Source: Acidobacteriota bacterium
GTDB taxonomy: Bacteria; Acidobacteriota; Holophagae; Thermotomaculales; Thermotomaculaceae
Length of the DNA stretch: 64,000 nucleotides
Direction: 5' to 3'
NCBI GenBank assembly: GCA_013151025.1
Contig: JAADJC010000065.1
Coordinates: forward strand, 1 to 64,000
In this document: in pieces, positions 1 through 64,000 of the stretch
Numbering within the stretch: position 1 is the stretch's first letter
Layout of the letters: each line of letters starts with the position of its first letter
The notes under the pieces: model-generated
What the model saw: only the letters and a program-made list of their open reading frames with translations
Database searches by the model: none
Told to the model about the DNA's origin: nothing
Translations under genes and position numbers: made by a program

Positions 1-3000
1 CCTCCCAATGCGCTGGAAATAAAGAAAAAACACGAGAAAAATTTTGAAGACCTGATTCGCATTGCGGAAACACAGGGAAACATTTCCGGCAGCCAATCGG
101 CAGAGTCTGTATCCATTGACGGAATATGGGAAATCAGGGAAAATGACCGGGTTTCCGATTTAACTTGTCTTGTCAGTTCTGATTCGGGAAAAAATACATT
201 ACAGTATAAAAAAGAGAAATTTAAAGATCTTCCAAAAAATAAAAAACTTTTTATGAGACCATTCGCCGCAAATAAAATTTATCTGAAGAAAATGCGGGAT
301 ATTGGCAATGGTTTTTCTTTTTTATATGTTCATTTGTATGACGTTTATCGTTATGGTGCCGCAATTGACGCTGATGATGCATCCCTGGAATTGATTATGA
401 AACAAGTTGGAGATAACAAATATGTAATATTCTGGGACAGCAATCATAATGTATATACTCCCTCTAAAATCACCATTGAAGTTAAAGGTAAAACCTTGAG
501 TTTTGTTTATGAAAATTATCCTCACATCTCCCTTAACGGGAAGGGCTATGCGTATCACAAACGCTACGCATATCACTTTGTTAAATATCCTCAAAAGCCG
601 TCATTTCACCGGGACGTTGAGTACGGGAACTGGGATGAGTATGAAAAAGATATCTTTGATGGAATCCGGGAATATACCAGATTGAGCAGGCAGGAAAAAG
701 AAACCCCTTTCAATCAATTACCGGATTATGAGGATAACTGCGGCATGATTCGGGAAAAAGTGGCCTGGTTCCGGAGTTGTGAAGCGCTCTACAAAAAAGA
801 GGTTTCCCTGTTTAAAGGGCCACGATTGTCAACAGTGAAAGAAGACAGTCTTATGTGGAAACTTGAGAATGTGAAAATATTGGATAGCGGTGTCAGTGCC
901 TGGCAACCTGAACCCCATAGAAGTGGAGATGGTATCTTGCATAATACTTGGTATAGAATGACTTCTTCAAAATCTTCCGGATGGATAAAAATATGGAAAA
1001 TTGAAGAAAAAATCGAAACAGACCTTCTTGACAAAACGACCAAGACAAAAGTAGCAACATTTACCTGGCAACCGCCTTCTAAATTCTTTAGGCAGGGAAA
1101 TCAATGGCACATTAATATGAAAAGTTCTGGCCCTGCACACAGATCATGGATGCCCATGTTTCCTTTAGTGCCTGAATTTGAAACAGCTGAATTTAATCGT
1201 AATACAATTACGATGAGTCCGGATGTACTTGCCGGAGGTGATGGGACAATAGAGCTGAAAGGGGTTGTCGATGAAAAGAGTTCTGTCATTGTCCGTTATC
1301 AGTTCAGTTGTGTTGTCAGGGGAACAGAAAAGGATATTCCGGAAGAGCAGGTGGAATCAAACGTACCTATGCCTTTTCAGGTAAGCAAGGAAGATTTTTA
1401 CAAGCTCCAAATCCGGGAACTTACAGAAAAGATCGCGGCATACAAAGAAGACATGGCAAAGGCCACAACCGCGGAAGCGAAAGAACGCCTGGAATGGAAC
1501 ATACTGGGACGGGAAGCTGAATTACAGCAGCAGAAAGACTTTCTGGCACAATTGAAAACCGGGAATTTCAGCCATACGGAAACCCGGTGGGACAGGGCCA
1601 ACGCGGAGATTTCGGAGAATCGTTTTCTTGAGGAAAGCCGCGTCTATCAGAAAAAAATACACGAGTTTGAATACCGGGCAGACATGGTTCAGAAAATAGG
1701 TGTAATGGCCAAAAAAATGATAACCCAGGATGAACTGGGAATAAGGGACTGGGCTAACCGACAGCGGGAGCAGGCACTGAAAACCAGAGATAACAAGAAA
1801 CTCGCGGAAATTTATGCCGCCTTGAAAAAAAGATACCGGCAAAACACAGAAGAGGGCATAGTGGATGCAAACCGGGAAATTGCGTTCTGGGATGATGCGA
1901 TTGAAGGGGCCACATACGTAAAAGACAGAGCGGATACCGCTTTTATGATTGCGTCCATTATACAATCCGGCGGTACCATGTACCTCTATGCCGGCTATAC
2001 CGGACTGACAAACGGTATCAGCAATGGCATTATGTCCGGTGTGGAGAATGGCCTTAAAAACATCAACATGGCAACCATGGTCGTGGGAAGCGCCTATGAC
2101 GGCTATAACCGGATAGACTCCAAAACCGGCAAAAAAAGCGGGTTGACAGGCGCTGCTGAAAATGTGGGAATCACACTGGCAATCCTCGGCGTCTGCCACC
2201 TGGGCGTGAAAGCGGCGGTGAAAACCTGTTCTGCCGCGCAAAAAACCTACAGTAAATACGCCTTTGAAAGTGCTCTGACAGCCCAGGAGCGGGAAATGTC
2301 CATTACCATGGTTCAACGATACGAATCAAAACTTCTGAAAATAAAGAAACTGGCGCAGCGGGGAGAAAAAGCCGCCGCAAAGGAACAGGCGGCTTTGCTT
2401 GAAGCGGAAACCAAAAAACTCATGGCAAACCCCCACGCTAAAAATTACCTGAAATACAATGGTTCTAATATTACACAGCAGGCATATATCCACTACGAAG
2501 AAAAAATACAAAAGAAAGTGATTGATAAATTTTTGAAAAGAATGGAAGCCAAAGGATGGAATAAATTTGAAGTTCAGAACTTCAGGAACAAAGCATCATT
2601 GGGAAGCGTGGGGATGGACTGGGATGTGGGATTGGTTGAGAATAACTTAAAAAGCAAAATCATCAACGGAAAAGAAATCAAGGTCATCATTAAGAATGGA
2701 AAAGAAATGACAATTAAACAATTTGAGACAGAAGCAAAAAAGGAATTCGGGAAAGTTTACAAAGAAGTGACCGGCTATACGGCTGAAGGTTCCTTTGCCA
2801 ACTTCACGACCTCGGTAGACAATGAAGCTTTCAGGGATGCCGCCATTCTGACAGACCCGTCAAAGGCGAGCAAAAAACTTGCAAAATCAACGGCAGAAAC
2901 AGTCAAATACAAAGCCGATTTTATGGTGGGCAGGCACAGCAAAGGATTTATAACAAAAGCAGGCAAATACAGTGAGGCATGCCGGGGCATGGCCAAAGAA

Positions 3001-3228
3001 ATCCGCACAAAAATCATTCCGAACCTCAGACAGTCGTCCAACAAATTGTATTTACAGGATAGAATCGGATATATGAATAGGCTGTACCGTATTTTACAGA
3101 ATTTTGGGGAAAACAAAACCGGTATGGCGGAGGCAGAGCGGCAAGTACAGAAACTGACCGGGAAATCCCTCAATGAACTTTCTGAATATATCAGTTCATC
3201 ATTGGAAAAAACAATCAAGGCGAAATAG
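1..3228 (+). CDS. Large protein of unknown function, 5'-partial
   Basis: The reading frame is already open at base 1, so the gene begins upstream and the ATG at 253 is internal. 1075 residues are visible. I do not recognise the family. The N-terminal part (to about base 1350) is beta-rich with aromatic residues. Bases 1390-1850 encode a charged, probably coiled-coil stretch. Bases 1930-2250 encode a Gly/Ala-rich, weakly hydrophobic segment, and the rest is Lys-rich. A GS-x-GMDWD motif near base 2610 faintly recalls a nucleotidyltransferase GS...DxD loop, but the spacing is short and I would not assign function from it. Size, modular look and the toxin-like C-terminal half fit a secreted or contact-dependent effector, which is inference only. 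It stops 12 bases before the next gene, a membrane protein, and the two are probably co-transcribed. Confidence 0.75.
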   Translation, partial: PPNALEIKKKHEKNFEDLIRIAETQGNISGSQSAESVSIDGIWEIRENDRVSDLTCLVSSDSGKNTLQYKKEKFKDLPKNKKLFMRPFAANKIYLKKMRDIGNGFSFLYVHLYDVYRYGAAIDADDASLELIMKQVGDNKYVIFWDSNHNVYTPSKITIEVKGKTLSFVYENYPHISLNGKGYAYHKRYAYHFVKYPQKPSFHRDVEYGNWDEYEKDIFDGIREYTRLSRQEKETPFNQLPDYEDNCGMIREKVAWFRSCEALYKKEVSLFKGPRLSTVKEDSLMWKLENVKILDSGVSAWQPEPHRSGDGILHNTWYRMTSSKSSGWIKIWKIEEKIETDLLDKTTKTKVATFTWQPPSKFFRQGNQWHINMKSSGPAHRSWMPMFPLVPEFETAEFNRNTITMSPDVLAGGDGTIELKGVVDEKSSVIVRYQFSCVVRGTEKDIPEEQVESNVPMPFQVSKEDFYKLQIRELTEKIAAYKEDMAKATTAEAKERLEWNILGREAELQQQKDFLAQLKTGNFSHTETRWDRANAEISENRFLEESRVYQKKIHEFEYRADMVQKIGVMAKKMITQDELGIRDWANRQREQALKTRDNKKLAEIYAALKKRYRQNTEEGIVDANREIAFWDDAIEGATYVKDRADTAFMIASIIQSGGTMYLYAGYTGLTNGISNGIMSGVENGLKNINMATMVVGSAYDGYNRIDSKTGKKSGLTGAAENVGITLAILGVCHLGVKAAVKTCSAAQKTYSKYAFESALTAQEREMSITMVQRYESKLLKIKKLAQRGEKAAAKEQAALLEAETKKLMANPHAKNYLKYNGSNITQQAYIHYEEKIQKKVIDKFLKRMEAKGWNKFEVQNFRNKASLGSVGMDWDVGLVENNLKSKIINGKEIKVIIKNGKEMTIKQFETEAKKEFGKVYKEVTGYTAEGSFANFTTSVDNEAFRDAAILTDPSKASKKLAKSTAETVKYKADFMVGRHSKGFITKAGKYSEACRGMAKEIRTKIIPNLRQSSNKLYLQDRIGYMNRLYRILQNFGENKTGMAEAERQVQKLTGKSLNELSEYISSSLEKTIKAK

Positions 3229-3240
3229 GAGAAACTGCTG

Positions 3241-4173
3241 TTGAACAAGCAAAAACCGAAAGAAATCACGAACTGGGAAATAAAAATCCCTGTTTTTAAA
3301 AATCCCCTTCTCTGGTGCCAGTTATTCATTGTGTCGTTTCTTTCATCGGGATTTGTACTGGTTCTTCTTGTGGGGCTGAACCTGTTTGAGTATCACTGGG
3401 AAGAAATTCCGAATTCTTTTCTCGTCTGGGCCATCCTTGCCGGGGGAATATTCCTGGCATTTGCCGTTATTCTAATGCTTTTATTCAGGGGAGTTGTTAC
3501 CCGGTACACGATTTCTGAAAAGGGCGTGGTTCAGGAAACCCTTACGCCGTATCGTAAATTTGCGAAAAAAGTGCCATTTCTTGCCCTTCTTTTCGGGGGG
3601 AAACAGGGAATAACCACAGCGGGTGCCGGGATGCTGGCAAAATCAAGGGAAGTTATTTTTGCCCCATGGAAGGACATATCTTTAGTTGAACTGTACCCTT
3701 CCCGAATGGAAATCCGCCTGAAAAATCAGTGGCGAACAGTAATGCAGATTATTTGTCTCCCTGAAAATTATCGGGAAATTGCGGAGTTGGCCCAAAGATC
3801 CGTGTCCATTAAACCGGGGGAGGGGCCGGATTCCGTTTTTTTTCAAGTCGTGTTTACTTTTCTCACTCTGCTTTTGGGAGTTGCACTTTTTCCGAGATTG
3901 CCAATCCACGTTCCCGGAGTTTTTGTTATTCTGATGATGCTGCTTTTCGCTTTCCCCACAATCTGGAGCACCACGAAACTCCGAAAAATTTCTGCGGCCA
4001 TCATCTTGATTACATTGCTTGCCGGAGTGTTCCTCGCGTTCTATTTTGGGGAGGTGGATTTCAGTGGAGAAGGAGCGCTTTATGCCGCTTCCATTGAGTT
4101 CCTGTCGTTTGCTTTTTTTTCCGCTCTTGCCCTCCGTGGGATTTTCTCGGGGAAAACAGCAGAAAAAGAATAA
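3241..4173 (+). CDS. Polytopic membrane protein with a central cytosolic domain
   Basis: 310 residues from a TTG start, with GGAG-like bases (aggagaaactg) just upstream. Two hydrophobic helices lie near residues 20-45 and 55-80. A soluble central segment (about 85-190) of alternating short strands follows; it includes an EVIFAPWKDI stretch typical of PH-like (bPH) membrane-associated domains. Four more hydrophobic helices lie between about 195 and 300. It follows the large upstream gene by 12 bases, so a role as partner, immunity or export factor of that protein is possible but unproven. The gene ends facing a convergent ParA-like gene, with 51 bases between them and no clear terminator. Confidence 0.65.
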   Translation: MNKQKPKEITNWEIKIPVFKNPLLWCQLFIVSFLSSGFVLVLLVGLNLFEYHWEEIPNSFLVWAILAGGIFLAFAVILMLLFRGVVTRYTISEKGVVQETLTPYRKFAKKVPFLALLFGGKQGITTAGAGMLAKSREVIFAPWKDISLVELYPSRMEIRLKNQWRTVMQIICLPENYREIAELAQRSVSIKPGEGPDSVFFQVVFTFLTLLLGVALFPRLPIHVPGVFVILMMLLFAFPTIWSTTKLRKISAAIILITLLAGVFLAFYFGEVDFSGEGALYAASIEFLSFAFFSALALRGIFSGKTAEKE

Positions 4174-4224
4174 TTTGGGCAAACCTTTCGGAGCTTGTTG
4201 CCGGTTTTTACCGTAAATCCTCTG

Positions 4225-4983
4225 TCAGATATCGCTTTCTTTCAGCGCAGCAGCGGTGATACTGGTGAGGTGGTTCATTGCCACTGCCGGCTGGCTGCCC
4301 GGGTGGCGCAGGGAAACGGGTTCATGGTGGGCCATGGATTCGCTGATGAGGGAACTGCGGGGAATTTTCACGGAGTTGAATGTTGCTCTGCGGTGTCGGT
4401 TTTCCACGTATAGTCGCGCCTGATTGGCGAGGGAGGTGTTCCGGGCTATCTGGTTGAAAATGACCTGGATGTCCACATCAAAATCCTTGAAATCCCGTAA
4501 TACCATGGCAATGTCAGCCCCTGTGCCAGGACCGGGAATAAAGGGCATCAGGACGGAGTCACTGAAGTTCCATGCGTTTACAGAAAACAGGTTATACGCC
4601 GGTCCGGTGTCAATGACGATGAAATCATGCTCACTTTTAGCCGGCATCAGTTTTTTCTTTAGTTTCATATAGGAGAAGGGTTTACTCAGCATGTGGTAGT
4701 CCATCCCCGCCAGTTCGTCTGTGGCGGGAATGAGGTAGAGATTCTGATCCACAAACAGGGTCGTTTTCCACCATGTGGTGCTCCGGGTGAGAAGGTCTTT
4801 GACAGAATAGGTGATCAACTCTTCCCGCTGACCCATGGCGCGGGTAAGGGAAGCCTTGGGATCCATGTCCACAGCCAGTACCTTGTAGCCAAGCCTGGCC
4901 AGACCATGGGCCAGGTGAAAGGCAATGGTGGTTTTTCCAGTTCCTCCCAGCGGGTTGCTGACGGTAATAACAGTTCCCTGCAC
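4225..4983 (-). CDS. ParA/MinD-family ATPase, orphan, variant Walker A
   Basis: 252 residues from a GTG start preceded by GAGGAG. The N-terminal P-loop reads NPLGGTGKTT, followed by VDMDPKASLT (Walker A' region) and FIVIDTGPAYN (Walker B region). This is the SIMIBI ParA fold, which binds ATP and usually moves or positions DNA or protein cargo on the nucleoid or membrane. The usual deviant Walker A is KGGxGKT. Here the first, signature lysine, which contacts ATP across the dimer, is Leu, so dimer-dependent hydrolysis may be altered. No parB, parS-like repeat or chromosome-partition gene is nearby, so this is not an ordinary Par operon. The C-terminal region is normal length for orphan ParA proteins. 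Confidence 0.8.
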   Translation of the reverse strand: MQGTVITVSNPLGGTGKTTIAFHLAHGLARLGYKVLAVDMDPKASLTRAMGQREELITYSVKDLLTRSTTWWKTTLFVDQNLYLIPATDELAGMDYHMLSKPFSYMKLKKKLMPAKSEHDFIVIDTGPAYNLFSVNAWNFSDSVLMPFIPGPGTGADIAMVLRDFKDFDVDIQVIFNQIARNTSLANQARLYVENRHRRATFNSVKIPRSSLISESMAHHEPVSLRHPGSQPAVAMNHLTSITAAALKESDI

Positions 4984-5121
4984 GGTGTGCTCCTCTTTGG
5001 CATGGTGCCGGATAAATTTCTCCCCTGTCCATAAGGTAGGAGGAAATACAACTGAAACCAGTAACGCAGGTCACAAAAGTAGAATTAATTCAGTTTTGAA
5101 GAAAGGGGAGGAGGGGGGGGG

Positions 5122-5145
5122 AAGTCTAAGTTTGAGTTTAAGTAG
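5122..5145 (+). repeat. Degenerate hexamer repeat, copy 1
   Basis: Four consecutive hexamers, aagtct, aagttt, gagttt and aagtag, follow a G-rich tract. The pattern RAGTNN recurs at 7234-7263 and, as GGAGTA, at 6554-6586. The gap 4984-5278 that holds it otherwise shows only the upstream region of the ParA-like gene and a C/T-rich stretch ending cccaacttaaacttggg, which partly mirrors the repeat. Confidence 0.6.
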
Positions 5146-5278
5146 AATCAGGGATTCACCATTCCCTTTTCTCGTCGTACCCCCCACGAATAACGTGTAC
5201 TTTCCGAAGGGACAAGCTTATGTTTGGCAAGGAGCGAGAATTGCCCATCTTTCCCCCTTCCCAACTTAAACTTGGGTC

Positions 5279-6430
5279 TTACTTGATTGTGTCTTTTTGT
5301 ACTTTACAGAATGCCTTGATTCGAATGAAATAAAGGTCCACCTGATCCATGCTCCGGGCAATAGTTTTTGACGCATCACCGAGAACATGACGCCCCCACG
5401 CGGCCATGACCACGTAGCGCCCGTCCGGTGTGACGGCGAAGTTATTGGAAGTCAATACCCCCCGGCTTCTCTGGACTGTTTTGCCGGTTTTTCCTTTTGA
5501 CAGATCCAGGATTTTGAACAGGGAACCGTCATCGTCTTCAAACTGGCAAATGAGGTAATTGTCGGTGGTGGGGCTGAACGCAACTGTCATTTCTTTCAGT
5601 CCGGCAGAGAACAATACTATGCGTTTTTTTACAAGGACACTGCCATTTTTCATGTCCATAAGAAGCAGGGTTCCTTTCCCATAACTGGCAGCCAGAATTT
5701 GCCCGTTCCGGGAAAACGACAGTGAGCAGAATCGTTGCATCAGCGTGGTTTTTGATTGAAATTGGAAAAGGGGTGTCCAGTCCGGCAGTTTCCAGACTGA
5801 AATACTGCCCTTGTCTGTACTGACGGCTGCGATTTGCCCGGTGGGTGCAATGGCAACGGTTACGATTCGCCGTTTATCGCACCCTTTGTGAAGGTGTTCT
5901 TTGCCGGTGTGGGTATCAAATATCACAATACCGTTTCCCCCGTCCGGAGTAATCAAGCGGTTTCCGTCCGGTGTCAGTGCGAAGGCCTGGGTGGTGTACA
6001 GAGAACGGTTGCCCCGGATATCCCTGGTGTGAAACAGTTGGCGGGTGCCGTGTTCCATGTCGTAGAGGGTGATACTGCCGTCAATGGCTTTCCACGCAAT
6101 TCTGTCCCGATCCGGAAATGCCAGGGAGATAATGCCGGTTCCTGCCGGATTATTGATCTCACCGGTGTACATGCTGCTCCATTCCCCGTCGCTTTCACCG
6201 GTAGCATAGAGGGCGATTCGGCCGGTCTTGTCGATACTTTCCAGCGATGCGCCTTTTCGCAGCTTGCGGAGTCTGGATGACTTGTAGTTTTGAGGTGAAA
6301 ATGCCACCGCCGCCATGGTTCCGTCAGGCGACATGGCCAGCGCGGTGGGAATGTTTGGGTTAAACAGATTGCCCCCGGTCAGTTGGAGGGAAAAACAGAG
6401 AATGTACAGCGTGGAGATGAAAAATTTCAT
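5279..6430 (-). CDS. Exported WD40-like beta-propeller protein
   Basis: 383 residues from the ATG at 6430, chosen because CGGAGGTTCC lies directly upstream and because the first 20 residues form a signal peptide (MKFFISTLYILCFSLQLTGG). A longer frame reading Ser-Tyr repeats upstream only translates the hexamer repeat. The mature part has about six blades with recurring AxSPDG, ALTPDGxxL, AIAPTGQIAA and AVTPDG motifs, as in WD40/quinoprotein propellers. Such domains are protein-binding scaffolds and no catalytic residues are visible. It is divergent from lexA, with the GGAGTA array between them. Location is probably periplasmic; function unknown. Confidence 0.75.
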   Translation of the reverse strand: MKFFISTLYILCFSLQLTGGNLFNPNIPTALAMSPDGTMAAVAFSPQNYKSSRLRKLRKGASLESIDKTGRIALYATGESDGEWSSMYTGEINNPAGTGIISLAFPDRDRIAWKAIDGSITLYDMEHGTRQLFHTRDIRGNRSLYTTQAFALTPDGNRLITPDGGNGIVIFDTHTGKEHLHKGCDKRRIVTVAIAPTGQIAAVSTDKGSISVWKLPDWTPLFQFQSKTTLMQRFCSLSFSRNGQILAASYGKGTLLLMDMKNGSVLVKKRIVLFSAGLKEMTVAFSPTTDNYLICQFEDDDGSLFKILDLSKGKTGKTVQRSRGVLTSNNFAVTPDGRYVVMAAWGRHVLGDASKTIARSMDQVDLYFIRIKAFCKVQKDTIK

Positions 6431-6553
6431 GGAACCTCCGAAGGGGGAACGTTGCTTTCCCCCGCTTATTGTATCATCAGCTTTTATCTTCCGGTGGGAC
6501 TGTCTTTTCGATAATATTCTTGTTTTTTCGTAAAATTTCGGTATTCTTGTTAA

Positions 6554-6586
6554 GGAGTAGGAGTAGGAGTAGGAGTAGGAGTAGGA
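6554..6586 (+). repeat. GGAGTA hexamer tandem repeat, 5.5 copies
   Basis: Perfect GGAGTA units run from 6554 to 6586, between the propeller gene and lexA. The tract is expected to vary in length by slippage. It belongs to the same RAGTNN hexamer style as the tracts at 5122-5145 and 7234-7263, and like the latter it is followed within 50 bases by TACTTAACCT. Confidence 0.85.
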
Positions 6587-6641
6587 CATTCTTTTTCTTT
6601 ACTTAACCTTGTCTTACCGCTTGTTTTATTGGAGGTTATTG

Positions 6642-7226
6642 ATGGAATTGACCCGAAAACAACGGCAGTTGATGGATTGTGTGCGGCGGTTGATGGCGGA
6701 AACCGGTGTATTTCCCACATTACGTGAATTGGCGGATTGCATGGAAATTCGCTCTGTTTCCACGGTTCATGCCCATATCCGTAATCTGCGGGAAAAGGGG
6801 GTGGCGTTAATGCCGGTGGCGGATGTGGTAAAGGCCCCCGGTTCCCGCATTAGCATCCCCCTCTTTGGTTGGGTGGTGGCGGGGCTGCCATCGGATGTCT
6901 GTGGATTTCAGGAAAATATTGAGGTCCCTGCGGCGCTGGTTCCCAACCCCGCCCGGACCTACGCGTTGAGAATTACCGGCGATTCCATGATTGATGAACA
7001 TATCTGTGAGGGGGATATGGTCATTGTGGAGAAGCGGGACAGTGCCCGGGACGGAGATATTGTCATTGCACTGGTAAATGGCAGTGAAACCACAGTGAAA
7101 CGTTTCCGAAAGGAAGGAGATATGGCGGTACTGGTTCCGGCCAACCGCGCCATGGCGCCGATTCGTGTGCCGTTGGAAAATATCGAAATTCAGGGCGTTG
7201 TGGTCGGTGTTGTCCGGAAATATTAA
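6642..7226 (+). CDS. lexA: LexA SOS repressor
   Basis: 194 residues from the ATG at 6642, preceded by GGAGG at 6631-6635; the in-frame start 33 bases upstream lacks a site. The N-terminal winged-helix domain (about 1-65) contains TLRELADCMEI and STVHAHIRNL. The self-cleavage site is the Ala-Gly of VVAGLP. The S24-type catalytic dyad is the Ser of GDSMI and the Lys of TVKRF. RecA-stimulated autocleavage inactivates LexA and derepresses SOS genes. The next gene on the strand is a Y-family polymerase, a classic SOS target. The 10-mer TACTTAACCT stands upstream of both genes (6600-6609 and 7319-7328) and may be part of an operator or of the local repeat. Confidence 0.95.
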   Translation: MELTRKQRQLMDCVRRLMAETGVFPTLRELADCMEIRSVSTVHAHIRNLREKGVALMPVADVVKAPGSRISIPLFGWVVAGLPSDVCGFQENIEVPAALVPNPARTYALRITGDSMIDEHICEGDMVIVEKRDSARDGDIVIALVNGSETTVKRFRKEGDMAVLVPANRAMAPIRVPLENIEIQGVVVGVVRKY

Positions 7227-7233
7227 TGGAGAT

Positions 7234-7263
7234 AAGTTTAAGTTTGAGTCTGAGTTTAAGTAA
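7234..7263 (+). repeat. Degenerate hexamer repeat, copy 3
   Basis: Five hexamers in register (aagttt, aagttt, gagtct, gagttt, aagtaa) lie in the lexA-dinB gap, followed by a C/T-rich tail ending TACTTAACCT. The order repeat, C/T-rich stretch, cTTAACCT is shared with the element before lexA and, loosely, with 54580-54600. Confidence 0.65.
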
Positions 7264-7352
7264 AGACCGGGATTTGATCATCTGTTCCCTTTCTTTGTCT
7301 GTACTCAACCTTGGTTCCTACTTAACCTGCGGGCCGAAGGACCGGCACGGAT

Positions 7353-8468
7353 ATGTTGAAAGGGATTGATTCCATTTTTGCCCATGTGGACATGGATTCG
7401 TTTTTTGTGTCTGTGGAGTTGACCCGGTGTCCAGAGTTGCGGGGAAAGCCTGTGGTTGTCGGCGGAGGCCGGGGGAGCCGGATGGGGGTGGTTGCGGCTG
7501 CTTCTTACAAGGCCAGGGCCTACGGTGTCCGCTCCGGTACGTCTATTCTGGAGGCAAAGCGCCGTTGCCCGGGTTTGATAATTGTGCGTCCGAATCACCT
7601 GTTGTACGAATCGGTTTCCCGTAATGTAATGGCAATTTTAAGAGAGATTACGCCGGATGTGCAGGTTTTGTCCGTGGACGAGGCGGTGCTGGATTTGAGC
7701 GGTGTGTTGCGTTTGTGGGGACCGCCGATGCGGATTGCCGACCGGATTCATCGGAAAATCCAGCGGGAAGTCGGTGTGCCGTGTTCCATTGGTGTTGCCC
7801 GATTTCCCCTTGTGGCCAAACTGGCGTCCAAACTGGCGAAGCGAAATGGTATCTGTATGGTATTGCCCGGAGAAGAAACCGCGTTTCTGTATGACCACCG
7901 GATTTCCCTGATGCCGGGGGTCGGGCGGATGACCACTGCTTATCTAAAATACCTGGATGTTTTTACGGTGGGAGAACTGGTGAGACAGGTTCCGTTGTTC
8001 TGGGAGCGTCTGTTGCTGACCCGGCCGGTGGAGAACCCGTTTCCCAAATCGGTTTCTTCCGAACTGACACTGGATAAAGATACGCTGGACAGGAAGGCGG
8101 TTCTGGCAGTGCTCCGGACCCTCTGCCGTAAAGTGGCATTACGAATGAGAGAGAAAGGCCTGAAGGCGGGTGGAATTTCAGTCCGGGTGCGGTACGGTGA
8201 TTTCCAGACGTTTGAACAGCATCATACCCGGACTGAGCTGAGATATGATTTTGAGGTAATTCGACAGGCGGAGGGCTTATTCAGCCTTGCAGACTGTCTG
8301 CCGTTGTCAATTCGCCTGGTCGGTGTCCGTTTGTCCCCTCTTGTCGTGAACGGGGGGAGTCGGCCCCTTACGGCGGGCACCCGGGGTCATGCCGTGGCGG
8401 CCGCATACCGGACGATGGATAAGATTCAGAAAAAATACGGGCGAAATTCACTGTTTCAGGGACGTTGA
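7353..8468 (+). CDS. dinB: Y-family DNA polymerase (Pol IV / DinB)
   Basis: 371 residues. Palm-domain motifs are present: HVDMDSFFVSVE near the N-terminus with the metal-binding Asp and steric-gate Phe, then ASYKARAYGV, and SVDEAVLDLSG with the second acidic pair (the usual Phe of DEAFLD is Val). The thumb motif LMPGVGRMT and a C-terminal little-finger region follow. Pol IV extends mismatched or lesion-containing primers and is error-prone. It lies 126 bases after lexA on the same strand and is probably in the SOS regulon. Length is normal for DinB without a long clamp-binding tail, although the end QKKYGRNSLFQGR could supply a weak beta-clamp peptide. Confidence 0.93.
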   Translation: MLKGIDSIFAHVDMDSFFVSVELTRCPELRGKPVVVGGGRGSRMGVVAAASYKARAYGVRSGTSILEAKRRCPGLIIVRPNHLLYESVSRNVMAILREITPDVQVLSVDEAVLDLSGVLRLWGPPMRIADRIHRKIQREVGVPCSIGVARFPLVAKLASKLAKRNGICMVLPGEETAFLYDHRISLMPGVGRMTTAYLKYLDVFTVGELVRQVPLFWERLLLTRPVENPFPKSVSSELTLDKDTLDRKAVLAVLRTLCRKVALRMREKGLKAGGISVRVRYGDFQTFEQHHTRTELRYDFEVIRQAEGLFSLADCLPLSIRLVGVRLSPLVVNGGSRPLTAGTRGHAVAAAYRTMDKIQKKYGRNSLFQGR

Positions 8469-8487
8469 GGAAGTGATGAGTGAAGGG

Positions 8488-8590
8488 TGTCTTGTCCTGA
8501 TATAGGTTGTGACCTGTACAGCCGCTAAAAGCTGTAAAGGAGGACAAGACATGCAGGATGAAAAGATGCTGACAAAGATTGAGTAATGCA
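8488..8590 (+). mobile_element. Possible insertion-sequence end remnant
   Basis: TGTCTTGTCCT at 8488-8498 is matched by its exact inverse, AGGACAAGACA, at 8541-8551. The second arm holds a strong ribosome site (GTAAAGGAGG) and runs into an ATG opening an 11-codon frame that ends at 8586. This looks like the leader and first codons of a transposase gene, with the body deleted. I could not identify the IS family. A chance hairpin with a short leader frame is the alternative. Confidence 0.4.
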
Positions 8591-8668
8591 AGTCCAAGAA
8601 CAAATAGCCTATCTTCTTCTTTTTTCCAACCCATCACGAGGGCAAAGCCGCCTCTTTCATTTTGGCTT

Positions 8669-8695
8669 TTGAAAATTGGCGGGTTTTGGTACAAT
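8669..8695 (+). promoter_or_regulatory. Candidate sigma-70 promoter of hrcA
   Basis: TTGAAA (8669-8674) and TACAAT (8690-8695) are separated by 15 bases, just ahead of hrcA. No CIRCE element (TTAGCACTC-N9-GAGTGCTAA) lies here or elsewhere in the gap, although HrcA normally binds it. Confidence 0.5.
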
Positions 8696-8712
8696 GTTTC
8701 CATTAAGTTTAT

Positions 8713-9786
8713 TTGAGAGGGGAGTTGTATAAAAAAGTGACGCAGTTGAACGAGAGAGAAGAACAAATCCTGAAGATTCTGATAGAGCGGCATATCCAGA
8801 CACGGGAAGCGTTAAGTTCCGGGGCCGTGGCTGTCATATATATGGAAACCGGGCATTCCCTTTCTTCCGCAACTGTGCGGAATGTTCTCCATGTGCTGGA
8901 AGAAAAAGGTTTTCTGGAAAAGCATCACCTTTCGTCCGGACGAGTGCCGACCCGTCAAGGATTTCGATTTTATGTGAATCAGTTGGTGGCGCAGTATTAT
9001 CATCTGGAGATGCCGGTTGATGCAGAAGATCATCTCTCCGGCTATATCCGGGATATTTCCGATACCCGTTCACTGCTGGTGCAATATCTGGATTTTCTGA
9101 AAGATGAAACCGGGTTTATGTCGCTTTTAGTATTTCCAAGCCTGTTTAATATGAGATTGTCCCGGGTGGAGTTTGTGCGCTTATCGCCCCGCCGCGTTTT
9201 AATGGTGGTGATGACCAGGAGCAATCTCTATCGGCAGATTCTGGTAGAGCTGGATCGTGACGTTTCTTACGAGGAACTGATTTCAGTGAATCGATACCTG
9301 AATCAGGAATTCTCAGGAAAAACATTGTTTCAGATTCGACAGGAACTGATCCGGGGCATGAAGCGAAGAGTGGAACAGATTGACCGTCTTGCAAGGCAGA
9401 TTCTCTCGTCTTCTTTCCGGGAAATTGAGAAAATGGATGCAGGGGAAGATGAGCTTCTGGTCCGGGGTATGTCCAATCTGGTTTCACAGGAAGACGTTCG
9501 GAATATTCACCAATTACAGGGGTTGGTGCTCAACGTGGAAGAGAAACACGGCATCGTGGAGTTGATCAATACCTGCATGGATCGGGACGTGACTGTTTTT
9601 CTCGGTGGAGAAATCGCAGAGAATTATTCCATGATTATTTCGCCCTATGGCATTGGAAACGGAATCAAGGGCGCATTCGGCCTTCTCGGTCCGGTGTGTA
9701 TGGACTATCGCCGGATATTTTCCACGATGCGGCTGATGACCGGTACGTTGATGAGTGCTATCATGCAGAAAAATATGAGTAATTGA
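8713..9786 (+). CDS. hrcA: Heat-inducible transcription repressor HrcA
   Basis: Up to 357 residues. The N-terminal winged helix (LNEREEQILKILIERHIQT ... SSATVRNVLHVLEEKGFLEKHHLSSGRVPT) carries the HrcA signature of a rigid helix ending in SGRxPT. The GAF-like inserted domain and dimerisation region follow, with GIVELINTCM and SMIISPYGIGN near the end. Start choice is uncertain: TTG 8713, TTG 8725, or GTG 8737, which has AGGGGAG 12 bases upstream and gives VTQLNERE. HrcA represses chaperone operons and is kept folded by GroEL. It heads hrcA-grpE-dnaK-dnaJ. Confidence 0.93.
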   Translation: MRGELYKKVTQLNEREEQILKILIERHIQTREALSSGAVAVIYMETGHSLSSATVRNVLHVLEEKGFLEKHHLSSGRVPTRQGFRFYVNQLVAQYYHLEMPVDAEDHLSGYIRDISDTRSLLVQYLDFLKDETGFMSLLVFPSLFNMRLSRVEFVRLSPRRVLMVVMTRSNLYRQILVELDRDVSYEELISVNRYLNQEFSGKTLFQIRQELIRGMKRRVEQIDRLARQILSSSFREIEKMDAGEDELLVRGMSNLVSQEDVRNIHQLQGLVLNVEEKHGIVELINTCMDRDVTVFLGGEIAENYSMIISPYGIGNGIKGAFGLLGPVCMDYRRIFSTMRLMTGTLMSAIMQKNMSN

Positions 9787-9816
9787 AAGAAAAATATAGA
9801 GAGCAAGGAGCATAAG

Positions 9817-10557
9817 ATGGGGAAGAAAAAGAAGAATAAGGCACTTGGCAACGATGCGGTGCCAACAGAGAGTTCGGCTATGGAACCGGTGGAAGCCCCG
9901 GAAGCCCCGGAAGCAATAGAGGTAGATGGCCCGGTCCTTGAAGAAGAACCGGAAGGGATGGGGCTGGTGGAAGAATCGGCCGTATCGGAATCTGAAGACG
10001 AGGATTTGATACCGGGAACTACAGATCTTGCGGATCAGATGACGCAACTGGAGAGGGAAACCCATGAGCTGAAAGAAACGCTTCTTCGTAAAATGGCTGA
10101 ATTTGAAAACCTGAAAAAGAGAACAGCCCGGGAAAAAGTGGAGGCGGTTCGCTACGGTACCGCAGAAGTATTGACCCGACTCCTTGAAGTAGTAGACAAT
10201 TTTGATCGTGCTTTGCTTCTGACACCGGATTCGGAAGGTTTTGATGTTTATTCTTTTTATGAGGGTATGAAATTGATTTCGAAGCATCTTCTGGATATCC
10301 TCAAAGGAGAGGGATTGATAGAAATCGCCCCGGCTGGTGAGCCATTTGATCCGTTTTTCCACGAGGCGATGATGCGGGAGGAGTCGGCGGATTTCCCGGA
10401 TAATACAGTGGTAGAGGTTTTTCAGAAAGGATACAAACTGAAGGATCGATTGTTGCGTCCGGCCAGGGTAAAAGTGGCTCTTCACCCTGAAAAGGTCGTG
10501 GAGCCTGAAGAAATGGGCGATCAGGGGGAGAGTACTCCCGAGGAGAATGAATCATGA
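9817..10557 (+). CDS. grpE: Nucleotide exchange factor GrpE
   Basis: 246 residues; AAGGAG lies upstream. The first 75 residues are a Glu/Pro-rich acidic tail. The long dimerisation helix follows ([25 protein letters not shown] region), then the beta-domain with [10 protein letters not shown] and the typical [15 protein letters not shown] ending. GrpE swaps ADP for ATP on DnaK. The acidic N-terminus is longer than in E. coli GrpE. The gene overlaps dnaK by four bases (ATGA), which implies translational coupling. Confidence 0.95.
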
Positions 10558-11138
10558 ACTACATACTTGGTATTGATCTCGGAACAACCAACAGTTGTGT
10601 GGCAATTTTTGAGAATCAGTCCCCCGTGATTGTTCCCAATAAAGAAGGTAGCCGGATTACACCTTCTGTAATCGGGTTTACTGAAAAAATGGAAGTTCTG
10701 GTAGGCCATATTGCCCGGCGGCAGGCCATTACGAATCCTCAGAACACTGTGTTTGGAATCAAGCGTCTGATGGGACGGAAATTTGATTCCAGTGAAGTGA
10801 ATAGTATGTTGAGAACATTGCCGTTCGAGGTTGTAAAGGCGGAAAATGGGGATGCCTGGGTGGAGATTATGGGGAAGCAATATTCTCCCCAGGAAATATC
10901 TTCTCTTATTCTCAAGGATTTGAAAGAAAATGCCGAACAATATACCGGTACGGAAATAAAGCAGGCTATTGTGACAGTGCCGGCTTACTTCAACGATGCC
11001 CAACGTCAGGCCACAAAAGATGCCGGGACCATTGCCGGGCTGGAAGTTTTACGGATTGTTAATGAGCCAACTGCGGCAGCTCTGTCATATGATATGGGAA
11101 ATCTGAGAGGGAAGGTGGCGGTATATGATCTTATATGA
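10554..11138 (+). CDS. dnaK: DnaK (Hsp70), N-terminal fragment from a frameshift
   Basis: 194 residues covering the first lobe of the nucleotide-binding domain: [12 protein letters not shown] (phosphate 1), [18 protein letters not shown] and [14 protein letters not shown] are all canonical. It ends prematurely at VAVYDLI. The next expected residues, [10 protein letters not shown], are present but in another frame, at the start of the following ORF. The cause is visible: ATATGATCTT is present twice in tandem at 11123-11142. Removing one copy rejoins [12 protein letters not shown] exactly and gives one 604-residue DnaK. Either the strain has a broken or phase-variable dnaK, or the assembly is wrong here. 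Confidence 0.93.
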
Positions 11139-11142
11139 TCTT
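11123..11142 (+). repeat. 10-bp tandem duplication that frameshifts dnaK
   Basis: Two exact, adjacent copies of ATATGATCTT (11123-11132 and 11133-11142; 10-bp periodicity covers 11122-11142). It adds 10 bases, a +1 frame change, in the middle of the DnaK phosphate-2 region. One unit deleted restores the family sequence without loss of a residue. Confidence 0.95.
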
Positions 11143-12378
11143 GGCGGCGGTACCTTTGATATCTCGGTTCTGGATATTGAAGAGGGGGTATATGAAGTAT
11201 TGTCTACAAGTGGCGATACTTTCCTTGGTGGGGATGATTTTGATCGACGCATTATCGAATGGATTGTACAACGATTTATGGATGACACCGGTATTGACCT
11301 GACGGAAGACAAGATGGCATTACAACGATTGAAAGAAGCAGCAGAGAAAGCGAAATGCGAGCTGTCGTCTGTTATGGAAACAGAGATTAACCTGCCGTTT
11401 ATTGCTGCGGACAACAGCGGTCCAAAGCATTTTATTCATACTTTGACACGGGCGGAATTTGTTTCACTGGTTTCGGATCTGGTGGATCGCACGATTCCTC
11501 CCTGCGAAGAGGCAATCCGACTGGCCGGCCTGGAGAGGGAGAATATTGATCATGTACTTCTCGTCGGCGGCCAGAGCCGAACCCCGCTGGTGGTGGATAA
11601 AGTCAAAGAATTCTTCGACAAAGAACCGAGGGATGATGTTAATCCTGACGAAGTAGTGGGTATTGGCGCAGTGATGCAGGGAAGTATTCTCACCGGAGAA
11701 GTAAAAGACATTGTTTTACTCGACATTACGCCCCTGTCCCTCGGTGTGGATACCAAGGGTGGCTTGTTTGTCAAGCTGATTGAGCGAAACAGCACGATTC
11801 CCACAAAAGCAAGCCAGATATTTACGACGGTTGTGGATAACCAGAAGAAGGTTGAAGTCCATGTCCTGCAGGGGGAAAGTGAGCTCTGTGCCAACAATTT
11901 TTCACTGGCCAAGTTTGAGCTGATTGATATTCCACCGGCCCCCAAAGGGGGTCCGCGGATTGAAGTAATTTTTGAAATTGACTCCAACGGCATTGTTAAT
12001 GTCAGTGCCGTGGACCAGGACAGTGGTAAATCCCAGTCTATTCGTATTCGGCCTACAAGTGGGTTGACTGAGAAGCAAATCCAGAGTGTGATTGACAAAG
12101 CTGCAGTACGTAAGGAAGAGGAACTGCGGATTCGGGCAATGGTGGTCGCACGGAATAATCTGGAAGGGCTGCTCTCTACCACGGAGAGGTCGTTTACGGA
12201 GCATGGAAGAAAAATACCAAGTGATTTCAGTGATAGAATGCGAATCGCCATAGAAAAAGGCAAGGAAGCGATGGATGGAAATGAAATTGAGATATTGAAA
12301 GAGGCCTATGACGAGTTGCAGAAAATCTCGCGAAAACTGGGGGAGCTTCTTCTCTATGGCACCACAATGGATGATTGA
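11125..12378 (+). CDS. dnaK: DnaK (Hsp70), C-terminal fragment from a frameshift
   Basis: 417 residues carrying the rest of Dna[14 protein letters not shown] (phosphate 2), [13 protein letters not shown] (adenosine), the linker region [13 protein letters not shown], the substrate-binding beta-sandwich and a shortened lid. The C-terminus, [12 protein letters not shown], lacks the long disordered tail and EEVD-like end of many DnaK proteins. The ATG at 11125 has GGAAGG about 10 bases upstream, so independent translation is possible, but a split at this point in the ATPase domain is not expected to give a working chaperone unless the halves associate. dnaJ follows 71 bases later. Confidence 0.92.
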
Positions 12379-12449
12379 AACGACTGAGGGGAAACAGCTC
12401 TTTCTAAAAGGGTTGGAAACAGACAATAGCAGAAACACAAGGAACAGGG

Positions 12450-13550
12450 ATGAAACGGGATTATTATGAAGTTCTGGGTTTGGTCAGAACTGTAACAAGT
12501 CAGGAAATAAAGACAGCTTATCGGAAGCTGGCGATCCAATACCATCCGGACCGAAATCCGGATAATCCGGACGCGGAAAACAAGTTCAAGGAAATTGCCG
12601 AAGCCTATGCTGTTCTCAGCGACAGTTCCAAACGTGAGAAGTATGATCGGTATGGTCACAGTGGCCTGTCACAGGGTGATATTTCGTATGATTTCAACGA
12701 TATTTTCGGCGGGTTTACCGACATTTTTGACACACTGTTCGGAGGAGGTGGCGGTCGATACCGGCAACAGGGAAGACAGCAGCGGGGGAACGACCTTCAG
12801 TATTCCATTCAGATTGCCTTCGACGAGGCCTACACCGGTACGGAAAAGAAAGTAAGGATAAAAAGGCGCGAACATTGCCCGGAATGCGGGGGCAGCGGGG
12901 CCCGTCCCGGCACAGGAAGGGAAACTTGCCCTACCTGCAAGGGGCGAGGTAACATACTGATCCGGCAGGGTTTTTTTACCATGTCACGGACCTGCTCCAC
13001 CTGTGGTGGACAGGGAGAAGTAATTGAACATGCCTGTGAATCCTGTCATGGGGAAGGGCTGGTTGTAAAAGAGCATGAGGTGACAATTCGTATTCCGGCA
13101 GGTATTGAAGACGGAGATACACTCCGGGTGAGAGACAGTGGAGAGGCCGGGCCCGGCGGCGGTATGTATGGTGATTTATACATTGTAGTAGGCGTAAAAC
13201 CGCACCCGATATTCAGACGGAGCGGATCGGATGTGGGGTTTGACCTTCCTGTTACATTTTCAATGGCTGCCCTGGGAGGAGAAATTGAGATTCCCACCCC
13301 GGGTGGAAAGGCGGATCTGAAAATTCCCGCTGGAATCCAGTCCGGCACAATACTGGAGATGAAAGGGGAGGGATTCCCTGATATGAATACTGGAAGAAAC
13401 GGCCGGATTCTGGTCTCGGTTCAGGTGAAAACCCCCCACCGATTGAATGAAGATCAGCGGAGATTGTTTGAAAAGCTTCGCGACGTTGAAGATGAACCGG
13501 TATCGGTCTGGGACCGTTTGAAGAGTATGTTTGTCGGCAAATCCGTATGA
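12450..13550 (+). CDS. dnaJ: Co-chaperone DnaJ (Hsp40)
   Basis: 366 residues, complete. The J domain (1-70) contains the HPD tripeptide (YHPDRNPDN). A Gly/Phe linker ([20 protein letters not shown]) follows. The zinc region has four CxxCxGxG repeats ([32 protein letters not shown]). The C-terminal substrate-binding domains include [11 protein letters not shown] and GEGFPDM. DnaJ delivers clients to DnaK and stimulates its ATPase, so its partner here is the frameshifted dnaK. It overlaps the next gene by four bases. Confidence 0.96.
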
Positions 13551-15328
13551 AAAAAGAAGACCGCAAGTTGTTTTCCCATCGTTTCCATGAAGAATCTATT
13601 TTTGTTCATACGACGGATGAAGACCTCAATCCCTGGGATCGGACCCGGATTGTTGCAGTCCTGGTAAACGAGACGGGAATTAGTTATCAGCTTGCGGATA
13701 AAATCAGCGAAGAGATCCAGACCACTGTTTTTTCTTCCGGAATTCGGGTTGTGACATCTGAACTGGTCCGGGAACTGGTGAATGCAAAATTAATTGAGTA
13801 TCGATTCGAAAAAGCAAGGGAACGAAACAAGCGCCTGGGATTATCCCTTCATGATGTGGAGGGCCTTCTGCGGTTTTCAGCTACCCACTACCCCGGTCCT
13901 GTTCCATCTCCCGCCGGTACGGGCATGATAATGTCGGATGTGCTGAAGCGACAGTTTGCTCTTTCCGATATTTATCCGGCCCATCTGCATCGCATGCATC
14001 TGGAGGGAAGATTCCATGTTCATGGCCTTTCGACACCGGACAGGCCCTGGAAAGTGTATCTGAATGCCGGGGATCTGCTGAAATTTTCATATGGGGTTGG
14101 TGGACTGGTACTTGAAAAGCCGGGGACGCCAGAGTGTTTTATCGGGAACTTTCAGAAACTGAATGCGCTTTTGTCCGGTTTTGTGGGCAATGGGGTTCAC
14201 TGGATCGGAATTGAAGAAGCCCTGCTGGTTCTGGGGACGTCGGATGAAGAACTCCCGGATCAATGTGCAGAGCTTGTTCAGTCCAGCATGATAGCCTTAT
14301 CGGCAGTGCAGAAAGGAACAGCCCGGACATTCCATTTTTCCCGCCCACAGGTGATCCAAAGGGTAATTTCAAGAATGAGAGAAGAAAAAATTCTCAATGC
14401 CATCATTACCACCGAAAGCGAAAACTGGTTTTCATCTCCTTTTCTTGTTCTGAACAACAAGGTTCCGAAGGAAACGACCTACATTCTGGAAGCTATTTCT
14501 CTGAACCTTCCGGGACTGGCGATTCGTTCCATTGTGGAGGATACAACGCCGGAGGTTGAATTGAAGCGTCTCATGGCTAAGGCGCTGGCAGTCTTCGCAA
14601 GAAAAAGGGTTTTTCTTGAAAAAGTATCGGCGGTGCGCCCGGGAGGGCCGTTGGATCTCTTGAATCACCTCGGTTTCAATCCTTCCCTGTCTCCCTGTGT
14701 GATAGCTGTTTGCGGTTTGAATGAATGGTCCAGAGTCTTGTTGGACGGAGATATGGATGAGGGCCCCGACCGGTTTACCCGGGCCGATGAGTTTCTCTCA
14801 ACGATCCGAAGGCAGGTTTCCGAGGAGTCGGAACGCGGGAAAATTAAGCTGTTTCTCGGCACAGTGGATCAAGGAGAGGCTGTGTACCGGTTTGCCCGTC
14901 TGGATTTGAAATTTCAACCTTTTTATGCAAGCAGAGTACTCAATGGAGAAATCCGGGACGGCTCGGTTTACTACACAAGGGATGCGGCTTTGCCAAGTGA
15001 TAAACCATTGGATATAAACAGGAAATGTGAGATTGAGGGTACCTTTCAGCGCAAGTTTGATCTGCCGTTTCGTACTGTTTTAAAATATCTGGATCCCGAA
15101 CAGCTTCCCGTATCGCATTTTACAGAAACTTTACAGCATTTGCTTTTGACACAGGATTTCTCTATCTGCTATAATTGCTTTATCATGGAATCTGGTGTTT
15201 ACCAAACGTGTCCAAAATGTCACAGTACGGAAGTCGCAACTTACTCTTCCGGGTGCGAAGGTTACGAATGTGCACTGGGGCAAACAAGAACAGAGGGCAT
15301 GGAAAACAGCAGGTTTTTCTTTTATTAA
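13547..15328 (+). CDS. NrdD-like protein with ATP-cone, no visible glycyl-radical motif
   Basis: 593 residues. An ATP-cone lies at about 15-105 ([19 protein letters not shown] ... [15 protein letters not shown]). The body resembles class III ribonucleotide reductase: [11 protein letters not shown], then [10 protein letters not shown], which parallels the IGxNGxNE block of NrdD. A four-Cys zinc site follows (CYNC and CPKC near residues 543-562). However, the C-terminus ends ENSRFFFY and there is no R-V-x-G-Y glycyl-radical loop, so classical radical catalysis is unlikely. It may be a regulatory or degenerate paralogue. Its ATG overlaps the dnaJ stop, so it is translated with the chaperone operon. 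A separate, more typical NrdD starts at 48615. Confidence 0.72.
15146..15175 (+). promoter_or_regulatory. Consensus sigma-70 promoter inside the NrdD-like gene
   Basis: TTGACA (15146-15151), an 18-base spacer and TATAAT (15170-15175). Both hexamers are perfect. It lies inside the last 190 bases of the preceding gene and would give the TonB-dependent receptor its own transcript with a leader of about 180 bases. Confidence 0.65.
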
Positions 15329-15360
15329 GGTTTGAGTATTATTCTCAAAGGAGGTCGTTT

Positions 15361-18261
15361 ATGAAGAATCGGATCCTAATGTTTGTGATTGGGTTCCTGC
15401 TTTGTGGTGTCACTGCGTTCGCGCAGACCGGCACGAAAGCAACAGTTAATGGTCTTGTGGTCGATGATCAGGGAACCGCACTTCCCGGCGTCACCGTCGT
15501 ACTGACCAGTATGGAACAGGGCGCCAAGCGTACGGTAGTTTCGGATGCCAATGGTAAATTCCGTGCACCCTTCCTGCCCCTTGGTACGTACACGGTGGAG
15601 GCAAGTCTCCCCGGTTTTGGCACTTACAGCGCAAAGGACCTGAGACTGGGCCTGGGCGACATTGTGAACTACAAAATCACCATGAAACCGGAAAAATTGG
15701 CTGAATCCATTGTGGTTACGGCGGAAAAGCCGCTGATTGAAACCCAGAAAGTGGATGTGACTGCCAGTATCGGCGATGATTACATTGAAAACCTGCCGGT
15801 TCAGGGACGGGACTTCAAGGACTTTGCCCTGTTGACCCCCGGTGTTACTGAGGCTGCCGGTGAAAGGATTGCGGGAATCGGAACACGGGGAATTATGAAT
15901 AACCTGCAGATTGACGGTGCCGGTTACAACTCCACGTTCTTTGGTGAGCAGCGTGGTTCCACAAGAATTCCTTTCACCTTTTCTCAGGAAACCATTAAGG
16001 AATTCAACGTGGTATCCAATGGTTACTCTGCAAAATACGGAAATGCCAGCGGTTTAATCATCAACGCTGTTACTAAATCTGGAACCAACGAATACCACGG
16101 CAGTGCCCACTGGTTTCGCCAGACCGACAGCATGATGAATGCGCAAGCTCCATCCGAGTATGATCCGCTGCCGCTGGACTTGAGAAAGAACGACTTCACT
16201 AAAGACCAGTTCGGTTTTACCGTATCCGGTCCGATTATCAAGGATAAACTGTTTTTCTTTGTGGCCTATGATGCTCAGCGTCGTGATTCTACTTTCTCCT
16301 GGAAATTCCGGGAAAGAAGCGGATATGATGAGTTCGCAGCTGCATTTCCTGAAATTATTGCAGCAAATGAATATGCAGCGCCTGAAACCGAGGACAACGA
16401 CGTATACTTTCTGAAACTGGATTGGCAGATCAATGACAATAACCGTTTGTCTCTTCGTGTAAACCGTCAGGAATTTACCGCAGAGAACGGAACGAACAGT
16501 CACAACTATATAACTGATGGTGTTACATCCAACGGTACGGAAGAGGACTTTTCCACCTCTGTGGTTATCGAACTGACCTCAATCCTGTCTGATAACATGT
16601 TCAACGAAGCCCGTGTGCAGTGGTCTCAGGAGCATCGTCCCCGGTACGCCAACACCACGGACATGATGGAAGTAAACATCGGCAGTTATGACGCACTGTT
16701 TGGCCAGAACAACTTTCTGCCCAACTGGCTGAATGAAACCCTGAACGAGTTTCAGGATGATTTTACCTGGATGATTAACGACAGCCACACTCTGAAAGCC
16801 GGTATCCGGTATGCCACCTACGATTATGACGACATGTTCTTTCGTTACGGCGGTGGTTCCATGCGGTTTTATGGCGGGTACAACGATTTTCTGGATTGGA
16901 TGGATGATGATCCCAACAACGACCCCGGCCGTTATGACATGAAATACACCCAGGCATTCAGCCCCATTGACGGTGTTGTTAAGTACAGTGCTGATGAATT
17001 GGACGCCTACATCCAGGATAGCTGGCAGTTTAATGCCAAGACCTTTGTAGAATATGGTATTCGCTATTCCAGCCAGGTATATGATGACATGATCAATCCC
17101 AATCCGGAATTGGCAAGTATGGGCCTGGAAGAATTGCCCGACGAAAACAATATTGCCCCCCGTCTCGGCATTACCTATGACGTTACAGGCGAAGGCACAG
17201 ACCTGATCCGTTTCGGCGCCGGCATGTTCTACAACAGGACCCCGTCCCTGCTGGCTGCCAACGCGATTCTGACCAACGGCGTGAATGTTATTCGTAACGA
17301 GTTCCGTCCCGGAGATGATCTGTTTCCGACAGACCTCACCGACCGGATTCTGCCGTCTGAACTGGATCCCCAGAACCCGTATCCCCCGGATGTATTCGTG
17401 TTCAGTCCGGATTTCCAGAACCCGTACACATTCAAAACCAGCCTGTCCTATGAAAAGGCACTGGACGATGTATGGAAAGTGGCTGTGGACTTGAAATATA
17501 CCCGTGGCTATCATTTCGAGCGTAAACTGGATACCAACCTTGGCATTATAGATGCTGACGGTGATGGGAATCAGGACGTAGACGATTATGGCCGTCCCCT
17601 CTGGGACAGCAGGAATCGGCCGAACCCCAACTTCCGGAAGATCCTGACTTTCATGTCTGATGGCGCGTCAAAGGCGTCTTCCATTACTTTCAGAGTGAAC
17701 AAGAAGTTTTCGGATCGTTGGAGCATGTTTGCTTCCTATACCCTGTCCAGTTCATATGACAACGACACGAACGAACGTTCCGTGTCATCCCGCAGCAACT
17801 ACCCGACCAATCCGGGCGATCTCATGGCTGACTGGGGCCGCTCTGACTACTACAACAAATCCCAGTTCAAGTTTTCCTGGACCGTGCTTTTGTGGTACGA
17901 CATCCGCTTTTCCGGTTATCATCGTTTCTATTCCGGCCGTCCGTACACGGTCACGTCAGGACGGGATGACAACTACGATAACTTTTACAACGATTATGCT
18001 GTGATTGACGGCGTATTGGGTTCCCGGAATACCTATCGCCAGCCGAATTATTCCCGGACCGATATTCGGCTGTCACGACGGTTTAAATTCTTGGGCCGCC
18101 ATTCCATTGAAATTATCTTTGATATGTTCAATGTGTTTGACAGTGCCAATGAATACACCACGTTGACAAACTATCGTTATGATGCAGATATCCTCGGTGC
18201 CCTTGATCGGACAACCCTGGCCCCGCGTCAGTATCAATTGGGTATCAAGTATCGGTTCTAA
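15361..18261 (+). CDS. TonB-dependent receptor with carboxypeptidase-regulatory-like domain
   Basis: 966 residues from the ATG at 15361, chosen for the strong AAAGGAGG and the signal peptide ending TAFAQ. Residues about 25-115 form a CarboxypepD_reg-like beta-sandwich (VNGLVVDDQGTALPGVTV). The plug domain follows (IVVTAEKPLIETQKVDV; LPVQGRDFKDFALLTPG), then a large beta-barrel ending in the aromatic-terminated strand YQLGIKYRF. No TonB box is obvious. Such proteins import bulky substrates across the outer membrane with TonB energy, or act as Oar-like surface proteins. The architecture is typical of Acidobacteriota and Bacteroidota. It is monocistronic, with its own promoter and a strong terminator. 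Confidence 0.92.
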   Translation: MKNRILMFVIGFLLCGVTAFAQTGTKATVNGLVVDDQGTALPGVTVVLTSMEQGAKRTVVSDANGKFRAPFLPLGTYTVEASLPGFGTYSAKDLRLGLGDIVNYKITMKPEKLAESIVVTAEKPLIETQKVDVTASIGDDYIENLPVQGRDFKDFALLTPGVTEAAGERIAGIGTRGIMNNLQIDGAGYNSTFFGEQRGSTRIPFTFSQETIKEFNVVSNGYSAKYGNASGLIINAVTKSGTNEYHGSAHWFRQTDSMMNAQAPSEYDPLPLDLRKNDFTKDQFGFTVSGPIIKDKLFFFVAYDAQRRDSTFSWKFRERSGYDEFAAAFPEIIAANEYAAPETEDNDVYFLKLDWQINDNNRLSLRVNRQEFTAENGTNSHNYITDGVTSNGTEEDFSTSVVIELTSILSDNMFNEARVQWSQEHRPRYANTTDMMEVNIGSYDALFGQNNFLPNWLNETLNEFQDDFTWMINDSHTLKAGIRYATYDYDDMFFRYGGGSMRFYGGYNDFLDWMDDDPNNDPGRYDMKYTQAFSPIDGVVKYSADELDAYIQDSWQFNAKTFVEYGIRYSSQVYDDMINPNPELASMGLEELPDENNIAPRLGITYDVTGEGTDLIRFGAGMFYNRTPSLLAANAILTNGVNVIRNEFRPGDDLFPTDLTDRILPSELDPQNPYPPDVFVFSPDFQNPYTFKTSLSYEKALDDVWKVAVDLKYTRGYHFERKLDTNLGIIDADGDGNQDVDDYGRPLWDSRNRPNPNFRKILTFMSDGASKASSITFRVNKKFSDRWSMFASYTLSSSYDNDTNERSVSSRSNYPTNPGDLMADWGRSDYYNKSQFKFSWTVLLWYDIRFSGYHRFYSGRPYTVTSGRDDNYDNFYNDYAVIDGVLGSRNTYRQPNYSRTDIRLSRRFKFLGRHSIEIIFDMFNVFDSANEYTTLTNYRYDADILGALDRTTLAPRQYQLGIKYRF

Positions 18262-18284
18262 CCGCCACTAACAGGCAAAACGAA

Positions 18285-18311
18285 GGCCCGCCATCCGGCG
18301 GGCCTTTTTTT
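18285..18311 (+). terminator. Rho-independent terminator of the TonB-dependent receptor
   Basis: GGCCCGCC (18285-18292), a four-base loop and GGCGGGCC (18297-18304), then seven T. The perfect 8-bp GC stem lies 23 bases after the receptor stop, in the convergent gap before rlmI. Confidence 0.93.
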
Positions 18312-18400
18312 ATCTGGCAAAACGGGGACCGGCAACGCCCCGGTGCCTGTACCCGCTTTGCGCTATTCTTTTTCTGACACTCACGCCCACTTTTTCTCTG

Positions 18401-19600
18401 TCAACCTTCTCTCTTTAGAACCAGACCCTTCAGATACTCGGTTTCCCGCATGGACGGCAGGATGGGATGGTCTGCCGCCTGGTGGAGCCGACCGATGATA
18501 CGGACGCTGATGCCGGAGGATGCGGCTGCCCGGGCTATTGCCGCGTCAAAGAGAGATGCTTCCATGAGACGGGAGCAGCTCATGGTAAACAGGACACCAC
18601 CGGGGTTCAAAAGTTGAAGCGCCAGCCGATTGAGACGGCTGTATGCTTTTTCCGCTTTTTTCAGGGACTTTCGGTTTTTGGAAAAGGCGGGAGGGTCCAG
18701 CGAAATTAAATCAAAGGAACGATTTTCACCGGCAAATCGACTGAGAGCGTCAAATCCGTCGCTTTTTATAAATTCACCATTGTCAAACTGATTTAATTCC
18801 ATATTTTTGCGGCAGAATTCTACGGCACCGGTGGAACTGTCCACAAAGGTTACACGGTTCGCCCGGTTGGCGGCGTGAAGTCCGAAGCCGCCGACATAGG
18901 AGAAACAATCCAGCACATTACCCCTGGCAAATTCACTGAAACGGCGTTTGTTATCCCGCTGGTCAAAGTAATAACCGGTTTTTTGTCCTTCTTTTGCCGG
19001 AACCCGTATCTTCAAGCCGTTTTCCACCAGTTCTATTTCATCGGGCACATTCCCTATGGGGACGGTTTCAATGGTTAATCCCTCTATCTGCCGAAAAGCG
19101 CTTTCGTTCTTGAGTATGACAGGCAGATTTCCAAAAATATTTTGCAGTGCCTCAAGATAGGTTTTTTTCAGCCTTTCTGCCCCTGCAGTGTTCAGTTGAA
19201 CAGAGAGGACCTGTCCCCCGAGAATATCGGTAATGAAACCGGGCAGATTGTCCGCTTCAGCAAAGACGATGCGGCAATTTTTTGTATCCACAAGGGTTTT
19301 TCTGAATTGAAATGCGGCTTCAATGCGTTGTTTGAAAAATGAAGTATCCGGGGATACCCGTTGACGGGAGAGAATCCGTACAGCAATGAGGGAATGGGGA
19401 TTGATGGTGCCGCAGGCGATAAATTCTCCTTCCCCGGTAACAAGTTCCACCCAGTCTCCGGATTCAAAACCCTTCATAGAGGGCAGTTCATTGGCATACA
19501 CCCATTGAAAGCCTGCGGAAACCCGGCGAAGTGCCCGTTTATCTGAAAGCGTAAGTTTCCGGGGTCGATTTGAAGGTGTTGAACCGGCGGAATGTTTCAT
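18401..19600 (-). CDS. rlmI: RlmI-like rRNA cytosine-C5 methyltransferase
   Basis: 399 residues. An N-terminal PUA domain (about 15-95; RRVSAGFQWVYANELP) precedes a Rossmann SAM-dependent domain with GNVLDCFSYVGGFGLHAA (SAM loop), VTFVDSSTGAVE, and the catalytic LDPPAFSKN and MSCSRLM motifs. RlmI methylates C1962 of 23S rRNA in E. coli; the exact target here is inferred. It is the last gene of a minus-strand operon and its start overlaps the stop of the SSS transporter by four bases. The N-terminal extension before the PUA domain is basic. Confidence 0.9.
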   Translation of the reverse strand: MKHSAGSTPSNRPRKLTLSDKRALRRVSAGFQWVYANELPSMKGFESGDWVELVTGEGEFIACGTINPHSLIAVRILSRQRVSPDTSFFKQRIEAAFQFRKTLVDTKNCRIVFAEADNLPGFITDILGGQVLSVQLNTAGAERLKKTYLEALQNIFGNLPVILKNESAFRQIEGLTIETVPIGNVPDEIELVENGLKIRVPAKEGQKTGYYFDQRDNKRRFSEFARGNVLDCFSYVGGFGLHAANRANRVTFVDSSTGAVEFCRKNMELNQFDNGEFIKSDGFDALSRFAGENRSFDLISLDPPAFSKNRKSLKKAEKAYSRLNRLALQLLNPGGVLFTMSCSRLMEASLFDAAIARAAASSGISVRIIGRLHQAADHPILPSMRETEYLKGLVLKREG

Positions 19601-20982
19601 ATGATCATATCCTCTTTGGAATTGAAAGCAGAACCGCCAAAAAACAATAGCAGGGCTGCACAGAATGAGATGAGAATGTAAGAAATCCCGTTTGCTCCGG
19701 GGATTGCAAACCAGCCATATTTCTCAAGGGCATAGGAGGCGATGGTGAGAATGGGGGCCAGCGCCAGTACAGCAATAACACCGGTCTTTTTTCCCACCGG
19801 CAGGTAGCATGCCAGAACCGGCAGAAAGAGAGTTGTGGATAGAATGCCGGAGGACAGGTAGAATGCGTCCTTCAGGGAGTTGGAGTATACACCGAACAGA
19901 AAGGCCAGTGCGGCTGTGATCCAGATAGCGGCGATATTACGATTTAATGTCCGTTTTTCCGTTAAATCATAACTCAGTGTCATGGCCGCGACGTTGACGC
20001 AGGTGTCAATGGTAGACATGGATGCCGCAATGAGGCCGATGGCAGCCAATGCCACAAAAACAGGGTGATGAACCTGTGCCAGCAACCATGCCACTCCCTT
20101 TGTTCCACTGGTCATCCCGGCAGGGAGGAATGCGGCAACCAGAAACGGCATGATAAAGACAAACAGTATCGCGTTCAGAAGGGAAATTCCCATTGCTTTT
20201 CTGGCTTCTCGGCCGTTTCGCGTGATCTGGAGACGGATCCAGATGTCGGTTTCGGCCAGCCAGCCGGGGAGATAGGCAATGAAGGTCAACACAATGAACA
20301 GCGGTTGAATCCGGTGGAAATCCAATTTCAACACTGCGGGATTGACCGGACGGGAAGAGAATCCGGCCTGCAGGATAATGACAAAGAACAATGCCACCAA
20401 GATATATTGAATCACATCGGTGACAATGACGGCATTGGTTCCGCTGAAGGACATGTAGATGGCGATTACTGTCGCGATGATAAAGAGAAGCAGCGGCTGG
20501 CTCATGCCCATTGTTCCCGCCAAGAGAGACGCGGCAACGTCCATTTCCGCCCCGGCCCAGATAATAAAGACCAGCAGAATCGGGAGGGCGGCCAGTTTTC
20601 CTGCTTTTTTTCCGAATTTTCCAGATATCAGTTCCGGCTGACTGAATACTGGAATGTTCCGAATGCGGGGAGCCAGCCAGAAAAAGATGCCCAGAACAAC
20701 GATCCAGGGCAGACTCAGGACAAAGAAACCCCCGAGGCCGTACTGGAGAAAGACTTCAATCCCATACACCACACTCCAACTGATGGACATGAAGGTGGCG
20801 GAAAGTGAAATTCCGGCTCTGAGACCGGATACGGAGCGATTTTCCGTCCAGAAACCATCCGGATCCGAAAGCCGTTTTGAAATAAACGTAAATCCAAGAA
20901 CCAGAACGATGTAAGCGACAAAAACGACAATGTAAATCCCGGCGGTACCGGAGGTTGCCTGGGTCATGATGGAATAATCCAT
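19597..20982 (-). CDS. Sodium:solute symporter (SSS family)
   Basis: 461 residues with about 13 hydrophobic helices. Family features include FWTENRSVSGLRAGISLSAT near residue 45 (TM1-TM2) and SFSGTNAVIVTDVIQYILV (SSS signature region). It would co-import Na+ and an organic solute; the substrate cannot be read from sequence. Its start overlaps the end of tsaD by 19 bases and its end overlaps rlmI by four, so it belongs to the same transcript. An ATG at 20967 is an alternative start. Confidence 0.85.
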   Translation of the reverse strand: MDYSIMTQATSGTAGIYIVVFVAYIVLVLGFTFISKRLSDPDGFWTENRSVSGLRAGISLSATFMSISWSVVYGIEVFLQYGLGGFFVLSLPWIVVLGIFFWLAPRIRNIPVFSQPELISGKFGKKAGKLAALPILLVFIIWAGAEMDVAASLLAGTMGMSQPLLLFIIATVIAIYMSFSGTNAVIVTDVIQYILVALFFVIILQAGFSSRPVNPAVLKLDFHRIQPLFIVLTFIAYLPGWLAETDIWIRLQITRNGREARKAMGISLLNAILFVFIMPFLVAAFLPAGMTSGTKGVAWLLAQVHHPVFVALAAIGLIAASMSTIDTCVNVAAMTLSYDLTEKRTLNRNIAAIWITAALAFLFGVYSNSLKDAFYLSSGILSTTLFLPVLACYLPVGKKTGVIAVLALAPILTIASYALEKYGWFAIPGANGISYILISFCAALLLFFGGSAFNSKEDMII

Positions 20983-21965
20983 GTGGAAAAGGCTTCCTGG
21001 TGGAGGGGCGCCGGTTCTTCATTTCGTTTCATCCATGCCAGTGATGCCACCATGGCGCCGTTGTCTGTGGCGTATTTCATTGAAGGAATAAACGTTTGTT
21101 CCCGGAAGGCAGAGCGGAACTGCTTCCGCAGGTAGGAATTTGCGGAAACTCCCCCTGCCAGAATCACTGATTCAAAAGGTGTCTCTTTTCCAAAGCGCCT
21201 GATTCTGTCAATGAGAATATCTGCTACAGTCTTCTGGAAAGAAGCCGCAAGGCCGGGTATATCCAGAGTATCTCCTTCTTCGCGAATGAGGCGGAACATG
21301 GCTGTTTTGATACCGGAAAAACTCATATCAAGAGATCTGTCCGACATTCTGGGTCTGGGGAGGGAATACCGATTTTCGTCCCCTTTTTCCGCCAGTTTAT
21401 CAATCACCGGTCCACCGGGATAACCCAGCCCCATCATTTTAGACAGTTTGTCAAAGGCTTCCCCAACTGCGTCGTCCCGGGTACGGGCCAACAGGGTAAG
21501 GTTCCGGTTCTCATCAATGGAGAAGAGGTGGGTGTGGCCGCCGGATGCTACAAATGCGGCTGCCGGAAAGCGGATGGCATTGCCGAATTCAATGAACGCG
21601 CTTTGAATATGGCTTTCAATGTGGTTCAGTGGAATCAGCGGGATACCGGATGAAAAGGAGAGTGCTTTGGCGAAGGAAAGGCCCACAAGAAGAGAGCCCA
21701 GTAACCCCGGGCCAATTGTGACACCGATAAGATCAATGTCATGGATGGTTTTACCGGCTTCGTCCATGGCCTGTCGGTACACTGCACGAATATTTTTTAC
21801 ATGTTCCCTGGATGCCAGTTCCGGCACAACACCACCGTATTCGCTGTGGACCGGAATCTGGGATGATACCACTGAGGAAAGTACGGTTGTTCCGTTTTCC
21901 ACCAGAGCGATACAGGTGTCATCGCATGAAGATTCGATACCGAGGGTGCGGAAAACTTCTGCCAT
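20964..21965 (-). CDS. tsaD: tRNA N6-adenosine threonylcarbamoyltransferase TsaD
   Basis: 333 residues from the ATG at 21965; a TTG one codon upstream is also in frame. The ASKHA-fold markers are present: GIESSCDDTCIA, metal-binding HIESHI (HxxxH), ASGGHTHL, and ILAGGVSANSYLR. TsaD, with TsaB and TsaE, transfers threonylcarbamoyl from TC-AMP to A37 of ANN-decoding tRNAs. It is essential in most bacteria. Start and upstream stop share a base (TGATG), which implies coupling. Confidence 0.95.
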   Translation of the reverse strand: MAEVFRTLGIESSCDDTCIALVENGTTVLSSVVSSQIPVHSEYGGVVPELASREHVKNIRAVYRQAMDEAGKTIHDIDLIGVTIGPGLLGSLLVGLSFAKALSFSSGIPLIPLNHIESHIQSAFIEFGNAIRFPAAAFVASGGHTHLFSIDENRNLTLLARTRDDAVGEAFDKLSKMMGLGYPGGPVIDKLAEKGDENRYSLPRPRMSDRSLDMSFSGIKTAMFRLIREEGDTLDIPGLAASFQKTVADILIDRIRRFGKETPFESVILAGGVSANSYLRKQFRSAFREQTFIPSMKYATDNGAMVASLAWMKRNEEPAPLHQEAFSTWIIPS

Positions 21966-22873
21966 CAACCAACCCCGTAATGGACCGCAGTCTTGTGATG
22001 AATCTTTCCGTTTTCCCCGATGACAACCTTGATGTGTCCCACCCAGATACCGGCCCAGCCCACCTGGTGAATTAACGTGGTCCAGCCCGATGGGGTGGAA
22101 ACCATCATGGGGCTGTCCATGAAGGTGTGAGAGTGTCCCCCGATAATAACATCAATGCCTTCTACCTGCTCTGCCAATTGAATGTCACCCGGTTCTCCAC
22201 TTGCGCCGTCAATTCCAAGGTGAGACAGGCAGATTGCCATGTCACAATGTTCAATGTCCCGAAGCTGCTGAACAGTCCTTTTTGCTGTTGCCACGGGATC
22301 GGTGTATTCCAGCCCCAGGTGGTGATCCGGTGTGACCAATCCCCTGAATGTGACACCCAGCCCGAACACGCCGATTTTTGAGTTTGCCCGGTGAACAATG
22401 GTGTAGGGTTTTAAGCGGTTCCGAAGCAGCGGGTTTGTGACAGCGTAGTTGGCATTAACCATGGCGAAATTGCATTTCTGCATGGCAGCCAGTAATTTAT
22501 CCACGCCATTGTCAAAGTCGTGGTTGCCCAGTGTGCCGATTTCGTAGCCCAGCTTTGACATAAGTTCGTAGTCCAGTTTCCCTTCGTAGTAGTTGAAATA
22601 GGGTGTGCCCTGAAACACGTCTCCGGCATCTACAAAGAGGGTATTCTGATACCGGTTGCGGAGTTCTTTGAACAGTGTGGCACGTCTGGCGTAACCGCCC
22701 ATGCCCGGATAGCGCCGATCTGTTTTTGGGAACGGGTCAATATGAGAGTGAAGATCATTGGTATGAATAATATGCAACGTGTTTTTCCTGGGGAACAGCC
22801 AGTCCATGGGTCTTGCAACAGCAGTGGTCCCCGCCAGGAGGCCCATGCCCTTGATGAAGTCTCTTCTTTTCAT
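21965..22873 (-). CDS. Tat-exported metallophosphatase (5'-nucleotidase N-terminal domain)
   Basis: 302 residues from the ATG at 22873 (GGGAGG upstream); the longer frame has no leader. The N-terminus MKRRDFIKGMGLLAG is a twin-arginine signal. The calcineurin-like metal-site motifs are present: HTNDLHSH, DAGDVFQG, GTLGNHDFDNG, and GGHSHTFMD. This is the catalytic half of a UshA/CD73-type 5'-nucleotidase; the usual C-terminal substrate-binding domain is encoded separately by the gene just upstream. Together they would dephosphorylate nucleotides or related phosphoesters in the periplasm. The gene shares a base with tsaD and overlaps the partner gene by four. Confidence 0.9.
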   Translation of the reverse strand: MKRRDFIKGMGLLAGTTAVARPMDWLFPRKNTLHIIHTNDLHSHIDPFPKTDRRYPGMGGYARRATLFKELRNRYQNTLFVDAGDVFQGTPYFNYYEGKLDYELMSKLGYEIGTLGNHDFDNGVDKLLAAMQKCNFAMVNANYAVTNPLLRNRLKPYTIVHRANSKIGVFGLGVTFRGLVTPDHHLGLEYTDPVATAKRTVQQLRDIEHCDMAICLSHLGIDGASGEPGDIQLAEQVEGIDVIIGGHSHTFMDSPMMVSTPSGWTTLIHQVGWAGIWVGHIKVVIGENGKIHHKTAVHYGVG

Positions 22874-23607
22874 TGGATAATAATCCTCCCTTCTATTTGC
22901 GGGTGGATAATCCGGTGTTTCTTGACAAAGGCAATAAGGGCTTCCCGGAGTAGAACGTGGGTGTCCTTGATGATGTTGCCCTTCCACATGGATTCAAGGT
23001 TTCCACCGCCATCCATCAGGTAGTTGATTGTTGCAATTGTGTATGTATTTTTTGAATCAAAGTTTTCCTGTCCGATGCTTGCGTTGACAATGCCGCCGGT
23101 GGAAACGATGGTCAGGCCGGAAACCGGTGTACCACCCTTTTTTACAATTTCAGTGATCAGTCCTTCTACCTGTTCACCTGTAAACTTTGCTATAACAATC
23201 CGGTTTCCAAAGGGCATCAACTCAAACATATTGCCGATGGTGATGTTTCCTTTGTAAACCGGTGCCCTGAGGCCGCCGTTGTTGGTGATGGCAAAATCCA
23301 CGTGGCCAAAGTGCCGGGCGGTATCAAGGATCACATCTGCTGCAAAATTCCCCAGCAGACTTTCCGGGTTCCCCCGGACCATATCCACTTCGGCTTTCCC
23401 AATCACTGTATTCATCTCTTTTTGAAGTTGTTCCCGATATGGCTGAATAATTTTCTCAATTGCCGGATCACTGGAAATTTTTGAGGTAACGGCAGTATGG
23501 GTGGCAACAGCCATGGACGCCTTCGGTGTTGGAGTGGAAACCGGAGGGGCCTGGCAGGAGATTGTGGCAACGAAAACCGCAATCAGGGATAGTCTCAGCT
23601 TTTTCAT
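22870..23607 (-). CDS. Lipoprotein with 5'-nucleotidase C-terminal domain
   Basis: 245 residues; AAGGAG lies upstream. The lipobox ATIS-C puts the lipidated Cys near residue 18. The remainder matches the 5'_nucleotid_C domain: AITNNGGLRAPVYKGNIT, ELMPFGNR, and INYLMDGGGN. In UshA this domain holds the nucleotide base and follows the metallophosphatase domain in one chain. Here it is separate, transcribed first, and exported by Sec as a lipoprotein, whereas the catalytic partner carries a Tat signal. A stable two-chain periplasmic enzyme is the likely product. Confidence 0.88.
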   Translation of the reverse strand: MKKLRLSLIAVFVATISCQAPPVSTPTPKASMAVATHTAVTSKISSDPAIEKIIQPYREQLQKEMNTVIGKAEVDMVRGNPESLLGNFAADVILDTARHFGHVDFAITNNGGLRAPVYKGNITIGNMFELMPFGNRIVIAKFTGEQVEGLITEIVKKGGTPVSGLTIVSTGGIVNASIGQENFDSKNTYTIATINYLMDGGGNLESMWKGNIIKDTHVLLREALIAFVKKHRIIHPQIEGRIIIQ

Positions 23608-24308
23608 ATGCGCTCCTTTACGTTTATTTCATTCAGGTAATGTAATGGGTCAGTGAGCCCGGCTTCCCGGAAGCCCTTGAGACGAAGTTTACAGGAATCG
23701 CACCGTCCACAGGGGTTTCCGTCTTTATCAGGGCTGTAGCAGGTGCTGGTCAGGGAATAATCCACGCCGAGTTCGATGCCTTTTTGAATAATTTCCGCTT
23801 TTTTCATCCGGGCAAGGGGGGTGTGAATGCTAAATCGTTTACCCTCGTCCGCGTACCGGGTTCCAAGTGTGATGGCGGTTTCCATTGCCTGAATAAATTC
23901 CGGCCGGCAGTCGGGATAGCCACTGTAATCCACTACATTGGTACCGATGAAAATATCCCGGATCTCGTTCACCTCACAGTAACCTGCTGCAATGGCAAGG
24001 AAAATAGTGTTTCTGGCCGGTACGTAAGTGATGGGAATATTGCCCCCGATGCTTTCTGGAGGGTTGTCCGGTACTTCAATTGAGTTGTCTGTCAGGGCGG
24101 AGCCGCCGATGGTGTTCAGTGGCACATTCATAGTGATATGCGGAACGCTGTATTTTTCGCAGAGGAGTCGTGATTTTTCCAGTTCCATCTGGTGGCGCTG
24201 CCCGTAGTCAAAACTCATGGCAGTGACAGCAAATCCCTGGTTGAGAGCAATTGCCAATACTGTTGCTGAGTCCAGGCCTCCGCTCAGTAAGATCAATGAT
24301 TTCTTCAT
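23604..24308 (-). CDS. queC: 7-cyano-7-deazaguanine synthase QueC
   Basis: 234 residues; GGAGG upstream. The PP-loop SGGLDSATVL is at the N-terminus, and the zinc site CYSPDKDGNPCGRCDSC is near the C-terminus. QueC converts 7-carboxy-7-deazaguanine to preQ0 with ATP and ammonia, on the way to queuosine in tRNA. Other queuosine genes are not in the window. It overlaps the nucleotidase gene by four bases and follows the thioredoxin-like gene by 44. Confidence 0.96.
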   Translation of the reverse strand: MKKSLILLSGGLDSATVLAIALNQGFAVTAMSFDYGQRHQMELEKSRLLCEKYSVPHITMNVPLNTIGGSALTDNSIEVPDNPPESIGGNIPITYVPARNTIFLAIAAGYCEVNEIRDIFIGTNVVDYSGYPDCRPEFIQAMETAITLGTRYADEGKRFSIHTPLARMKKAEIIQKGIELGVDYSLTSTCYSPDKDGNPCGRCDSCKLRLKGFREAGLTDPLHYLNEINVKERI

Positions 24309-24352
24309 AAAAAAATTCCTCCGTGACTGTATGCTACTATACCGAAAAACAA

Positions 24353-24955
24353 CTATCCATGCAAAGCTAACAGCGTCAATAGTTCCTGTTGAAGGGTGCG
24401 GCTTTTATCTTTGGCATACCAGAGCTGGACCTGTTTTACAAAGTCTTCATGGCTTTCATCCTGCTTTGTTTTATGAATCCGAAGCAGGTTCTGGGCAGGT
24501 GCCGGTCGGGGGCCCCAATCCCATTGCACATTTAGCTTATTGTCATGCAGGCAGATGAGTTTCGGAATTGCACGCCCACCGTTGGTCAGAAAGCGGTCCA
24601 TTATGTCCGTATTTTCATCCCGAAGGAGAATCTTCAGAGAGATACGGTCCGTTACAGATGCCATTTTCGCAATGACGGGCAAATTCTGTGCCGCATCTCC
24701 ACACCATGCTTCGGTCAGAACAACCCAGATTCGGTTCTGGTCCAGTTTCTTCATTTGGAGGACGGTCTCCGGTGTGAGTTTTGTTGTCCGGTCAATTCGG
24801 GACATTCGATGGACGTTGAGCCGGCTGTATTCCAGCATCTTGTCCGAGTGATTGGTGCCGGTGGTTTTGTTCTGCTCCAGAAGTGAATCAATCAGATTTC
24901 GGTATTCCTCGTAAGTGAGCGATTTTTCCAGATGTTTTTCTGTCAGTTTATTCAT
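24353..24955 (-). CDS. Thioredoxin-like protein with single active-site Cys
   Basis: 200 residues from the ATG at 24955 (GGAG upstream); a further start at 24985 would overlap the ankyrin gene. The core has the thioredoxin fold with EAWCGDAAQNLPVI, in which the usual CxxC is CGDA, leaving one Cys. NGGRAIPKLICL holds the cis-Pro. This matches the bacterial Thioredoxin_9-type family, whose role is poorly known. A monothiol site favours binding or mixed-disulfide chemistry over classical reduction. It lies between an ankyrin protein and queC on the same strand. Confidence 0.75.
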   Translation of the reverse strand: MNKLTEKHLEKSLTYEEYRNLIDSLLEQNKTTGTNHSDKMLEYSRLNVHRMSRIDRTTKLTPETVLQMKKLDQNRIWVVLTEAWCGDAAQNLPVIAKMASVTDRISLKILLRDENTDIMDRFLTNGGRAIPKLICLHDNKLNVQWDWGPRPAPAQNLLRIHKTKQDESHEDFVKQVQLWYAKDKSRTLQQELLTLLALHG

Positions 24956-24977
24956 TGATGGCACTTCTCCAGTTTTC

Positions 24978-25811
24978 CTAAGCACTTGGGATCATTTTTG
25001 CCCCGTGGCTTTCAAGATACGGAACCATCTTTTCAAGATTTTCAGGGGCATTCTTTCCTGACCTGAGGCGGGTGGCACTGGCTGCTGCATGTTGGAGTAC
25101 CGACAGGTAGTCTCCGTCCCGGGCGTTGACATCTGCCCCGGCTTTAACCAGTGCCTGCACGGCCCCGAGAGAACCGCCTTCTACCGCATGAATGAGGGGA
25201 GTCCAACCTTTTTTGTCCTTTAGTTTCACATTCGCACCCTTTTCCAGGAGTAATCGGGTAAGTTTCACCTTGCCCGTGCCGGTTGCAAACATCAATGGGG
25301 TCATCCGGTGGATTCTCTCCCTGACATCCACCTTCGCTCCCTTATCCAGCAGAAGACGGACCAGTTTCAGTTTCCCCTTTTGAATTGCAAGTTGAAGGGG
25401 GTACCATCCGACATAGCCTCCCTTTTTGGGAGTGAGAGTGAGCTTGGCACCCCGTTGAATCAACAGTACCGCAATATCGTCATTCCCATTGTCAATTGCA
25501 TACATCAGGGCGGTCCAGCCTTTATTATTTCCCTTGTCCCGGGTGTCAATGTTACAATTTGCGTCCAGGAGTTTCTTTACTGCAGGCATGTCTCCTATTC
25601 TTGAACAGTACAATAGAGCCTTTTGGCCGGAGTAATTTTTTGCCACATACAGATCGCCCAGATCTATCAGTCGATCCACCTCTTTCTGATTTCCTGCCTT
25701 GACTGCAGCGGTGAGATCGCTGTTGATGTCTCCGGCTATGGAAGGCATTGTGGTCAATAGAAGCAGAATCCCCATTACTATAAAAGACAAATGAAAGTGT
25801 GATTTAGTCAT
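24978..25811 (-). CDS. Exported ankyrin-repeat protein
   Basis: 277 residues from the ATG at 25811, chosen because AAGGAG precedes it and a signal peptide follows (FIVMGILLLLTTMPSIAG). About six ankyrin repeats follow, with recurrent GWTALMYAIDNGN, PLQLAIQKGKLKLV, and GWTPLIHAVEGG signatures. Ankyrin repeats bind proteins. In Gram-negative bacteria, periplasmic members can protect or scaffold partners such as catalases. No enzymatic residues are visible. It follows the NYN nuclease gene by four bases and is co-transcribed with it. Confidence 0.85.
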   Translation of the reverse strand: MTKSHFHLSFIVMGILLLLTTMPSIAGDINSDLTAAVKAGNQKEVDRLIDLGDLYVAKNYSGQKALLYCSRIGDMPAVKKLLDANCNIDTRDKGNNKGWTALMYAIDNGNDDIAVLLIQRGAKLTLTPKKGGYVGWYPLQLAIQKGKLKLVRLLLDKGAKVDVRERIHRMTPLMFATGTGKVKLTRLLLEKGANVKLKDKKGWTPLIHAVEGGSLGAVQALVKAGADVNARDGDYLSVLQHAAASATRLRSGKNAPENLEKMVPYLESHGAKMIPSA

Positions 25812-25815
25812 ATTT

Positions 25816-26544
25816 CTACTCCTTGTATGGTGAATTAAATTCTGAATTTTCCCTATGCTTGTCCCGACATTCACTGCAGTAGAATGCAGGTCCGCTCCAG
25901 TCGGTCAGTTCTTCCGTTCCGCAGGACAAGCATTTGCGGTATTTCTTTTCCTTAATCAGACGGATTTCATTCAGGTGTTCTTCAAGGAACAGGTGGGGAA
26001 AATCAAACAGGTCTGTGCTGTTAATGAGTTTCTGAGAAGTGGGGTAGATGTTTCCCAGGCGTCGCAGCGCGGCAAGGAGAGTCCGTTTTCCCATGGCTCT
26101 TACCCGTCTTAGAACCGGCATATAGTCAAAGTCGCCACCCAACAGCACGGTTACATCAATGGTGTTAGGGAGAGACGCATAGTGCATCATGGAAGTGGAA
26201 AGGGCAATGTCCACACATTTTTCCTGTGGGGACAACCCCGGCTGGTTCTTGAAGTCAATTTCGTAGATTTCTGTTTCAAAATGGCATTCTTTTCTCAGGT
26301 AGTCGTAAAAGGCCTGCTGGGGGCCGGGATCGAAACCGGGTTTGTTGATAGGGATAGATCCGAAAAAACAGGTACGTACGATGTCGATTTCTTTTTCACT
26401 GGTCTGAGCCAGATGGTTGGAAACAACTTGTGGAATGCTTTGATAGTTGATTTTGAAGCCGGGATCATGAAATGCGGTTACAATTTCCGCCTTGTTATGA
26501 AAAATCCAGCTTCCATCTATAAAAATCATTGTTTTTAGTGTCAT
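25816..26544 (-). CDS. NYN-domain (PIN-like) nuclease with zinc ribbon
   Basis: 242 residues; GAGGTG upstream. The NYN fold shows its acidic site: FIDGSWIFHN at the N-terminus, EKCVDIALSTSMM, and LLGGDFDYMPVLRRVRAMGK. The C-terminus has a four-Cys zinc ribbon (CLSCGTEE and FYCSEC). Related LabA/DUF88 proteins are RNA or DNA nucleases of varied roles. It is the first gene of a run that may extend through ankyrin, thioredoxin-like, queC, the split nucleotidase, tsaD, SSS and rlmI. Confidence 0.85.
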   Translation of the reverse strand: MTLKTMIFIDGSWIFHNKAEIVTAFHDPGFKINYQSIPQVVSNHLAQTSEKEIDIVRTCFFGSIPINKPGFDPGPQQAFYDYLRKECHFETEIYEIDFKNQPGLSPQEKCVDIALSTSMMHYASLPNTIDVTVLLGGDFDYMPVLRRVRAMGKRTLLAALRRLGNIYPTSQKLINSTDLFDFPHLFLEEHLNEIRLIKEKKYRKCLSCGTEELTDWSGPAFYCSECRDKHRENSEFNSPYKE

Positions 26545-26575
26545 TATTCACCTCGCCTGCTATAAATTGTTTGTT

Positions 26576-26604
26576 TTCATATTGTTTTTGATTTGAATTG
26601 TCAA
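26576..26604 (-). promoter_or_regulatory. Candidate sigma-70 promoter for the NYN-rlmI gene run
   Basis: On the minus strand TTGACA (26604-26599), a 17-base spacer, and TATGAA (26581-26576). The -35 is perfect and the -10 is fair. It lies 32 bases ahead of the NYN gene. Confidence 0.6.
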
Positions 26605-26662
26605 AGAACCACCAGATCTGTTTCATAATGTACTCATTTTTCGTGAACGAGGCAAGTGTTAA

Positions 26663-27658
26663 TCAGAAATTTGAGTTTTGGAAGTCATGGATGAACCGGG
26701 TCATTTCATCAATGGAGTGCATCTGGTTCAGGTTAATCCTGAGCTGTTTACCTCCGGGAATGGAGCGGGAATACCAGCCGGCGAAGAGTTTCATTTTGTG
26801 GAGTGCGAGCTTTTCGGGATATAAACCGGCCATTTCCAGAAACTGTTTCTCCATAATTGAAAGGAGGGAAGCCGGGGGGACCTGGAGTTTTGAGACCAGC
26901 TCAGCGAATATCCATGGCTTCTTAATGGCTGCCCGGGCAATCATAATGCCGTCACATCCGGTTTCCAGCATTTGGCCCATACTTTCGCTGTCAGTAATGT
27001 CTCCATTTCCGATAAGGGGAATCGAAAGCATGGATTTTAATTCAGCAATCTGGTCATAGTGGACAGATCCCCGGAACATTTCTTTTCTTGTCCGTCCGTG
27101 AAAGAAAATGGCATTGACGCCGTTTTCTTCAGCCATTTTTCCAAATTCGGGAAATGCGAGAGACTGGCTGTTCCATCCACTCCGGATCTTGATGGTTAAG
27201 GGTATGGAAATTCGTTTTCGTACAGCAGAGATGATGGATTCTGCCAGTTTCAGATCTTTGAGAAGGGCGGAACCGCTGCCATGGCGGGTAATGGTGCTGG
27301 ATGGGCAGCCCATGTTGATATCCAACGCATCTGCACCTGCTGCTTCTGCCATTTCGGCAGCGTCTGCCATACGATCCGGTTCTTTCCCGACAATCTGGAA
27401 GAAAAGAGGCCTTTCCTGTTCCGTAAACCGGGCCATGTGGAGGGTTCGTTCACAATCTCTTGTGTACGCGTCGGAGGAAATCATTTCTGTAAACATGGCG
27501 CCCACACCACCGAATGCCCGGACAATTCTACGAAAAGGGCCATCGGTAATATCTGCAATGGGGGCCAGGAAGGTGGCGGGGCGTATAGTGAGGGGGCCAA
27601 TGGCGACTGCTGCCGGAACCGGACAGTTCTGTCTGGTATTGGATAAATCCAGAGCCAT
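26663..27658 (-). CDS. tRNA-dihydrouridine synthase (DusB-like)
   Basis: 331 residues. TIM-barrel FMN enzyme: FLAPIADITDGPFR binds FMN near the N-terminus, DINMGCPSSTITRHGSGSALL carries the catalytic Cys, and TIKIRSGW, FHGRTRKEMF and IGNGDI complete the FMN site. It reduces specific uridines in tRNA D-loops with NAD(P)H. The residue preference (DusA, B or C) cannot be decided from sequence alone; overall layout is closest to DusB. It is the last gene of the minus-strand chaperone/RNA operon. Confidence 0.93.
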   Translation of the reverse strand: MALDLSNTRQNCPVPAAVAIGPLTIRPATFLAPIADITDGPFRRIVRAFGGVGAMFTEMISSDAYTRDCERTLHMARFTEQERPLFFQIVGKEPDRMADAAEMAEAAGADALDINMGCPSSTITRHGSGSALLKDLKLAESIISAVRKRISIPLTIKIRSGWNSQSLAFPEFGKMAEENGVNAIFFHGRTRKEMFRGSVHYDQIAELKSMLSIPLIGNGDITDSESMGQMLETGCDGIMIARAAIKKPWIFAELVSKLQVPPASLLSIMEKQFLEMAGLYPEKLALHKMKLFAGWYSRSIPGGKQLRINLNQMHSIDEMTRFIHDFQNSNF

Positions 27659-27666
27659 AGTCCTGT

Positions 27667-28626
27667 TCAGGGACGATTCTTGTAAATCACTCGACCGAAC
27701 ATCGGGAGATATGGGGTCCAGTCCGGGTGATCTGACGGGACATCCGCCTCAATAGCCTGACGCATGGCATTAATTTTGGCATCCATATTATCCAGACTGT
27801 TGACCATCAGGGCTTCCGGGGTTTTGGGTCGCTTTGGTGAACCGAACTCCAATTCCCCATGGTGGGAGAGGATGATGTGCAGAAGGTGAAGTCGAAGGTT
27901 ATCCGGGAAATCCGGGATTTCCCGGATTCGTGCGGCAATATAGTCGTATTCAATGGCAATGTGTCCCAGAAGCCGACCTTCGGTGGAGTAGCTGAATTCC
28001 CGTTGATAGGAAAGTTCCCAGAGTTTTCCCAGGTCATGGAAAAGCAATCCTGCCAGAACAAGGTCTTTATTGATGATGGGGTAGACAGGGGCCACCTGAA
28101 CTGCCAGTTTCAGCAGGGTTAACAGATGTTCCAGATATCCGCCTCTGTACGCATGGTGCAGACTCTTTGCCGCCGGGGCGATTTTCGCCAGTTCTACGAC
28201 TTCGGAATCGTTGTACACATGGTTTGCCAGTTCTTTGAGGAAAGAATTTTCCAGCTCTGTTTCAATTATCTGGCGCACTTCTTCCAGCATATGTTCAGGA
28301 GGTCGTTCACTTACGGGAAAGAAGATAGTGGGGTCGTCGACTTCATCATCATTCGCCTTTCGAAGTTTAGTGACCACCATTTGCAATTGATTGTTGTACA
28401 ACTGAATCCGGAAGCGAATCTTTACAAAGTCTCCAGGTTTTACAGTGTCCACGGTTTCTTCGAAGTTGTCCCACATCATTCCGATGAGATCGCCGCTTGA
28501 GTCCCCGAATTTCATAAACAGGTAGTGACCCCCGTTTTTCTTATCTCGGATTGCGAGTAATTTCAACAGATAAACTTCGTCGCCCTTCCAGTCAGGTTTT
28601 AATTCTTTTATAAATGTGTGTTCCAT
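27667..28626 (-). CDS. YhaM-like 3'-5' exoribonuclease (OB fold plus HD domain)
   Basis: 319 residues. The N-terminal OB fold (about 15-100; YLFMKFGDSSGDLIGMMWDN) is followed by an HD phosphohydrolase domain with GGYLEHLLTLLKLA, LFHDLGKLWEL and SHHGELEFGSPK. The order OB then HD, and the PEA motif after SPKRPKT, match YhaM/CBF1, which trims RNA, and DNA in some species, from the 3' end. It sits directly against the S4 gene and eight bases from the Dus gene, so three RNA-acting genes are grouped here. Confidence 0.88.
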   Translation of the reverse strand: MEHTFIKELKPDWKGDEVYLLKLLAIRDKKNGGHYLFMKFGDSSGDLIGMMWDNFEETVDTVKPGDFVKIRFRIQLYNNQLQMVVTKLRKANDDEVDDPTIFFPVSERPPEHMLEEVRQIIETELENSFLKELANHVYNDSEVVELAKIAPAAKSLHHAYRGGYLEHLLTLLKLAVQVAPVYPIINKDLVLAGLLFHDLGKLWELSYQREFSYSTEGRLLGHIAIEYDYIAARIREIPDFPDNLRLHLLHIILSHHGELEFGSPKRPKTPEALMVNSLDNMDAKINAMRQAIEADVPSDHPDWTPYLPMFGRVIYKNRP

Positions 28627-28884
28627 TCAGACAATCTCCTCTTCCAGAATCTCATAATAATTCAGTTCCGTTCCCTTTTTAACCGGCCGTGTCGGAATTT
28701 CCTTTATCAGGATTTTCAAACGACGACGATGGAGCGGTAATTGCAGGATATCGTTTTCTTTCACATCCCTGCCGGGCTTGGCCAGTGCGCCGTTGAGCAG
28801 CACCCGACCGGAACGCACCAATTCGTTGGCCACAGCTCTGCGTTTTACAATCATAGTTCTCTTCAGAAACAGGTCCAGTCTCAC
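28627..28884 (-). CDS. S4-domain RNA-binding protein (RqcP/Hsp15-like)
   Basis: 85 residues. Almost all of it is an S4 domain: MRLDLFLKRTMIVKRRAVANELV and GRVLLNGALAKPGRDV. Short stand-alone S4 proteins of this size include RqcP and Hsp15, which act on stalled 50S ribosomes carrying peptidyl-tRNA. The basic patch HRRRLKILIK fits rRNA or tRNA binding. It overlaps surA-like by four bases and abuts the nuclease gene. Confidence 0.85.
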   Translation of the reverse strand: MRLDLFLKRTMIVKRRAVANELVRSGRVLLNGALAKPGRDVKENDILQLPLHRRRLKILIKEIPTRPVKKGTELNYYEILEEEIV

Positions 28885-29858
28885 AGGTCTTCCGGTTTTA
28901 CATCCACCCGCACATAGTAAGTGCCCTTCAGTTCAGTAATAAATTTTTTGATAGCGGCATTGATCTGCGGTTCCCGTATCTTACTGCGAATATCATCCTT
29001 GACGTCCTTGAAGGGGCGGGCTTTGGGTTTGTTGACTTCAGTTAAACGGACAATATGAATAGAACCGGGAATTTCGATAACTGGAGACACTTCCTGAGGT
29101 TTCAGCCTCAGTGCGGCTTCTTCCAATTTTTTGTTGAGGTCGCCCTTTTTCAGGTTTTGCATTTCACCGTTGTAATCCTTGGAACCGGCTTCGGAATACT
29201 TCTGGACAGCTTCGCCAAAACCGAGTTTGTTTGTGACAATGCTTTTCCGACACTCTTTCATGGTAGCAAGGACACTGTCCCGGTTCTGGTCATTGTAGAG
29301 CATTACAATCTCCTGAATGGAGTAGCTGAAGGGGGTCTCATAGTCGCTCAGGTGCTGGGCGAAATAGGCTTTCATTTCTGCGTTGTCCACCTGAATGTTT
29401 CTGACAACCAGTTGGTTGATGACGGTTCTTGCCGTGTTCTGGGTTTTCTGGTTCTCTTTAAACTCTTTAAGGGTCATACCGGTGGACTGCATAATTGCAT
29501 TTTCAAGTTGGGCTTCAGTTTTGAAGTTATTTTCTTTCAATAATTGTTGAATGAAGGTGTCAATTTGTTCATCTGTGATGCTGATTTCTTCCTGTCCGGC
29601 TTTCTCCAGTAGCAGAAGTTCTTCGAGTTTTTCCTCAATTACCTGTTTTTTCAGGTTGGCAATCTGTTTCTTGAGTTCATCACCAGTGTATTTCTGAAAA
29701 AGAACCGAAGACCGGGCATCATAAATCTTTTTTAAATCCAACAGAGTGCTTGCCCGATTGTTGACAATGATAGCGATCTTTTCCACTACTTTTGAAAAAC
29801 CAAGGGTAGCCGGTGCCAGTACGATTAATAGAACGAGAATCAATACGCGTTTTGTCAT
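28881..29858 (-). CDS. SurA-like periplasmic chaperone (SurA-N plus PPIase)
   Basis: 325 residues. A signal peptide (LILVLLIVLAPATLGFS) is followed by a SurA N-terminal helical domain (about 25-165; IAIIVNNRAS, LKKQVIEEKLEELLLLEKA) and a parvulin-type PPIase region (about 175-285; FSYSIQEIVMLY). The parvulin part is divergent. It would help fold outer-membrane proteins such as the TonB-dependent receptor. It is the third of three tandem peptidyl-prolyl isomerase genes. Confidence 0.85.
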   Translation of the reverse strand: MTKRVLILVLLIVLAPATLGFSKVVEKIAIIVNNRASTLLDLKKIYDARSSVLFQKYTGDELKKQIANLKKQVIEEKLEELLLLEKAGQEEISITDEQIDTFIQQLLKENNFKTEAQLENAIMQSTGMTLKEFKENQKTQNTARTVINQLVVRNIQVDNAEMKAYFAQHLSDYETPFSYSIQEIVMLYNDQNRDSVLATMKECRKSIVTNKLGFGEAVQKYSEAGSKDYNGEMQNLKKGDLNKKLEEAALRLKPQEVSPVIEIPGSIHIVRLTEVNKPKARPFKDVKDDIRSKIREPQINAAIKKFITELKGTYYVRVDVKPEDL

Positions 29859-30796
29859 TCTTCCTCCCCATGGGAAACGGGAAACTTCCCGCTATAATTA
29901 AACACCAGAATGCGGTCCGGGTAAACAACAATTCGTGACTGTTGCAGCATCTCCTGTTTTTTCTCTGCAATGCGTTTGTTCAGGTGTTGTCTGGACAGCT
30001 TTTCCCGAATGGTGTCCTCCACCTCCTCAAACGGCAGTTTTCTCGGGGCAAGCTTCTCCTTGATTTTTAGTAAGTTGTAGGAAACAGAAGCACCAAGCCG
30101 AGTTTGAACGATACGGGACACCCTACCTGGTTTCAGTTTTTCCAGAGTTTTCAGAAATGGCTCCGGTATTTCACTTGTCTGGAAGCAATTTTCTTCAATC
30201 TGGATGTCCTTGTACCTTTTTCGGAAGAAATCCAGCCCTTTTTTCTTGCGAACCAACCAGTAGCGGGCATCTTTCAGCAGATCTTCGTAACTGGAGGAAA
30301 ACCGGATGAAACAGTAGCTTTCGCCTTTCAGAAATTCGTTGATATTCTGTTCGTAATAGTTTTCGGTCTCATCGGTTGTAATCAGGGGCATTCCCTTTGC
30401 CACCATGTTCTTAAACTTTTCTTCAGCCAGGATGAGAGACGTGTTCAACGCCAGGATGCGTTTTTCATGGAGGTCATATGTATTAAGTAGCCGGGTTTTA
30501 CCCGTTAATTGAAGGTATTCGGCAATTTCTTTCTCACCGGGAAGTCGGTGTTGGTTCTGAAGGTAGTTCAGGAGTACGCGTTGCTCCAGGTAACCGTCAA
30601 AGAGGCGGTTTAGAATTTCCTCATCCTTTTTCTCAAGGATGTCTGCGTAGTTCGCCTGGAGATACAAGACAAATTCCTCCCGCAATACATCCTGGTTGTC
30701 TATACAGGCGATTACATTGTCGGGAACCGGAGACAGGCTCCCGTCACTGCATGAAAAAAGCAGTGGCAGCAAAAGAAAAAGGATCAGTTTCTGCAC
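29855..30796 (-). CDS. PpiC/SurA-like lipoprotein, divergent
   Basis: 313 residues with a lipobox (LLFSC) near residue 16. N-terminal helical domain as in SurA (QDVLREEFVLYLQANYADIL, DGYLEQRVLLNYLQNQ), followed by a reduced parvulin-like region (about 170-265; YCFIRFSSSYEDLLKDARYWL). Overall chaperone rather than catalytic. It overlaps the SurA-like gene by four bases and is two bases from the first PPIase gene. Confidence 0.8.
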   Translation of the reverse strand: MQKLILFLLLPLLFSCSDGSLSPVPDNVIACIDNQDVLREEFVLYLQANYADILEKKDEEILNRLFDGYLEQRVLLNYLQNQHRLPGEKEIAEYLQLTGKTRLLNTYDLHEKRILALNTSLILAEEKFKNMVAKGMPLITTDETENYYEQNINEFLKGESYCFIRFSSSYEDLLKDARYWLVRKKKGLDFFRKRYKDIQIEENCFQTSEIPEPFLKTLEKLKPGRVSRIVQTRLGASVSYNLLKIKEKLAPRKLPFEEVEDTIREKLSRQHLNKRIAEKKQEMLQQSRIVVYPDRILVFNYSGKFPVSHGEEE

Positions 30797-30798
30797 AA

Positions 30799-31704
30799 TT
30801 ACAACTGGATTTCGATTGCCGCTTGTTTCTTTAGATTTTCAACTGTACTTGCCAGAATGGACCGATAGAACTCACCTTTCAGTGTTTCCTTCTCCTTCTT
30901 AGTGAGTTGGTCAAACGGCTTGCGATTCCCGTCAGTCCTGTTGATCAGTTTTACCAGATGGTAACCAAATCGGGTTTTAACAATGCCACTGATGTCTCCG
31001 GGTTTCATTGTGGCAAGAGCTTGATCAAACTCTGGAACCATGGCGCCTTTCTCGAATGTGCCAAGGTCGCCTCCATGAGGTGAGGAAGGCCCTTCAGAAT
31101 ATTTTTTTGCAAGTTCGCTGAAATCTGCACCGTTTTTGAGTTTTTCCTGGAGCATCTTGATTTCTTTCAGTGCGGCGGCGTTAGAAGTAGCATCTGTTCC
31201 GGTACTGTTAAATACTTTCATGTCTTTTTTCGGAGTGATTATAATGTGTTTTGCTGAATAGCTGGTCTTACCCGCCATCACGTCACTGTGGGTGTCGTAG
31301 AATTTACTCAGAATGTCATCTGTTGCGGGGTTATTTTCCACAATGTATTGATAATACCGATTGAGAAGAAGCTCGTTAGACATCAGTTCGCGGCGAACAA
31401 GAAAGGTGGCATCTCTATCAAGATCCAACTTTCTTGCTTCCTGTACCAGAAGAGTCTGGGTAGCCAACTGATCCAACAACTTCTTTTTTCCGTCTGTGGA
31501 CTGGAATTGTCGCTGGGTCTGAGGAGGGAGGGACTGGATCAGGAGTTTAAGCTTATCTTCGGTAATCTTGTTCCCATTGAGGTTGGCAATCACCTTGCCG
31601 TTTCCCTGATACATTTCACTTTTCTTCTGAGATTGACATCCGGACATGACGATTGAGGCAGCCACCAGGACTGCAGCCAGAGTGAAACTAAAAATCTTTT
31701 TCAT
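30799..31704 (-). CDS. PrsA/PpiD-like peptidyl-prolyl isomerase lipoprotein
   Basis: 301 residues from the ATG at 31704 (AGGAG upstream); the longer frame has no leader. Signal peptide with lipobox IVMSGCQ. Helical SurA/PrsA N-terminal domain, then a well-conserved parvulin domain: SAKHIIITPKKD, ADFSELAKKYSEGPSSPHGGDLGTF, and VKTRFGYHLVKL. This is the best-preserved catalytic domain of the three tandem foldases. Anchored in the periplasm, it assists folding of exported proteins. It starts the run that ends at the dus gene, 92 bases after ribH. Confidence 0.9.
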   Translation of the reverse strand: MKKIFSFTLAAVLVAASIVMSGCQSQKKSEMYQGNGKVIANLNGNKITEDKLKLLIQSLPPQTQRQFQSTDGKKKLLDQLATQTLLVQEARKLDLDRDATFLVRRELMSNELLLNRYYQYIVENNPATDDILSKFYDTHSDVMAGKTSYSAKHIIITPKKDMKVFNSTGTDATSNAAALKEIKMLQEKLKNGADFSELAKKYSEGPSSPHGGDLGTFEKGAMVPEFDQALATMKPGDISGIVKTRFGYHLVKLINRTDGNRKPFDQLTKKEKETLKGEFYRSILASTVENLKKQAAIEIQL

Positions 31705-31796
31705 GTAATTCTCCTGTAATTTGTCTGCTTGTACATTATCCCAGATTATTCCGGGCTTTTCCACTGGAAGAAGCCGTCCCCTTAAATGGAAAACGT

Positions 31797-32261
31797 TTAT
31801 TCGATTTTCCCCATCAGGTCAGCCATTTCAATGGCGGAAAGGGCGGCAGACCATCCTTTGTTTCCGGCCTTGGTTCCTGCTCTGTCAATAGCTTGTTCCA
31901 CCGTATCGGCTGTGATAACGCCGAAGATTACCGGTGTGTTCCGGGTAAGGGACACGTTGGCGATTCCTTTACTGACTTCTGCCGATACATAATCAAAGTG
32001 GGGGGTTTCTCCCCGGATGACGGCACCGAGACAGATGATGGCGTGATATTCCCCGGTTTCACACAGACGCTTTGCCGCCAATGGGATTTCAAAGCTTCCC
32101 GGAACCCAGACAATCGTAATGTCTTTATCTTCGCAGTAATGGCGATTGAGACAATCCAGTGCGCCGTCCAGCAGCCTTGATGAGATAAAGTCATTGAAAC
32201 GGCTGATGACGATGGCAAACGAGCGCCCTTTTGCGTTGAATTTACCTTCAATGGTTTTCAT
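31797..32261 (-). CDS. ribH: 6,7-dimethyl-8-ribityllumazine synthase
   Basis: 154 residues; GGAGGAG upstream. Motifs include [38 protein letters not shown] with the catalytic His, and [11 protein letters not shown]. RibH joins 5-amino-6-ribitylaminouracil and dihydroxybutanone phosphate to lumazine; it forms icosahedral or pentameric shells. Its start overlaps ribBA by four bases. No FMN riboswitch was found before the rib operon. Confidence 0.96.
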
Positions 32262-33466
32262 TTTTTAAGCTCCTCCAGAAGGATCTGATGACCCATTTTA
32301 TCGCGTTTTGTTTCAAGATAGTGAAGATTTGCGGGGTTGGGCTGAATCTCAATGGGAACTCTGTCTACAACAGACAAGCCATACCCTTTCAGGGCAATGA
32401 TTTTGGTGGGATTGTTGGTTAAAAGCCGAATTTTTCGAATTCCCAGATCAAGAAGAATCTGGGCGCCGACTCCGTAATCCCTGAGATCGGGCTTAAATCC
32501 AAGTTTGCAATTTGCCTCAACAGTGTCATGGCCCTGGTCTTGAAGCTGGTAGGCCAGAATTTTATTTTTCAGGCCGATTCCCCGGCCTTCATGGGGAAGA
32601 TAAACAACCACGCCCCCTTTGTCCCCTATCTTCTGCAGGGCGGCGGTCAGCTGATCCCCGCAATCACATCGCATGGAACCCAGGACATCTCCGGTTTTGC
32701 ATTCGGAATGCATTCGGACAAGGGTAGGGACATCCTCGTTGAATTCCCCTTTCACGATGGCGAGATAATCTTTTTCATCCAGATCACAGTTGTAATACAT
32801 CAGCTTAAAATGTCCGTATCGGGAAGGAAAATCTACAGTAGCCACTCGATGAACCAACTTTTCATACCGGCTGCGATATGCGATGAGGTCTGCGATGGTG
32901 ACAATGGGAATGTTCATCTTTTCCGCCATCTCAGTTAACTGAGGTAGCCTTGCCATCGTACCGTCTTCATTCATGATTTCGCAGAGTACGCCGGAGGGGG
33001 TCAGACCGGACATCCGTGCCAGATCCACCGATGCTTCGGTGTGACCGGCCCGCTTCAGTACGCCGCCCCTTTTTGCAATAAGAGGGAAAATATGTCCGGG
33101 GCGTGCCAGATCTTCCGGCCTGGCAACCGGATTCACAATTACCTGAATGGTTCGTGAGCGGTCTGAGGCGGAGATTCCAGTTGTAGTTCCGACAACAGCG
33201 TCCACAGTTTCGGTGAAAGCGGTGGAGTGGCGGGCAGTATTTTTCTGAACCATGGGTTCAAGTGCTAATTCAGATGCCCGTTCCGCCGTAATGGCAACGC
33301 AGATAAGACCCCGTGCATTTTTTGCCATAAAATTGATGGCCTCAGGGGTCACCTTGTCCGATGCGATGATAAAATCGCCCTCATTTTCCCGGTTCTCGTC
33401 ATCCACAACAATCAGAAAACCACCTTCCCGGAAGCGGGTCAGTGCGTCTTCAATGGGAATAATCAT
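32258..33466 (-). CDS. ribBA: Bifunctional DHBP synthase / GTP cyclohydrolase II
   Basis: 402 residues. The RibB half (1-200) has [30 protein letters not shown] and [13 protein letters not shown]. The RibA half (about 205-402) has the zinc site [23 protein letters not shown] and HEGRGIGL. It makes both riboflavin precursors, from ribulose 5-phosphate and GTP. Both active sites look complete. It overlaps ribE and ribH by four bases each. Confidence 0.96.
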
Positions 33467-34056
33467 TCTGACTCCTTTTTAAATTGATAAAGATATTTAC
33501 CAATGATATCGGTTTCAATGTTTACTGTGTCTCTCTTCTTCAGGGAATTGAGGTTCGTCGCTTTCAGCGTGAAAGGAATGATGGAAACAGTTGCAATCAG
33601 CCCTGATTTACGTGCAATAGTAAGGGAAACGCCGTTGACGCAGATGGAGCCATGAAGAACTGTTAAAATTGCCCACTCTTTCGGCAAACGAAAGTCCATG
33701 AGACAGGTCTCCTGCTTTCGTACGATCCGGGTGACGGTGGCAACGCAATCCACGTGGCCCTGAACCAGATGTCCCCCCAGCCGGGCGTTGGCCTTCAATG
33801 CACGTTCAAGGTTGACAGCCGTTCCGGTCTTCCATTGTTTTATTGTTGTTTTACTCAATGTTTCGGCAGCGGCATAAACGGAAAAACCAGTATTGGAACG
33901 ATTAATTACCGTTTGGCATACGCCATCCAGTGCGACGCTGTTGTCTACCGACAGGTCATCAAGAATATCGTGGCACGTGACCTTGATTTCAACGCCATCT
34001 GCCCGTTTCCTCAGGGCCTGGATTTTGCCTGTTTCCTCTATAATTCCCGTAAACAT
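33463..34056 (-). CDS. ribE: Riboflavin synthase
   Basis: 197 residues. The MFTGIIEETGKI start and two internal lumazine-binding repeats (SVALDGVCQTVI ... LGGHLVQGHVD, and ICVNGVSLTIA ... NIETDIIGKYL) are diagnostic of the alpha-type trimeric enzyme. It dismutates two lumazines to riboflavin. It overlaps ribD by 19 bases and ribBA by four. Confidence 0.95.
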   Translation of the reverse strand: MFTGIIEETGKIQALRKRADGVEIKVTCHDILDDLSVDNSVALDGVCQTVINRSNTGFSVYAAAETLSKTTIKQWKTGTAVNLERALKANARLGGHLVQGHVDCVATVTRIVRKQETCLMDFRLPKEWAILTVLHGSICVNGVSLTIARKSGLIATVSIIPFTLKATNLNSLKKRDTVNIETDIIGKYLYQFKKESE

Positions 34057-35075
34057 ATCCTTGTATCCTGTCCTGAGAGGCGAATTGCTTCCGCCATAGT
34101 TCTGCCCCGCATTCGAAAGAGCGGGATTCCATCACCGAGAATGACCGGTGCTACATATATCAGGAACTCATCCACGAGTCTCTGCTCAGTAAAGGCACCA
34201 AAAATTCCCGCACCCCCTTCTACCAGAAGAGATGTCAGACCCATTGTAGCAAAAGACTTGAGCAACGGGGTAAGTACCGGCCCACTATCTTCCAACAACT
34301 GAACGCCAATGCCTTGGAATTTCATTTTCTTTTCATCAGTCAGTGCATCGGGAGCAGTTACCAGAATGGTTCGATCCGTGAAAACATTGGATTTTGGTGA
34401 AAGATTTCCGGAATTACTGAGGACAATCTTTTGGGGATTACGGCCCTTTACCATGCGGACATTGAGCTTCGGATTATCGGTTCGGACAGTACCGGCACCG
34501 ATCAGGACGGCATCCACCTGACTTCTCAAAAGGTGCACCTCAGAGCGGGACGCTGAATTTGATATCCACTTGCTGTTTCCGGTGGAGTCTGCAATAAAAC
34601 CATCCAGCGTTATGGCTGCCTTCAGAATGACATAGGGGCGTCCCGTTGAAATGAAATGGATGAAAAATCGATTCAGCTCTTCGGCTTCCGCTTCCATGTG
34701 GCCGACACTGACCTCTATCCCTGCTTGTATGAGCTTTCGGATTCCCCGGCCGTTTATCTCTGGATTCGGGTCTTTTATCGCAATAAAAACCCGTTTAACC
34801 TGTTCTTGAATGAGACGATCCACACATGGCGGGGTTTTTCCGTAGTGGGAACAAGGTTCCAGGGTGACGTATACGTCGTTCCCGGCTACCGGCTCAGTGG
34901 CGTTTTGAATCGCATTAATTTCAGCATGGGGACCCCCGAAATACTGATGATAGCCTTCCCCGATGATGCGGCCTTGTTTTACGATTACGCAACCAACTGC
35001 AGGATTTGGCGAAACATGGCCTAATCCCTTTTTTGCCAGGTTCAATGCCCGTTGCATGAATTCAATATGAAACAT
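34038..35075 (-). CDS. ribD: Riboflavin biosynthesis deaminase-reductase RibD
   Basis: 345 residues from the ATG at 35075, which has AAAGGAG upstream. The deaminase domain (1-145) carries PNPAVGCVIV, GGPHAEINAI (His/Glu of the zinc site) and TLEPCSHYGKTPPC. The reductase domain (about 146-345) shows LKAAITLDGFIADSTGNSKWIS and SLLVEGGAGIFGAF. It performs the second and third steps of the GTP branch. It heads ribD-ribE-ribBA-ribH. Confidence 0.95.
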   Translation of the reverse strand: MFHIEFMQRALNLAKKGLGHVSPNPAVGCVIVKQGRIIGEGYHQYFGGPHAEINAIQNATEPVAGNDVYVTLEPCSHYGKTPPCVDRLIQEQVKRVFIAIKDPNPEINGRGIRKLIQAGIEVSVGHMEAEAEELNRFFIHFISTGRPYVILKAAITLDGFIADSTGNSKWISNSASRSEVHLLRSQVDAVLIGAGTVRTDNPKLNVRMVKGRNPQKIVLSNSGNLSPKSNVFTDRTILVTAPDALTDEKKMKFQGIGVQLLEDSGPVLTPLLKSFATMGLTSLLVEGGAGIFGAFTEQRLVDEFLIYVAPVILGDGIPLFRMRGRTMAEAIRLSGQDTRICLREL

Positions 35076-35230
35076 TCCGACTCCTTTACCGGAACATTGT
35101 AGGGGAGAATGAGCGGGGTTGCAATGGCCTGTCTGGGGCAAGTGGAAGTGCGGGGAGGGAAAGGGAGGGGGAGTTTTACCGTAGAGGACGCAGAGAAGAA
35201 GGGACTGGAACTTAACGCAAAGGCACGGAG

Positions 35231-35256
35231 GCAAAGGGAAGGGGCAAAGGGAAGGG
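35231..35256 (+). repeat. 13-bp direct repeat, two copies
   Basis: GGCAAAGGGAAGG occurs at 35231-35243 and 35244-35256, and GGCAAAA follows as a partial third unit. It lies in a purine-rich gap outside any gene. Confidence 0.8.
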
Positions 35257-35368
35257 GCAAAATAGAAAAGAAGTATGAGTGAGGAGTGATGAATGTCAAT
35301 CGTACTCTGCGGTGAGTCTGGTTCTTTTTCTTTTACCTATACAGAAACCCCGTTCTATCGATGAGAAA

Positions 35369-35402
35369 TAAAAAAAGGCCGGGAATCATTCCCGGCCTTT
35401 TC
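35369..35402 (-). terminator. Rho-independent terminator (bidirectional) after the binding-protein gene
   Basis: GGCCGGGAAT, one loop base, and ATTCCCGGCC form a perfect 10-bp stem flanked by A-run on one side and T-run on the other (35369-35402). It ends the minus-strand gene that stops at 35422 and could also stop plus-strand transcripts. Confidence 0.9.
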
Positions 35403-35421
35403 ATTCCTATAGGGAATTAGA

Positions 35422-36603
35422 CTATTTTACTTTCAGTACGGAATCTTTGATCTGGGCTTTGTCTTCATCGGTCAGCAAGGTGTATTTCAGTTCTCCATTC
35501 TCAAAAGATCGGACCCGGAAAATCTTTGGGTACTGGACCACATCACCGTAGCGGTCAAAAGTGATGCCCCCGGAAACGCCTTTGAAAGCCTTTACCTGCT
35601 GGAGGCGACGGAGAATATCATCCGGCCGATTGCTTTTGGAGAAAGCTTTAGCCGCAATTGTGATGGCGTCATAACCATGGGCCGCATACACGCCCGGTGT
35701 TTTTCCGCAGATGTCCACATAGTCTCCAACGAAAGACCGGGTTTTTTCATCGGTGGCCTTGGGGTTGAACGGGGCTTTCGCGTAAATGACCCCAACAGCA
35801 GCTTCACCAGTTGATTTCAGGAAATCTTCCCTTGAACCGGAAGAGGTGATGAATATGTATGCTTTCGTTTTGACTTCGTAGAGGGCTTTCAGAAGCTGAG
35901 CAGAATCTTCCGGGTAACCGGCAATCAAAACGGCTTCCGGATCCAGCACTTTCACTTTCTCCGCAATGGCGAGAAAATCTTCATAGGTCGAATCGGGAGA
36001 ATAACGGATTACTTCTGGAATATTCATTGCCTGTGTTCCCCTGGCAATCCGGATAATTTCATTCGAAATTCCATATCCATACTCATTCTTAATGGCTATG
36101 GGAACAAATTTACGAATATACAACTGGTTGAACATGGTGTCCGAAATGCGTCGGGCTTCAATGGTGTCCGAAGGGTAGACGCGGAAAGTATAATCATTTC
36201 CCTGTTTTGTGAGCCGGGGACTGGAAGAGGTGGGCGAAATTATTGGAACTTCATATTTCAGTGCCAATGGGGCCAGGGACAAAGTGACTTCACTGGAAAC
36301 GGCGCCAACGATAACATGAACGCCTTTTTCCCGTACCAGCCGAATGTATGCTTCTTTGCCTTTATCCGGTAATCCCAGAGAATCTTCAAAGAAAACGACG
36401 ACTTGCTTATTCCGAATGCCACCGTTTGCATTGAGGTGCTTAACCCCGACCTTGATTGCGCACTGGATGTCTTTCCCAATTGATGCCAATGGCCCGGACA
36501 ATGGTAAAATCGCACCGATTTTTATTGTCTTTTCTCCAGAACAACCGGTCATCATCATCATGGAAACTGCGATAAGTCCTATGAATACCAGAAGTTTTTT
36601 CAT
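35422..36603 (-). CDS. ABC transporter periplasmic-binding lipoprotein (LivJ type)
   Basis: 393 residues from the ATG at 36603 (GGGGGAGG upstream). Signal peptide with lipobox MMTGCSG. Periplasmic_binding_6 fold: IKIGAILPLSGPLASIGKDI, GVHVIVGAVSSEVTLSLAP, PIISPTSSSPRL, and AAHGYDAITIAAKA. Such proteins bind branched-chain amino acids, other amino acids, amides or urea. No permease or ATPase genes adjoin it, so it is either an orphan delivering to a distant transporter or a sensor. The gene is divergent from the ArsR-like regulator. Confidence 0.88.
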   Translation of the reverse strand: MKKLLVFIGLIAVSMMMMTGCSGEKTIKIGAILPLSGPLASIGKDIQCAIKVGVKHLNANGGIRNKQVVVFFEDSLGLPDKGKEAYIRLVREKGVHVIVGAVSSEVTLSLAPLALKYEVPIISPTSSSPRLTKQGNDYTFRVYPSDTIEARRISDTMFNQLYIRKFVPIAIKNEYGYGISNEIIRIARGTQAMNIPEVIRYSPDSTYEDFLAIAEKVKVLDPEAVLIAGYPEDSAQLLKALYEVKTKAYIFITSSGSREDFLKSTGEAAVGVIYAKAPFNPKATDEKTRSFVGDYVDICGKTPGVYAAHGYDAITIAAKAFSKSNRPDDILRRLQQVKAFKGVSGGITFDRYGDVVQYPKIFRVRSFENGELKYTLLTDEDKAQIKDSVLKVK

Positions 36604-36643
36604 AGTGCCTCCCCCGATTAAAAATCTTTCTTCAACAGCAATG

Positions 36644-36672
36644 AACATAGCAAATTCACCTGGGAAAGTCAA
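36644..36672 (-). promoter_or_regulatory. Candidate sigma-70 promoter of the LivJ-like gene
   Basis: On the minus strand TTGACT (36672-36667), 17 bases, and TATGTT (36649-36644), about 40 bases before the start. The hexamers are near consensus. Confidence 0.5.
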
Positions 36673-36773
36673 AAAAAGGATAGTGAAAAAAAAGGTGAAA
36701 CAAATCATTTGCAAGGAAAAGAAAATGTGCTAATTTATCAATGTGGAATCTTTCACAAGGCGGGTGAGCGAGA

Positions 36774-37064
36774 ATGAAAGAGAGTCTGATACAAAAAATG
36801 AAAGCATTATCAAACGAATGCAGGGTAGATCTAATGCTGGAATTGGCAAAGGCATCGGGACCGGTTTGTGTTGGTGAACTTGCCGACTCCATCGGGGTTG
36901 CCGAAGCCAGGGTTTCCAGAGCGCTTCAAATTCTATCTTATGCGGGACTGATCGTGGCGGAACGCAGCGGCACTCGAGTTTTTTATGATCTGAATTCAAA
37001 TGACTGTGTCGCGATGTCTTTGTGCAAGTGCATGGTCGGTGCGGTGGAAATTCGCAAAAAATAA
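36774..37064 (+). CDS. ArsR-family winged-helix regulator
   Basis: 96 residues. The winged-helix core is present: NECRVDLMLELAKA, VGELADSIGVAEARVSRALQILSYAGLIVAERSGTRVFYDL. Five Cys residues, two of them close together at the C-terminus (LCKCM), could bind metal or sense redox state, but no standard ArsR/SmtB site is complete. It is the first plus-strand gene before the hydrogenase subunits, 33 bases away, so it probably controls hydrogenase expression in response to a redox or metal cue. The upstream gap has GTGAAA/TTTCAC inverted half-sites about 60 bases apart. Confidence 0.8.
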   Translation: MKESLIQKMKALSNECRVDLMLELAKASGPVCVGELADSIGVAEARVSRALQILSYAGLIVAERSGTRVFYDLNSNDCVAMSLCKCMVGAVEIRKK

Positions 37065-37097
37065 AAACCTCAAAAAGCAAAGAATAAGGATGGTGAG

Positions 37098-37610
37098 ATG
37101 ACCACAGGAACACGGGCGGTAGCGGACGAGTTGCAGGAAATTCTCTTGAACCATGAGAAGGACCGGACCCAGTTGCTGCCGATACTTGTTGATATCAACA
37201 AGTATTTCGGCCACATTGACAGCAATGCAATTATTGAAGTGAGCCGATACACAGGCGTTCCCATTGGAGAAATCCATGGGGTAATTACCTTTTATTCATT
37301 TCTCGGCCAGAAAAAGCGCGGACGGTTTGTGATTCGCCTCTGCCGTACGATCAGTTGTGATATTGCGGGAAAGGATCAGATTGTTCGGGTGCTGGAAAAG
37401 GAGTTAGGTATCCATTTCGGCGAAACGACTGACGACGGAGTGTTCAGTCTGGAGTATACAAATTGTATTGGAATGTGTGACAACCCCCCCGCAATGCTCA
37501 TCAATGACAAGGTATACGGGGGTCTTACGCCGGAACGGGTTGTAGATATCCTGGATTCATTCAAGCTTTCGGAGTACCAGGACATGTTCGGCTATGGCGG
37601 TGTGGAATGA
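37098..37610 (+). CDS. hydC: NADH-linked [FeFe]-hydrogenase subunit HydC (NuoE-like)
   Basis: 170 residues. NuoE fold: LLPILVDINKYFGHI (N-terminal helices) and a thioredoxin-like domain binding one [2Fe-2S] cluster. The four cluster Cys are visible as LCRTISC (Cys-x4-Cys) and CIGMC (Cys-x3-Cys). It passes electrons between the flavin subunit and the hydrogenase. It overlaps hydB by four bases in an operon that also holds hydA, hydG, aspA and hydF. Confidence 0.9.
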   Translation: MTTGTRAVADELQEILLNHEKDRTQLLPILVDINKYFGHIDSNAIIEVSRYTGVPIGEIHGVITFYSFLGQKKRGRFVIRLCRTISCDIAGKDQIVRVLEKELGIHFGETTDDGVFSLEYTNCIGMCDNPPAMLINDKVYGGLTPERVVDILDSFKLSEYQDMFGYGGVE

Positions 37611-38776
37611 AAAACGAGAAGAAAAAGATTCTGTTTGGTGAGTTTGTGACAGGGGCCGGCCTGGCCCGGGCACTTGAAATGGGTGCCGGGAAGGTTGTGG
37701 ATGAGGTAAAAGCTTCCAAACTGAGAGGCCGTGGGGGTGCGGGTTTTCCCACCGGATTGAAGTGGGAATTGACTGCAAAGCAGGAATCGGACGAAAAATT
37801 TGTGATTTGTAATGCGGATGAGGGAGAACCCGGAACATTCAAAGACAGGCTCCTCTTGATGGAGCAACCGGAAAAGATACTGGAAGGGATGGCAATTGCC
37901 GGATTTGCTATCGGTGCCGCCCGGGGATTTGTATACCTTCGGGGTGAATACATTTACCTGAGAAAGATTTTAGAGGATGCTATTGTTTCCATGACGGAAA
38001 GGAATTTTCTCGGCAAGAATATACAGGACAGTGATTTTTCGTTTGATGTTGAAATTTTTCTTGGAGCCGGTGCCTACGTTTGCGGAGAAGAGTTCGCGTT
38101 GATTTCGTCCATGAACGGCTACCGGGGTGAGCCGCGAAACAAACCGCCATATCCCAGTGAGGTGGGGTTCCGGGATAAGCCGACAGTTGTGAACAATGTG
38201 GAAACCCTCTGCTATGTGCCTTACATCGTGACAAAAGGGTCGGAGTGGTTCAAAGAACACGGAACACAGGCATCCACCGGCACAAAGCTTTTTTCGGTTT
38301 CCGGCGATGTGAAACACCCGGGAGTGTATGAGCTGGAACTGGGAATTACAGTGAATCAATTGCTGACTGAGGTGAGCGGCGAAGGTGCAAAATCAGTCCA
38401 GGTCGGCGGGGCCTCCGGTCTTAATGTAGCTGAAAAGGATTTTGATAAACCTATTTGCTTTGAGGGGCTGCCGCCAGGCGGGTCTATCATTGTATTTAAC
38501 CATAAGCGGGATATGCTTCACGTACTGAAAAACTTCATGGAATTTTTTGTGGAGGAGTCCTGTGGTCAGTGCACACCTTGCCGGGAAGGAAATTACCGGC
38601 TGTTGGAAGGGGTGAAAATGCTGGAGAAAGGGGAGTGTTCGGTTCGGTATCTGAAAGAACTTGAGGCGCTCTGTGATGTCATGAAAGATTCTGCAAAATG
38701 CGGGCTTGGGCAGACTTCTCCCAATGCATTTCTGTCCATTGTTGAAAACTTCAAAACTGAAATTCTGTACCGGTGA
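37607..38776 (+). CDS. hydB: NADH-linked [FeFe]-hydrogenase flavin subunit HydB (NuoF-like), short
   Basis: 389 residues. FMN/NADH-binding motifs: LRGRGGAGFPTGLKW and CNADEGEPGTFKDR; then the SLBB region. The single [4Fe-4S] site is CGQC-TPC (C-x2-C-x2-C) and the distal Cys of KCGLGQ. Compared with bifurcating HydB proteins it lacks the N-terminal [2Fe-2S] domain and the C-terminal two-cluster ferredoxin domain; it stops right after FKTEILYR. Known short versions (for example in Syntrophomonas) oxidise NADH directly without ferredoxin, so this enzyme may be non-bifurcating. Overlaps hydC; followed by hydA. Confidence 0.9.
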   Translation: MKNEKKKILFGEFVTGAGLARALEMGAGKVVDEVKASKLRGRGGAGFPTGLKWELTAKQESDEKFVICNADEGEPGTFKDRLLLMEQPEKILEGMAIAGFAIGAARGFVYLRGEYIYLRKILEDAIVSMTERNFLGKNIQDSDFSFDVEIFLGAGAYVCGEEFALISSMNGYRGEPRNKPPYPSEVGFRDKPTVVNNVETLCYVPYIVTKGSEWFKEHGTQASTGTKLFSVSGDVKHPGVYELELGITVNQLLTEVSGEGAKSVQVGGASGLNVAEKDFDKPICFEGLPPGGSIIVFNHKRDMLHVLKNFMEFFVEESCGQCTPCREGNYRLLEGVKMLEKGECSVRYLKELEALCDVMKDSAKCGLGQTSPNAFLSIVENFKTEILYR

Positions 38777-38784
38777 GGTTAGAT

Positions 38785-40584
38785 ATGAGTGAAATGATTC
38801 CTGTTCAGATTGATGATATTACCTGTGAAGTAGAAAAGGGAACCACCATCCTGCAGGCGTGCAAATGCGCCGGGCTGCGGGTACCCACTCTCTGTCACCA
38901 CCCGGACCTTGAGGTGGCGGGCATTTGCAGAATATGTGTGGTGGAAGTAGAGGGAATGAGTGGCCTTCAGGCTGCATGCGCCTTCCCGATTCGCCAGCCG
39001 ATTAAGGTTCGCACCAATTCTCCCCGGGTGCGTCGCGCCCGTCGGGTGAATCTGGATCTGATACTCTCGGAGCATTATGGGGACTGTTACACCTGCACTC
39101 GTAACGGAACATGTGAACTTCAGGATCTGGCCAGGGAATATGGTGTGGATCGATACCGATATCCCAGCACGACAGCTCCAAAATTTAGAATTGACCGTTC
39201 CACGGCAATTGTGAGGGATCAGAATAAGTGTATTTCCTGTAAGCGATGCATTCGCACCTGCATTGACCTCCAACAGGTATCGGCATTGGAAACGGCAAAC
39301 CGGGGTCATGATGTTTTGATCCAAACTGCATTTAATAAACCGATTTCTGAAGTGGTTTGCATCAACTGCGGACAATGTATCAACCGTTGCCCGACAGGCG
39401 CCCTCCGTTCCAATATGCCCAATGAATTAATCTGGCAGGCAATTGATGATCCTGAAAAGCATGTGATCATTCAGACCGCCCCAAGCCCAAGGGCTGCAAT
39501 CGGCGAGGAATTTGGTTACGAACCAGGTACATCGGTAACAAAAAAGCTGAATGCGGCCCTTCGAAGAGTAGGATTTGACAGCATTTTTGACACAAATTTT
39601 GCGGCGGATCTCACCATTATGGAAGAGGGAACAGAATTGTTGACGCGGTTGAAAAAGGCACTGGTAGATGGGGATTCTTCCGTTAAGGTGCCGATGTTTA
39701 CTTCCTGCTCACCCGGCTGGGTCAAATACATTGAGCACTACTATCCGGAATATCTGGACCATCTGTCCACATGCAAGAGTCCCCAACAGATGTTCGGAGC
39801 CATTTTGAAAACCTATTATGCAAAAAAGATAGGAGTTAATCCAGATAAGATGGTTGTAGTGGCATTGATGCCCTGTGTGGCAAAGAAATTTGAATGTAAC
39901 CGCCCGGAAATGACTGACAGTGGTGGGAAAGATGTGGATTTTGGTCTGACAACCCGTGAGATGGCGGTTTTGATTAAGGAATCCGGTATCCATCTGAAGG
40001 ATTTACCGGATGAGGATTTTGATCATCCCCTTGGACTAGGTTCCGGAGCCGGGTTGATTTTCGGCGCTACCGGCGGGGTAATGGAAGCAGCAATTCGCAG
40101 CGTGTACGAAATTGTAACGGGGCGACCGGTACCCTTCAAGGGCCTGGATGTAACTCCGATTCGTGGAATGGAAGGAATCCGCGATGCGGCTTTGACAATT
40201 GAAAACCCCCTGCCCGAATACCAGTGGCTGGACGGCATAACCCTGAAGGTGGCGGTGGCACATGGCACTGCCAATGCCAAGTTGCTGATGGAAAGACTCA
40301 AAGAAGGAACTCTGGACTATCATTTTATTGAAGTGATGGCCTGCCCCGGCGGATGCCTGGGCGGCGGTGGCCAGCCGATTCCGACATCCCCGGAAATCAG
40401 GGCCGCACGGGCCCGGGCAATCTACGCGGAAGACCACGAGCTTGTATTGAGAAAATCTCACGAGAACCCGGAAATTAACCAACTGTACGCAGAGTTCCTG
40501 GGCGAACCCCTGGGGCATTTGTCCCATAAATTGCTGCATACCCACTACACCCCGAGAGGGCGGTTTTTTCTGGAGGGAATTTGA
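38785..40584 (+). CDS. hydA: [FeFe]-hydrogenase catalytic subunit HydA (group A)
   Basis: 599 residues from the ATG at 38785. A GTG 12 bases upstream overlaps hydB by four bases and is possible. Accessory clusters come first: a NuoG-like [2Fe-2S] (CxxxC pattern near 50), a His-Cys3 cluster (HYGDCYTC ... TC) and two [4Fe-4S] (CISCKRCIRTC, CINCGQCINRC). The H-cluster motifs are L1 TSCSPGW (usual TSCCPxW), L2 MPCVAKKFE and L3 EVMACPGGCLGGGGQP. The serine variant of L1 occurs in other NAD(P)-linked hydrogenases as I recall, so it does not show inactivity. It makes or consumes H2, here coupled to NADH through HydB/HydC. Confidence 0.94.
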   Translation: MSEMIPVQIDDITCEVEKGTTILQACKCAGLRVPTLCHHPDLEVAGICRICVVEVEGMSGLQAACAFPIRQPIKVRTNSPRVRRARRVNLDLILSEHYGDCYTCTRNGTCELQDLAREYGVDRYRYPSTTAPKFRIDRSTAIVRDQNKCISCKRCIRTCIDLQQVSALETANRGHDVLIQTAFNKPISEVVCINCGQCINRCPTGALRSNMPNELIWQAIDDPEKHVIIQTAPSPRAAIGEEFGYEPGTSVTKKLNAALRRVGFDSIFDTNFAADLTIMEEGTELLTRLKKALVDGDSSVKVPMFTSCSPGWVKYIEHYYPEYLDHLSTCKSPQQMFGAILKTYYAKKIGVNPDKMVVVALMPCVAKKFECNRPEMTDSGGKDVDFGLTTREMAVLIKESGIHLKDLPDEDFDHPLGLGSGAGLIFGATGGVMEAAIRSVYEIVTGRPVPFKGLDVTPIRGMEGIRDAALTIENPLPEYQWLDGITLKVAVAHGTANAKLLMERLKEGTLDYHFIEVMACPGGCLGGGGQPIPTSPEIRAARARAIYAEDHELVLRKSHENPEINQLYAEFLGEPLGHLSHKLLHTHYTPRGRFFLEGI

Positions 40585-41972
40585 TAGAGGCAAAAACAGG
40601 GTTTATCGACCATTCGCAAATTCTGCATGTTCTGGAAAATTCCTCGTCTCCGGATCGCGGCGAGGTTGCGGAAATTCTGTCACATGCCCTGGAAATGAAG
40701 GGAATTTCCGCAGGGGAAACGGAACGCCTGCTGATGGTGGAAGACAATGAGCTGATTGACGAAATATGCCGAACTGCCAATCGGATAAAAAACGAAATCT
40801 ACGGCCGGCGGCTGGTACTGTTTGCGCCGTTGTATGTTTCCAACCTGTGTAAGAATGATTGTCTGTACTGCGCGTTCAGAACGACAAACACCTCAATAGC
40901 CAGGCGTACCTTGAGCCTGGATGAGATCCGGAAGGAAACAGAGAACCTGGTTTCTCAGGGCCATAAGCGGTTGCTTTTAGTGTCGGGAGAAGGACTGGGA
41001 GAGAGCGCACTGAACTATTTCATCAAGGCGATTGAAACCATTTACGACGTGAAAATCGGAAATGGAGAAATCCGGCGCATCAATATCAACATTGCGTCAC
41101 TTTCCGTAGATGGGTTTAGGCAGTTGAAGGCTGCAAAAATCGGCACTTACCAGTTGTTTCAGGAAACCTATCACTATAATATGTACAAGAAGATGCACCG
41201 ATCCGGTCCCAAGGCCAATTATGTGAACCACTTGACTGCTATTGACCGTGCAATGGAAGCGGGAATTGACGATGTAGGGGTGGGTGTGCTGTTCGGCCTG
41301 GCGGATTATCGCTTCGAGATCATGGCGTTGTTGCAGCATGTTCGCCATCTGGAGGAAAGGTTCGGTGTCGGTCCTCACACAATTTCTATTCCCCGGATCG
41401 AACCGGCTGAAGGTTCGGACGTGTCCCTGAGCCCCCCCCATGCTGTTAACGACAGAGATTTCAGGAAAATCATCGCGATTTTACGGGTTTCTGTGCCGTA
41501 TACGGGGATGATTCTCAGCACTCGGGAGACTGCAAAGATGAGACGCGCGGCATTTTTCCTTGGCATTTCCCAGATTAGTGCCGGTTCGAGAACAAATCCC
41601 GGCGGATACTCGGAAGATGATTCAGGAGCCCAATTTTCGCTGGGAGACCACCGGAGCCTGGATGAGGTCATTGCGGATATCGCAGGCCATGGCTATATTC
41701 CATCATTTTGTACCGGGTGTTACCGGCTGGGACGGACAGGGGTGGATTTCATGGACCTTGCAAAACCGGGGCTGATTCAACTGTATTGTCTTCCCAACGC
41801 GTTGACTACGTTTAAGGAGTACCTTGAAGACTATGCGACTGCTGAAACAAAGGTTGCCGGTGAAGCTGTTATTGAGGAGCAACTGGCAAACATTCCATCC
41901 GATGAAGTACGGAAAAAAACAGTTGGAAGCTTACGGGAAATAGAATCGGGTAAGCGGGACCTCTATTTGTAG
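40581..41972 (+). CDS. hydG: [FeFe]-hydrogenase maturase HydG
   Basis: 463 residues. Radical-SAM Cys triad CKNDCLYC (C-x3-C-x2-C) and a C-terminal auxiliary cluster region, CTGCYRLGRTG followed by a third Cys about 17 residues on. HydG cleaves tyrosine and builds the Fe(CO)2(CN)-cysteine synthon of the H-cluster. Its start overlaps hydA by four bases. hydE, the third maturase, is not in the window, so it must be elsewhere in the genome if maturation is standard. Confidence 0.95.
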   Translation: MIEAKTGFIDHSQILHVLENSSSPDRGEVAEILSHALEMKGISAGETERLLMVEDNELIDEICRTANRIKNEIYGRRLVLFAPLYVSNLCKNDCLYCAFRTTNTSIARRTLSLDEIRKETENLVSQGHKRLLLVSGEGLGESALNYFIKAIETIYDVKIGNGEIRRININIASLSVDGFRQLKAAKIGTYQLFQETYHYNMYKKMHRSGPKANYVNHLTAIDRAMEAGIDDVGVGVLFGLADYRFEIMALLQHVRHLEERFGVGPHTISIPRIEPAEGSDVSLSPPHAVNDRDFRKIIAILRVSVPYTGMILSTRETAKMRRAAFFLGISQISAGSRTNPGGYSEDDSGAQFSLGDHRSLDEVIADIAGHGYIPSFCTGCYRLGRTGVDFMDLAKPGLIQLYCLPNALTTFKEYLEDYATAETKVAGEAVIEEQLANIPSDEVRKKTVGSLREIESGKRDLYL

Positions 41973-41983
41973 GAGGCATTGTA

Positions 41984-43342
41984 ATGGTAAATGATAGAAA
42001 AGCGGATGTCAATCTGGCGGGGATTCATACAAGACAGGCACGGAAGAACTTTCCTTTATCCCGTGCCATGCCCTTTCCGGAATTGATTCATTCACTTTTT
42101 CAGGTGAAACTGGCCTGCCTGGAAACGAATAATCGTTTGGGATATCTGGCTGAACAGGTCTATATCCCATGTCGGGATGCAATTCGGGAAGGGTTGGACG
42201 GGAAACTGGACAGCAATTTTGATGTGACACTCTTCCAGGGTGGCGCAGGCACCTCTCTGAACATGACAGTGAACGAGGTGGTGGCGAACCGGGCGTTGCA
42301 GCTTTCCGGTAAGCCTGTTGGCCTGTGGGAAGCAATTCATCCCATTCTCCACGTGAATCTCCACCAATCCACAAATGATGTGGTCCCCACCGCCGGTCGG
42401 GTGGCCGCAATTACCTTGGTATACCGTCTGGAAAAAGCGGTGTTATTGCTGCAGGAGGCGTTGCAACGAAAAGAACACCAGTTCGAAAATGTTGTAAAAC
42501 CCGGCCGTACCCAGTTCCAGGAAGCATTTCCCATTACGCTTGGGCGGGAATTTTCTGCCTATGCATCTGCTGTTGCAAGGGACAGGTGGCGAGTATCCAA
42601 GCTGGTGGAGCGCCTCAGGGAAGTAAATCTCGGCGGAACAGCTATTGGAACCGGTGCCCTGGCGCCCCGTAAATACATTCTCCAGGTGGTAGATACGTTA
42701 AAACAGATTACGGGGTTTCCGTTAGCCCGGTTTGAAAACCTGGTGGACGGGACCCAGAATACAGATATACCGGTGGAAGTTCATGGGATTCTGACGGCAC
42801 TGGCAACCACTCTAATCAAGATTTCCGGGGACTTGCGTTTGATGTCTTCCGGGCCGGAGCATGGTTTCGGAGAAATCAGGCTCCCTGAGGTCCAGCCGGG
42901 TTCTTCCATCATGCCCGGCAAAGTGAACCCGGTGATCCCTGAATTTGCGACTGCATGCGCCCTTCGGGTTACAGCCAACCATCAGTTGCTGACCGCAGCG
43001 GCAGCCATGGGCAGCCTGGAGCTGAACCCGTTCGGGTTGGTGATAGTCCATGGACTACTGGAGTCCTGTACGTTTCTGATCAATGGGGTGCAACAACTGG
43101 CTTCCTGTGTGGATGGGATTGAAGCAAGAACCGGGAATTCTTTTTCCGTTGCACGGAGTGATTCAATTGTGACCCATGTAATCGCGGGAAAATTCGGATA
43201 CGACAGGGCAGGACAGATTTGCAGGGCAGCTCATGAAGCAGGGGAAAAGGTGGTGGAATATGTACTGAGGGCCGACCTGATTTCCAAAGCGGAGCTGGAC
43301 AAGCTGTTATCACCTGAAAATATCCTGAAACTGGGATTTTGA
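41984..43342 (+). CDS. aspA: Aspartate ammonia-lyase family protein
   Basis: 452 residues of the fumarase/aspartase superfamily: NLHQSTNDVVPTA near 120, and the signature GSSIMPGKVNPVIPE. The catalytic SS loop is present. It probably interconverts aspartate with fumarate and ammonia. It lies between hydG and hydF, and such an aspartase within hydrogenase-maturation operons is known from other anaerobes; it may supply ammonia, or a nitrogen source, for the azadithiolate bridge, which is inference. The gap to hydF is one base. Confidence 0.9.
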   Translation: MVNDRKADVNLAGIHTRQARKNFPLSRAMPFPELIHSLFQVKLACLETNNRLGYLAEQVYIPCRDAIREGLDGKLDSNFDVTLFQGGAGTSLNMTVNEVVANRALQLSGKPVGLWEAIHPILHVNLHQSTNDVVPTAGRVAAITLVYRLEKAVLLLQEALQRKEHQFENVVKPGRTQFQEAFPITLGREFSAYASAVARDRWRVSKLVERLREVNLGGTAIGTGALAPRKYILQVVDTLKQITGFPLARFENLVDGTQNTDIPVEVHGILTALATTLIKISGDLRLMSSGPEHGFGEIRLPEVQPGSSIMPGKVNPVIPEFATACALRVTANHQLLTAAAAMGSLELNPFGLVIVHGLLESCTFLINGVQQLASCVDGIEARTGNSFSVARSDSIVTHVIAGKFGYDRAGQICRAAHEAGEKVVEYVLRADLISKAELDKLLSPENILKLGF

Positions 43343-43343
43343 T

Positions 43344-44528
43344 ATGGCAGGCACACCAAAATCAAATCGACCTCACATTGCAATATTCGGTCGGCGGAAT
43401 GTCGGCAAATCATCCCTGATCAATGCGATAACATCTCAGAATTTATCAATTGTTTCCGACACGCCGGGCACTACCACTGACCCGGTGGAAAAAGCGATGG
43501 AGTTGCTGCCATTCGGGCCGGTGGTACTCATTGATACTGCCGGGCTGGATGATGAGGGTGAACTGGGGCGGTTGCGGACGAAACGGTCAGTGGATATTCT
43601 GCATAAGACGGATATAGCCATATTGGTTGTAGATGGGGAGGTTGACCCCGGTGACCGGCAGATGATGGAGAAATTGGATACGCTGGGGATTCCATTTATT
43701 CTGGTTTTTAACAAGTGTGACACAGAATCTTTTTCGGAAAAAACCTGCAGGAAATTGGAAGGCCTGCCTGTCAGCTCGGAAAGCGGAGAAGGGGTGGCAC
43801 AGTTGAAAGAACGCCTCCTGGACATTCTGAAGGACTGGGCGGAAACAGCAGCTCATTCTCTTACAGCAGGTCTTGTTACTCCCGGTGGGTTGGCAGTACT
43901 GGTTGTGCCCATTGACAGTGAGGCGCCGGCCGGCAGGTTGATTCTGCCTCAGGTTCAGGTGATTCGGGACATTCTGGACAATGACGCTCTCTGCATAGTA
44001 ATGAAAGAAAGAGAATTGGGCCATGGGCTCAGGTTACTGGGTAGAAATCCCGATATTGTGATTACCGATTCCCAGGCTTTCCTGAAGGTTGCGGCGGATG
44101 TTCCGGACGATGTGTCTATGACCTCATTTTCCATTCTCTTTGCCAGGCAGAAGGGGGATCTGGCAACGCTGGCAACGGGGGCCCGGGCGATTGAACACCT
44201 TCAGGATGGTGACACGGTGCTAATTTCGGAAGCCTGTACCCACCACGCGGTGGGAGATGATATCGGGACGGTAAAAATACCCCGGTTATTGCGGCAATTT
44301 ACCGGAAAACAGCTTCATTTCAGGTATGCTAAGGGGAAATATTTTGAAATGGAAGATGATGCGGCGCTTGTAATTCATTGCGGCGGCTGTATGCTCAATC
44401 GACAGGCGATGATTTCCAGAATAAACCAGAGCCGGGGAAGGCAAGTGCCAATGACAAACTACGGTATGGCAATCGCATTTACCCTTGGGCTGTTTGAGCG
44501 GGCACTGCGACCTTTCGAGTTGTCCTGA
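43344..44528 (+). CDS. hydF: [FeFe]-hydrogenase maturation GTPase HydF
   Basis: 394 residues. N-terminal GTPase: GRRNVGKSSLINAI (G1), DTAGLDDEG (G3) and NKCD (G4). The C-terminal domain carries the [4Fe-4S] ligands EACTHH and CGGC. HydF is the scaffold that loads the 2Fe subcluster into apo-HydA. It is the last gene of the operon and meets the convergent hybrid kinase gene after 12 bases, with no obvious terminator between. Confidence 0.95.
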   Translation: MAGTPKSNRPHIAIFGRRNVGKSSLINAITSQNLSIVSDTPGTTTDPVEKAMELLPFGPVVLIDTAGLDDEGELGRLRTKRSVDILHKTDIAILVVDGEVDPGDRQMMEKLDTLGIPFILVFNKCDTESFSEKTCRKLEGLPVSSESGEGVAQLKERLLDILKDWAETAAHSLTAGLVTPGGLAVLVVPIDSEAPAGRLILPQVQVIRDILDNDALCIVMKERELGHGLRLLGRNPDIVITDSQAFLKVAADVPDDVSMTSFSILFARQKGDLATLATGARAIEHLQDGDTVLISEACTHHAVGDDIGTVKIPRLLRQFTGKQLHFRYAKGKYFEMEDDAALVIHCGGCMLNRQAMISRINQSRGRQVPMTNYGMAIAFTLGLFERALRPFELS

Positions 44529-44540
44529 AACGTGCAGCCG

Positions 44541-47501
44541 CTAAGGTAAGGAAGATATTACTTGTCGGATGGTCTCGGATAATTCTTTCATCTGAAAAGG
44601 TTTATTAACGACGCCTTGAAAACCGTGTTTGCGATATTGTGCCATGACCGGGTCATTGGCATAGCCGCTGGAAACAATGGCTTTTACGTCCGGCATTATC
44701 TTTCTGATCTCCAGAATAGTTTCTTTCCCACTGAGTCCCCCCGGAACAGTGAGATCAAGGATTACAAGATCGAAGGGTTCTCCTTGATCTACGCTTTTAC
44801 GAAATTGCTCAATTGCCTGCTCGCCATCCAGTGTTTCCATTACACGGTGTCCGAGAAAAGACAGCATTTCACCAAGGATCTCAAGGATGGCGTCTTCGTC
44901 ATCCATAATCAATATTTTCAATGGCGAAATCGGAGTACTGATGTTTATTGTCTCATCTCCGGTTTCAGTATCCAGAGTCTCATCCGTTGTGCTTACAAGA
45001 GCCGGCAACAGGATTGTGAATGTAGTTCCGGCGCCGGGCTTGGAGGCGACATCAATATATCCTTCATGACGCTTGACAATTGAATAAGCTGTGGACAACC
45101 CCAATCCATTTCCCTGTTTCTTGGTGGTGAAGTAGGGGTCGAAAACTTTTGCAAGGTATTTACCGGGGATTCCTACACCATAATCCCGAACAAAAATCCG
45201 GACGTATGGGCCATCAGGAAGAGTAGAATGTTCATAGATTTCTGTGTTTTCAGCCGCAATGTCAATGAGTCCGCCTTCCGGCATTGCCTGTATGGCGTTC
45301 AAGATAATATTCTGAATCACCTGGCTGATCTGACCTTCATCCGCGTTCAGGGTGTACAGACCCGGTGCAATAAAAAAACGGGGGCTGACGGATGCACCTG
45401 CCAATATGAAATTGGTAGTATCTTTGAGAAGATTTGCGACATCCATTTTTTTTCGGATGGGAGCGCCGCCCTTGGAGAAGGTAAGCAATTGACGAGCCAG
45501 ATCACGGGCTCTTATTGTTGCATTCTTGGCCTCCTGGATATTTATTGAGCTTTCTGCCGAATCAGATTTGATCATGGCCATATCCAGGTTTCCCATGATT
45601 GCGGTGAGCAGGTTGTTGAAATCATGAGCAATGCCGCCGGCCAGCAATCCGATGGATTCGAGTTTACGGGTTTTGAAAAGCTCTTCTTCCACCTTTTTTT
45701 TCTCTGTTTCGTCACGGAAAACCAAAACCACACCGATAATAGAGCCGGTTTTGTCCCGAATCGGGGCGCCTGAATCCGCAATGATATGTTCGGAACCGTC
45801 TTTACCCAGGAGAACCGTGTGGTTGGAGAGATTGACAATCTGGCCGTTTTCCATAACTGTTTCCACCGGGTTGTCTATGGGTTCCCGTGTCAGCTCATGG
45901 ACAATGGTAAACACTTTATTCACAGGCTGGCCCACCGCTTCCCTTTCATCCCATCCACACAGTTGGCTGGCCACGGGGTTCAGGAGAAGAATGCGTCCGG
46001 TATTGTCTGTGGCAATAACTGCGTCGCCAATAGACTGCAGGGTAATGCGAAGCCGTTCCTTTTCCTCTCGCAAGGCGTCTTGGCTCGTAATTTTATCGGT
46101 GATATCCATCGCTGTCCCCAGCGAACACCACTCGCCTTCATAAAGAATGCGTTGGGCGGAAAAATCGATCCATTTCGCTTCCCCGGTTTTTGTAATAATC
46201 TTAAAATTATAATGATCCGGAATGTTTTCTCCCTTGATCCGGGCGATTCCCCGTTGCTTAACCAGTTCCCGGTGGTCGGGATGGACCAGTTCCCAGAAGT
46301 TTTTATCATAAAATTCTTCTAGGGAGTAGCCCGATAATTCTATTGAAGCCGGGTTGGCGAAGATGAAGTTTTCGCGGTAGATAAAGATAGCAGCGGTAGT
46401 GTGGTCCGTCATGGCACGGAATTTTTCTTCACTTTCTTTTAATTTCTGTTCAGCTTTTTCCCTTCTTGTTATATCCCGAACCATGGCCATTATGTACTTC
46501 TTATCATTCAGTTCGATCCTTTTCAGCAGAACTTCTGCCGGAAACTCTGTACCGTCCTTCCGTTTGCCCATCCACTTGAAACCCGCCTGGCCTCTTTCCC
46601 AGGCAAGAAAGAACTGTTCCCTTGCCATGGCTTCGGAATAGCCTTCCCCACTAAGATCGTCTGCCATGGACAGTTGGGAAATCTCTTCCCTGCCAAAGCC
46701 GTACATCTCGGTAAATGTCTTATTTACCTGGAGAATTTCCCCGGTCCGGGTATGAAGAAAGAAGGCATCGGGAATGGTATCCATCAGGAACTGGTACCGG
46801 TTGCTTACGGTGACAATTTCTTCCTCACGCTTTCGAATCTGATCCACCATCGTATTAAATTCACTGGCAATGTGTTCAAATTCCTGTTTCTGGATCAATG
46901 ACAGTTTCTCGGAATAATCTCCGTCTGCAATCTCCTTCATACTTTCTCCCAATTCCAGAAGTGGCCGAAGGACGAAGCGCCGGAGCTGAAAAATAGAAGT
47001 CATCAGGACAGCAATGAGAAAAATCAATGACATGACAGCCATGATGGTTACAGTATGTCTGGCCCGGGCATGGGCAGGAAACAGGGAGAACATGATGGTT
47101 ACAGTGCCGATATTCATCTTATTGAAATAAACAGGTCGTGTCAGGGAGAACTGAAATTTGTTGTTTGTGGGATAAGAACCATGGACTTTTTCCATGACAA
47201 TGTGGCCCCTTTCATCGCGGATCTGTACACTATCAATGAGAGAATTATTAAGGAAAACGTCGGTGTATTGAGCCAGGGTGTCTTTGTCAAAGTTCCACAG
47301 TGGTCGGGAAAGAATGCCGGCGGCCTGTTCAATTAGGGCATTGCCCTCCTGGTGGAGACGGTTGATACTGCTCTGGTAGGTAAGGTTATATCCGGCAACG
47401 ACAGCAATGGATACGATGAGAAAGAGCCCAATACCCTGATACAGGGAGAAAGTACTGACAATGGACCTCAGGGGGAAATGAAATCGTTTACTTTTTGGCA
47501 T
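44541..47501 (-). CDS. Hybrid sensor histidine kinase (PAS-rich) with receiver
   Basis: 986 residues. Two transmembrane helices (about 15-40 and 145-170) flank a periplasmic loop. A HAMP domain (to about 230) and three PAS domains follow (YQFLMDTIPDAFFLH; AIFIYRENFIFANP; DAVIATDNTGRILL). The kinase core has the phospho-accepting His in GIAHDFNN and ATP-binding NAIQAM and GNGLGL boxes. The C-terminal receiver (about 865-986) has its phospho-Asp in ILDLTVPGG. No DNA-binding output is attached, so it phosphorelays to another protein. Its start overlaps a periplasmic binding-protein gene, which may feed ligand to the periplasmic loop. Confidence 0.9.
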   Translation of the reverse strand: MPKSKRFHFPLRSIVSTFSLYQGIGLFLIVSIAVVAGYNLTYQSSINRLHQEGNALIEQAAGILSRPLWNFDKDTLAQYTDVFLNNSLIDSVQIRDERGHIVMEKVHGSYPTNNKFQFSLTRPVYFNKMNIGTVTIMFSLFPAHARARHTVTIMAVMSLIFLIAVLMTSIFQLRRFVLRPLLELGESMKEIADGDYSEKLSLIQKQEFEHIASEFNTMVDQIRKREEEIVTVSNRYQFLMDTIPDAFFLHTRTGEILQVNKTFTEMYGFGREEISQLSMADDLSGEGYSEAMAREQFFLAWERGQAGFKWMGKRKDGTEFPAEVLLKRIELNDKKYIMAMVRDITRREKAEQKLKESEEKFRAMTDHTTAAIFIYRENFIFANPASIELSGYSLEEFYDKNFWELVHPDHRELVKQRGIARIKGENIPDHYNFKIITKTGEAKWIDFSAQRILYEGEWCSLGTAMDITDKITSQDALREEKERLRITLQSIGDAVIATDNTGRILLLNPVASQLCGWDEREAVGQPVNKVFTIVHELTREPIDNPVETVMENGQIVNLSNHTVLLGKDGSEHIIADSGAPIRDKTGSIIGVVLVFRDETEKKKVEEELFKTRKLESIGLLAGGIAHDFNNLLTAIMGNLDMAMIKSDSAESSINIQEAKNATIRARDLARQLLTFSKGGAPIRKKMDVANLLKDTTNFILAGASVSPRFFIAPGLYTLNADEGQISQVIQNIILNAIQAMPEGGLIDIAAENTEIYEHSTLPDGPYVRIFVRDYGVGIPGKYLAKVFDPYFTTKKQGNGLGLSTAYSIVKRHEGYIDVASKPGAGTTFTILLPALVSTTDETLDTETGDETINISTPISPLKILIMDDEDAILEILGEMLSFLGHRVMETLDGEQAIEQFRKSVDQGEPFDLVILDLTVPGGLSGKETILEIRKIMPDVKAIVSSGYANDPVMAQYRKHGFQGVVNKPFQMKELSETIRQVISSLP

Positions 47502-48315
47502 TGATCAAGCCCTGTTTCAATCTGTTCAGGAGTCGGCCGAACATGATGTTCTGAATTTCTCCACTCATGCTCAGGGTTTCAACCACCCGGTCAATCTGAA
47601 TCCTGACACTTTCGGGTACAGCGGGGCTGTATCCGATGTAAGCCTTGGATACGGGCAGGCAGGCGAGGCAGAACTCAATCTGATTTTCAATGCCCATCTC
47701 CAGAACAACAGTTCCCGTACTGCTCAAGGGGTCCACGATGGCATCCAGTCTGCCACGGAGAAGTTTCTGTACATTGCTGGCAGGAGTCGGAGCGCTTCGA
47801 TCTATAAGCATTTTTTTATCTATCCCCGGCTGCATCAGAACCGGTTTTCCGCGAACAACGCCGATACGTTTTCCCTTCAGTGAAGACAGGTCCTTATAGG
47901 GAAAGGTATGTTTTTTCAGCATCCACAGTACATTAGGTACGGTGTACAGGGGGACATGACTGTATCGAATCCCGCTTTTTTGCCGTTCAGGGGACATTCC
48001 GAGCCCGAGATAGGCTTGATACCGGTTTTGGGCCAGTTCGTCAATGCATCGGCCGATGGGTAGTTCTCCCTGCCTTGTGATGCGGTAGCGGAGTTGAATC
48101 CCCATGGGTTTCAAGTCCCGGTTCAGCACCAGCAGAAGGCGCAGGCGAACCCCGTGTAGCTGTCCAGCCCGATCCAGCCGGAGCTGTCCGACGGAACGGT
48201 GAACAGGCATATAGAGAATAATCATATCCGGGCGTGACCCTTGAGGTGTACGGTCTGCAGCAAATGAGAGAGCCATGATATACATAATGAAAAGGGGTAC
48301 AATTATTCTCTTCAT
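47488..48315 (-). CDS. Periplasmic solute-binding-like protein (SBP family 3 type)
   Basis: 275 residues with a signal peptide (MKRIIVPLFIMYIMALSFAA). The fold resembles SBP_bac_3: KGKRIGVVRGKP, LRGRLDAIVDPLSS, and AYIGYSPAVPESV. It lacks a transporter partner and overlaps the hybrid kinase gene by 14 bases. A sensory role, binding an amino-acid-like ligand for the kinase, is more likely than uptake. No catalytic residues. Confidence 0.75.
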   Translation of the reverse strand: MKRIIVPLFIMYIMALSFAADRTPQGSRPDMIILYMPVHRSVGQLRLDRAGQLHGVRLRLLLVLNRDLKPMGIQLRYRITRQGELPIGRCIDELAQNRYQAYLGLGMSPERQKSGIRYSHVPLYTVPNVLWMLKKHTFPYKDLSSLKGKRIGVVRGKPVLMQPGIDKKMLIDRSAPTPASNVQKLLRGRLDAIVDPLSSTGTVVLEMGIENQIEFCLACLPVSKAYIGYSPAVPESVRIQIDRVVETLSMSGEIQNIMFGRLLNRLKQGLINAKK

Positions 48316-48536
48316 TCTTTCCTGCCCTCCTGATTATACGTTTATTCACTCCAACTAATTGTATCGCATTTGGAGGAAAAACAAAATCGTTCGTTTCCTT
48401 CTTCGTTTTCTTTTTTTGTGAGAACATAAACAGTGGAGTATAAAAAATACACATAATATAGATTTATTTGCTAACTTCATGTACAAGCTGAACCCTTATG
48501 AGAATAGAACGCCGACACAACCGTAGCAACGAAAAT

Positions 48537-48552
48537 CCACAAGATATTGTGT
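48537..48552 (+). promoter_or_regulatory. Candidate NrdR box 1
   Basis: CCACAAGATATTGTGT (48537-48552) matches the NrdR-box consensus ACACWATATATWGTGT at 14 of 16 positions. It abuts the -35 of the nrdD promoter. A weaker box lies 32 bases downstream, the spacing typical of NrdR tandem sites. Confidence 0.6.
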
Positions 48553-48580
48553 TGACATGCTGGAATGCCCACCATATAAT
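48552..48580 (+). promoter_or_regulatory. Consensus sigma-70 promoter of nrdD-nrdG
   Basis: TTGACA (48552-48557), exactly 17 bases, TATAAT (48575-48580); both hexamers are perfect. It lies 34 bases ahead of the nrdD ATG. The gap 48316-48614 otherwise holds A/T-rich divergent leader sequence for the binding-protein gene. Confidence 0.75.
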
Positions 48581-48584
48581 GAAT
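48569..48584 (+). promoter_or_regulatory. Candidate NrdR box 2 (weak)
   Basis: CCACCATATAATGAAT (48569-48584) matches the NrdR consensus at 11 of 16 positions and covers the -10. Its start is 32 bases after that of box 1, which puts both on the same DNA face as in known nrd operators. Confidence 0.4.
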
Positions 48585-48614
48585 CGTAATGAAAACAATC
48601 ATTCGGAGGGGCGA

Positions 48615-49049
48615 ATGAAGCCAAAAGAGAAAAGCGAATTGCGTTTGAACACGTTGAAACCTGTCAGCCAGGTGATCCGACGGGACAATGGGTCTGCTCC
48701 TTTTGACGAACAACGGATTTTCAAAGCCATTCTTCAGGCAGGGGAAGCTACTGGTGAATTTCGGGATGTGGAAGCGGCAAAGTTGACTACTATGGTTCGA
48801 CGAATTCTGAACCATCGTTTTGCAGGCCAGGATGTCCACATTGAAGACATTCAGGACATGGTGGAAGAAGCGTTGATTATGTCCGGTTATGTTCGGACGG
48901 TTCGCAGCTATATTCGGTACCGGGAAAAACATCGTGAACTTCGTCAGGATCGGAAGGCGGCTGTTGAAGCGATTTCCACGGTCAATGAATACCTGGACAG
49001 GCTGGACTGGCGGGTGAATGCCAATGCCAATATTCCCTGGGGGGTTTGA
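48615..49049 (+). CDS. nrdD: Anaerobic ribonucleotide reductase NrdD, N-terminal fragment (frameshift)
   Basis: 144 residues from the ATG at 48615 (GGAGGGG upstream). It holds the ATP-cone allosteric domain: VIRRDNGSAPFDEQRIFKAI and IEDIQDMVEEALIMSGY. It ends NANIPWGV at a TGA. The expected continuation (G-G-L-x-x-N-S-A-G-K, then TANYWL) starts immediately in the +1 frame. The junction is a run of six G (49039-49044); a seventh G would join the frames without a missing residue. See the second fragment. Confidence 0.9.
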   Translation: MKPKEKSELRLNTLKPVSQVIRRDNGSAPFDEQRIFKAILQAGEATGEFRDVEAAKLTTMVRRILNHRFAGQDVHIEDIQDMVEEALIMSGYVRTVRSYIRYREKHRELRQDRKAAVEAISTVNEYLDRLDWRVNANANIPWGV

Positions 49050-50758
49050 TTTTGAACTCGGCAGGGAAAATCACGGCCAACTACTGGCTGTCCCACGTGT
49101 ACACACCGGAAATCGGTGCGGCTCACAGGGAGGGCGATTTTCACATTCACGATCTGGACATGTTGTCCGGCTACTGTGCGGGATGGTCCCTCCGAATGCT
49201 GCTGGAAGAGGGGTTCAACGGTGTACAGGGGAAAATTGAAGCGAATCCACCCAAACATCTTTCTTCCGCATTGGGGCAGATGGTTAATTTTCTTGGCTCA
49301 TTGCAGAATGAATGGGCTGGCGCCCAGGCCTTCAGTTCCTTTGATACTTACCTGGCGCCATTTGTGCGTCTGGATAAGCTGTCTGAGCAGGAAGTGACGC
49401 AGGAGATTCAGGAATTTATTTACAACCTGAATGTTCCGTCCAGATGGGGTACGCAGACTCCATTTACAAATCTCACATTTGACTGGGTTTGTCCGGATGA
49501 TCTTGCGGGGAAAACGCCTTTGATTGGCGGGGAGCCCGCTTCGTTTGTTTATGGGGACCTGCAGAAAGAAATGGACGTGATCAACCAGGCCTTCATCAAA
49601 GTCATGCTGGATGGCGATCGCCGGGGCCGGGTATTTACCTTTCCCATCCCGACCTACAACATTACGAAAGACTTTGACTGGGAACATCCCAATACGGAAC
49701 TTCTATTCGAAATGACAGCCAAATACGGTCTGCCGTATTTCCAGAATTTTCTGAATTCCGAGCTGAATCCAAGTATGATTCGTTCCATGTGTTGTCGCTT
49801 GCAATTGGACTTGCGGGAACTGTTGAAGCGGGGGAACGGCCTGTTCGGCTCAGCCGAGCAAACCGGTTCTATCGGCGTTGTGACGGTAAACCTCCCTCGC
49901 CTGGGCTACGTGTGCAGGAATGATTTCGGCAGCCTGTTGAAACGATTGGACCGGTTGATGGAACTGGCAAAGGACAGTCTTGAAACCAAGAGAAAAGTGG
50001 TATCCCGGTTGATGGAAAACGGTCTTTTCCCTTTTTCCAAGCACTTTCTCGGGTCTTTTCGCAACCATTTTTCCACCATCGGCATCAACGGAATGAACGA
50101 ATGTGTACGTAATTTCACCGATAATCGTCATGATGTGACAGATAGCTGGGGAATTGGATTCGCAGAAAAGATCCTCCACCACATGCGGGGAAAACTGGTT
50201 GAATTTCAAGAGGAAACGGGTCACCTGTACAATCTGGAAGCCAGCCCTGCAGAAGGGACAACCTACCGCCTGGCCAAAGAAGACCGGAAACATTTTCCGG
50301 ACATTCTGCAGGCCGGTACACCGGACGCACCGTATTACACCAATTCCAGCCAGCTTCCTGCGGGGTTTACTGATGACCCTTTCCTGGCGTTGTCGCTGCA
50401 GGATAAATTGCAGACCCTGTACACCGGTGGTACGGTTCTCCATCTTTACATGGCAGAGCGGGTATCTTCCGCTTCGGTGTGTAAAAGGATTGTAAAAAAC
50501 GCGTTGACAAAGTTTCGATTGCCGTACATTACCATTACCCCGACCTTTTCCACCTGCCCCAGGCATGGGTATCTCCGGGGCGAACAGGAAATGTGCCCGA
50601 AGTGTGCTGAAGAAGGGCTGGAACAGCCATGTGAAATCTGGACCCGGGTCATGGGCTATCACCGGCCGGTTTCCCAGTTCAATAAAGGGAAGAAGTCGGA
50701 GTACAGGGAAAGAATATGCTTCACGGAACAAGCGGTACGGCAGCGGGGCGAGCTGTAG
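49046..50758 (+). CDS. nrdD: Anaerobic ribonucleotide reductase NrdD, catalytic fragment (frameshift)
   Basis: 570 residues, the body of class III reductase: HREGDFHIHDLDMLSGYC, NLNVPSRWGTQTPF, IPTYNIT, and IGINGMNEC. The zinc site (CPRHGYLRGEQEMCPKC) and the glycyl-radical loop (RVMGYHRPVSQFN) are intact, so the enzyme would work if joined to its ATP-cone. It reduces ribonucleoside triphosphates to deoxy forms under anoxia, after activation by NrdG. The interrupted join is either an assembly error, a pseudogene, or slippage at a homopolymer. Its end overlaps nrdG by 43 bases. Confidence 0.92.
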   Translation: MILNSAGKITANYWLSHVYTPEIGAAHREGDFHIHDLDMLSGYCAGWSLRMLLEEGFNGVQGKIEANPPKHLSSALGQMVNFLGSLQNEWAGAQAFSSFDTYLAPFVRLDKLSEQEVTQEIQEFIYNLNVPSRWGTQTPFTNLTFDWVCPDDLAGKTPLIGGEPASFVYGDLQKEMDVINQAFIKVMLDGDRRGRVFTFPIPTYNITKDFDWEHPNTELLFEMTAKYGLPYFQNFLNSELNPSMIRSMCCRLQLDLRELLKRGNGLFGSAEQTGSIGVVTVNLPRLGYVCRNDFGSLLKRLDRLMELAKDSLETKRKVVSRLMENGLFPFSKHFLGSFRNHFSTIGINGMNECVRNFTDNRHDVTDSWGIGFAEKILHHMRGKLVEFQEETGHLYNLEASPAEGTTYRLAKEDRKHFPDILQAGTPDAPYYTNSSQLPAGFTDDPFLALSLQDKLQTLYTGGTVLHLYMAERVSSASVCKRIVKNALTKFRLPYITITPTFSTCPRHGYLRGEQEMCPKCAEEGLEQPCEIWTRVMGYHRPVSQFNKGKKSEYRERICFTEQAVRQRGEL

Positions 50759-51429
50759 TCCCCATTGGCGGTGTCACCCCCTTCTCCACGCTGGATTGCC
50801 CGGGGAGCATTTCCTGTGTTTTCTACTTTCAGGGGTGTCCCTTTCGCTGTCCGTACTGCCACAATGCCGAATTTCAGGATGTGAATCCGGCTCTCTACAA
50901 AGTTTCGGATTTTGTGGAGTTTCTCTGGCCCAGGAAAGGATTTCTGGAAGCCGTTGTGTTCAGCGGGGGCGAACCGCTTCTTTTCCCGCAGGCCCTGAGA
51001 AAGTTGACAAAACTGGCAATGGACGAAGGGTTTGAAGTGGCACTTCACACATCCGGTTTCGCGCCGGAAGTATTAAAAAAATATGTGGATGACTTTCCGG
51101 TGAAATGGGTTGGCATTGATTTGAAAGCCTCTCTGAAAGATTACCCCCTTGCCACCGGGACAGAAAAGAACTTCTTCGGGGAGGCTGCGAAAAGCATCCA
51201 TATCTTAGAGGAGTCCAGAATTTCCTATGAGGTTCGAACCACCATTTTCCCCGCGCTTCTGGAAAATGGCAGGCTGGAAGCACTGATCAAAAGCGCGCAG
51301 AACCTTGGAGTGGGCCGGACAGTATGGCAGGTGTACTGCCGGGATGGAAAGCCGGACCCGGAAGTCAAAAGACGGGTTATTGAATTTGTCCGTAATGGAA
51401 AACTTGAAGCCTTTGTCCAGGTACGGTAG
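50716..51429 (+). CDS. nrdG: Anaerobic ribonucleotide reductase activase NrdG
   Basis: 237 residues. Radical-SAM Cys triad GCPFRCPYCHN (C-x3-C-x2-C) and SGGEPLL. It generates the glycyl radical on NrdD with SAM. The 43-base overlap with nrdD suggests coupled translation. Variants of this family also activate other glycyl-radical enzymes; the adjacent nrdD makes NrdG the best call. Confidence 0.93.
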   Translation: MLHGTSGTAAGRAVVPIGGVTPFSTLDCPGSISCVFYFQGCPFRCPYCHNAEFQDVNPALYKVSDFVEFLWPRKGFLEAVVFSGGEPLLFPQALRKLTKLAMDEGFEVALHTSGFAPEVLKKYVDDFPVKWVGIDLKASLKDYPLATGTEKNFFGEAAKSIHILEESRISYEVRTTIFPALLENGRLEALIKSAQNLGVGRTVWQVYCRDGKPDPEVKRRVIEFVRNGKLEAFVQVR

Positions 51430-51469
51430 ACTGTCTCCTTGGCGGGGTACCCGCTGACCGGAGGCGGAA

Positions 51470-52279
51470 TTGATAGATTTTATCGGCAGTGACATCGGCG
51501 GTACATTGACAGACAAAAACGGAGAAATCAGTCCCCGGACCCGGGACGTGGCCGCCCGGCTTCCGGTCTCATTATGCCTTGTGACCGGATTTAACCGCCA
51601 CGTGGCCTTCTCGTACCGGGACCAATTCAAATCCGAAAATCTTTATCTGATTGCGCAAAATGGAAGTTTTGCCTACCGGGGCAGGGAACTCCTGTTCTCA
51701 AACCTGCTGGATGCGGCCCTTGTGGAAGACATCGTCACCTTTATCCTCAGCGCGGATTGTGTTGCCAGGGTATTTTGCACTGACAACAAGGTATGTTGCC
51801 TGGTTCCGGATGGGTACAATCGCCGGATTCGCCGCTGGGATGAGCCGATTTATCATTACTTCAACCGGCCGATTTCGGAAATTCCGGCACAGGTAATTCA
51901 GGTTGGAATCTTTGAACCGGTGGAAATCATCCGGGAACTCATCGGCCCCGCGGCGGAAACATTCAAAGAGGTGTGCATGGAAGGCCCGTTGCTCTATGGA
52001 ACGCATCAATGGCTGGAGTTCAACCACCCGCAGGCAAAAAAAGAGCATGCCTTTCCCCGGCTGCTGGAGATGCTGGGAATTTCACTGGAAAATGCCATGT
52101 ACTGCGGGGACAACTACAACGACCTGCCGCTGATGAAAAAGGTGGGGTACCCGGTTGCTGTGGGGGATGCCGTGCCCGAAGTCCGTGCCATTGCGAAGAA
52201 AGTGACGGCTCCGGGATTTACCGACGGCATTGCGGAATTCCTGGCGAAAGAATTCCGCCTGAAGCCCGGGGGGCAATGA
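51470..52279 (+). CDS. HAD-superfamily (Cof-like) phosphatase, atypical motif I
   Basis: 269 residues from a TTG with GGAGG upstream. Cof-type HAD layout with C2 cap; motif IV is CGDNYNDLPLMKKVG. Motif I reads SDIGGTLTD, where the usual DxDGT has Gly at the second Asp, the general acid/base. Phosphatase activity may be reduced or altered. Substrate unknown. It overlaps the PHP gene by four bases and follows nrdG by 40. Confidence 0.8.
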   Translation: MIDFIGSDIGGTLTDKNGEISPRTRDVAARLPVSLCLVTGFNRHVAFSYRDQFKSENLYLIAQNGSFAYRGRELLFSNLLDAALVEDIVTFILSADCVARVFCTDNKVCCLVPDGYNRRIRRWDEPIYHYFNRPISEIPAQVIQVGIFEPVEIIRELIGPAAETFKEVCMEGPLLYGTHQWLEFNHPQAKKEHAFPRLLEMLGISLENAMYCGDNYNDLPLMKKVGYPVAVGDAVPEVRAIAKKVTAPGFTDGIAEFLAKEFRLKPGGQ

Positions 52280-53133
52280 TGAAAAAGATTGATTTGCACA
52301 CCCACTCCACCGCTTCAGACGGTTCTTATTCACCGGAGAAATTGCCGTTTCTGGCGATTCATGCCGGCCTTTCCGCCATCGCGTTGACAGACCACGACAC
52401 GGTGGACGGGCTGGCCCCATTTCTCACAGCCTGCAAAAAGGCGGGGGTTGAAGGTGTCGGCGGTATTGAAATCAGCAGCCGATGGCACTTCTCCGGCGAA
52501 GTGCACGTACTGGGTTATTTTGTGAACCCCGGGGATGCTGAATTTCGCAAACGGCTGGAATATCTCCAGCAGGCCAGGGAAGATCGGAACGCCCTGATGA
52601 TTCGAAAGTTGCAGTCCCTGGGAATTGATGTGACATTGGAAGAATGGCAGATGTTGGCGGGCGGTGAAATTGTGGGGCGTCCCCATCTGGCACACCTGCT
52701 GATAAAAAAAGGTGTGTGCCGGGACATGAGAGAAGCATTCGGCAAATACATCGGAACAGACGGCGTTGCCTTTGTTCCAAAAGAGAAGCTTACAAGCGTT
52801 GAGGCAGTACGGTTCCTGCGGGAATTTTCAGTGGCACCGGTACTGGCACATCCAGGCCTGCTGAAACTAGACACCGATACCCTTCTTCGTTTTCTCATGG
52901 AATTGAAGGACAACGGGCTGGTGGGAGTGGAATGCACCCATTCCGACCACGATGGAAAAACCACAAGAAAGCTGCTGGAACTGGCAATACGGCTGGAACT
53001 CGCCCCGACAGGGGGCTCTGACTTTCATGGAACACCCAAGCCCCACGTTCGTCTCGGAGTTCCGGAAGTGCCATACAGCTACCTTTTAGGCCTGAAAGTA
53101 GGCTTTTCCCGTCATTTCAGAGAAACCCTTTGA
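52276..53133 (+). CDS. PHP-domain phosphoesterase (TrpH/RNase AM-like)
   Basis: 285 residues from the ATG at 52276, which overlaps the HAD stop as ATGA. PHP metal-site motifs: DLHTHSTASDG, LTDHDTVDG, GIEIS, LAHPG, ECTHSDHD, and GGSDFHG. This layout matches the YciV/RNase AM group, which hydrolyses 3',5'-bisphosphonucleotides or 5' ends of short RNA. The exact substrate is not readable. A region with no gene but a sigma-54 promoter follows. Confidence 0.88.
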   Translation: MMKKIDLHTHSTASDGSYSPEKLPFLAIHAGLSAIALTDHDTVDGLAPFLTACKKAGVEGVGGIEISSRWHFSGEVHVLGYFVNPGDAEFRKRLEYLQQAREDRNALMIRKLQSLGIDVTLEEWQMLAGGEIVGRPHLAHLLIKKGVCRDMREAFGKYIGTDGVAFVPKEKLTSVEAVRFLREFSVAPVLAHPGLLKLDTDTLLRFLMELKDNGLVGVECTHSDHDGKTTRKLLELAIRLELAPTGGSDFHGTPKPHVRLGVPEVPYSYLLGLKVGFSRHFRETL

Positions 53134-53160
53134 AAACTTCCTGGTTCTGGTGTAGAAAAA

Positions 53161-53189
53161 TACCACAAACGGCGTAAAATACCACAAAC
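53161..53189 (+). promoter_or_regulatory. Two TACCACAAAC direct repeats upstream of a sigma-54 promoter
   Basis: TACCACAAAC occurs at 53161-53170 and 53180-53189, 19 bases apart, 135-165 bases before the sigma-54 promoter. The half CCACAAA is the inverse of TTTGTGG found in the palindrome at 59039-59050. Such spacing suits enhancer sites of a sigma-54 activator. Proposed, not demonstrated. Confidence 0.4.
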
Positions 53190-53323
53190 AAATCAATTAT
53201 AAGAAAATAAAACGGAAAAAACTGTATATACGGAAATATGAGGTAGAATCCAACAAACCGCGAACTTTTCGGATAGCTGTGAAAAAACGTCTAACACGTA
53301 GAAAAAAAAATAGTTGAACAGGT

Positions 53324-53339
53324 TGGCATCATCCTTGCT
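53324..53339 (+). promoter_or_regulatory. Sigma-54 promoter before the GcvH-like gene
   Basis: TGGCAT (53324-53329), five bases, TTGCT (53335-53339): the GG and GC pairs are 12 bases apart, as in the -24/-12 consensus TGGCAC-N5-TTGCA/T. It lies 24 bases before the GcvH-like ATG. Confidence 0.85.
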
Positions 53340-53363
53340 TAATAAAACGGCAGGAGGTGTGAG

Positions 53364-54197
53364 ATGACGAGCTTACTGGTGGCATTCACGTTTCTGGGTT
53401 GTTTCCTGATGGTTCGGGAAACAGGCCATCACGGAACAAGCCGCAACTTAGATGGATTTCCGGGGGAAATCCCGGAAATGGAAGGGCTGAAAGAAGTCTT
53501 TCCAAACCTGCCTTCGGACCGTCGGGTATGCCGCTACTATTTCGGGAATCAGTCCGGGGCACCGGTTTATTGTGAGAATGAATACGATTGTGCGTCCTGT
53601 CATATTCATCGGAAAATGATGGCGACAGGCCTGGGGAAGATGGAAAATGTGAAATGCGGACTGAAAATATCCGGAGTTCCGTTCCCGTTGGACCGGTACT
53701 ATCACCGGGGCCACGTATGGGCAAGGCCGGAGAGGAATGGTTTTGTGAGAATCGGGCTGGACGGACTGGCATTTCGGATGGCCGGGGCGGAAAGCGAAAT
53801 TCACGTGCCAGACATTGGAGAAATGCTGGAGCAGGGAGAATCCGGGCTTTCAGTCACCCGTTTCGATGGCAGAATACTCCCGTTTCTGGCACCGATGTCG
53901 GGGGAAGTGGCAGCAATTAACCCTCACCTGAAAGAAGAGCTGGCGGATCCGGATAAAAGCGGAGAAAGTTGGGCAATGGTTATCAAACCCTTTGCGTTGA
54001 GCCGGGAATTGCAGAATCTCCTGTTTGGTATGGAGGCGGCAAAGTGGTTTCGCTATGAAATGGATGCACTGGTCAGAATGGCATCCGGCAAACGTGATGA
54101 ATATGAGTTCGCGGCGGATGGTGGCGCGTTGAATGTGGAAACCCTCAGTGATTTTCCATGGAACGAATTTGTAACAAACTTTCTGTTTTCGGCGTAA
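53364..54197 (+). CDS. GcvH-like (lipoyl-fold) protein without the lipoyl lysine, membrane-anchored
   Basis: 277 residues; AGGAGG upstream. The first 17 residues (MTSLLVAFTFLGCFLM) form a helix that resembles the start of the neighbouring micro-membrane proteins. Cys56, Cys70, Cys76 and Cys79 follow; Cys76-Ala-Ser-Cys79-His80 is a CxxCH pattern that could bind haem c or a metal. From about 130 the chain matches glycine-cleavage H-protein: YHRGHVWARPE, FVRIGLDGLAFR, and PMSGEVAAINPHL. The residue that carries lipoate in GcvH is not Lys (region SVTRFDGRILP has none). No GcvP/T genes are present. It is under sigma-54 control and probably works in redox signalling or electron transfer, not glycine cleavage. 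Confidence 0.8.
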   Translation: MTSLLVAFTFLGCFLMVRETGHHGTSRNLDGFPGEIPEMEGLKEVFPNLPSDRRVCRYYFGNQSGAPVYCENEYDCASCHIHRKMMATGLGKMENVKCGLKISGVPFPLDRYYHRGHVWARPERNGFVRIGLDGLAFRMAGAESEIHVPDIGEMLEQGESGLSVTRFDGRILPFLAPMSGEVAAINPHLKEELADPDKSGESWAMVIKPFALSRELQNLLFGMEAAKWFRYEMDALVRMASGKRDEYEFAADGGALNVETLSDFPWNEFVTNFLFSA

Positions 54198-54215
54198 GGC
54201 TGAAGGGAGGAGAAA

Positions 54216-54419
54216 ATGGTCGTTTTACTGGTAATCTTAACATTCGCGGTTCTGTTCACTGCGGGAATGATTGTGGAACGCAGGGAAAACCGGGAACGCC
54301 AGGCTGCCCGGGAATTGCGGCAGTTGGCACAACAGGCGGTATTTGCCCAGGACGGCGGTGAGCCCATTGGCAAAGAAACCGCAGACAACTCAGATGAAGC
54401 TGTAAAAGAAGAGAGGTGA
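54216..54419 (+). CDS. Micro-membrane protein with VFAQDGGEP motif (copy 1)
   Basis: 67 residues; GGAGG upstream. One N-terminal transmembrane helix (MVVLLVILTFAVLFTAGMIV), a basic/acidic linker, then VFAQDGGEPIGKE and an acidic tail. Two paralogues lie at 58401 and 58617. They share the helix onset and the VFAQDGG-P-KE motif. Unknown function. It follows the GcvH-like gene by 18 bases and is in the same sigma-54 transcript. It may be a small membrane subunit or regulator of the electron-transfer complex. Confidence 0.75.
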   Translation: MVVLLVILTFAVLFTAGMIVERRENRERQAARELRQLAQQAVFAQDGGEPIGKETADNSDEAVKEER

Positions 54420-54744
54420 GGGAAGGAACGGTGCGTTGCGCCGAAACAGTGCGAGAGAAAGTGCGTGTGCGTGGGAGGGGAGTGGGAAAGAAGGGATTCA
54501 CCTCGTACACGTACACTCTCACATTCACTGGCATTGGTCTGCCGCCCACTTCCAACGCCCACTCTCCTTTCTTCGCTCAACCCTGGTTTTTTCTTAACCT
54601 CAGCCTTGCCTTAGTTATCTGGTTATGCAACGGGAAATTGTCCCTTGACTGGAAAGTTTGATATTGTCCCCCGATTTTCAAATTTTGGGTCGGTTTTTGT
54701 TCTTTTCTCTTTCCAGTCGCTTTGAAAATGGTGTGCCGAGGAAT
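54420..54744 (+). other. Gap between convergent genes; low-complexity only
   Basis: 325 bases between the micro-protein gene and the convergent GGDEF gene. It contains gtgcg/gtgcgt and ctcac/cactctc stretches, some mirrored, and a tail gctcaaccctgg...cttaacctcagcc similar to the elements beside lexA. No gene, no strong hairpin and no consensus promoter are visible. Confidence 0.5.
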
Positions 54745-57618
54745 TCAATATGGCCCGGATACAGTGTTCCGTATCTTTTTTGCCTCATATAAAAATTTAT
54801 CTGCTTCAGCGACAAGAGCTTCGGGCTCTGTATTTTCCTTTGGGATAATGCAGGTCCACCCGATACTGACGGTAAGCACTGATGCTGTTGGGGAATCGGA
54901 GTGGGAAATTGACAGGGCTTCAACGGAGTTTCTGACAGATTCCGCAAGTTCGGCGGCTGAGTGGCGCTTGGTTTCAGGTAGAAGGAGGATGAATTCTTCA
55001 CCACCATATCGGGCTGCAAGATCGAAAGCACGACGGGCATGGTCTGATAGGACTCGGGAAACAGCCCGCAGGCACTCATCACCGGCAAGGTGACCGTAAC
55101 AGTCATTGAATTTCTTAAAATGATCAATGTCAATAAACAGCAGGGCAAGACAGTGTTGATTTCGAAAGCAGCGGCGACATTCTGAGGTAAGTGCCTCATT
55201 GAATTTTCGCCTGTTTATAAGCCCTGTTAATGCGTCATGAATTGCCAGCTCTTCAAGTTGTTTGTTTACAGTTGCCAGTTCGCTATTTGCTGCCTCCACT
55301 TCTTTTGTTCGTTGTGCGACAATCTGCCTTAGCTCGCGTTCCTTTGCCCGTAAACGTGCCGTACGGTACCTGACAATGCTCCAACCAAGCAGGACAAGAC
55401 ATACCAGAACAAGGATGAAGAAGTAGATTGTCTGGTGAAAGGCTGGTGTAACTTCCAGGATGATTTGTGCAGGGGGCGTGGCCCACGGGCCGGCGCCGTG
55501 CCGGGCAGTCAAGGTGAATTGAAAGCGGCCAGGTGGCAGGGATGTAAAAAAAGCCTCCTGCGCCTTACCTGCCTTAACCCAGGTGGAATCAAAACCGATC
55601 AACCGGTAACGAAAGGACAGTTTTTCCGCTGAGACCAATGAAATGGCTCCATAACGGATCTGAACTCGTCTGCTCCCGCTTGGAATGTTGAACACGGGGA
55701 TTTTTTCACCGGATTCAGGTTTGGCTTGCCGGCCATCAATCAGTACTTCCTCTATGCTTACAGGCGGGGGTAATTCGATTGCTTTTACTCGGACCGGGTC
55801 TATTATGGCTACTCCGTTGGTTGTAGCAAAACAGAAATTACCGTTACTCAAGATGGTACCTCCCGGATGGCCACTGTTGCACTCAGTGGAAGGCATTCCG
55901 TCAATTCGGCCAACAACCAAAATTTCCAGGTGGGATTTTTCCCGGCGATGAATTTCATTCAACATTTTTCGGCTGATTCGCATAATACCGAGATCGCTGC
56001 TTATCCAGAATTGGTCATGGAGATCAGGTAATATCCAGTACAACATCTCATTTGGTAGCCCCTGTGTGCTGTTAATCAATTCAAGGTGCCCCTTTTCAAA
56101 GCGGCCAAGTCCGGCGTCTGTGGCAAGCCATATAACATGGTCATTGTCCTGATAAATACAGTGAACACGAGATTTCGAGAGCCTTTCAGTACCGGGAACA
56201 GAAACGAGTTTCCCGTTGATAATCCATGCAAGGCCTGCAGTTGTCCCCACCCAAATTCGCCCATGTATGTCCTGTTTCAGGCTTCGAATGACAGTTGGTT
56301 GTGTGTTGCTAATTCGTTGCCGCCACTGAATTTGTCCGTTCGGAGACATACAGGCCAATCCGTTACCGGTACCAATCCAGAGACGTCCCAGATGGTCCTG
56401 AAGCATGCAGTAGATGATGTTTCTTCCAGTGGGTTTTGACCAGCGATACCAGCTTACTTTTCGGTCGTGGATGTGAGCGAGGCCGTTCCCACTTGTTCCA
56501 ATCCAGAGATCGCCTGTCCGGTCCGTCAGGAAGGCTCGAATTTCAACGCCTATCAATCCCGGGTCACTGAAAGGTGGTGGGAAGGGAATGCCGCTTTCCA
56601 GGCGAACAACACCGCCCCCACTGGTTCCGACCCACAAATTGTCTTTCTGATCTTCATACACGGACCAGATGAATGGTACCGGAAGCCCTTCTCTTACGGT
56701 CCAGGAAGTGACAGCACCATCTCGAAGCCGGGAAAGGCCTCCTGCAGTAACGAACCAGAGAGATCCTGCTCGATCTTCGAATATCTGACGGACAAGGTCA
56801 TCTGACAGGCCGTCGGCGGTTGAAAATCGGGCCAAAATCCCGTCATGAAAACGAAAAGAACCATTCCCTCTGGTGCCAATCCATATATTGTGGTCTTTGT
56901 CTTCGAGCAGGCAACGAATCCACAGTCCTTTCAGTTTTTTCAGAACGGCCAAATTCAGTTTGCGTCCATTCATGACAACCCGGATGCCAAGGGAAGTACC
57001 AATCCAAAGCCGGCCTTTGGAATCTTCCAGTATGGCATTAACAATGTCACCCTGCTTGAAATAGTGACTTGCCGGTCTTGTATCTCCGAGAGTCTTCATC
57101 TGAAGCAGCCCGCGCATAGTGCCGGCCCATACCCGTGCGCCCCGGCCATGGGCAATGGTGAGTGCAGAGGCAGTATTTGTTTCAATTGTATGCAGTGGAA
57201 CTACTTTCCTTGTGGCCAATTCAAACTTTAAAACACCCTGTTCGGTCGCAAGGGCAAGGGTGTGAGGCCCAATCTTTGCCAGTCCCAAAGCGCCACCGGC
57301 TGGAAGGCCATCTTCTGCTCCCCATCTGAGGAAAACATCGTTTTTAAGGTAAAACAGATTGTTGCGTGTTGTATACCAGATGCCATTTTCCGAGTCAGCC
57401 AGAAGCCCCGTAACGTAATGGTCTCCCGGTGTGGCATTTGTTGGAAGGGGAATCTTTCGAAAGTGAGTGCCGTCAAATCGAATGAGGCCTGAAGGGGCAC
57501 CAATCCAGATTGCTCCATCAGTGGTCTGGGCGATTGCTGTCAGGGTTTCCTGGGGAAGTCCGTCTTTGGCCTGCCATGTCGTCAATGTATACTGCGTGAC
57601 TTTTTTATGGGGGTTCAA
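54745..57618 (-). CDS. Periplasmic-propeller diguanylate cyclase (GGDEF)
   Basis: 957 residues from a TTG at 57618. About a dozen two-component-propeller repeats (IWIGAPSGLIRFDG, LWIGTSLGIR, IWVGTTAGLAWI), a Y_Y_Y domain (about 640-745), one transmembrane helix (FILVLVCLVLLGWSIV), a coiled coil, and a GGDEF domain with RYGGEEF and an I-site RAFD five residues before it. It should make c-di-GMP in response to a periplasmic ligand. In-frame codons extend upstream to 57735 and encode a signal-peptide-like SAILFILAIAYQPALG, but have no ATG, GTG or TTG; the true start may be a rare codon (ATA at 57711-57709 behind AGGAG) or be altered by a sequence error. Confidence 0.9.
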   Translation of the reverse strand: MNPHKKVTQYTLTTWQAKDGLPQETLTAIAQTTDGAIWIGAPSGLIRFDGTHFRKIPLPTNATPGDHYVTGLLADSENGIWYTTRNNLFYLKNDVFLRWGAEDGLPAGGALGLAKIGPHTLALATEQGVLKFELATRKVVPLHTIETNTASALTIAHGRGARVWAGTMRGLLQMKTLGDTRPASHYFKQGDIVNAILEDSKGRLWIGTSLGIRVVMNGRKLNLAVLKKLKGLWIRCLLEDKDHNIWIGTRGNGSFRFHDGILARFSTADGLSDDLVRQIFEDRAGSLWFVTAGGLSRLRDGAVTSWTVREGLPVPFIWSVYEDQKDNLWVGTSGGGVVRLESGIPFPPPFSDPGLIGVEIRAFLTDRTGDLWIGTSGNGLAHIHDRKVSWYRWSKPTGRNIIYCMLQDHLGRLWIGTGNGLACMSPNGQIQWRQRISNTQPTVIRSLKQDIHGRIWVGTTAGLAWIINGKLVSVPGTERLSKSRVHCIYQDNDHVIWLATDAGLGRFEKGHLELINSTQGLPNEMLYWILPDLHDQFWISSDLGIMRISRKMLNEIHRREKSHLEILVVGRIDGMPSTECNSGHPGGTILSNGNFCFATTNGVAIIDPVRVKAIELPPPVSIEEVLIDGRQAKPESGEKIPVFNIPSGSRRVQIRYGAISLVSAEKLSFRYRLIGFDSTWVKAGKAQEAFFTSLPPGRFQFTLTARHGAGPWATPPAQIILEVTPAFHQTIYFFILVLVCLVLLGWSIVRYRTARLRAKERELRQIVAQRTKEVEAANSELATVNKQLEELAIHDALTGLINRRKFNEALTSECRRCFRNQHCLALLFIDIDHFKKFNDCYGHLAGDECLRAVSRVLSDHARRAFDLAARYGGEEFILLLPETKRHSAAELAESVRNSVEALSISHSDSPTASVLTVSIGWTCIIPKENTEPEALVAEADKFLYEAKKIRNTVSGPY

Positions 57619-57989
57619 CCCCAGGGCGGGCTGGTACGCTATGGCAAGAATAAAGAGGATAGCTGATAATAGATGAATTCTATGCCCTGAATAGATGTTT
57701 AATAACTGTATATTGTTCTCCTGTTTCCGTTCTTATCCTTGGCCGATAAAATTTCAAAGTCTTTTCCGCTTTTCATGTTAAATGCACTCTTTACAGTATA
57801 CCATTGTTGTCTGAGTTTTGGCGTTTTTTTATGAGTGAATATACCTTGCTGCCGGTGACTGACAAAAAAAGAACGGGAATGGCCTAATTTTCCCCGCTGC
57901 GGTAGTTGGCAAGTGGACAGGTTGTAAAAAACAGGGAATCAGCCATCGGTAATGCTTTGATTTATCTCCACCGGCATACGTACATTCAC

Positions 57990-58046
57990 TTGCACTTCCG
58001 CGGCGCGAAGCGCCGTCTGTTCGCGCTGTTTTGAGTGCAATTTTTT
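57990..58046 (+). ncRNA. Candidate small RNA or attenuator with alternative hairpins
   Basis: TTGCACT (57990-57996) pairs with AGTGCAA (58034-58040), which is followed by six T, a terminator-like end. Inside, CGGCGC-GAA-GCGCCG (58001-58015) forms a perfect stem. The overlapping GCGCGAA (58003-58009) can pair instead with TTCGCGC (58020-58026). The two inner folds are exclusive. Transcription is not shown. Confidence 0.35.
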
Positions 58047-58149
58047 ATTGTCCGGCATTAAAATATGATAGTATATCTGAATAAGCGGGTGTGTTTCCGC
58101 CGGCTTTTATTCCCCCGTGAACAATCAAAAGCTTGTGTGTTGAAAAAAA

Positions 58150-58161
58150 CCACAGTTGTGG
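58150..58161 (+). promoter_or_regulatory. Palindrome CCAC-AGTT-GTGG, candidate activator site
   Basis: Perfect inverted 12-mer CCACAGTTGTGG, about 150 bases before the sigma-54 promoter. A two-base variant, CCACGTTTGTGG, sits at 59039-59050 before the ferredoxin gene. Likely enhancer or operator for this cluster's regulator. Confidence 0.45.
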
Positions 58162-58311
58162 ATATATGCCACGCCTTCTGTAACGCATAGAAAGAAAAAG
58201 GAGAAATAATCCAAAGTAATTGGTGCTGTTGAAAAATGCAACAAGTAAGCCCTGTGCTGAAATTTTGTCAATATTCACGTAACAACAAGAAAATAAAAGC
58301 AAATGGGATTT

Positions 58312-58327
58312 TGGCACGGCAATTGCA
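58312..58327 (+). promoter_or_regulatory. Sigma-54 promoter before the micro-protein pair
   Basis: TGGCAC (58312-58317), GGCAA, TTGCA (58323-58327): a full match to the sigma-54 consensus. It is 73 bases before the ATG of the first gene. Confidence 0.93.
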
Positions 58328-58400
58328 CAGTGATTAGGTGTCGGGTGAAAACCCGGGGTCATTGAAATAACAAACGGCGAAAGCCGATAGGAGGCCTGAG

Positions 58401-58604
58401 ATGGTTGCTTTGTTAGTGCTTTTTACAATTGTTGGATGTCTGGTAGTGGATTCGATTGTTCTGTCTGTGCGGGAACGGAGAGCGGTTATGGCTGGTGAGC
58501 GGAAGCTGACCGGTGCGGAAAGTATGGTGTTTGCCCAGGATGGCGGCAAGCCGGTTGAAAAAGAAACCGAAACTGAGGCCGATAGGGTCGAGAAAGAGTC
58601 ATAG
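58401..58604 (+). CDS. Micro-membrane protein with VFAQDGGKP motif (copy 2)
   Basis: 67 residues; AGGAGG upstream. Helix MVALLVLFTIVGCLVVDSIVL at the N-terminus, then basic RERR, then MVFAQDGGKPVEKE and an acidic end. Paralogue of the proteins at 54216 and 58617; identical start MVALLV with copy 3. It is the first gene behind the consensus sigma-54 promoter. Unknown function; probably one-pass inner-membrane with a cytosolic tail (positive residues follow the helix). Confidence 0.8.
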   Translation: MVALLVLFTIVGCLVVDSIVLSVRERRAVMAGERKLTGAESMVFAQDGGKPVEKETETEADRVEKES

Positions 58605-58616
58605 GGGAGGACGAAG

Positions 58617-58847
58617 ATGGTTGCCTTACTGGTTGTTTTTACGATCCTTGCGTGCCTACTGGCAGACGCGATTCTCCTTTCAGTGCGGGAGCATAGAGCG
58701 GTAAGAGCAAGTCAGGTGTCTACAGTTCCGGCCCATGGCTTGGTGTTTGCCCAGGACGGCGGTGAGCCGGTGGAGAAAGATGAGAAGGTGATCGGCGAAG
58801 TGCCCTGGAAAGATATGGATGCAAAGAATGAGAGCCGTGAAAGGTGA
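58617..58847 (+). CDS. Micro-membrane protein with VFAQDGGEP motif (copy 3)
   Basis: 76 residues; GGGGAGG upstream, 12 bases after copy 2. Helix MVALLVVFTILACLLADAILL, then SVREHRAV (copy 2 has SVRERRAV), then LVFAQDGGEPVEKDE and a longer charged tail. Copies 2 and 3 look like a tandem duplication. A hairpin at 58901-58934 follows, then the ferredoxin gene. Confidence 0.8.
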   Translation: MVALLVVFTILACLLADAILLSVREHRAVRASQVSTVPAHGLVFAQDGGEPVEKDEKVIGEVPWKDMDAKNESRER

Positions 58848-58900
58848 CAGGCAAAGCTGAATGAAAAAGAACGTCAAAGCGTTCACGAAGAACATAAAAA

Positions 58901-58934
58901 ACCGGTGCCTATGGGAAAACCATTGGACACCGGC
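58901..58934 (+). terminator. Stem-loop between micro-protein pair and ferredoxin gene
   Basis: CCGGTGCCTATGG and its imperfect inverse CCATTGGACACCGG make a stem of about 12 pairs with two mismatches and a GAAAA loop. On the plus strand it is followed by ctttgtcttt, a weak T tract, so it may attenuate rather than stop transcription into 59099. Confidence 0.5.
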
Positions 58935-59038
58935 TTTGTCTTTGCTTATAGTTTACTTAGTGCGAACCGGGGAATAAGAACACGTATCAACGGTAACTGT
59001 TTCATCTTTACGTTTCCGGAGGGGGAAAATAGCTGCAG

Positions 59039-59050
59039 CCACGTTTGTGG
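59039..59050 (+). promoter_or_regulatory. Palindrome CCAC-GTTT-GTGG, candidate activator site
   Basis: CCACGTTTGTGG within AGCCAC-GTTT-GTGGCT, 49 bases before the ferredoxin ATG. It differs from the palindrome at 58150-58161 at two loop positions. No correctly spaced sigma-54 or sigma-70 hexamers adjoin it, so a role as operator or leader hairpin are both open. Confidence 0.4.
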
Positions 59051-59098
59051 CTGATTTTGCAATGAAGATGAATCAATATAAGAAAAAAGGAGTGTCCA

Positions 59099-59890
59099 AT
59101 GCCCAAAGCCATGCTGGTGGACATTACGGAATGCGTGGGGTGCGGGGTCTGTTCGGAGGCCTGCAAGAAGGAGCAAAAGCTTCCCGGGCCTGTTGGGAAA
59201 AAAAAGGATTATGCTAATTATACCGTCCTTCGTGAGGAAGGCGATGATGTGTATGTACGGGAATTGTGCATGCACTGCACAGATCCGACCTGCGCGTCTG
59301 TCTGTCCGGTAAGCGCGCTGCACAAAACACCGGAAGGCCCGGTGGTGTATGATTTTGACCTCTGTATCGGTTGTCGTTACTGTATGATGGCGTGCCCTTT
59401 TGGTGTGCCCAAGTACGAGTGGCAGAAACCGATTCCTAAAATTAAAAAGTGCATCATGTGTTACGATACCCGGATCAAAAAAGGGTTGCCGACAGCCTGT
59501 AGCCAGGCCTGCCAGGAAGAGGGTGGTGGCGCGACTTACTTTGGGGAACGAAGTGAGTTGCTGGCGGAAGCCCATCGCCGCATCAAAGAAAATCCGGATA
59601 CCTACGCTCCACATGTGTATGGAGAACACGAGGTCGGTGGCACCAATGTGATGTTTCTCGCGCCGAAGGATCGTCCCTTTGAGTCTCTTCATTTCAATAC
59701 AAAACTGCCGGAAGAGGCACTGCCTGAATTGACCTGGCAGGTGTTGAATAAAATTCCGGTCATTGTTCCGGTCTGGGCGACTTTCCTGACCGGCATGTGG
59801 TGGCTGAACAACCGGAAGACGGAAGTGGAAGAAAATGAAGGATCCAAGAAAATTCGTGATGAAAAGCATGGGGAGGGTGAAAATGACTAA
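59099..59890 (+). CDS. HybA-like four-cluster ferredoxin subunit
   Basis: 263 residues; AAGGAG upstream. Four [4Fe-4S] sites typical of the HybA/DmsB/NrfC group: CVGCGVCSEAC, CMHCTDPTCASVC, CIGCRYCMMAC and CIMC...C...C. Near the C-terminus one helix (IPVIVPVWATFLTGMWWL) anchors it to the membrane, as in HybA. No Tat signal is present. It passes electrons between the NrfD/HybB subunit and an unidentified partner; no hydrogenase or molybdo-subunit adjoins it. Its end overlaps the next gene by eight bases. Confidence 0.92.
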   Translation: MPKAMLVDITECVGCGVCSEACKKEQKLPGPVGKKKDYANYTVLREEGDDVYVRELCMHCTDPTCASVCPVSALHKTPEGPVVYDFDLCIGCRYCMMACPFGVPKYEWQKPIPKIKKCIMCYDTRIKKGLPTACSQACQEEGGGATYFGERSELLAEAHRRIKENPDTYAPHVYGEHEVGGTNVMFLAPKDRPFESLHFNTKLPEEALPELTWQVLNKIPVIVPVWATFLTGMWWLNNRKTEVEENEGSKKIRDEKHGEGEND

Positions 59891-61037
59891 GCCAAAATTT
59901 AAGTTTACATTCTGGCGGGTTGTAGCAGCCCTGATCCTGATTGCCGGCGCGGTGGCGACTTTTCAGCGTTTTGTGTATGGTCTGGGATATGCCACTCATT
60001 TATCCGATGATTTTCCCTGGGGCCTTTGGATCGGGTTTGATGTTATTTCCGGTGTGGGCCTGGCGGCCGGTGGCTTTACCATTACCGCCATTGTCTATAT
60101 TTTTAATCTAAAAAAATATCACTGTATTGTGAAAGCAACCGTACTGACGGCTTTTATGGGTTATGTACTGGTGGGAACCGCTCTCTTGTGGGACCTTGGT
60201 AAATACTATGATATCTGGCATGCCCTGGTATTTGGAAACCACCATTCCGCCATGTTTGAATTGGCGGTCTGCGTGGCAAGTTACATCGGGGTACTGGCTT
60301 TGGAGTTCTCATCCATTGCGCTGGGTAAATTCAAGTGGTTGCGGAAACCTGTTAAGTTCCTCAAGAAGAGTTATATCTTATTGGTTATCCTTGGCGTGTT
60401 GATTTCCACCCTGCATCAGTCGTCACTGGGAACTCTGTATGTCATCGTTCCTGAAAAATTGCATCCCTTGTGGTACAGCCGACTTCTGCCTATTTACTTC
60501 TTTTTCACTTCGATAGGCGTCGGGCTGGGTATGACCGTGGTGGAATCCTATTTGAGCTGGCGGGGAATGGGCCATGAAGCTCCCCTCCCGGTACTGGCGA
60601 ACCTGGTCCGGGGAATGGTTGTGATTCAATTGACATTCTTTGTCGCCATGTTTGAGGGGTTGATTGTCAGCCATAAACTGGGTTATCTCGTGGACGGTTC
60701 ATTTGAGTCCGGGATGTGGTGGCTGGAAATGGCGTTGTGGGTGTTTATTCCCACAATTATTGCGTTCCGGAAAAAGTGGATGATGACCCGTTTTGGCGTG
60801 TTTGCCGCAGGATTTTCAGGCGTATTGGGTTTTTTGATGAATCGGCTTAACGTGTCCATGACGGCATTTCAATGGTCCGCAAAGGTCAAGTATGTGCCGT
60901 CCTGGCAGGAAATGGCTGTGTCCGCTTCCTTTGTAGTGGTTTCGTTTATCATATTTGCGTACGCAGTCAAATATTTTAACCTCTTTCATGAAGAAGATGA
61001 GGAGTCTATAGAAGAATCCGCTGTAAAGGCGGTCTAA
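59883..61037 (+). CDS. HybB/NrfD-type membrane quinone oxidoreductase subunit
   Basis: 384 residues from the ATG at 59883 (GGGGAGGG upstream); a longer frame starts at 59835 inside the ferredoxin gene. About nine to ten helices. The onset FWRVVAALILIAGAVATFQRFVYGLG and HLSDDFPWGLWIG are characteristic of HybB. It moves electrons and protons between the quinone pool and the ferredoxin subunit without haem. It has no catalytic partner in view. The hairpin GCCCC...GGGGC at 61051-61066 with five T follows and could reduce expression of the kinase. Confidence 0.92.
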   Translation: MTKPKFKFTFWRVVAALILIAGAVATFQRFVYGLGYATHLSDDFPWGLWIGFDVISGVGLAAGGFTITAIVYIFNLKKYHCIVKATVLTAFMGYVLVGTALLWDLGKYYDIWHALVFGNHHSAMFELAVCVASYIGVLALEFSSIALGKFKWLRKPVKFLKKSYILLVILGVLISTLHQSSLGTLYVIVPEKLHPLWYSRLLPIYFFFTSIGVGLGMTVVESYLSWRGMGHEAPLPVLANLVRGMVVIQLTFFVAMFEGLIVSHKLGYLVDGSFESGMWWLEMALWVFIPTIIAFRKKWMMTRFGVFAAGFSGVLGFLMNRLNVSMTAFQWSAKVKYVPSWQEMAVSASFVVVSFIIFAYAVKYFNLFHEEDEESIEESAVKAV

Positions 61038-61050
61038 ATTTAAGTGGGAT

Positions 61051-61076
61051 GCCCCGCAACAGGGGCGTCCCTTTTT
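61051..61076 (+). terminator. Short intercistronic hairpin, possible attenuator
   Basis: GCCCC (61051-61055) and GGGGC (61062-61066), then CGTCCC and five T, between the NrfD-type gene and the kinase. The stem is only five pairs. Confidence 0.4.
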
Positions 61077-61088
61077 AAAGGGGTTTAC

Positions 61089-62675
61089 ATGAACCCGTTA
61101 AAGAACATCAGCTCGATCCGCCTGAAAATCTATATCATCATTGCAGTATCCATCACTTTTGCTTTTCTCGCTTTTGATATGATCATGCTGAAACATCAGC
61201 GGAATATCTATATTGAAGACCTGTTATTCAATTCCCGCTCCGTGTCCGACACGATTCTGAAATCACTGGAACAGGACATGATGGCGGACAATACCACAAG
61301 CATCAACATAACGTTAAAAGCGATTGGAAAGCAGGAGCTTATCAAGGAGCTGAGGATATACAATCACAAGGGAGAAGTCCGCTCTTCCATGGTTCCGGAT
61401 GAAGTGGGAAAGGCCCAGTTCAGCCGGAAGGAATCCCGCCAGTGTTCTATTTGCCATCAGGCAGGGCATGAACAAAACAAGAATCACGACATGTTAACTT
61501 ACAATGTAGATACAAAAGATAGCTGTATTACGTCCGTGATTGTCCCGATCCAGAATCAGGCCCGTTGCTCAACTGCCGCCTGTCATGCCCACAGTCAGAC
61601 CCAGCGGATTCTGGGGTTCCTGAACATGGGCGTTTGCCGGCTGCGGCTTCAGGCGGACATTCACAAGAGTCAGGTTCAGATTCTCCTGGTTTCCCTTCTC
61701 TTCATCCTTCTCTTACCCGCTCTTATCATGCTGTTCCTGAAAAAACACGTATCCAATCCCCTTCGTCAGCTTCTCAAGAGCACCGGTAAGATTGGCAGAG
61801 GCGATCTGGATTGCAAGGTAGATATTGTCAGCCGGGATGAACTGGGGCAGTTGGCTTTCTCCTTCAACAAAATGCTGGAAAGACTGGTTGCGTTCAAGAC
61901 TGAAATTGAAGGGTGGAACGAAGAGTTGGAAGAGCGGGTGTCAAAGAAAACCATGCAGCTGAAGGAAGCCCAGAAACAGATTATCCAGTCGGAAAAAATG
62001 TCCTCTCTGGGGCGTCTCGCCGCTGTTATTGCCCATGAGATTAACAACCCGATATCCGGCTTGATCGTATTCATTAAATTGTTACAGAAAACAATGGATA
62101 AAGAGGTACTTACCGAAGAGGATCGTGTAAAAGTGGTCAAGAGACTGTGCATCATGGAAAGTGAAGCCAAACGTTGCGGCCACATTGTTTCCGAGCTCTT
62201 GTCTTTTTCCAGAGCTGAGCAGAAGATGGTGGAATGCAATATTGCAGAAATCATTGAGCGGTCGGTTTCCATTTTGAAATTCAAAACCAAGGACAAGCAA
62301 ATCAGTTTGAATCTTGACATTGAATCGAATATTCCAATGATCCAGTGTGACCCCGGGAAAATTCAGCAGATCATCATGAATCTGGTCCAGAATGCCATTG
62401 AGGCCTTGCCCCAGGGGGGAGAGATTGACATTTCTGCCTGTTTCTTGAAAGAAGAAGAAAAATTGAAACTGGTTGTCCACGATAATGGAATCGGGATACC
62501 GGAGGAATTTCTTCCCCATATTTTTGAACCTTTTTATTCATCCAAAGATAATGGCCAAAGTGTGGGAATCGGGCTCTTTGTGGTGTACGGAGTGATTCAC
62601 CAGCATAATGGCGTCGTTGAGGTGGACAGTGCCGAGGGGAAGGGAACAACCTTTAGCATATTCCTTCCCGCATAG
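61089..62675 (+). CDS. Histidine kinase with periplasmic haem-c motifs
   Basis: 528 residues from the ATG at 61089 (AAAGGGG upstream). Helices at about 14-34 and 197-218 enclose a periplasmic domain with Cys119-Ser-Ile-Cys122-His123 (CxxCH) and Cys160...Cys165-His166 (CX4CH), two haem-c type attachment motifs. HAMP at about 218-270, then HisKA with the phospho-His in IAHEINNP, and HATPase boxes NLVQNAIEAL, DNGIGIPEEF, and GIGLFVVYG. It should report redox potential or a ligand of periplasmic haem. The response regulator follows at once, so they form a two-component pair beside the HybA/HybB genes. Confidence 0.92.
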   Translation: MNPLKNISSIRLKIYIIIAVSITFAFLAFDMIMLKHQRNIYIEDLLFNSRSVSDTILKSLEQDMMADNTTSINITLKAIGKQELIKELRIYNHKGEVRSSMVPDEVGKAQFSRKESRQCSICHQAGHEQNKNHDMLTYNVDTKDSCITSVIVPIQNQARCSTAACHAHSQTQRILGFLNMGVCRLRLQADIHKSQVQILLVSLLFILLLPALIMLFLKKHVSNPLRQLLKSTGKIGRGDLDCKVDIVSRDELGQLAFSFNKMLERLVAFKTEIEGWNEELEERVSKKTMQLKEAQKQIIQSEKMSSLGRLAAVIAHEINNPISGLIVFIKLLQKTMDKEVLTEEDRVKVVKRLCIMESEAKRCGHIVSELLSFSRAEQKMVECNIAEIIERSVSILKFKTKDKQISLNLDIESNIPMIQCDPGKIQQIIMNLVQNAIEALPQGGEIDISACFLKEEEKLKLVVHDNGIGIPEEFLPHIFEPFYSSKDNGQSVGIGLFVVYGVIHQHNGVVEVDSAEGKGTTFSIFLPA

Positions 62676-62776
62676 AAATTTAACGAAGGACGGGAAAGTG
62701 GATTATGGTAAACTTCCCGGGAGAACACAAATTGTTATCCGGCGTGTTGAACGGCTGGAATAGTATGGAGGCCTGA

Positions 62777-64000
62777 ATGAATGACAACGTAAAGATACTG
62801 GTTGTAGATGATGAGTTGATTGTCCGGGAATCCATGCAGGGATGGCTGGAGGAAGACGGATACCACGTAGAAGTCGCGGAAACTGCGGAAGCCGCGCTGG
62901 GAATGATTGGCGAAAGAGAATTCGACATGGCCTTTGTGGACATTAAAATGCCGGGGATTGACGGAATCGAATTGCTGAAACGGCTGAAGGATCAGTTTGC
63001 CACTATAGACGTTGTAATGATGACGGCTTACGCATCAGTGGACAATGCGGTGGAGGCTATGAAAATTGGCGCGTACGACTATCTGACCAAGCCTTTTGAC
63101 CCGGATTATGTTTCCATGATGGTGAGAAAAATTATAGCAAGACGTCAGTTGGAGCAGGAAAATGTGAGGCTCAAAGAAAATATTGAAACTGCACTAAAGC
63201 ATGTGCACATTATTGGGGAAAGTTCGGCGATCAAAGCGATTTTGAGTCAGGTTGAGGAGGTGGCCCCCTCCGATACCTCCGTTCTCATCAGCGGGGAGAG
63301 TGGAACCGGCAAAGAAATGGTGGCCCGGGCGATCCATTATGCCAGTCCCCGGCGGTTTGAGCCACTGGTAGTGGTGAGCTGCGGCGCCCTTCCGGAAGGC
63401 CTGGTGGAAAGTGAGCTTTTCGGATACGAAAGAGGCGCGTTTACCGGAGCATTTTATAAGAAAAAGGGAAAATTCGAAGCTGCAAACGGTGGAACCCTTT
63501 TTCTCGATGAAATCGGGGAGCTGAACCGTAAAATGCAGGTCGATTTACTCCGTGTTCTTCAGGAGAGAGAAATCACACGGATCGGCAGCAACAAAAGTAT
63601 CAAGGTCGATTTTCGGGTTCTGGCTGCATCCAACCGAGATTTAAAAAAAATGGTAGAAGAAGGGACTTTTCGGGAAGATCTGTTTTACCGTCTCAATGTA
63701 TTCAATATATACGTGCCGACCCTTCGGGAACGGGTAGACGACATCCCCCTGCTGGTGGAGCATTTTATTTCCGTGCTTAGGCGAAAGACCGGCAAACAGG
63801 TGGAAGGGATTACCTCCCAGGCACTGAATAAGCTGAAGACGCACGGCTGGCCCGGCAATGTCAGGGAACTTCAAAATGCCGTGGAGCGTGCCTTTGTGAC
63901 GACAAAAGGCAAGCTGATTACCACGGAAGAATTGATTTTTCTTGCGCCTGAGAAAATACCGGTTGTTACATCTCCGTCCCTTTCCCTGTCTGACATTGAG
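62777..64000 (+). CDS. Sigma-54-dependent response regulator (NtrC type), 3'-partial
   Basis: 408 codons, no stop before the window ends; GGAGG upstream. Receiver (1-120) with VVDDE and phospho-Asp in VDIKMPG. AAA+ domain: GESGTGKE (Walker A), GAFTGA (sigma-54 contact), FLDEIGEL (Walker B), and RLNVFNI. The C-terminal helix-turn-helix is beyond the window. It activates sigma-54 promoters after phosphorylation, most simply by the kinase just upstream, and the two sigma-54 promoters in this window are its obvious targets. Confidence 0.95.
   Translation, partial: MNDNVKILVVDDELIVRESMQGWLEEDGYHVEVAETAEAALGMIGEREFDMAFVDIKMPGIDGIELLKRLKDQFATIDVVMMTAYASVDNAVEAMKIGAYDYLTKPFDPDYVSMMVRKIIARRQLEQENVRLKENIETALKHVHIIGESSAIKAILSQVEEVAPSDTSVLISGESGTGKEMVARAIHYASPRRFEPLVVVSCGALPEGLVESELFGYERGAFTGAFYKKKGKFEAANGGTLFLDEIGELNRKMQVDLLRVLQEREITRIGSNKSIKVDFRVLAASNRDLKKMVEEGTFREDLFYRLNVFNIYVPTLRERVDDIPLLVEHFISVLRRKTGKQVEGITSQALNKLKTHGWPGNVRELQNAVERAFVTTKGKLITTEELIFLAPEKIPVVTSPSLSLSDIE

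Follow-up and report, generated by a model that had tools for sequence, protein, structure and literature searches.

A putative self-activating membrane redox-signalling module at an Acidobacteriota locus, with versions in several bacterial phyla

Genes and promoter-like sites at the locus

The window, meaning the whole stretch of 64,000 nucleotides analysed here, ends in a cluster of redox, signalling and small membrane protein genes that continues into the adjoining part of the contig. The features are listed below; activator-like sites (TGTTG-N7-CAACA-like) carry their score out of ten and their distance to the sigma-54 site.

53151..53167, plus strand: activator-like site 1 of the gcvH promoter, 8/10, 173 bases before the sigma-54 site
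53170..53186, plus strand: activator-like site 2 of the gcvH promoter, degenerate, 6/10, 154 bases before
53239..53255, plus strand: activator-like site 3 of the gcvH promoter, 8/10, 85 bases before
53324..53339, plus strand: sigma-54 promoter-like site TGGCATCATCCTTGCT, one mismatch to consensus, 24 bases before the gcvH start
53364..54197, plus strand: GcvH-like protein (Pfam GCV_H 38.4 bits, cut-off 22.2)
54216..54419, plus strand: micro-membrane protein sm1, 67 aa, TM segment and FAQDGGEP
54745-57618, minus strand: GGDEF-type sensor gene, which splits the cluster here
58138..58154, plus strand: activator-like site 1 of the second promoter, 9/10, 174 bases before the sigma-54 site
58157..58173, plus strand: activator-like site 2 of the second promoter, degenerate, 7/10, 155 bases before
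58227..58243, plus strand: activator-like site 3 of the second promoter, 10/10, 85 bases before
58312..58327, plus strand: sigma-54 promoter-like site TGGCACGGCAATTGCA, exact consensus
58336..58400, plus strand: 5' leader containing two small hairpins; three genus genomes have a similar one before sm2
58401..58604, plus strand: micro-membrane protein sm2, 67 aa, FAQDGGKP
58617..58847, plus strand: micro-membrane protein sm3, 76 aa, FAQDGGEP
58902..58933, plus strand: RNA hairpin between sm3 and the FeS gene, z -3.8
59099..59890, plus strand: FeS protein of HmcB/HybA type, no signal peptide, C-terminal hydrophobic segment
59835..61037, plus strand: NrfD/HmcC-like membrane subunit; sister genomes point to 59883 as the likely start
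61089..62675, plus strand: histidine kinase, extracytoplasmic PAS/Cache-like sensor with CxxCH and Cx4CH (longest ORF from 61044)
62777..64000 (window end), plus strand: NtrC-type sigma-54 response regulator with GAFTGA, running on to contig position 64123
contig 64107-64652, plus strand: M54 archaemetzincin, beyond the window, overlapping the regulator end (64123), same operon

All parts named in a preliminary description of this DNA are present where it placed them, as open reading frames and Pfam/NCBIfam profile matches bear out. The GGDEF-type gene is absent from that description, and none was called at the corresponding place in sister loci L025 and L028. A leader resembling 58336..58400 also precedes an unlinked micro-membrane gene in four genomes, and no Rfam family reached the gathering score for the region or for the leader. 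The hairpin at 58902..58933, possibly an attenuator or processing site, has counterparts in L028 (z -5.9) and, at z -1.5 only, in L025.

Protein families and recurrence of the gene order

Several bacterial phyla carry versions of the module, the window locus in Acidobacteriota being one of them. Our genome scan with M54 was analysed for the 80 best-scoring of at least 579 confirmed loci, so its rates are biased towards the window's type. Among these best 80, the shared order is GcvH-like, FeS, NrfD, GcvH-like, di-haem-motif kinase, sigma-54 regulator and M54, and the full gene set occurs in 35. The regulator is present in 73/80 and the haem-motif kinase in 59/80, followed by any GcvH-like gene (54/80), NrfD (41/80) and FeS (39/80); no GcvH-like gene was seen in the other 26, some of which end at a contig edge. 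M54 adjoins the regulator on the same strand in 70 of these 80 loci, with a median gap of -1. Further support for the order comes from four genus genomes (spread over two contigs in two of them), from G004 and G008, and from other Acidobacteriota loci, a survey that covered L082 in part. Neither a full-length GcvH-like nor an NrfD match was found in G005, G006 and G007, so the module is not universal in the family, and in neighbour clustering each further partner occurred in at most 11 of 100 loci. Module, gene order, palindrome and protein tail are kept in Acidobacteriota, Bacteroidota and Deltaproteobacteria. Conservation of gene order, on which the preliminary description had staked its reading, thus extends across phyla, genus genomes and M54 loci included; that description knew of no system with such a make-up, and our literature search likewise found no publication describing the module.

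The window GcvH-like protein combines an N-terminal TM segment, a Cys motif (C56, C70, C76, C79), a GcvH fold (Foldseek 1onl, E 2.4e-9) and EFAADGG close to the C-terminus. Most GcvH-like proteins, like the micro-membrane proteins, have a membrane helix at the N-terminus and an [AQ]DGG tail at the C-terminus: DGG, counted anywhere in the protein, occurs in 133 of 144 GcvH-like proteins, and among 187 small TM ORFs from cluster loci, copies included (L091 repeats L031), 28 have DGG in the second half and 3 have GGD. A TM-receiver-GcvH protein is seen in relatives' loci. The fold would also suit a true lipoylated glycine-cleavage or lipoyl-carrier protein, with the cluster serving one-carbon metabolism, but Lys stands in the lipoyl-lysine column in only 9/138 GcvH-like proteins (within one residue in 53/138), and the window protein has none at that position or beside it. 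Together with the membrane anchor, the DGG tail and the lack of any glycine-cleavage partner seen in the cluster, this makes the lipoyl-carrier explanation extremely unlikely, and a true glycine cleavage H-protein was rejected for the window protein on its lipoyl position. The fold alignment took in 32 of the 144 GcvH-like proteins.

The M54 protein matches its Pfam family at 81.9 bits (cut-off 24.4), and the zinc signature HExxHxxGxxHCx4C, with its catalytic Glu, is invariant in 11/11 aligned M54 proteins. The M54 gene, the common DGG tail and the phylogenetic breadth lay outside the view of the preliminary description. Both haem motifs occur in 73/75 kinases, and the residues of CxxCH and Cx4CH are invariant in 28/28, which at the motif level marks the protein as a candidate c-type haem sensor kinase; c-haem assembly genes are found in the host genome. 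The regulator, whose gene adjoins that of the kinase, has the Pfam domains Response_reg, Sigma54_activat and AAA_lid, and its ORF, which extends to 64123, closes with what we read by eye as an HTH-like stretch. These domains, the adjacent kinase and the putative -24/-12 promoters with upstream activator sites indicate, at the sequence level, a sigma-54-dependent NtrC-type two-component system.

Among NCBIfam models, the FeS protein scored best against HmcB (240 bits, cut-off 420), ahead of HybA (190.5, cut-off 263), and the NrfD-like protein scored 288.9 against HmcC (cut-off 550) and 260.8 against a HybB-type model (cut-off 450). The earlier labels HybA-like and HybB-like are not borne out, both scores falling under the cut-offs and below those of HmcB and HmcC, and neither window protein reaches the HmcB and HmcC cut-offs that together denote an Hmc complex. 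The same matches are the argument for HybA/HybB subunits of a [NiFe]-hydrogenase 2 whose catalytic genes were lost or moved. This origin is very unlikely: the conserved partners are GcvH-like, kinase, regulator and M54 genes, and among the seven neighbour groups that recur there is none that reads as a hydrogenase. A hydrogenase-2 remnant was rejected on model cut-offs and gene context. A PDB sequence search with the NrfD protein returned nothing at E 0.01. The window FeS protein has no signal peptide although a Tat motif occurs in 15/55 FeS relatives, a point against the module reading proposed below; the first Cys falls at residue 12-15 in 29/55, and the remainder, in neither group, look like wrong or late starts. 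By family membership, the FeS/NrfD pair would be a CISM quinone module.

A Pfam search of the nine cluster proteins found no catalytic oxidoreductase, so the earlier statement that no catalytic subunit is present stands for the window locus, but it fails as a general property, because some relatives' clusters have multihaem cytochromes or a molybdopterin-type subunit. A conventional FeS+NrfD (CISM) quinol/cytochrome oxidoreductase without molybdopterin subunit is a possible, if minority, explanation: its electron partner would be a cytochrome encoded elsewhere, the kinase and regulator would control expression only, and the GcvH-like and micro-membrane proteins would be accessory subunits. Multihaem cytochrome genes lie inside the cluster in L074, L081, L083, L099 and L101, and molybdopterin-type subunits in L073 (just under the Pfam cut-off), L076 and L131; in such lineages an ordinary respiratory complex fits equally well. 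Within the genus, G003 (L029) carries two genes for multihaem cytochromes, in opposite orientation and some 5-8 kb past M54, and NrfD and FeS match HmcC and HmcB best, as noted. FeS/NrfD sets without molybdopterin subunit have been described in MBNT15, where FeS, NrfD and multihaem cytochrome occur together, and similar sets in Melioribacter roseus are cited as quinol:electron acceptor reductases, in the passages of the source available to us (PMC9386147). Against this explanation, gene calling in the f1 loci L001, L025, L030 and L031 gave no gene with at least three CxxCH, and so no HmcA-type cytochrome; the receiver-GcvH protein suggests signalling; and one micro-membrane gene occurs by itself, away from any FeS/NrfD pair, and probably belongs to the regulon.

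Promoters and activator sites

The exact sigma-54 consensus occurs in the window only at 58312, and with one mismatch at 53324 and two other places. With up to two mismatches, 35 sites were found against 33.3 expected, which is not above chance, and we therefore used conservation to decide on promoters. All 4 of 4 genus genomes keep the gcvH site, in each case exactly 24 bases upstream of the start codon. In 34 of the 80 M54 loci (best 80 of at least 579), a sigma-54 score of 9 or more, with assumed weights, was reached upstream of the run in 20/34 loci and before 33/509 other genes; in L078 and L079, no sigma-54 site of note was found before gcvH. The host genome has an RpoN gene. The second promoter precedes the genes for kinase and regulator, which have its orientation and would share its transcript, although a hairpin stands between sm3 and FeS.

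Counting 6-base dyads alone gave little, and we then picked out the 17-base palindrome visually in sequences upstream of f1 and f35 loci before testing it on named loci. At both window promoters a triad stands upstream of the -24 element, at about 173, 154 and 85 bases from it, and the degenerate site at 53170..53186 has counterparts scoring 8/10 in L025 and 9/10 in L028. The triad is found again before the module in the genus, and Bacteroidota loci show nearly equal internal spacing. In the named-locus test (55 of the best 80 of at least 579 loci, L089-L091 there being copies of f1 genomes), 17/20 perfect palindromes fell upstream of core genes, a region with 9% of the bases in which 1.8 were expected, and 21/55 loci had no upstream activator site of 9/10 or better. 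In the triad test (window, 16 earlier loci and L092-L168), 287 site pairs were found against 97 for the reversed motif, a difference explained in part by the palindrome being commoner than its reverse genome-wide (113 against 62 per strand, one mismatch). The test left aside L026, L027, L029, L032-L041, L070, L073, L075, L077, L081, L082 and L086, as well as L089-L091, which duplicate genomes already in the set; L026 was examined separately, and the L027/L090 contig starts 141 bases before the site. Two of the three triad places score at least 8/10 at 0.03% of 3000 random window positions, yet do so at both window promoters. Pooled site-promoter distances peak modestly (17 at 173+-3, 13 at 85+-3 and 9 at 154+-3, mean 7.7 per distance bin) because spacing differs among lineages.

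A regulon survey took in every exact sigma-54 site of the genome, 13 in all and one of them in the window; promoters with a mismatch, such as 53324, fell outside its scope. One other exact site has the triad and belongs to the unlinked micro-membrane gene, and at each of two more, one weak activator-like site was seen. On C41 and C52, two further perfect activator-type sites fall within predicted genes and have no sigma-54 site with them; we attributed both to chance. The unlinked gene shows the module's promoter layout in all four genus genomes searched, with the triad in 4/4 (spacing 170/151/82 in G002), so the micro-membrane proteins look like a main output. In the host genome, 13 matches to sigma-54 activators exceed 200 bits, and the assignment of the triad to the cluster's regulator is thus presumptive.

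A chance neighbourhood with fortuitous promoter-like sites would agree with the chance-level scan at two mismatches, but order, site spacing and motifs are conserved across genomes and phyla, which leaves this explanation a negligible probability; despite that scan, chance promoters were ruled out by conservation and activator sites. Both promoters proposed in the preliminary description are thereby backed, and its proposal of sigma-54 control and self-control is strongly supported, at the sequence level, by the conserved -24/-12 sites and by the triad at both.

A proposed mechanism and its place among known systems

We consider it probable (about 0.62), from sequence comparison, that a widespread, self-activating membrane quinone/haem redox-signalling module is present here in one of its versions. 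The periplasm-facing PAS-like kinase, with two c-haem motifs, would sense a redox or ligand signal and, by analogy with its family, phosphorylate the adjacent NtrC-type regulator. The regulator would bind the triad upstream of the -24/-12 promoters, whose layout is seen, and with sigma-54 activate the module's two transcripts and the unlinked micro-membrane gene. Judging from its family, the FeS/NrfD pair would exchange electrons with the quinone pool. The other products would be two kinds of membrane-anchored [AQ]DGG proteins, GcvH-like and micro-membrane, whose tail is observed. The GcvH-like domain would face the cytosol, probably not lipoylated here, as an adaptor linking kinase signalling to the FeS/NrfD complex, a role suggested by proteins in which it is fused to a receiver domain or to a presumed periplasmic part. 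M54 may act on this protein set. What we say on the path of the electrons, the signal, the binding to DNA and the roles of DGG and M54 is a proposal from sequence.

More speculatively, and on balance doubtful, the [AQ]DGG tail could mark a new class of membrane-anchored redox adaptors, GcvH-like and micro-membrane, co-induced by the haem kinase and sigma-54, with a dedicated archaemetzincin cleaving or reading the tail; the module would then combine quinone electron transfer, phosphorelay and regulated proteolysis. If M54 does act on the DGG tail, bacterial archaemetzincins would gain a physiological substrate class. They already gain a recurrent context, a sigma-54 regulator and a haem-motif kinase, while GcvH-like "orphans" and tiny membrane proteins gain a testable function. 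With order, site palindrome and short tail conserved across distant lineages, the module is probably useful in many bacteria.

The GcvH-like protein shares the fold of the glycine cleavage H-protein, but the module's version has a membrane anchor, a Cys motif, a DGG tail and an unconserved lipoyl lysine. The kinase core is closest to AtoS/ZraS models and the regulator to AtoC/ZraR; unlike ZraSR, AtoSC and NtrBC-type systems, however, the module's pair scores under the cut-offs, and the module has two c-haem motifs in the sensor, its own TGTTG-N7-CAACA triad and a recurrent link to redox genes and M54. The sensor region weakly matches the Mcp40H-20 sensor (PF21563), which we take to be tied to Geobacter haem-c PAS sensors, with a CxxCH inside an extracytoplasmic PAS-like domain, but it lies under the Pfam cut-off and has two motifs, CxxCH and Cx4CH. 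Compared with E. coli hydrogenase-2 HybA/HybB, the FeS and membrane subunits are homologous, yet the window scores are under the model cut-offs and no hydrogenase gene is read in the cluster. With the Hmc complex of Desulfovibrio and CISM quinol:acceptor oxidoreductases the module shares an FeS protein and an NrfD-type membrane subunit, closest to HmcB and HmcC, but the window cluster has no HmcA-type cytochrome and its FeS protein no signal peptide, and genes for GcvH-like and micro-membrane proteins, the haem-motif kinase, the sigma-54 regulator and M54 recur alongside. CarG of Myxococcus is a bacterial archaemetzincin homologue with a role in transcription and, in the passages of the source available to us, has lost the catalytic Glu (PMC3427221). 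The module's M54 is likewise a bacterial homologue, with a complete zinc signature; in contrast to what those passages state for CarG, the catalytic Glu is kept in the 11 aligned module M54 proteins, and in 70 of the best 80 of at least 579 loci M54 has a sigma-54 regulator as its neighbour.

Gene content, order and spread of the cluster

Gene calls and domain searches of the window, which takes up positions 1-64,000 of an 82,886-base contig in a draft genome of 2.6 Mb, bore out every ORF listed in the preliminary description. The regulator ORF runs beyond the window edge to a stop at 64123 and overlaps an M54 (archaemetzincin) gene, the sole M54 match found by search of the host genome. The features needed here are as follows.

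53324-53339: sigma-54 promoter-like site before the GcvH-like gene and the micro-membrane gene sm1
54216-54419: sm1
54745-57618 (-): sensor gene (Propeller, Y_Y_Y, GGDEF) separating sm1 from sm2
58312-58327: sigma-54 promoter-like site before sm2, probably also serving the genes as far as the regulator
58401-58604: micro-membrane gene sm2
58617-58847: micro-membrane gene sm3

The GGDEF sensor gene splits the cluster in the host genome. No GGDEF gene was called at that place in L025 or L028, sister loci of the same genus, whose order is gcvH, sm1, more micro-membrane genes and the FeS gene. Some 9 kb before the cluster, at 37098-44528, the genes read by eye as a trimeric [FeFe]-hydrogenase with maturation enzymes. 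Past M54 in the host (contig 64107-71439; 4107-11439 of locus L001), genes read as a GAF protein, a flavodiiron/MBL protein, a YeeE/YedE pair and KatG. Such a neighbourhood, which resembles an oxidative-stress one, was not seen after M54 in L025, L027 or L029. The last of these, from sister genome G003, carries two multihaem cytochrome genes with 7 and 5 CxxCH motifs (9628-11910, minus strand), ~5-8 kb beyond M54.

The preliminary description had treated these genes as one system, and its proposed check of gene order, now run, found that the order recurs in the genus, in the family's other genus, in a further family and across phyla. In L030 and L031 (the other genus) and L069 (the further family), the cluster is a single run of genes on one strand, made up of micro-membrane genes, gcvH, FeS, NrfD, kinase, regulator and M54. 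Directly before this run lie genes that read as tatA/B/C in L030 and L069 and as tatC in L031; the cluster FeS protein is without a Tat signal despite these upstream genes. Neither a full-length GcvH-like match nor an NrfD match was found in three family members (G005-G007). Other Acidobacteriota versions contain at least two GcvH-like proteins, multihaem cytochromes or a molybdopterin-type subunit. In locus L070 (family f20), M54 and the regulator are accompanied by a GcvH-like protein with no called TM segment and by a kinase that reads as ferredoxin-like at its N-terminus; no FeS or NrfD gene was called nearby.

Searching species genomes with an M54 alignment yielded at least 579 confirmed places; the best 80 were analysed, and their rates are biased towards the window's type. 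Titles among these 80 include Acidobacteria, Ignavibacteria, Bacteroidetes, Zixibacteria, Deltaproteobacteria, Gemmatimonadota, Chloroflexi and others. In-house profiles detected the regulator in 73 of the best 80, the haem-motif kinase in 59, NrfD in 41 and FeS in 39, and the complete gene set is present in 35. The regulator adjoins M54 on the same strand in 70 (median gap -1 base). A GcvH-like gene was detected in 54 (50 by a general profile, 23 by a Cys-motif profile) and not found in the other 26, in some of these because the contig ends.

Promoters, activator-like sites and micro-membrane proteins

In all four genus genomes, the gcvH sigma-54 site lies 24 bases before the start codon; no such site of note precedes gcvH in L078 and L079, from other families. 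Across the named loci, sites of at least 9 bits precede 20/34 first genes vs 33/509 other genes. Upstream of the sigma-54 sites we located a palindrome, TGTTG-N7-CAACA. The regions upstream of core genes, 9% of the sequence in 55 loci, contain 17 of the 20 perfect copies, where 1.8 are expected; copies scoring at least 9/10 occur there in 34 loci, and none in 21.

The sites form a triad. Ahead of the first window promoter its members stand at distances of 173, 154 and 85 bases; for the second promoter the distances are 174, 155 and 85, and at both promoters the middle site is degenerate. As a random control, 0.03% of 3000 window positions reach at least 8/10 at two of the three places. L025 and L028 have spacings of 173/154/85 and 172-173/85, L026 has 170/151/82, and L030 and L031 have 168-170/149-151/80-83, the middle copy being absent at one promoter. 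Bacteroidota loci have 182/163/93 (L121, L124, L139) or 183/164/95 (L140). Because spacings in Deltaproteobacteria and Ignavibacteria differ from these, pooled distances peak only modestly: 17 pairs lie at 173, 13 at 85 and 9 at 154 (each ±3) vs a mean of 7.7. Site pairs number 287 vs 97 for the reversed motif, although genome-wide, too, the palindrome outnumbers its reverse (113 vs 62 at one mismatch).

The host genome has 13 exact sigma-54 sites. One of them, located on contig C110, is likewise accompanied by the triad, and downstream of it lies a micro-membrane gene of 70 aa with a FAQDGG tail. This unlinked gene was found in 4/4 genus genomes searched, with triads at 172/153/84 (host), 172/153/83 (G001), 171/152/84 (G003) and 170/151/82 (G002); in G002 the second and third sites are weaker. 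Its leader resembles that of sm2: at window positions 58336-58400 and before the unlinked genes in L187, L207, L208 and L209, the 5' leaders are alike, each with two small hairpins, and an Rfam search gave no match. Given triad, tail and leader, the micro-membrane proteins themselves look like an output of the local regulator. Since 13 matches to sigma-54 activators in the host genome exceed 200 bits, assigning the sites to this regulator rests on co-conservation. A hairpin between sm3 and FeS (window 58902-58933, z -3.8; L025 10640-10730, z -1.5; L028 5395-5490, z -5.9) is a possible attenuator, which would yield more micro-membrane than FeS message.

GcvH-like proteins, tails, kinase and FeS protein

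The micro-membrane proteins and most GcvH-like proteins have a DGG tail in common. DGG occurs in 133/144 GcvH-like proteins, the residue before it being Q in 65 and A in 37, vs 38/333 other core proteins; in the subset listed, the last DGG begins 26 to 51 residues before the C-terminal end. GcvH-like proteins without it include an ordinary GcvH and the ORFs found in L032-L034 and L039, which are class-level relatives. Micro-membrane proteins of the window's family end in FAQDGG and a short charged stretch, and small TM proteins of distant loci (L076, L077, L099, L101, L109, L117) have TMADGG close to the C-terminus. A count over 142 loci covered 187 small TM ORFs; the second half contains DGG in 28 of them, vs GGD in 3, DAG and DGA in 1 each, and EGG in 0. 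By position, the 28 with DGG lie beside cluster genes.

The GcvH domain of the window protein is confidently modelled, with a Foldseek match to 1onl (E 2.4e-9). The lipoyl-lysine column holds Lys in 9/138 GcvH-like proteins; since 53/138 have Lys within one residue of it, some members may be lipoylated. The class-level relative L032 encodes a TM + receiver + GcvH protein (10926-12047) directly after the haem-motif kinase, and ORFs in L034 and L039 match it in length and start; it reads as a receiver with a GcvH-like domain as output. Bacteroidota forms of ~550 residues (e.g., L152 2119-3795, L141 1825-3522) read as an apparent signal peptide, a periplasmic part, a TM segment and then GcvH. The large periplasmic part in L152 reads as resembling a solute-binding domain; Pfam found GCV_H and no other domain in these Bacteroidota proteins. 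The Bacteroidota forms and the TM-receiver-GcvH protein would therefore place the GcvH domain in the cytosol.

Both haem motifs are present in 73/75 kinases picked by profile, and their residues are invariant in 28/28 aligned kinases. As modelled, the sensor is similar to extracytoplasmic PAS/Cache domains, with low confidence in the stretch around CxxCH. The window FeS protein has no signal peptide; a Tat motif occurs in 15/55 FeS relatives, and in 29/55 the first cysteine falls at residue 12-15, as in the window protein.

Proposed function and known systems

We propose that the cluster is best explained as a self-activating membrane redox-signalling module, a picture whose observed part comprises gene order, sites, tails and motifs. 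The kinase haems would sense redox state, and the phosphorylated regulator, with sigma-54, would turn on its own module. FeS/NrfD may trade electrons with the quinone pool, the GcvH-like and micro-membrane proteins may serve as adaptors at the cytosolic face, and M54 may act on both.

In the open-access literature, subscription papers being outside the search, no paper was found treating GcvH and NrfD together; PMC9386147 mentions glycine cleavage and NrfD in passages unrelated to each other. Among the archaemetzincin papers in the matches listed, none, judged by title, concerned such a gene context, and the abstract of PMC3427221 describes the biological importance of these proteins as very little known. 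The strongest rival to a self-activating module takes the FeS/NrfD pair for an ordinary quinol oxidoreductase that has a local regulator; passages of PMC9386147 describe oxidoreductases of this type from MBNT15 and, by citation, from Melioribacter.

Follow-up and report, generated by a model that had tools for sequence, protein, structure and literature searches.

The window analysed here is a stretch of 64,000 nucleotides from an Acidobacteriota bacterium, and it encodes three proteins of 67–76 residues that we call micro-proteins (Table 1). An earlier reading made from the sequence alone (the sequence-only reading) had described them as sharing an N-terminal helix and a VFAQDGG motif, and the helix and FAQDGG are found in all three when the open reading frames are read directly. 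The GcvH-like, Fe–S, and NrfD genes of the redox neighbourhood that it had proposed are likewise present. The GcvH-like protein belongs to a membrane-anchored family found across Acidobacteriota, to which we give the name GcvHm.

Table 1. Genes and sequence features of the micro-protein locus. Positions are those of the window, except for the last row.
Feature	Position	Strand	Details
−24/−12 sigma-54 promoter-like site TGGCATCATCCTTGCT of the GcvHm–micro-protein 1 unit	53324..53339	+	1 mismatch
GcvHm, membrane-anchored GcvH-like protein	53364..54197	+	PF01597 E 1.3e-9; H-protein fold; lipoyl Lys replaced
FAADGG in the GcvHm tail, corresponding to FAQDGG	54108..54125	+	read directly; motif conserved across the GcvHm family
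Micro-protein 1 (type 1)	54216..54419	+	67 aa; FAQDGG at 54342-54359
−24/−12 sigma-54 promoter-like site TGGCACGGCAATTGCA of the micro-protein 2–micro-protein 3 unit	58312..58327	+	perfect consensus
5′ leader with two GNRA-type hairpins	58336..58400	+	conserved in 7 sequences; one compensatory pair
Micro-protein 2 (type 2)	58401..58604	+	67 aa; FAQDGG at 58530-58547
Micro-protein 3 (type 2)	58617..58847	+	76 aa; FAQDGG at 58746-58763
Fe–S subunit, HmcB/HybA-like, C-terminal helix	59099..59890	+	NF045715 E 2.4e-71, below cut-off, aligned from model position 37; no RR motif
NrfD-type quinone-binding membrane subunit, HmcC/HybB-like	59883..61037 (listed ORF opens 59835)	+	PF03916 E 5e-11; NF045714 E 6.6e-86, below cut-off
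Sensor histidine kinase	61089..62675 (listed ORF opens 61044)	+	CxxCH and CxxxxCH in sensor part
Sigma-54-type response regulator	62777..64000	+	continues beyond window end
Archaemetzincin gene, after the sigma-54 regulator	contig 64107-64652		

A strong Shine–Dalgarno sequence lies ahead of each of the three micro-protein ORFs. In an alignment of 24 homologues, M1, L4, L5, V6, and FAQDGG are invariant, and the tail residues that follow DGG are charged and variable. The longer motif that had been proposed, with E/K-P-x-x-K-E after the DGG, holds for micro-proteins 1 and 2 but not for micro-protein 3, which has EPVEKD. A short charged linker is the sole stretch between the membrane anchor and the DGG tail, and the model of micro-protein 3 is a single helix at residues 2–33 with the remainder unstructured. 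The micro-proteins are coding, conserved, and under purifying selection, since the pooled pN/pS for orthologues in the host genus is 0.21–0.32, with the lowest values over the motif (0.10) and anchor (0.17) and higher ones over the linker (0.35) and tail (0.39). The ratio of synonymous to nonsynonymous change had been proposed as a check on these genes, and pN/pS is well below one. Constraint is weaker in one sister-genus pair (0.58) and in one pair (0.51) from f35, a distant family of a different class from the host. The micro-proteins do resemble deletion derivatives, as decaying, functionless gene remnants would. It is nevertheless extremely improbable that they are remnants, because they are under selection; moreover, the motif is invariant across two families, and the genes have their own putative promoters and ribosome-binding sites.

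No Pfam or NCBIfam model matches the micro-proteins. The sequence-only reading had remarked that such short genes are often missed. A profile search of the PDB gave just weak SecG-like helix matches, with E values of 0.03 or worse, and we rejected a SecG-like identity, as these matches reflect generic helix similarity. A TatA-like identity came into question because tatA and tatC adjoin the cluster at another locus (L045), as does tatC at two more (L046 and L060). It was rejected as well; the sequences do not resemble TatA, and the clusters of the host genus showed no tat gene beside them.

The sequence-only reading placed all three genes in sigma-54 units. A site of the TGGCATCATCCTTGCT type is found 24 nt before the GcvHm ATG in all four genomes of the host genus. 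The second site, TGGCACGGCAATTGCA, lies 73 nt before the micro-protein 2 gene in the window, and in the host-genus genomes, sites with 0–1 mismatch occur 71–74 nt before the ATG of micro-protein 2 and of an unlinked micro-protein 4. Sites with 0–1 mismatch also precede the units of three other loci (L045, L046, and L060). Because sigma-54-like matches over the whole window are no more frequent than expected by chance, the evidence for these sites is their conserved position. They are well placed, and we regard them as putative promoters, in agreement with the earlier assignment. An Rfam search of the leader region found nothing near a gathering score.

The GcvHm of the window carries a Cys-rich insert, CxYYF...CxNEYxCxxC. 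At the position of the lipoyl-attachment lysine (ESVKA), GcvHm proteins mostly have Gly; in related genomes, the canonical GcvH proteins retain Lys. Since this lysine is missing, GcvHm is unlikely to be a lipoyl carrier of the usual kind. Nearly all GcvHm proteins of the clusters have a DG(G/A) motif, mostly after A, Q, or P, at about 26–54 residues from the C-terminus. This tail had been overlooked in the sequence-only reading. NCBIfam NF045810, a GcvH-related protein, is another noncanonical GcvH relative and matches the GcvHm of a related family with E 4e-10; however, the match is below the cut-off and covers the H domain alone (residues 47–158), with neither the anchor nor the tail.

The models closest to the neighbouring Fe–S and NrfD genes are HmcB/HmcC and HybA/HybB, but the cluster scores well below the curated cut-offs, and no catalytic subunit was recognised. 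The Fe–S subunit also differs from these systems in having no Tat signal. This holds throughout the micro-protein-bearing clade, whereas the Fe–S proteins of several other clusters have one, and the Fe–S subunit of the window is predicted to be cytoplasmic. The CxxCH and CxxxxCH motifs of the histidine kinase occur in most loci and are consistent with a c-type heme sensor. Dozens of acidobacterial loci combine one to three GcvHm genes with some or all of the Fe–S, NrfD, histidine kinase, sigma-54 regulator, and archaemetzincin genes. In our literature search on GcvH-like/NrfD/archaemetzincin systems, no description of them was found.

Homologues of the micro-proteins exist in other genomes. 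Profile searches of 297 and 396 Acidobacteriota genomes restrict the true members to the host family, f1 (4/4 genomes of the host genus and 2/5 of a sister genus), and to f35. Genomes of the host genus have 3–5 copies; the genome to which the window belongs was searched and has a fourth copy on a different contig. When 84,980 species were scanned for the pattern, relatives were seen only in Acidobacteria, although a near-exact motif was required and divergent forms could escape; a tblastn search of plasmids gave no match. The expectation that the genes always adjoin NrfD-type or GcvH-like genes does not hold: 22 of 26 copies adjoin the FeS–NrfD cluster. All four host-genus genomes contain, in addition, a single unlinked copy that is preceded by a sigma-54-like site of its own. 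In three of these four genomes, the unlinked copy is located beside regulatory genes. The NrfD proteins of f1 and f35 form a single clade (support 100/100), apart from the Geothrix-like family f2, which shares the host's class. The operon may therefore have moved between lineages. Clusters of f1 and f35 have one GcvHm and two to four micro-proteins, and those of other lineages often have two or three GcvHm per cluster. Within the f1/f35 NrfD clade, the micro-proteins appear to be a derived trait.

The two ends of the micro-proteins were compared with those of GcvHm by position-specific anchor and tail scores built solely from GcvHm of families other than the host's. The micro-protein anchors score 23–47 bits (leave-one-out median for genuine anchors, 43.6), and the best of 4161 unrelated ORFs scores 10.4 bits. 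Among shuffled sequences, 99.9% are below 20.7 bits, but the top shuffle, at 34.1, exceeds the weaker type 1 anchors. The tails score 11–24 bits (median for genuine tails, 22), with 99.9% of shuffles below 8.3 and a maximum of 15.3 among 48,000, so that some of the weaker micro-protein scores overlap the shuffle extreme. The matching anchor comprises 22 residues with the GcvHm-type pattern M-V/T-x-x-x-V-x-x-T, and the tail match spans about 10 residues including the C-terminal (A/Q/P)DG(G/A) motif. Absent from the micro-proteins are the hammerhead H domain of GcvHm and the final W..EF(F/L) helix that is conserved after the DGG in GcvHm. An independent micro-protein HMM matches GcvHm frames at 1e-4 to 1e-6, over their first 22–45 residues. 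All the weak matches of the profile outside f1 and f35 fall in these residues of frames of 230–560 aa; the frames that were read in their entirety encode membrane-anchored GcvH-like proteins.

Since both ends match GcvHm far above background, the best reading of the micro-proteins is that they are GcvHm paralogues without the H domain, reduced to anchor and tail. They could instead be an independent small-protein family, whose ends, a generic helix and a short motif, came to resemble those of GcvHm by convergence. The matching stretches are indeed short, and the helix of the window's own GcvHm scores just 4.6 bits, compared with 30–38 for the window's micro-proteins. We nevertheless consider convergence unlikely, as the matches cover the two ends in their proper order, involve genes of the same operon, and far exceed those of 4161 and 2875 background ORFs. 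The window's own GcvHm was rejected as the direct parent, as its anchor and tail score far below those of other families. Because the GcvHm of this clade is low at both ends, the parent of the H-domain-less paralogues would have to be another GcvHm copy, now lost. The sequence-only reading had noted a matching helix at the start of the GcvH-like protein; the match is weak in the protein of the window but strong in GcvH-like proteins of other families. Its proposal of a new family stands in that these are real, unannotated small membrane proteins, but the motif is not private to them, and their ends are those of the widespread GcvHm.

The single unrelated small ORF with a tail score above 9 (L145:2793) adjoins a GcvH-like gene, and its product likewise combines a helix with ADGG. 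Relatives of this protein from families f25, f37, and f72 have (L)GLTMADGGEK or GVTMADGGEK as their C-terminal residues. This second single-helix set is located in a different NrfD cluster type, and the L145 cluster has, in addition, a gene whose product shows a weak molybdopterin-binding match. Thus, the layout of anchor plus DGG exists more than once.

What is the function of the micro-proteins? We lean, with modest confidence, toward the proposal that these H-domain-less GcvHm paralogues act as accessory or assembly subunits of the Fe–S/NrfD membrane complex, judging from their anatomy, linkage, and topology. By the positive-inside rule, the helix would be oriented N-out/C-in, and this would give the tail a cytoplasmic location, as predicted for the signal-less Fe–S subunit. 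The anchor would pack with NrfD in the membrane, and the DGG tail might dock on the Fe–S subunit or another cytoplasmic subunit. The AlphaFold model of the window's GcvHm is poor at both ends and the placement of its tail too uncertain, so this docking role has no structural support. The micro-proteins would take the anchor and tail positions that other lineages would fill with a second and third GcvHm. The complex would be switched on when the histidine kinase with the c-heme motifs phosphorylates the sigma-54 regulator. CydX-like small accessory subunits of respiratory complexes are single-helix micro-proteins encoded together with the large subunits. The micro-proteins studied here are also single-helix proteins whose genes accompany those of large subunits. 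Unlike CydX, they would derive from a larger paralogue, and they carry a conserved tail motif that is predicted to be cytoplasmic.

A signalling role is quite unlikely in our judgement. The micro-proteins would then be adaptors rather than structural subunits, with helix and tail coupling the histidine kinase or the regulator to the redox state of the NrfD complex. Such a role would fit the regulatory surroundings of the unlinked copy, and Geothrix-like genomes encode, next to the FeS–NrfD–kinase genes, a fusion of a similar anchor with receiver and GcvH domains. However, these receiver fusions do not have the DGG tail, and the kinase and regulator are also found in clusters without micro-proteins.

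The archaemetzincin gene suggests another function for the tail. The operon's archaemetzincin could recognise or cleave its targets at the (A/Q)DGG tail, with the micro-proteins as anchored substrates or as competitive decoys that tune GcvHm processing. We regard this as rather unlikely, and the case for it is one of co-occurrence. Archaemetzincin is found in 36/36 sampled genomes in which the tail motif is DGG (or DGA), in 0/3 host-family genomes without micro-proteins, and in 2/12 background genomes. It is found in 0/11 genomes of lineages with the receiver-fused, DGG-less GcvH-like protein, which belong to three families, mostly one, and in which the fusion was read in a subset and otherwise inferred from frame length. 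The full catalytic motif is present in 24 of 26 archaemetzincins. Neither protein has an export signal, so protease and substrate would meet in the cytoplasm. However, the protease, the sigma-54 regulator, and the DGG tail are lost together, in at most three independent losses, and an effect of the tail is inseparable from that of the regulator. The regulator is missing in both fused loci examined (L150 and L152). For this reason, and because the 11 genomes are mostly of one family, the co-occurrence is suggestive only. If archaemetzincin did act at the DGG tail of GcvHm and the two micro-protein sets, which we likewise hold to be rather unlikely, it would control the assembly or turnover of the NrfD complex.

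In relation to known proteins, the micro-proteins match the anchor and (A/Q)DGG tail of a membrane-anchored, nonlipoylated branch of the glycine cleavage H protein family (PF01597), but they have no H domain and escape the family models. They are a real, selected, and unannotated small-protein family with a traceable origin, and the reading of a wholly new family is only partly supported. The origin proposed here for these annotation-missed genes is a domain-sized deletion that left the membrane anchor and tail, and it suggests that these two parts are the minimum that a widespread GcvH-like membrane protein needs for its function. The analysis also ties GcvHm, the Fe–S/NrfD module, the kinase with c-heme motifs, the sigma-54 regulator, and archaemetzincin into one recurrent acidobacterial system. 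It would supply a candidate substrate for the archaemetzincins, whose natural substrates were unknown as of a 2012 structural paper (PMC3427221).

The two sigma-54 units lie about 4 kb apart in the window, as against 0.5 kb in genome G001, so the propeller (Reg_prop/Y_Y_Y) diguanylate cyclase gene between them looks like an insertion.

Features of the window and of related acidobacterial loci (L)
Feature	Position	Remark
Diguanylate cyclase gene	54745-57618 (-)	between GcvHm-micro1 and micro2-micro3 units
GcvHm	53364-54197	
micro2 5' leader	58336-58400	
Histidine kinase	61089-62675	
Unlinked micro-protein	G000:C110:2844-3056 (L052)	others at L049, L050, L051
Chimeric micro-protein	L047:3646-3906	at contig end
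tatC	L045:7314-8433; L046:8506-9270; L060:5971-6786	directly upstream of cluster; tatA too in L045
Second micro-protein set	L145:2793-3044; L146:about 2999-3253; L157; L160	single helix
Anchor-receiver-GcvH fusions	L150:5695-6822; L152:2670-3779; L084	

Each host-genus genome carries one micro-protein outside the cluster (loci L049-L052) with its own conserved sigma-54-like site, adjoined in three of the four by a response regulator/phosphatase-like gene. Two conserved GNRA-type hairpins, for which there is no Rfam family, occur in the 5' leaders of micro2 (also in L043 and L044) and of these unlinked copies, beginning close to the expected transcription start. The chimera follows micro1 through FAQDGGEP and then has a micro1b-type C-terminus; it is either an assembly artefact or a product of recombination at the motif.

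The tatC position immediately 5' of the cluster is seen in the sister genus and in family f35, yet the Fe-S proteins of these clusters have no Tat signal.

Micro-proteins of the second set end in (L)GLTMADGGEK or GVTMADGGEK and are followed by a Cys-rich GcvH-like gene, with FeS-NrfD genes next in L145, L146, and L151; one gene of the L145 cluster weakly matches a molybdopterin-binding domain. The fusions in L150 and L152 adjoin FeS, NrfD, and kinase genes, but neither of these loci has the sigma-54 regulator or the archaemetzincin. The DGG tail is absent from all three fusions.

The GcvHm of the window has a Cys-rich insert, C..YF....C.NEY.C..C, which is kept in both micro-bearing families and is possibly a metal site. 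The sensor part of the histidine kinase and its homologues contains CxxCH plus CxxxxCH in most loci, which suggests that the kinase is a c-type heme redox sensor.
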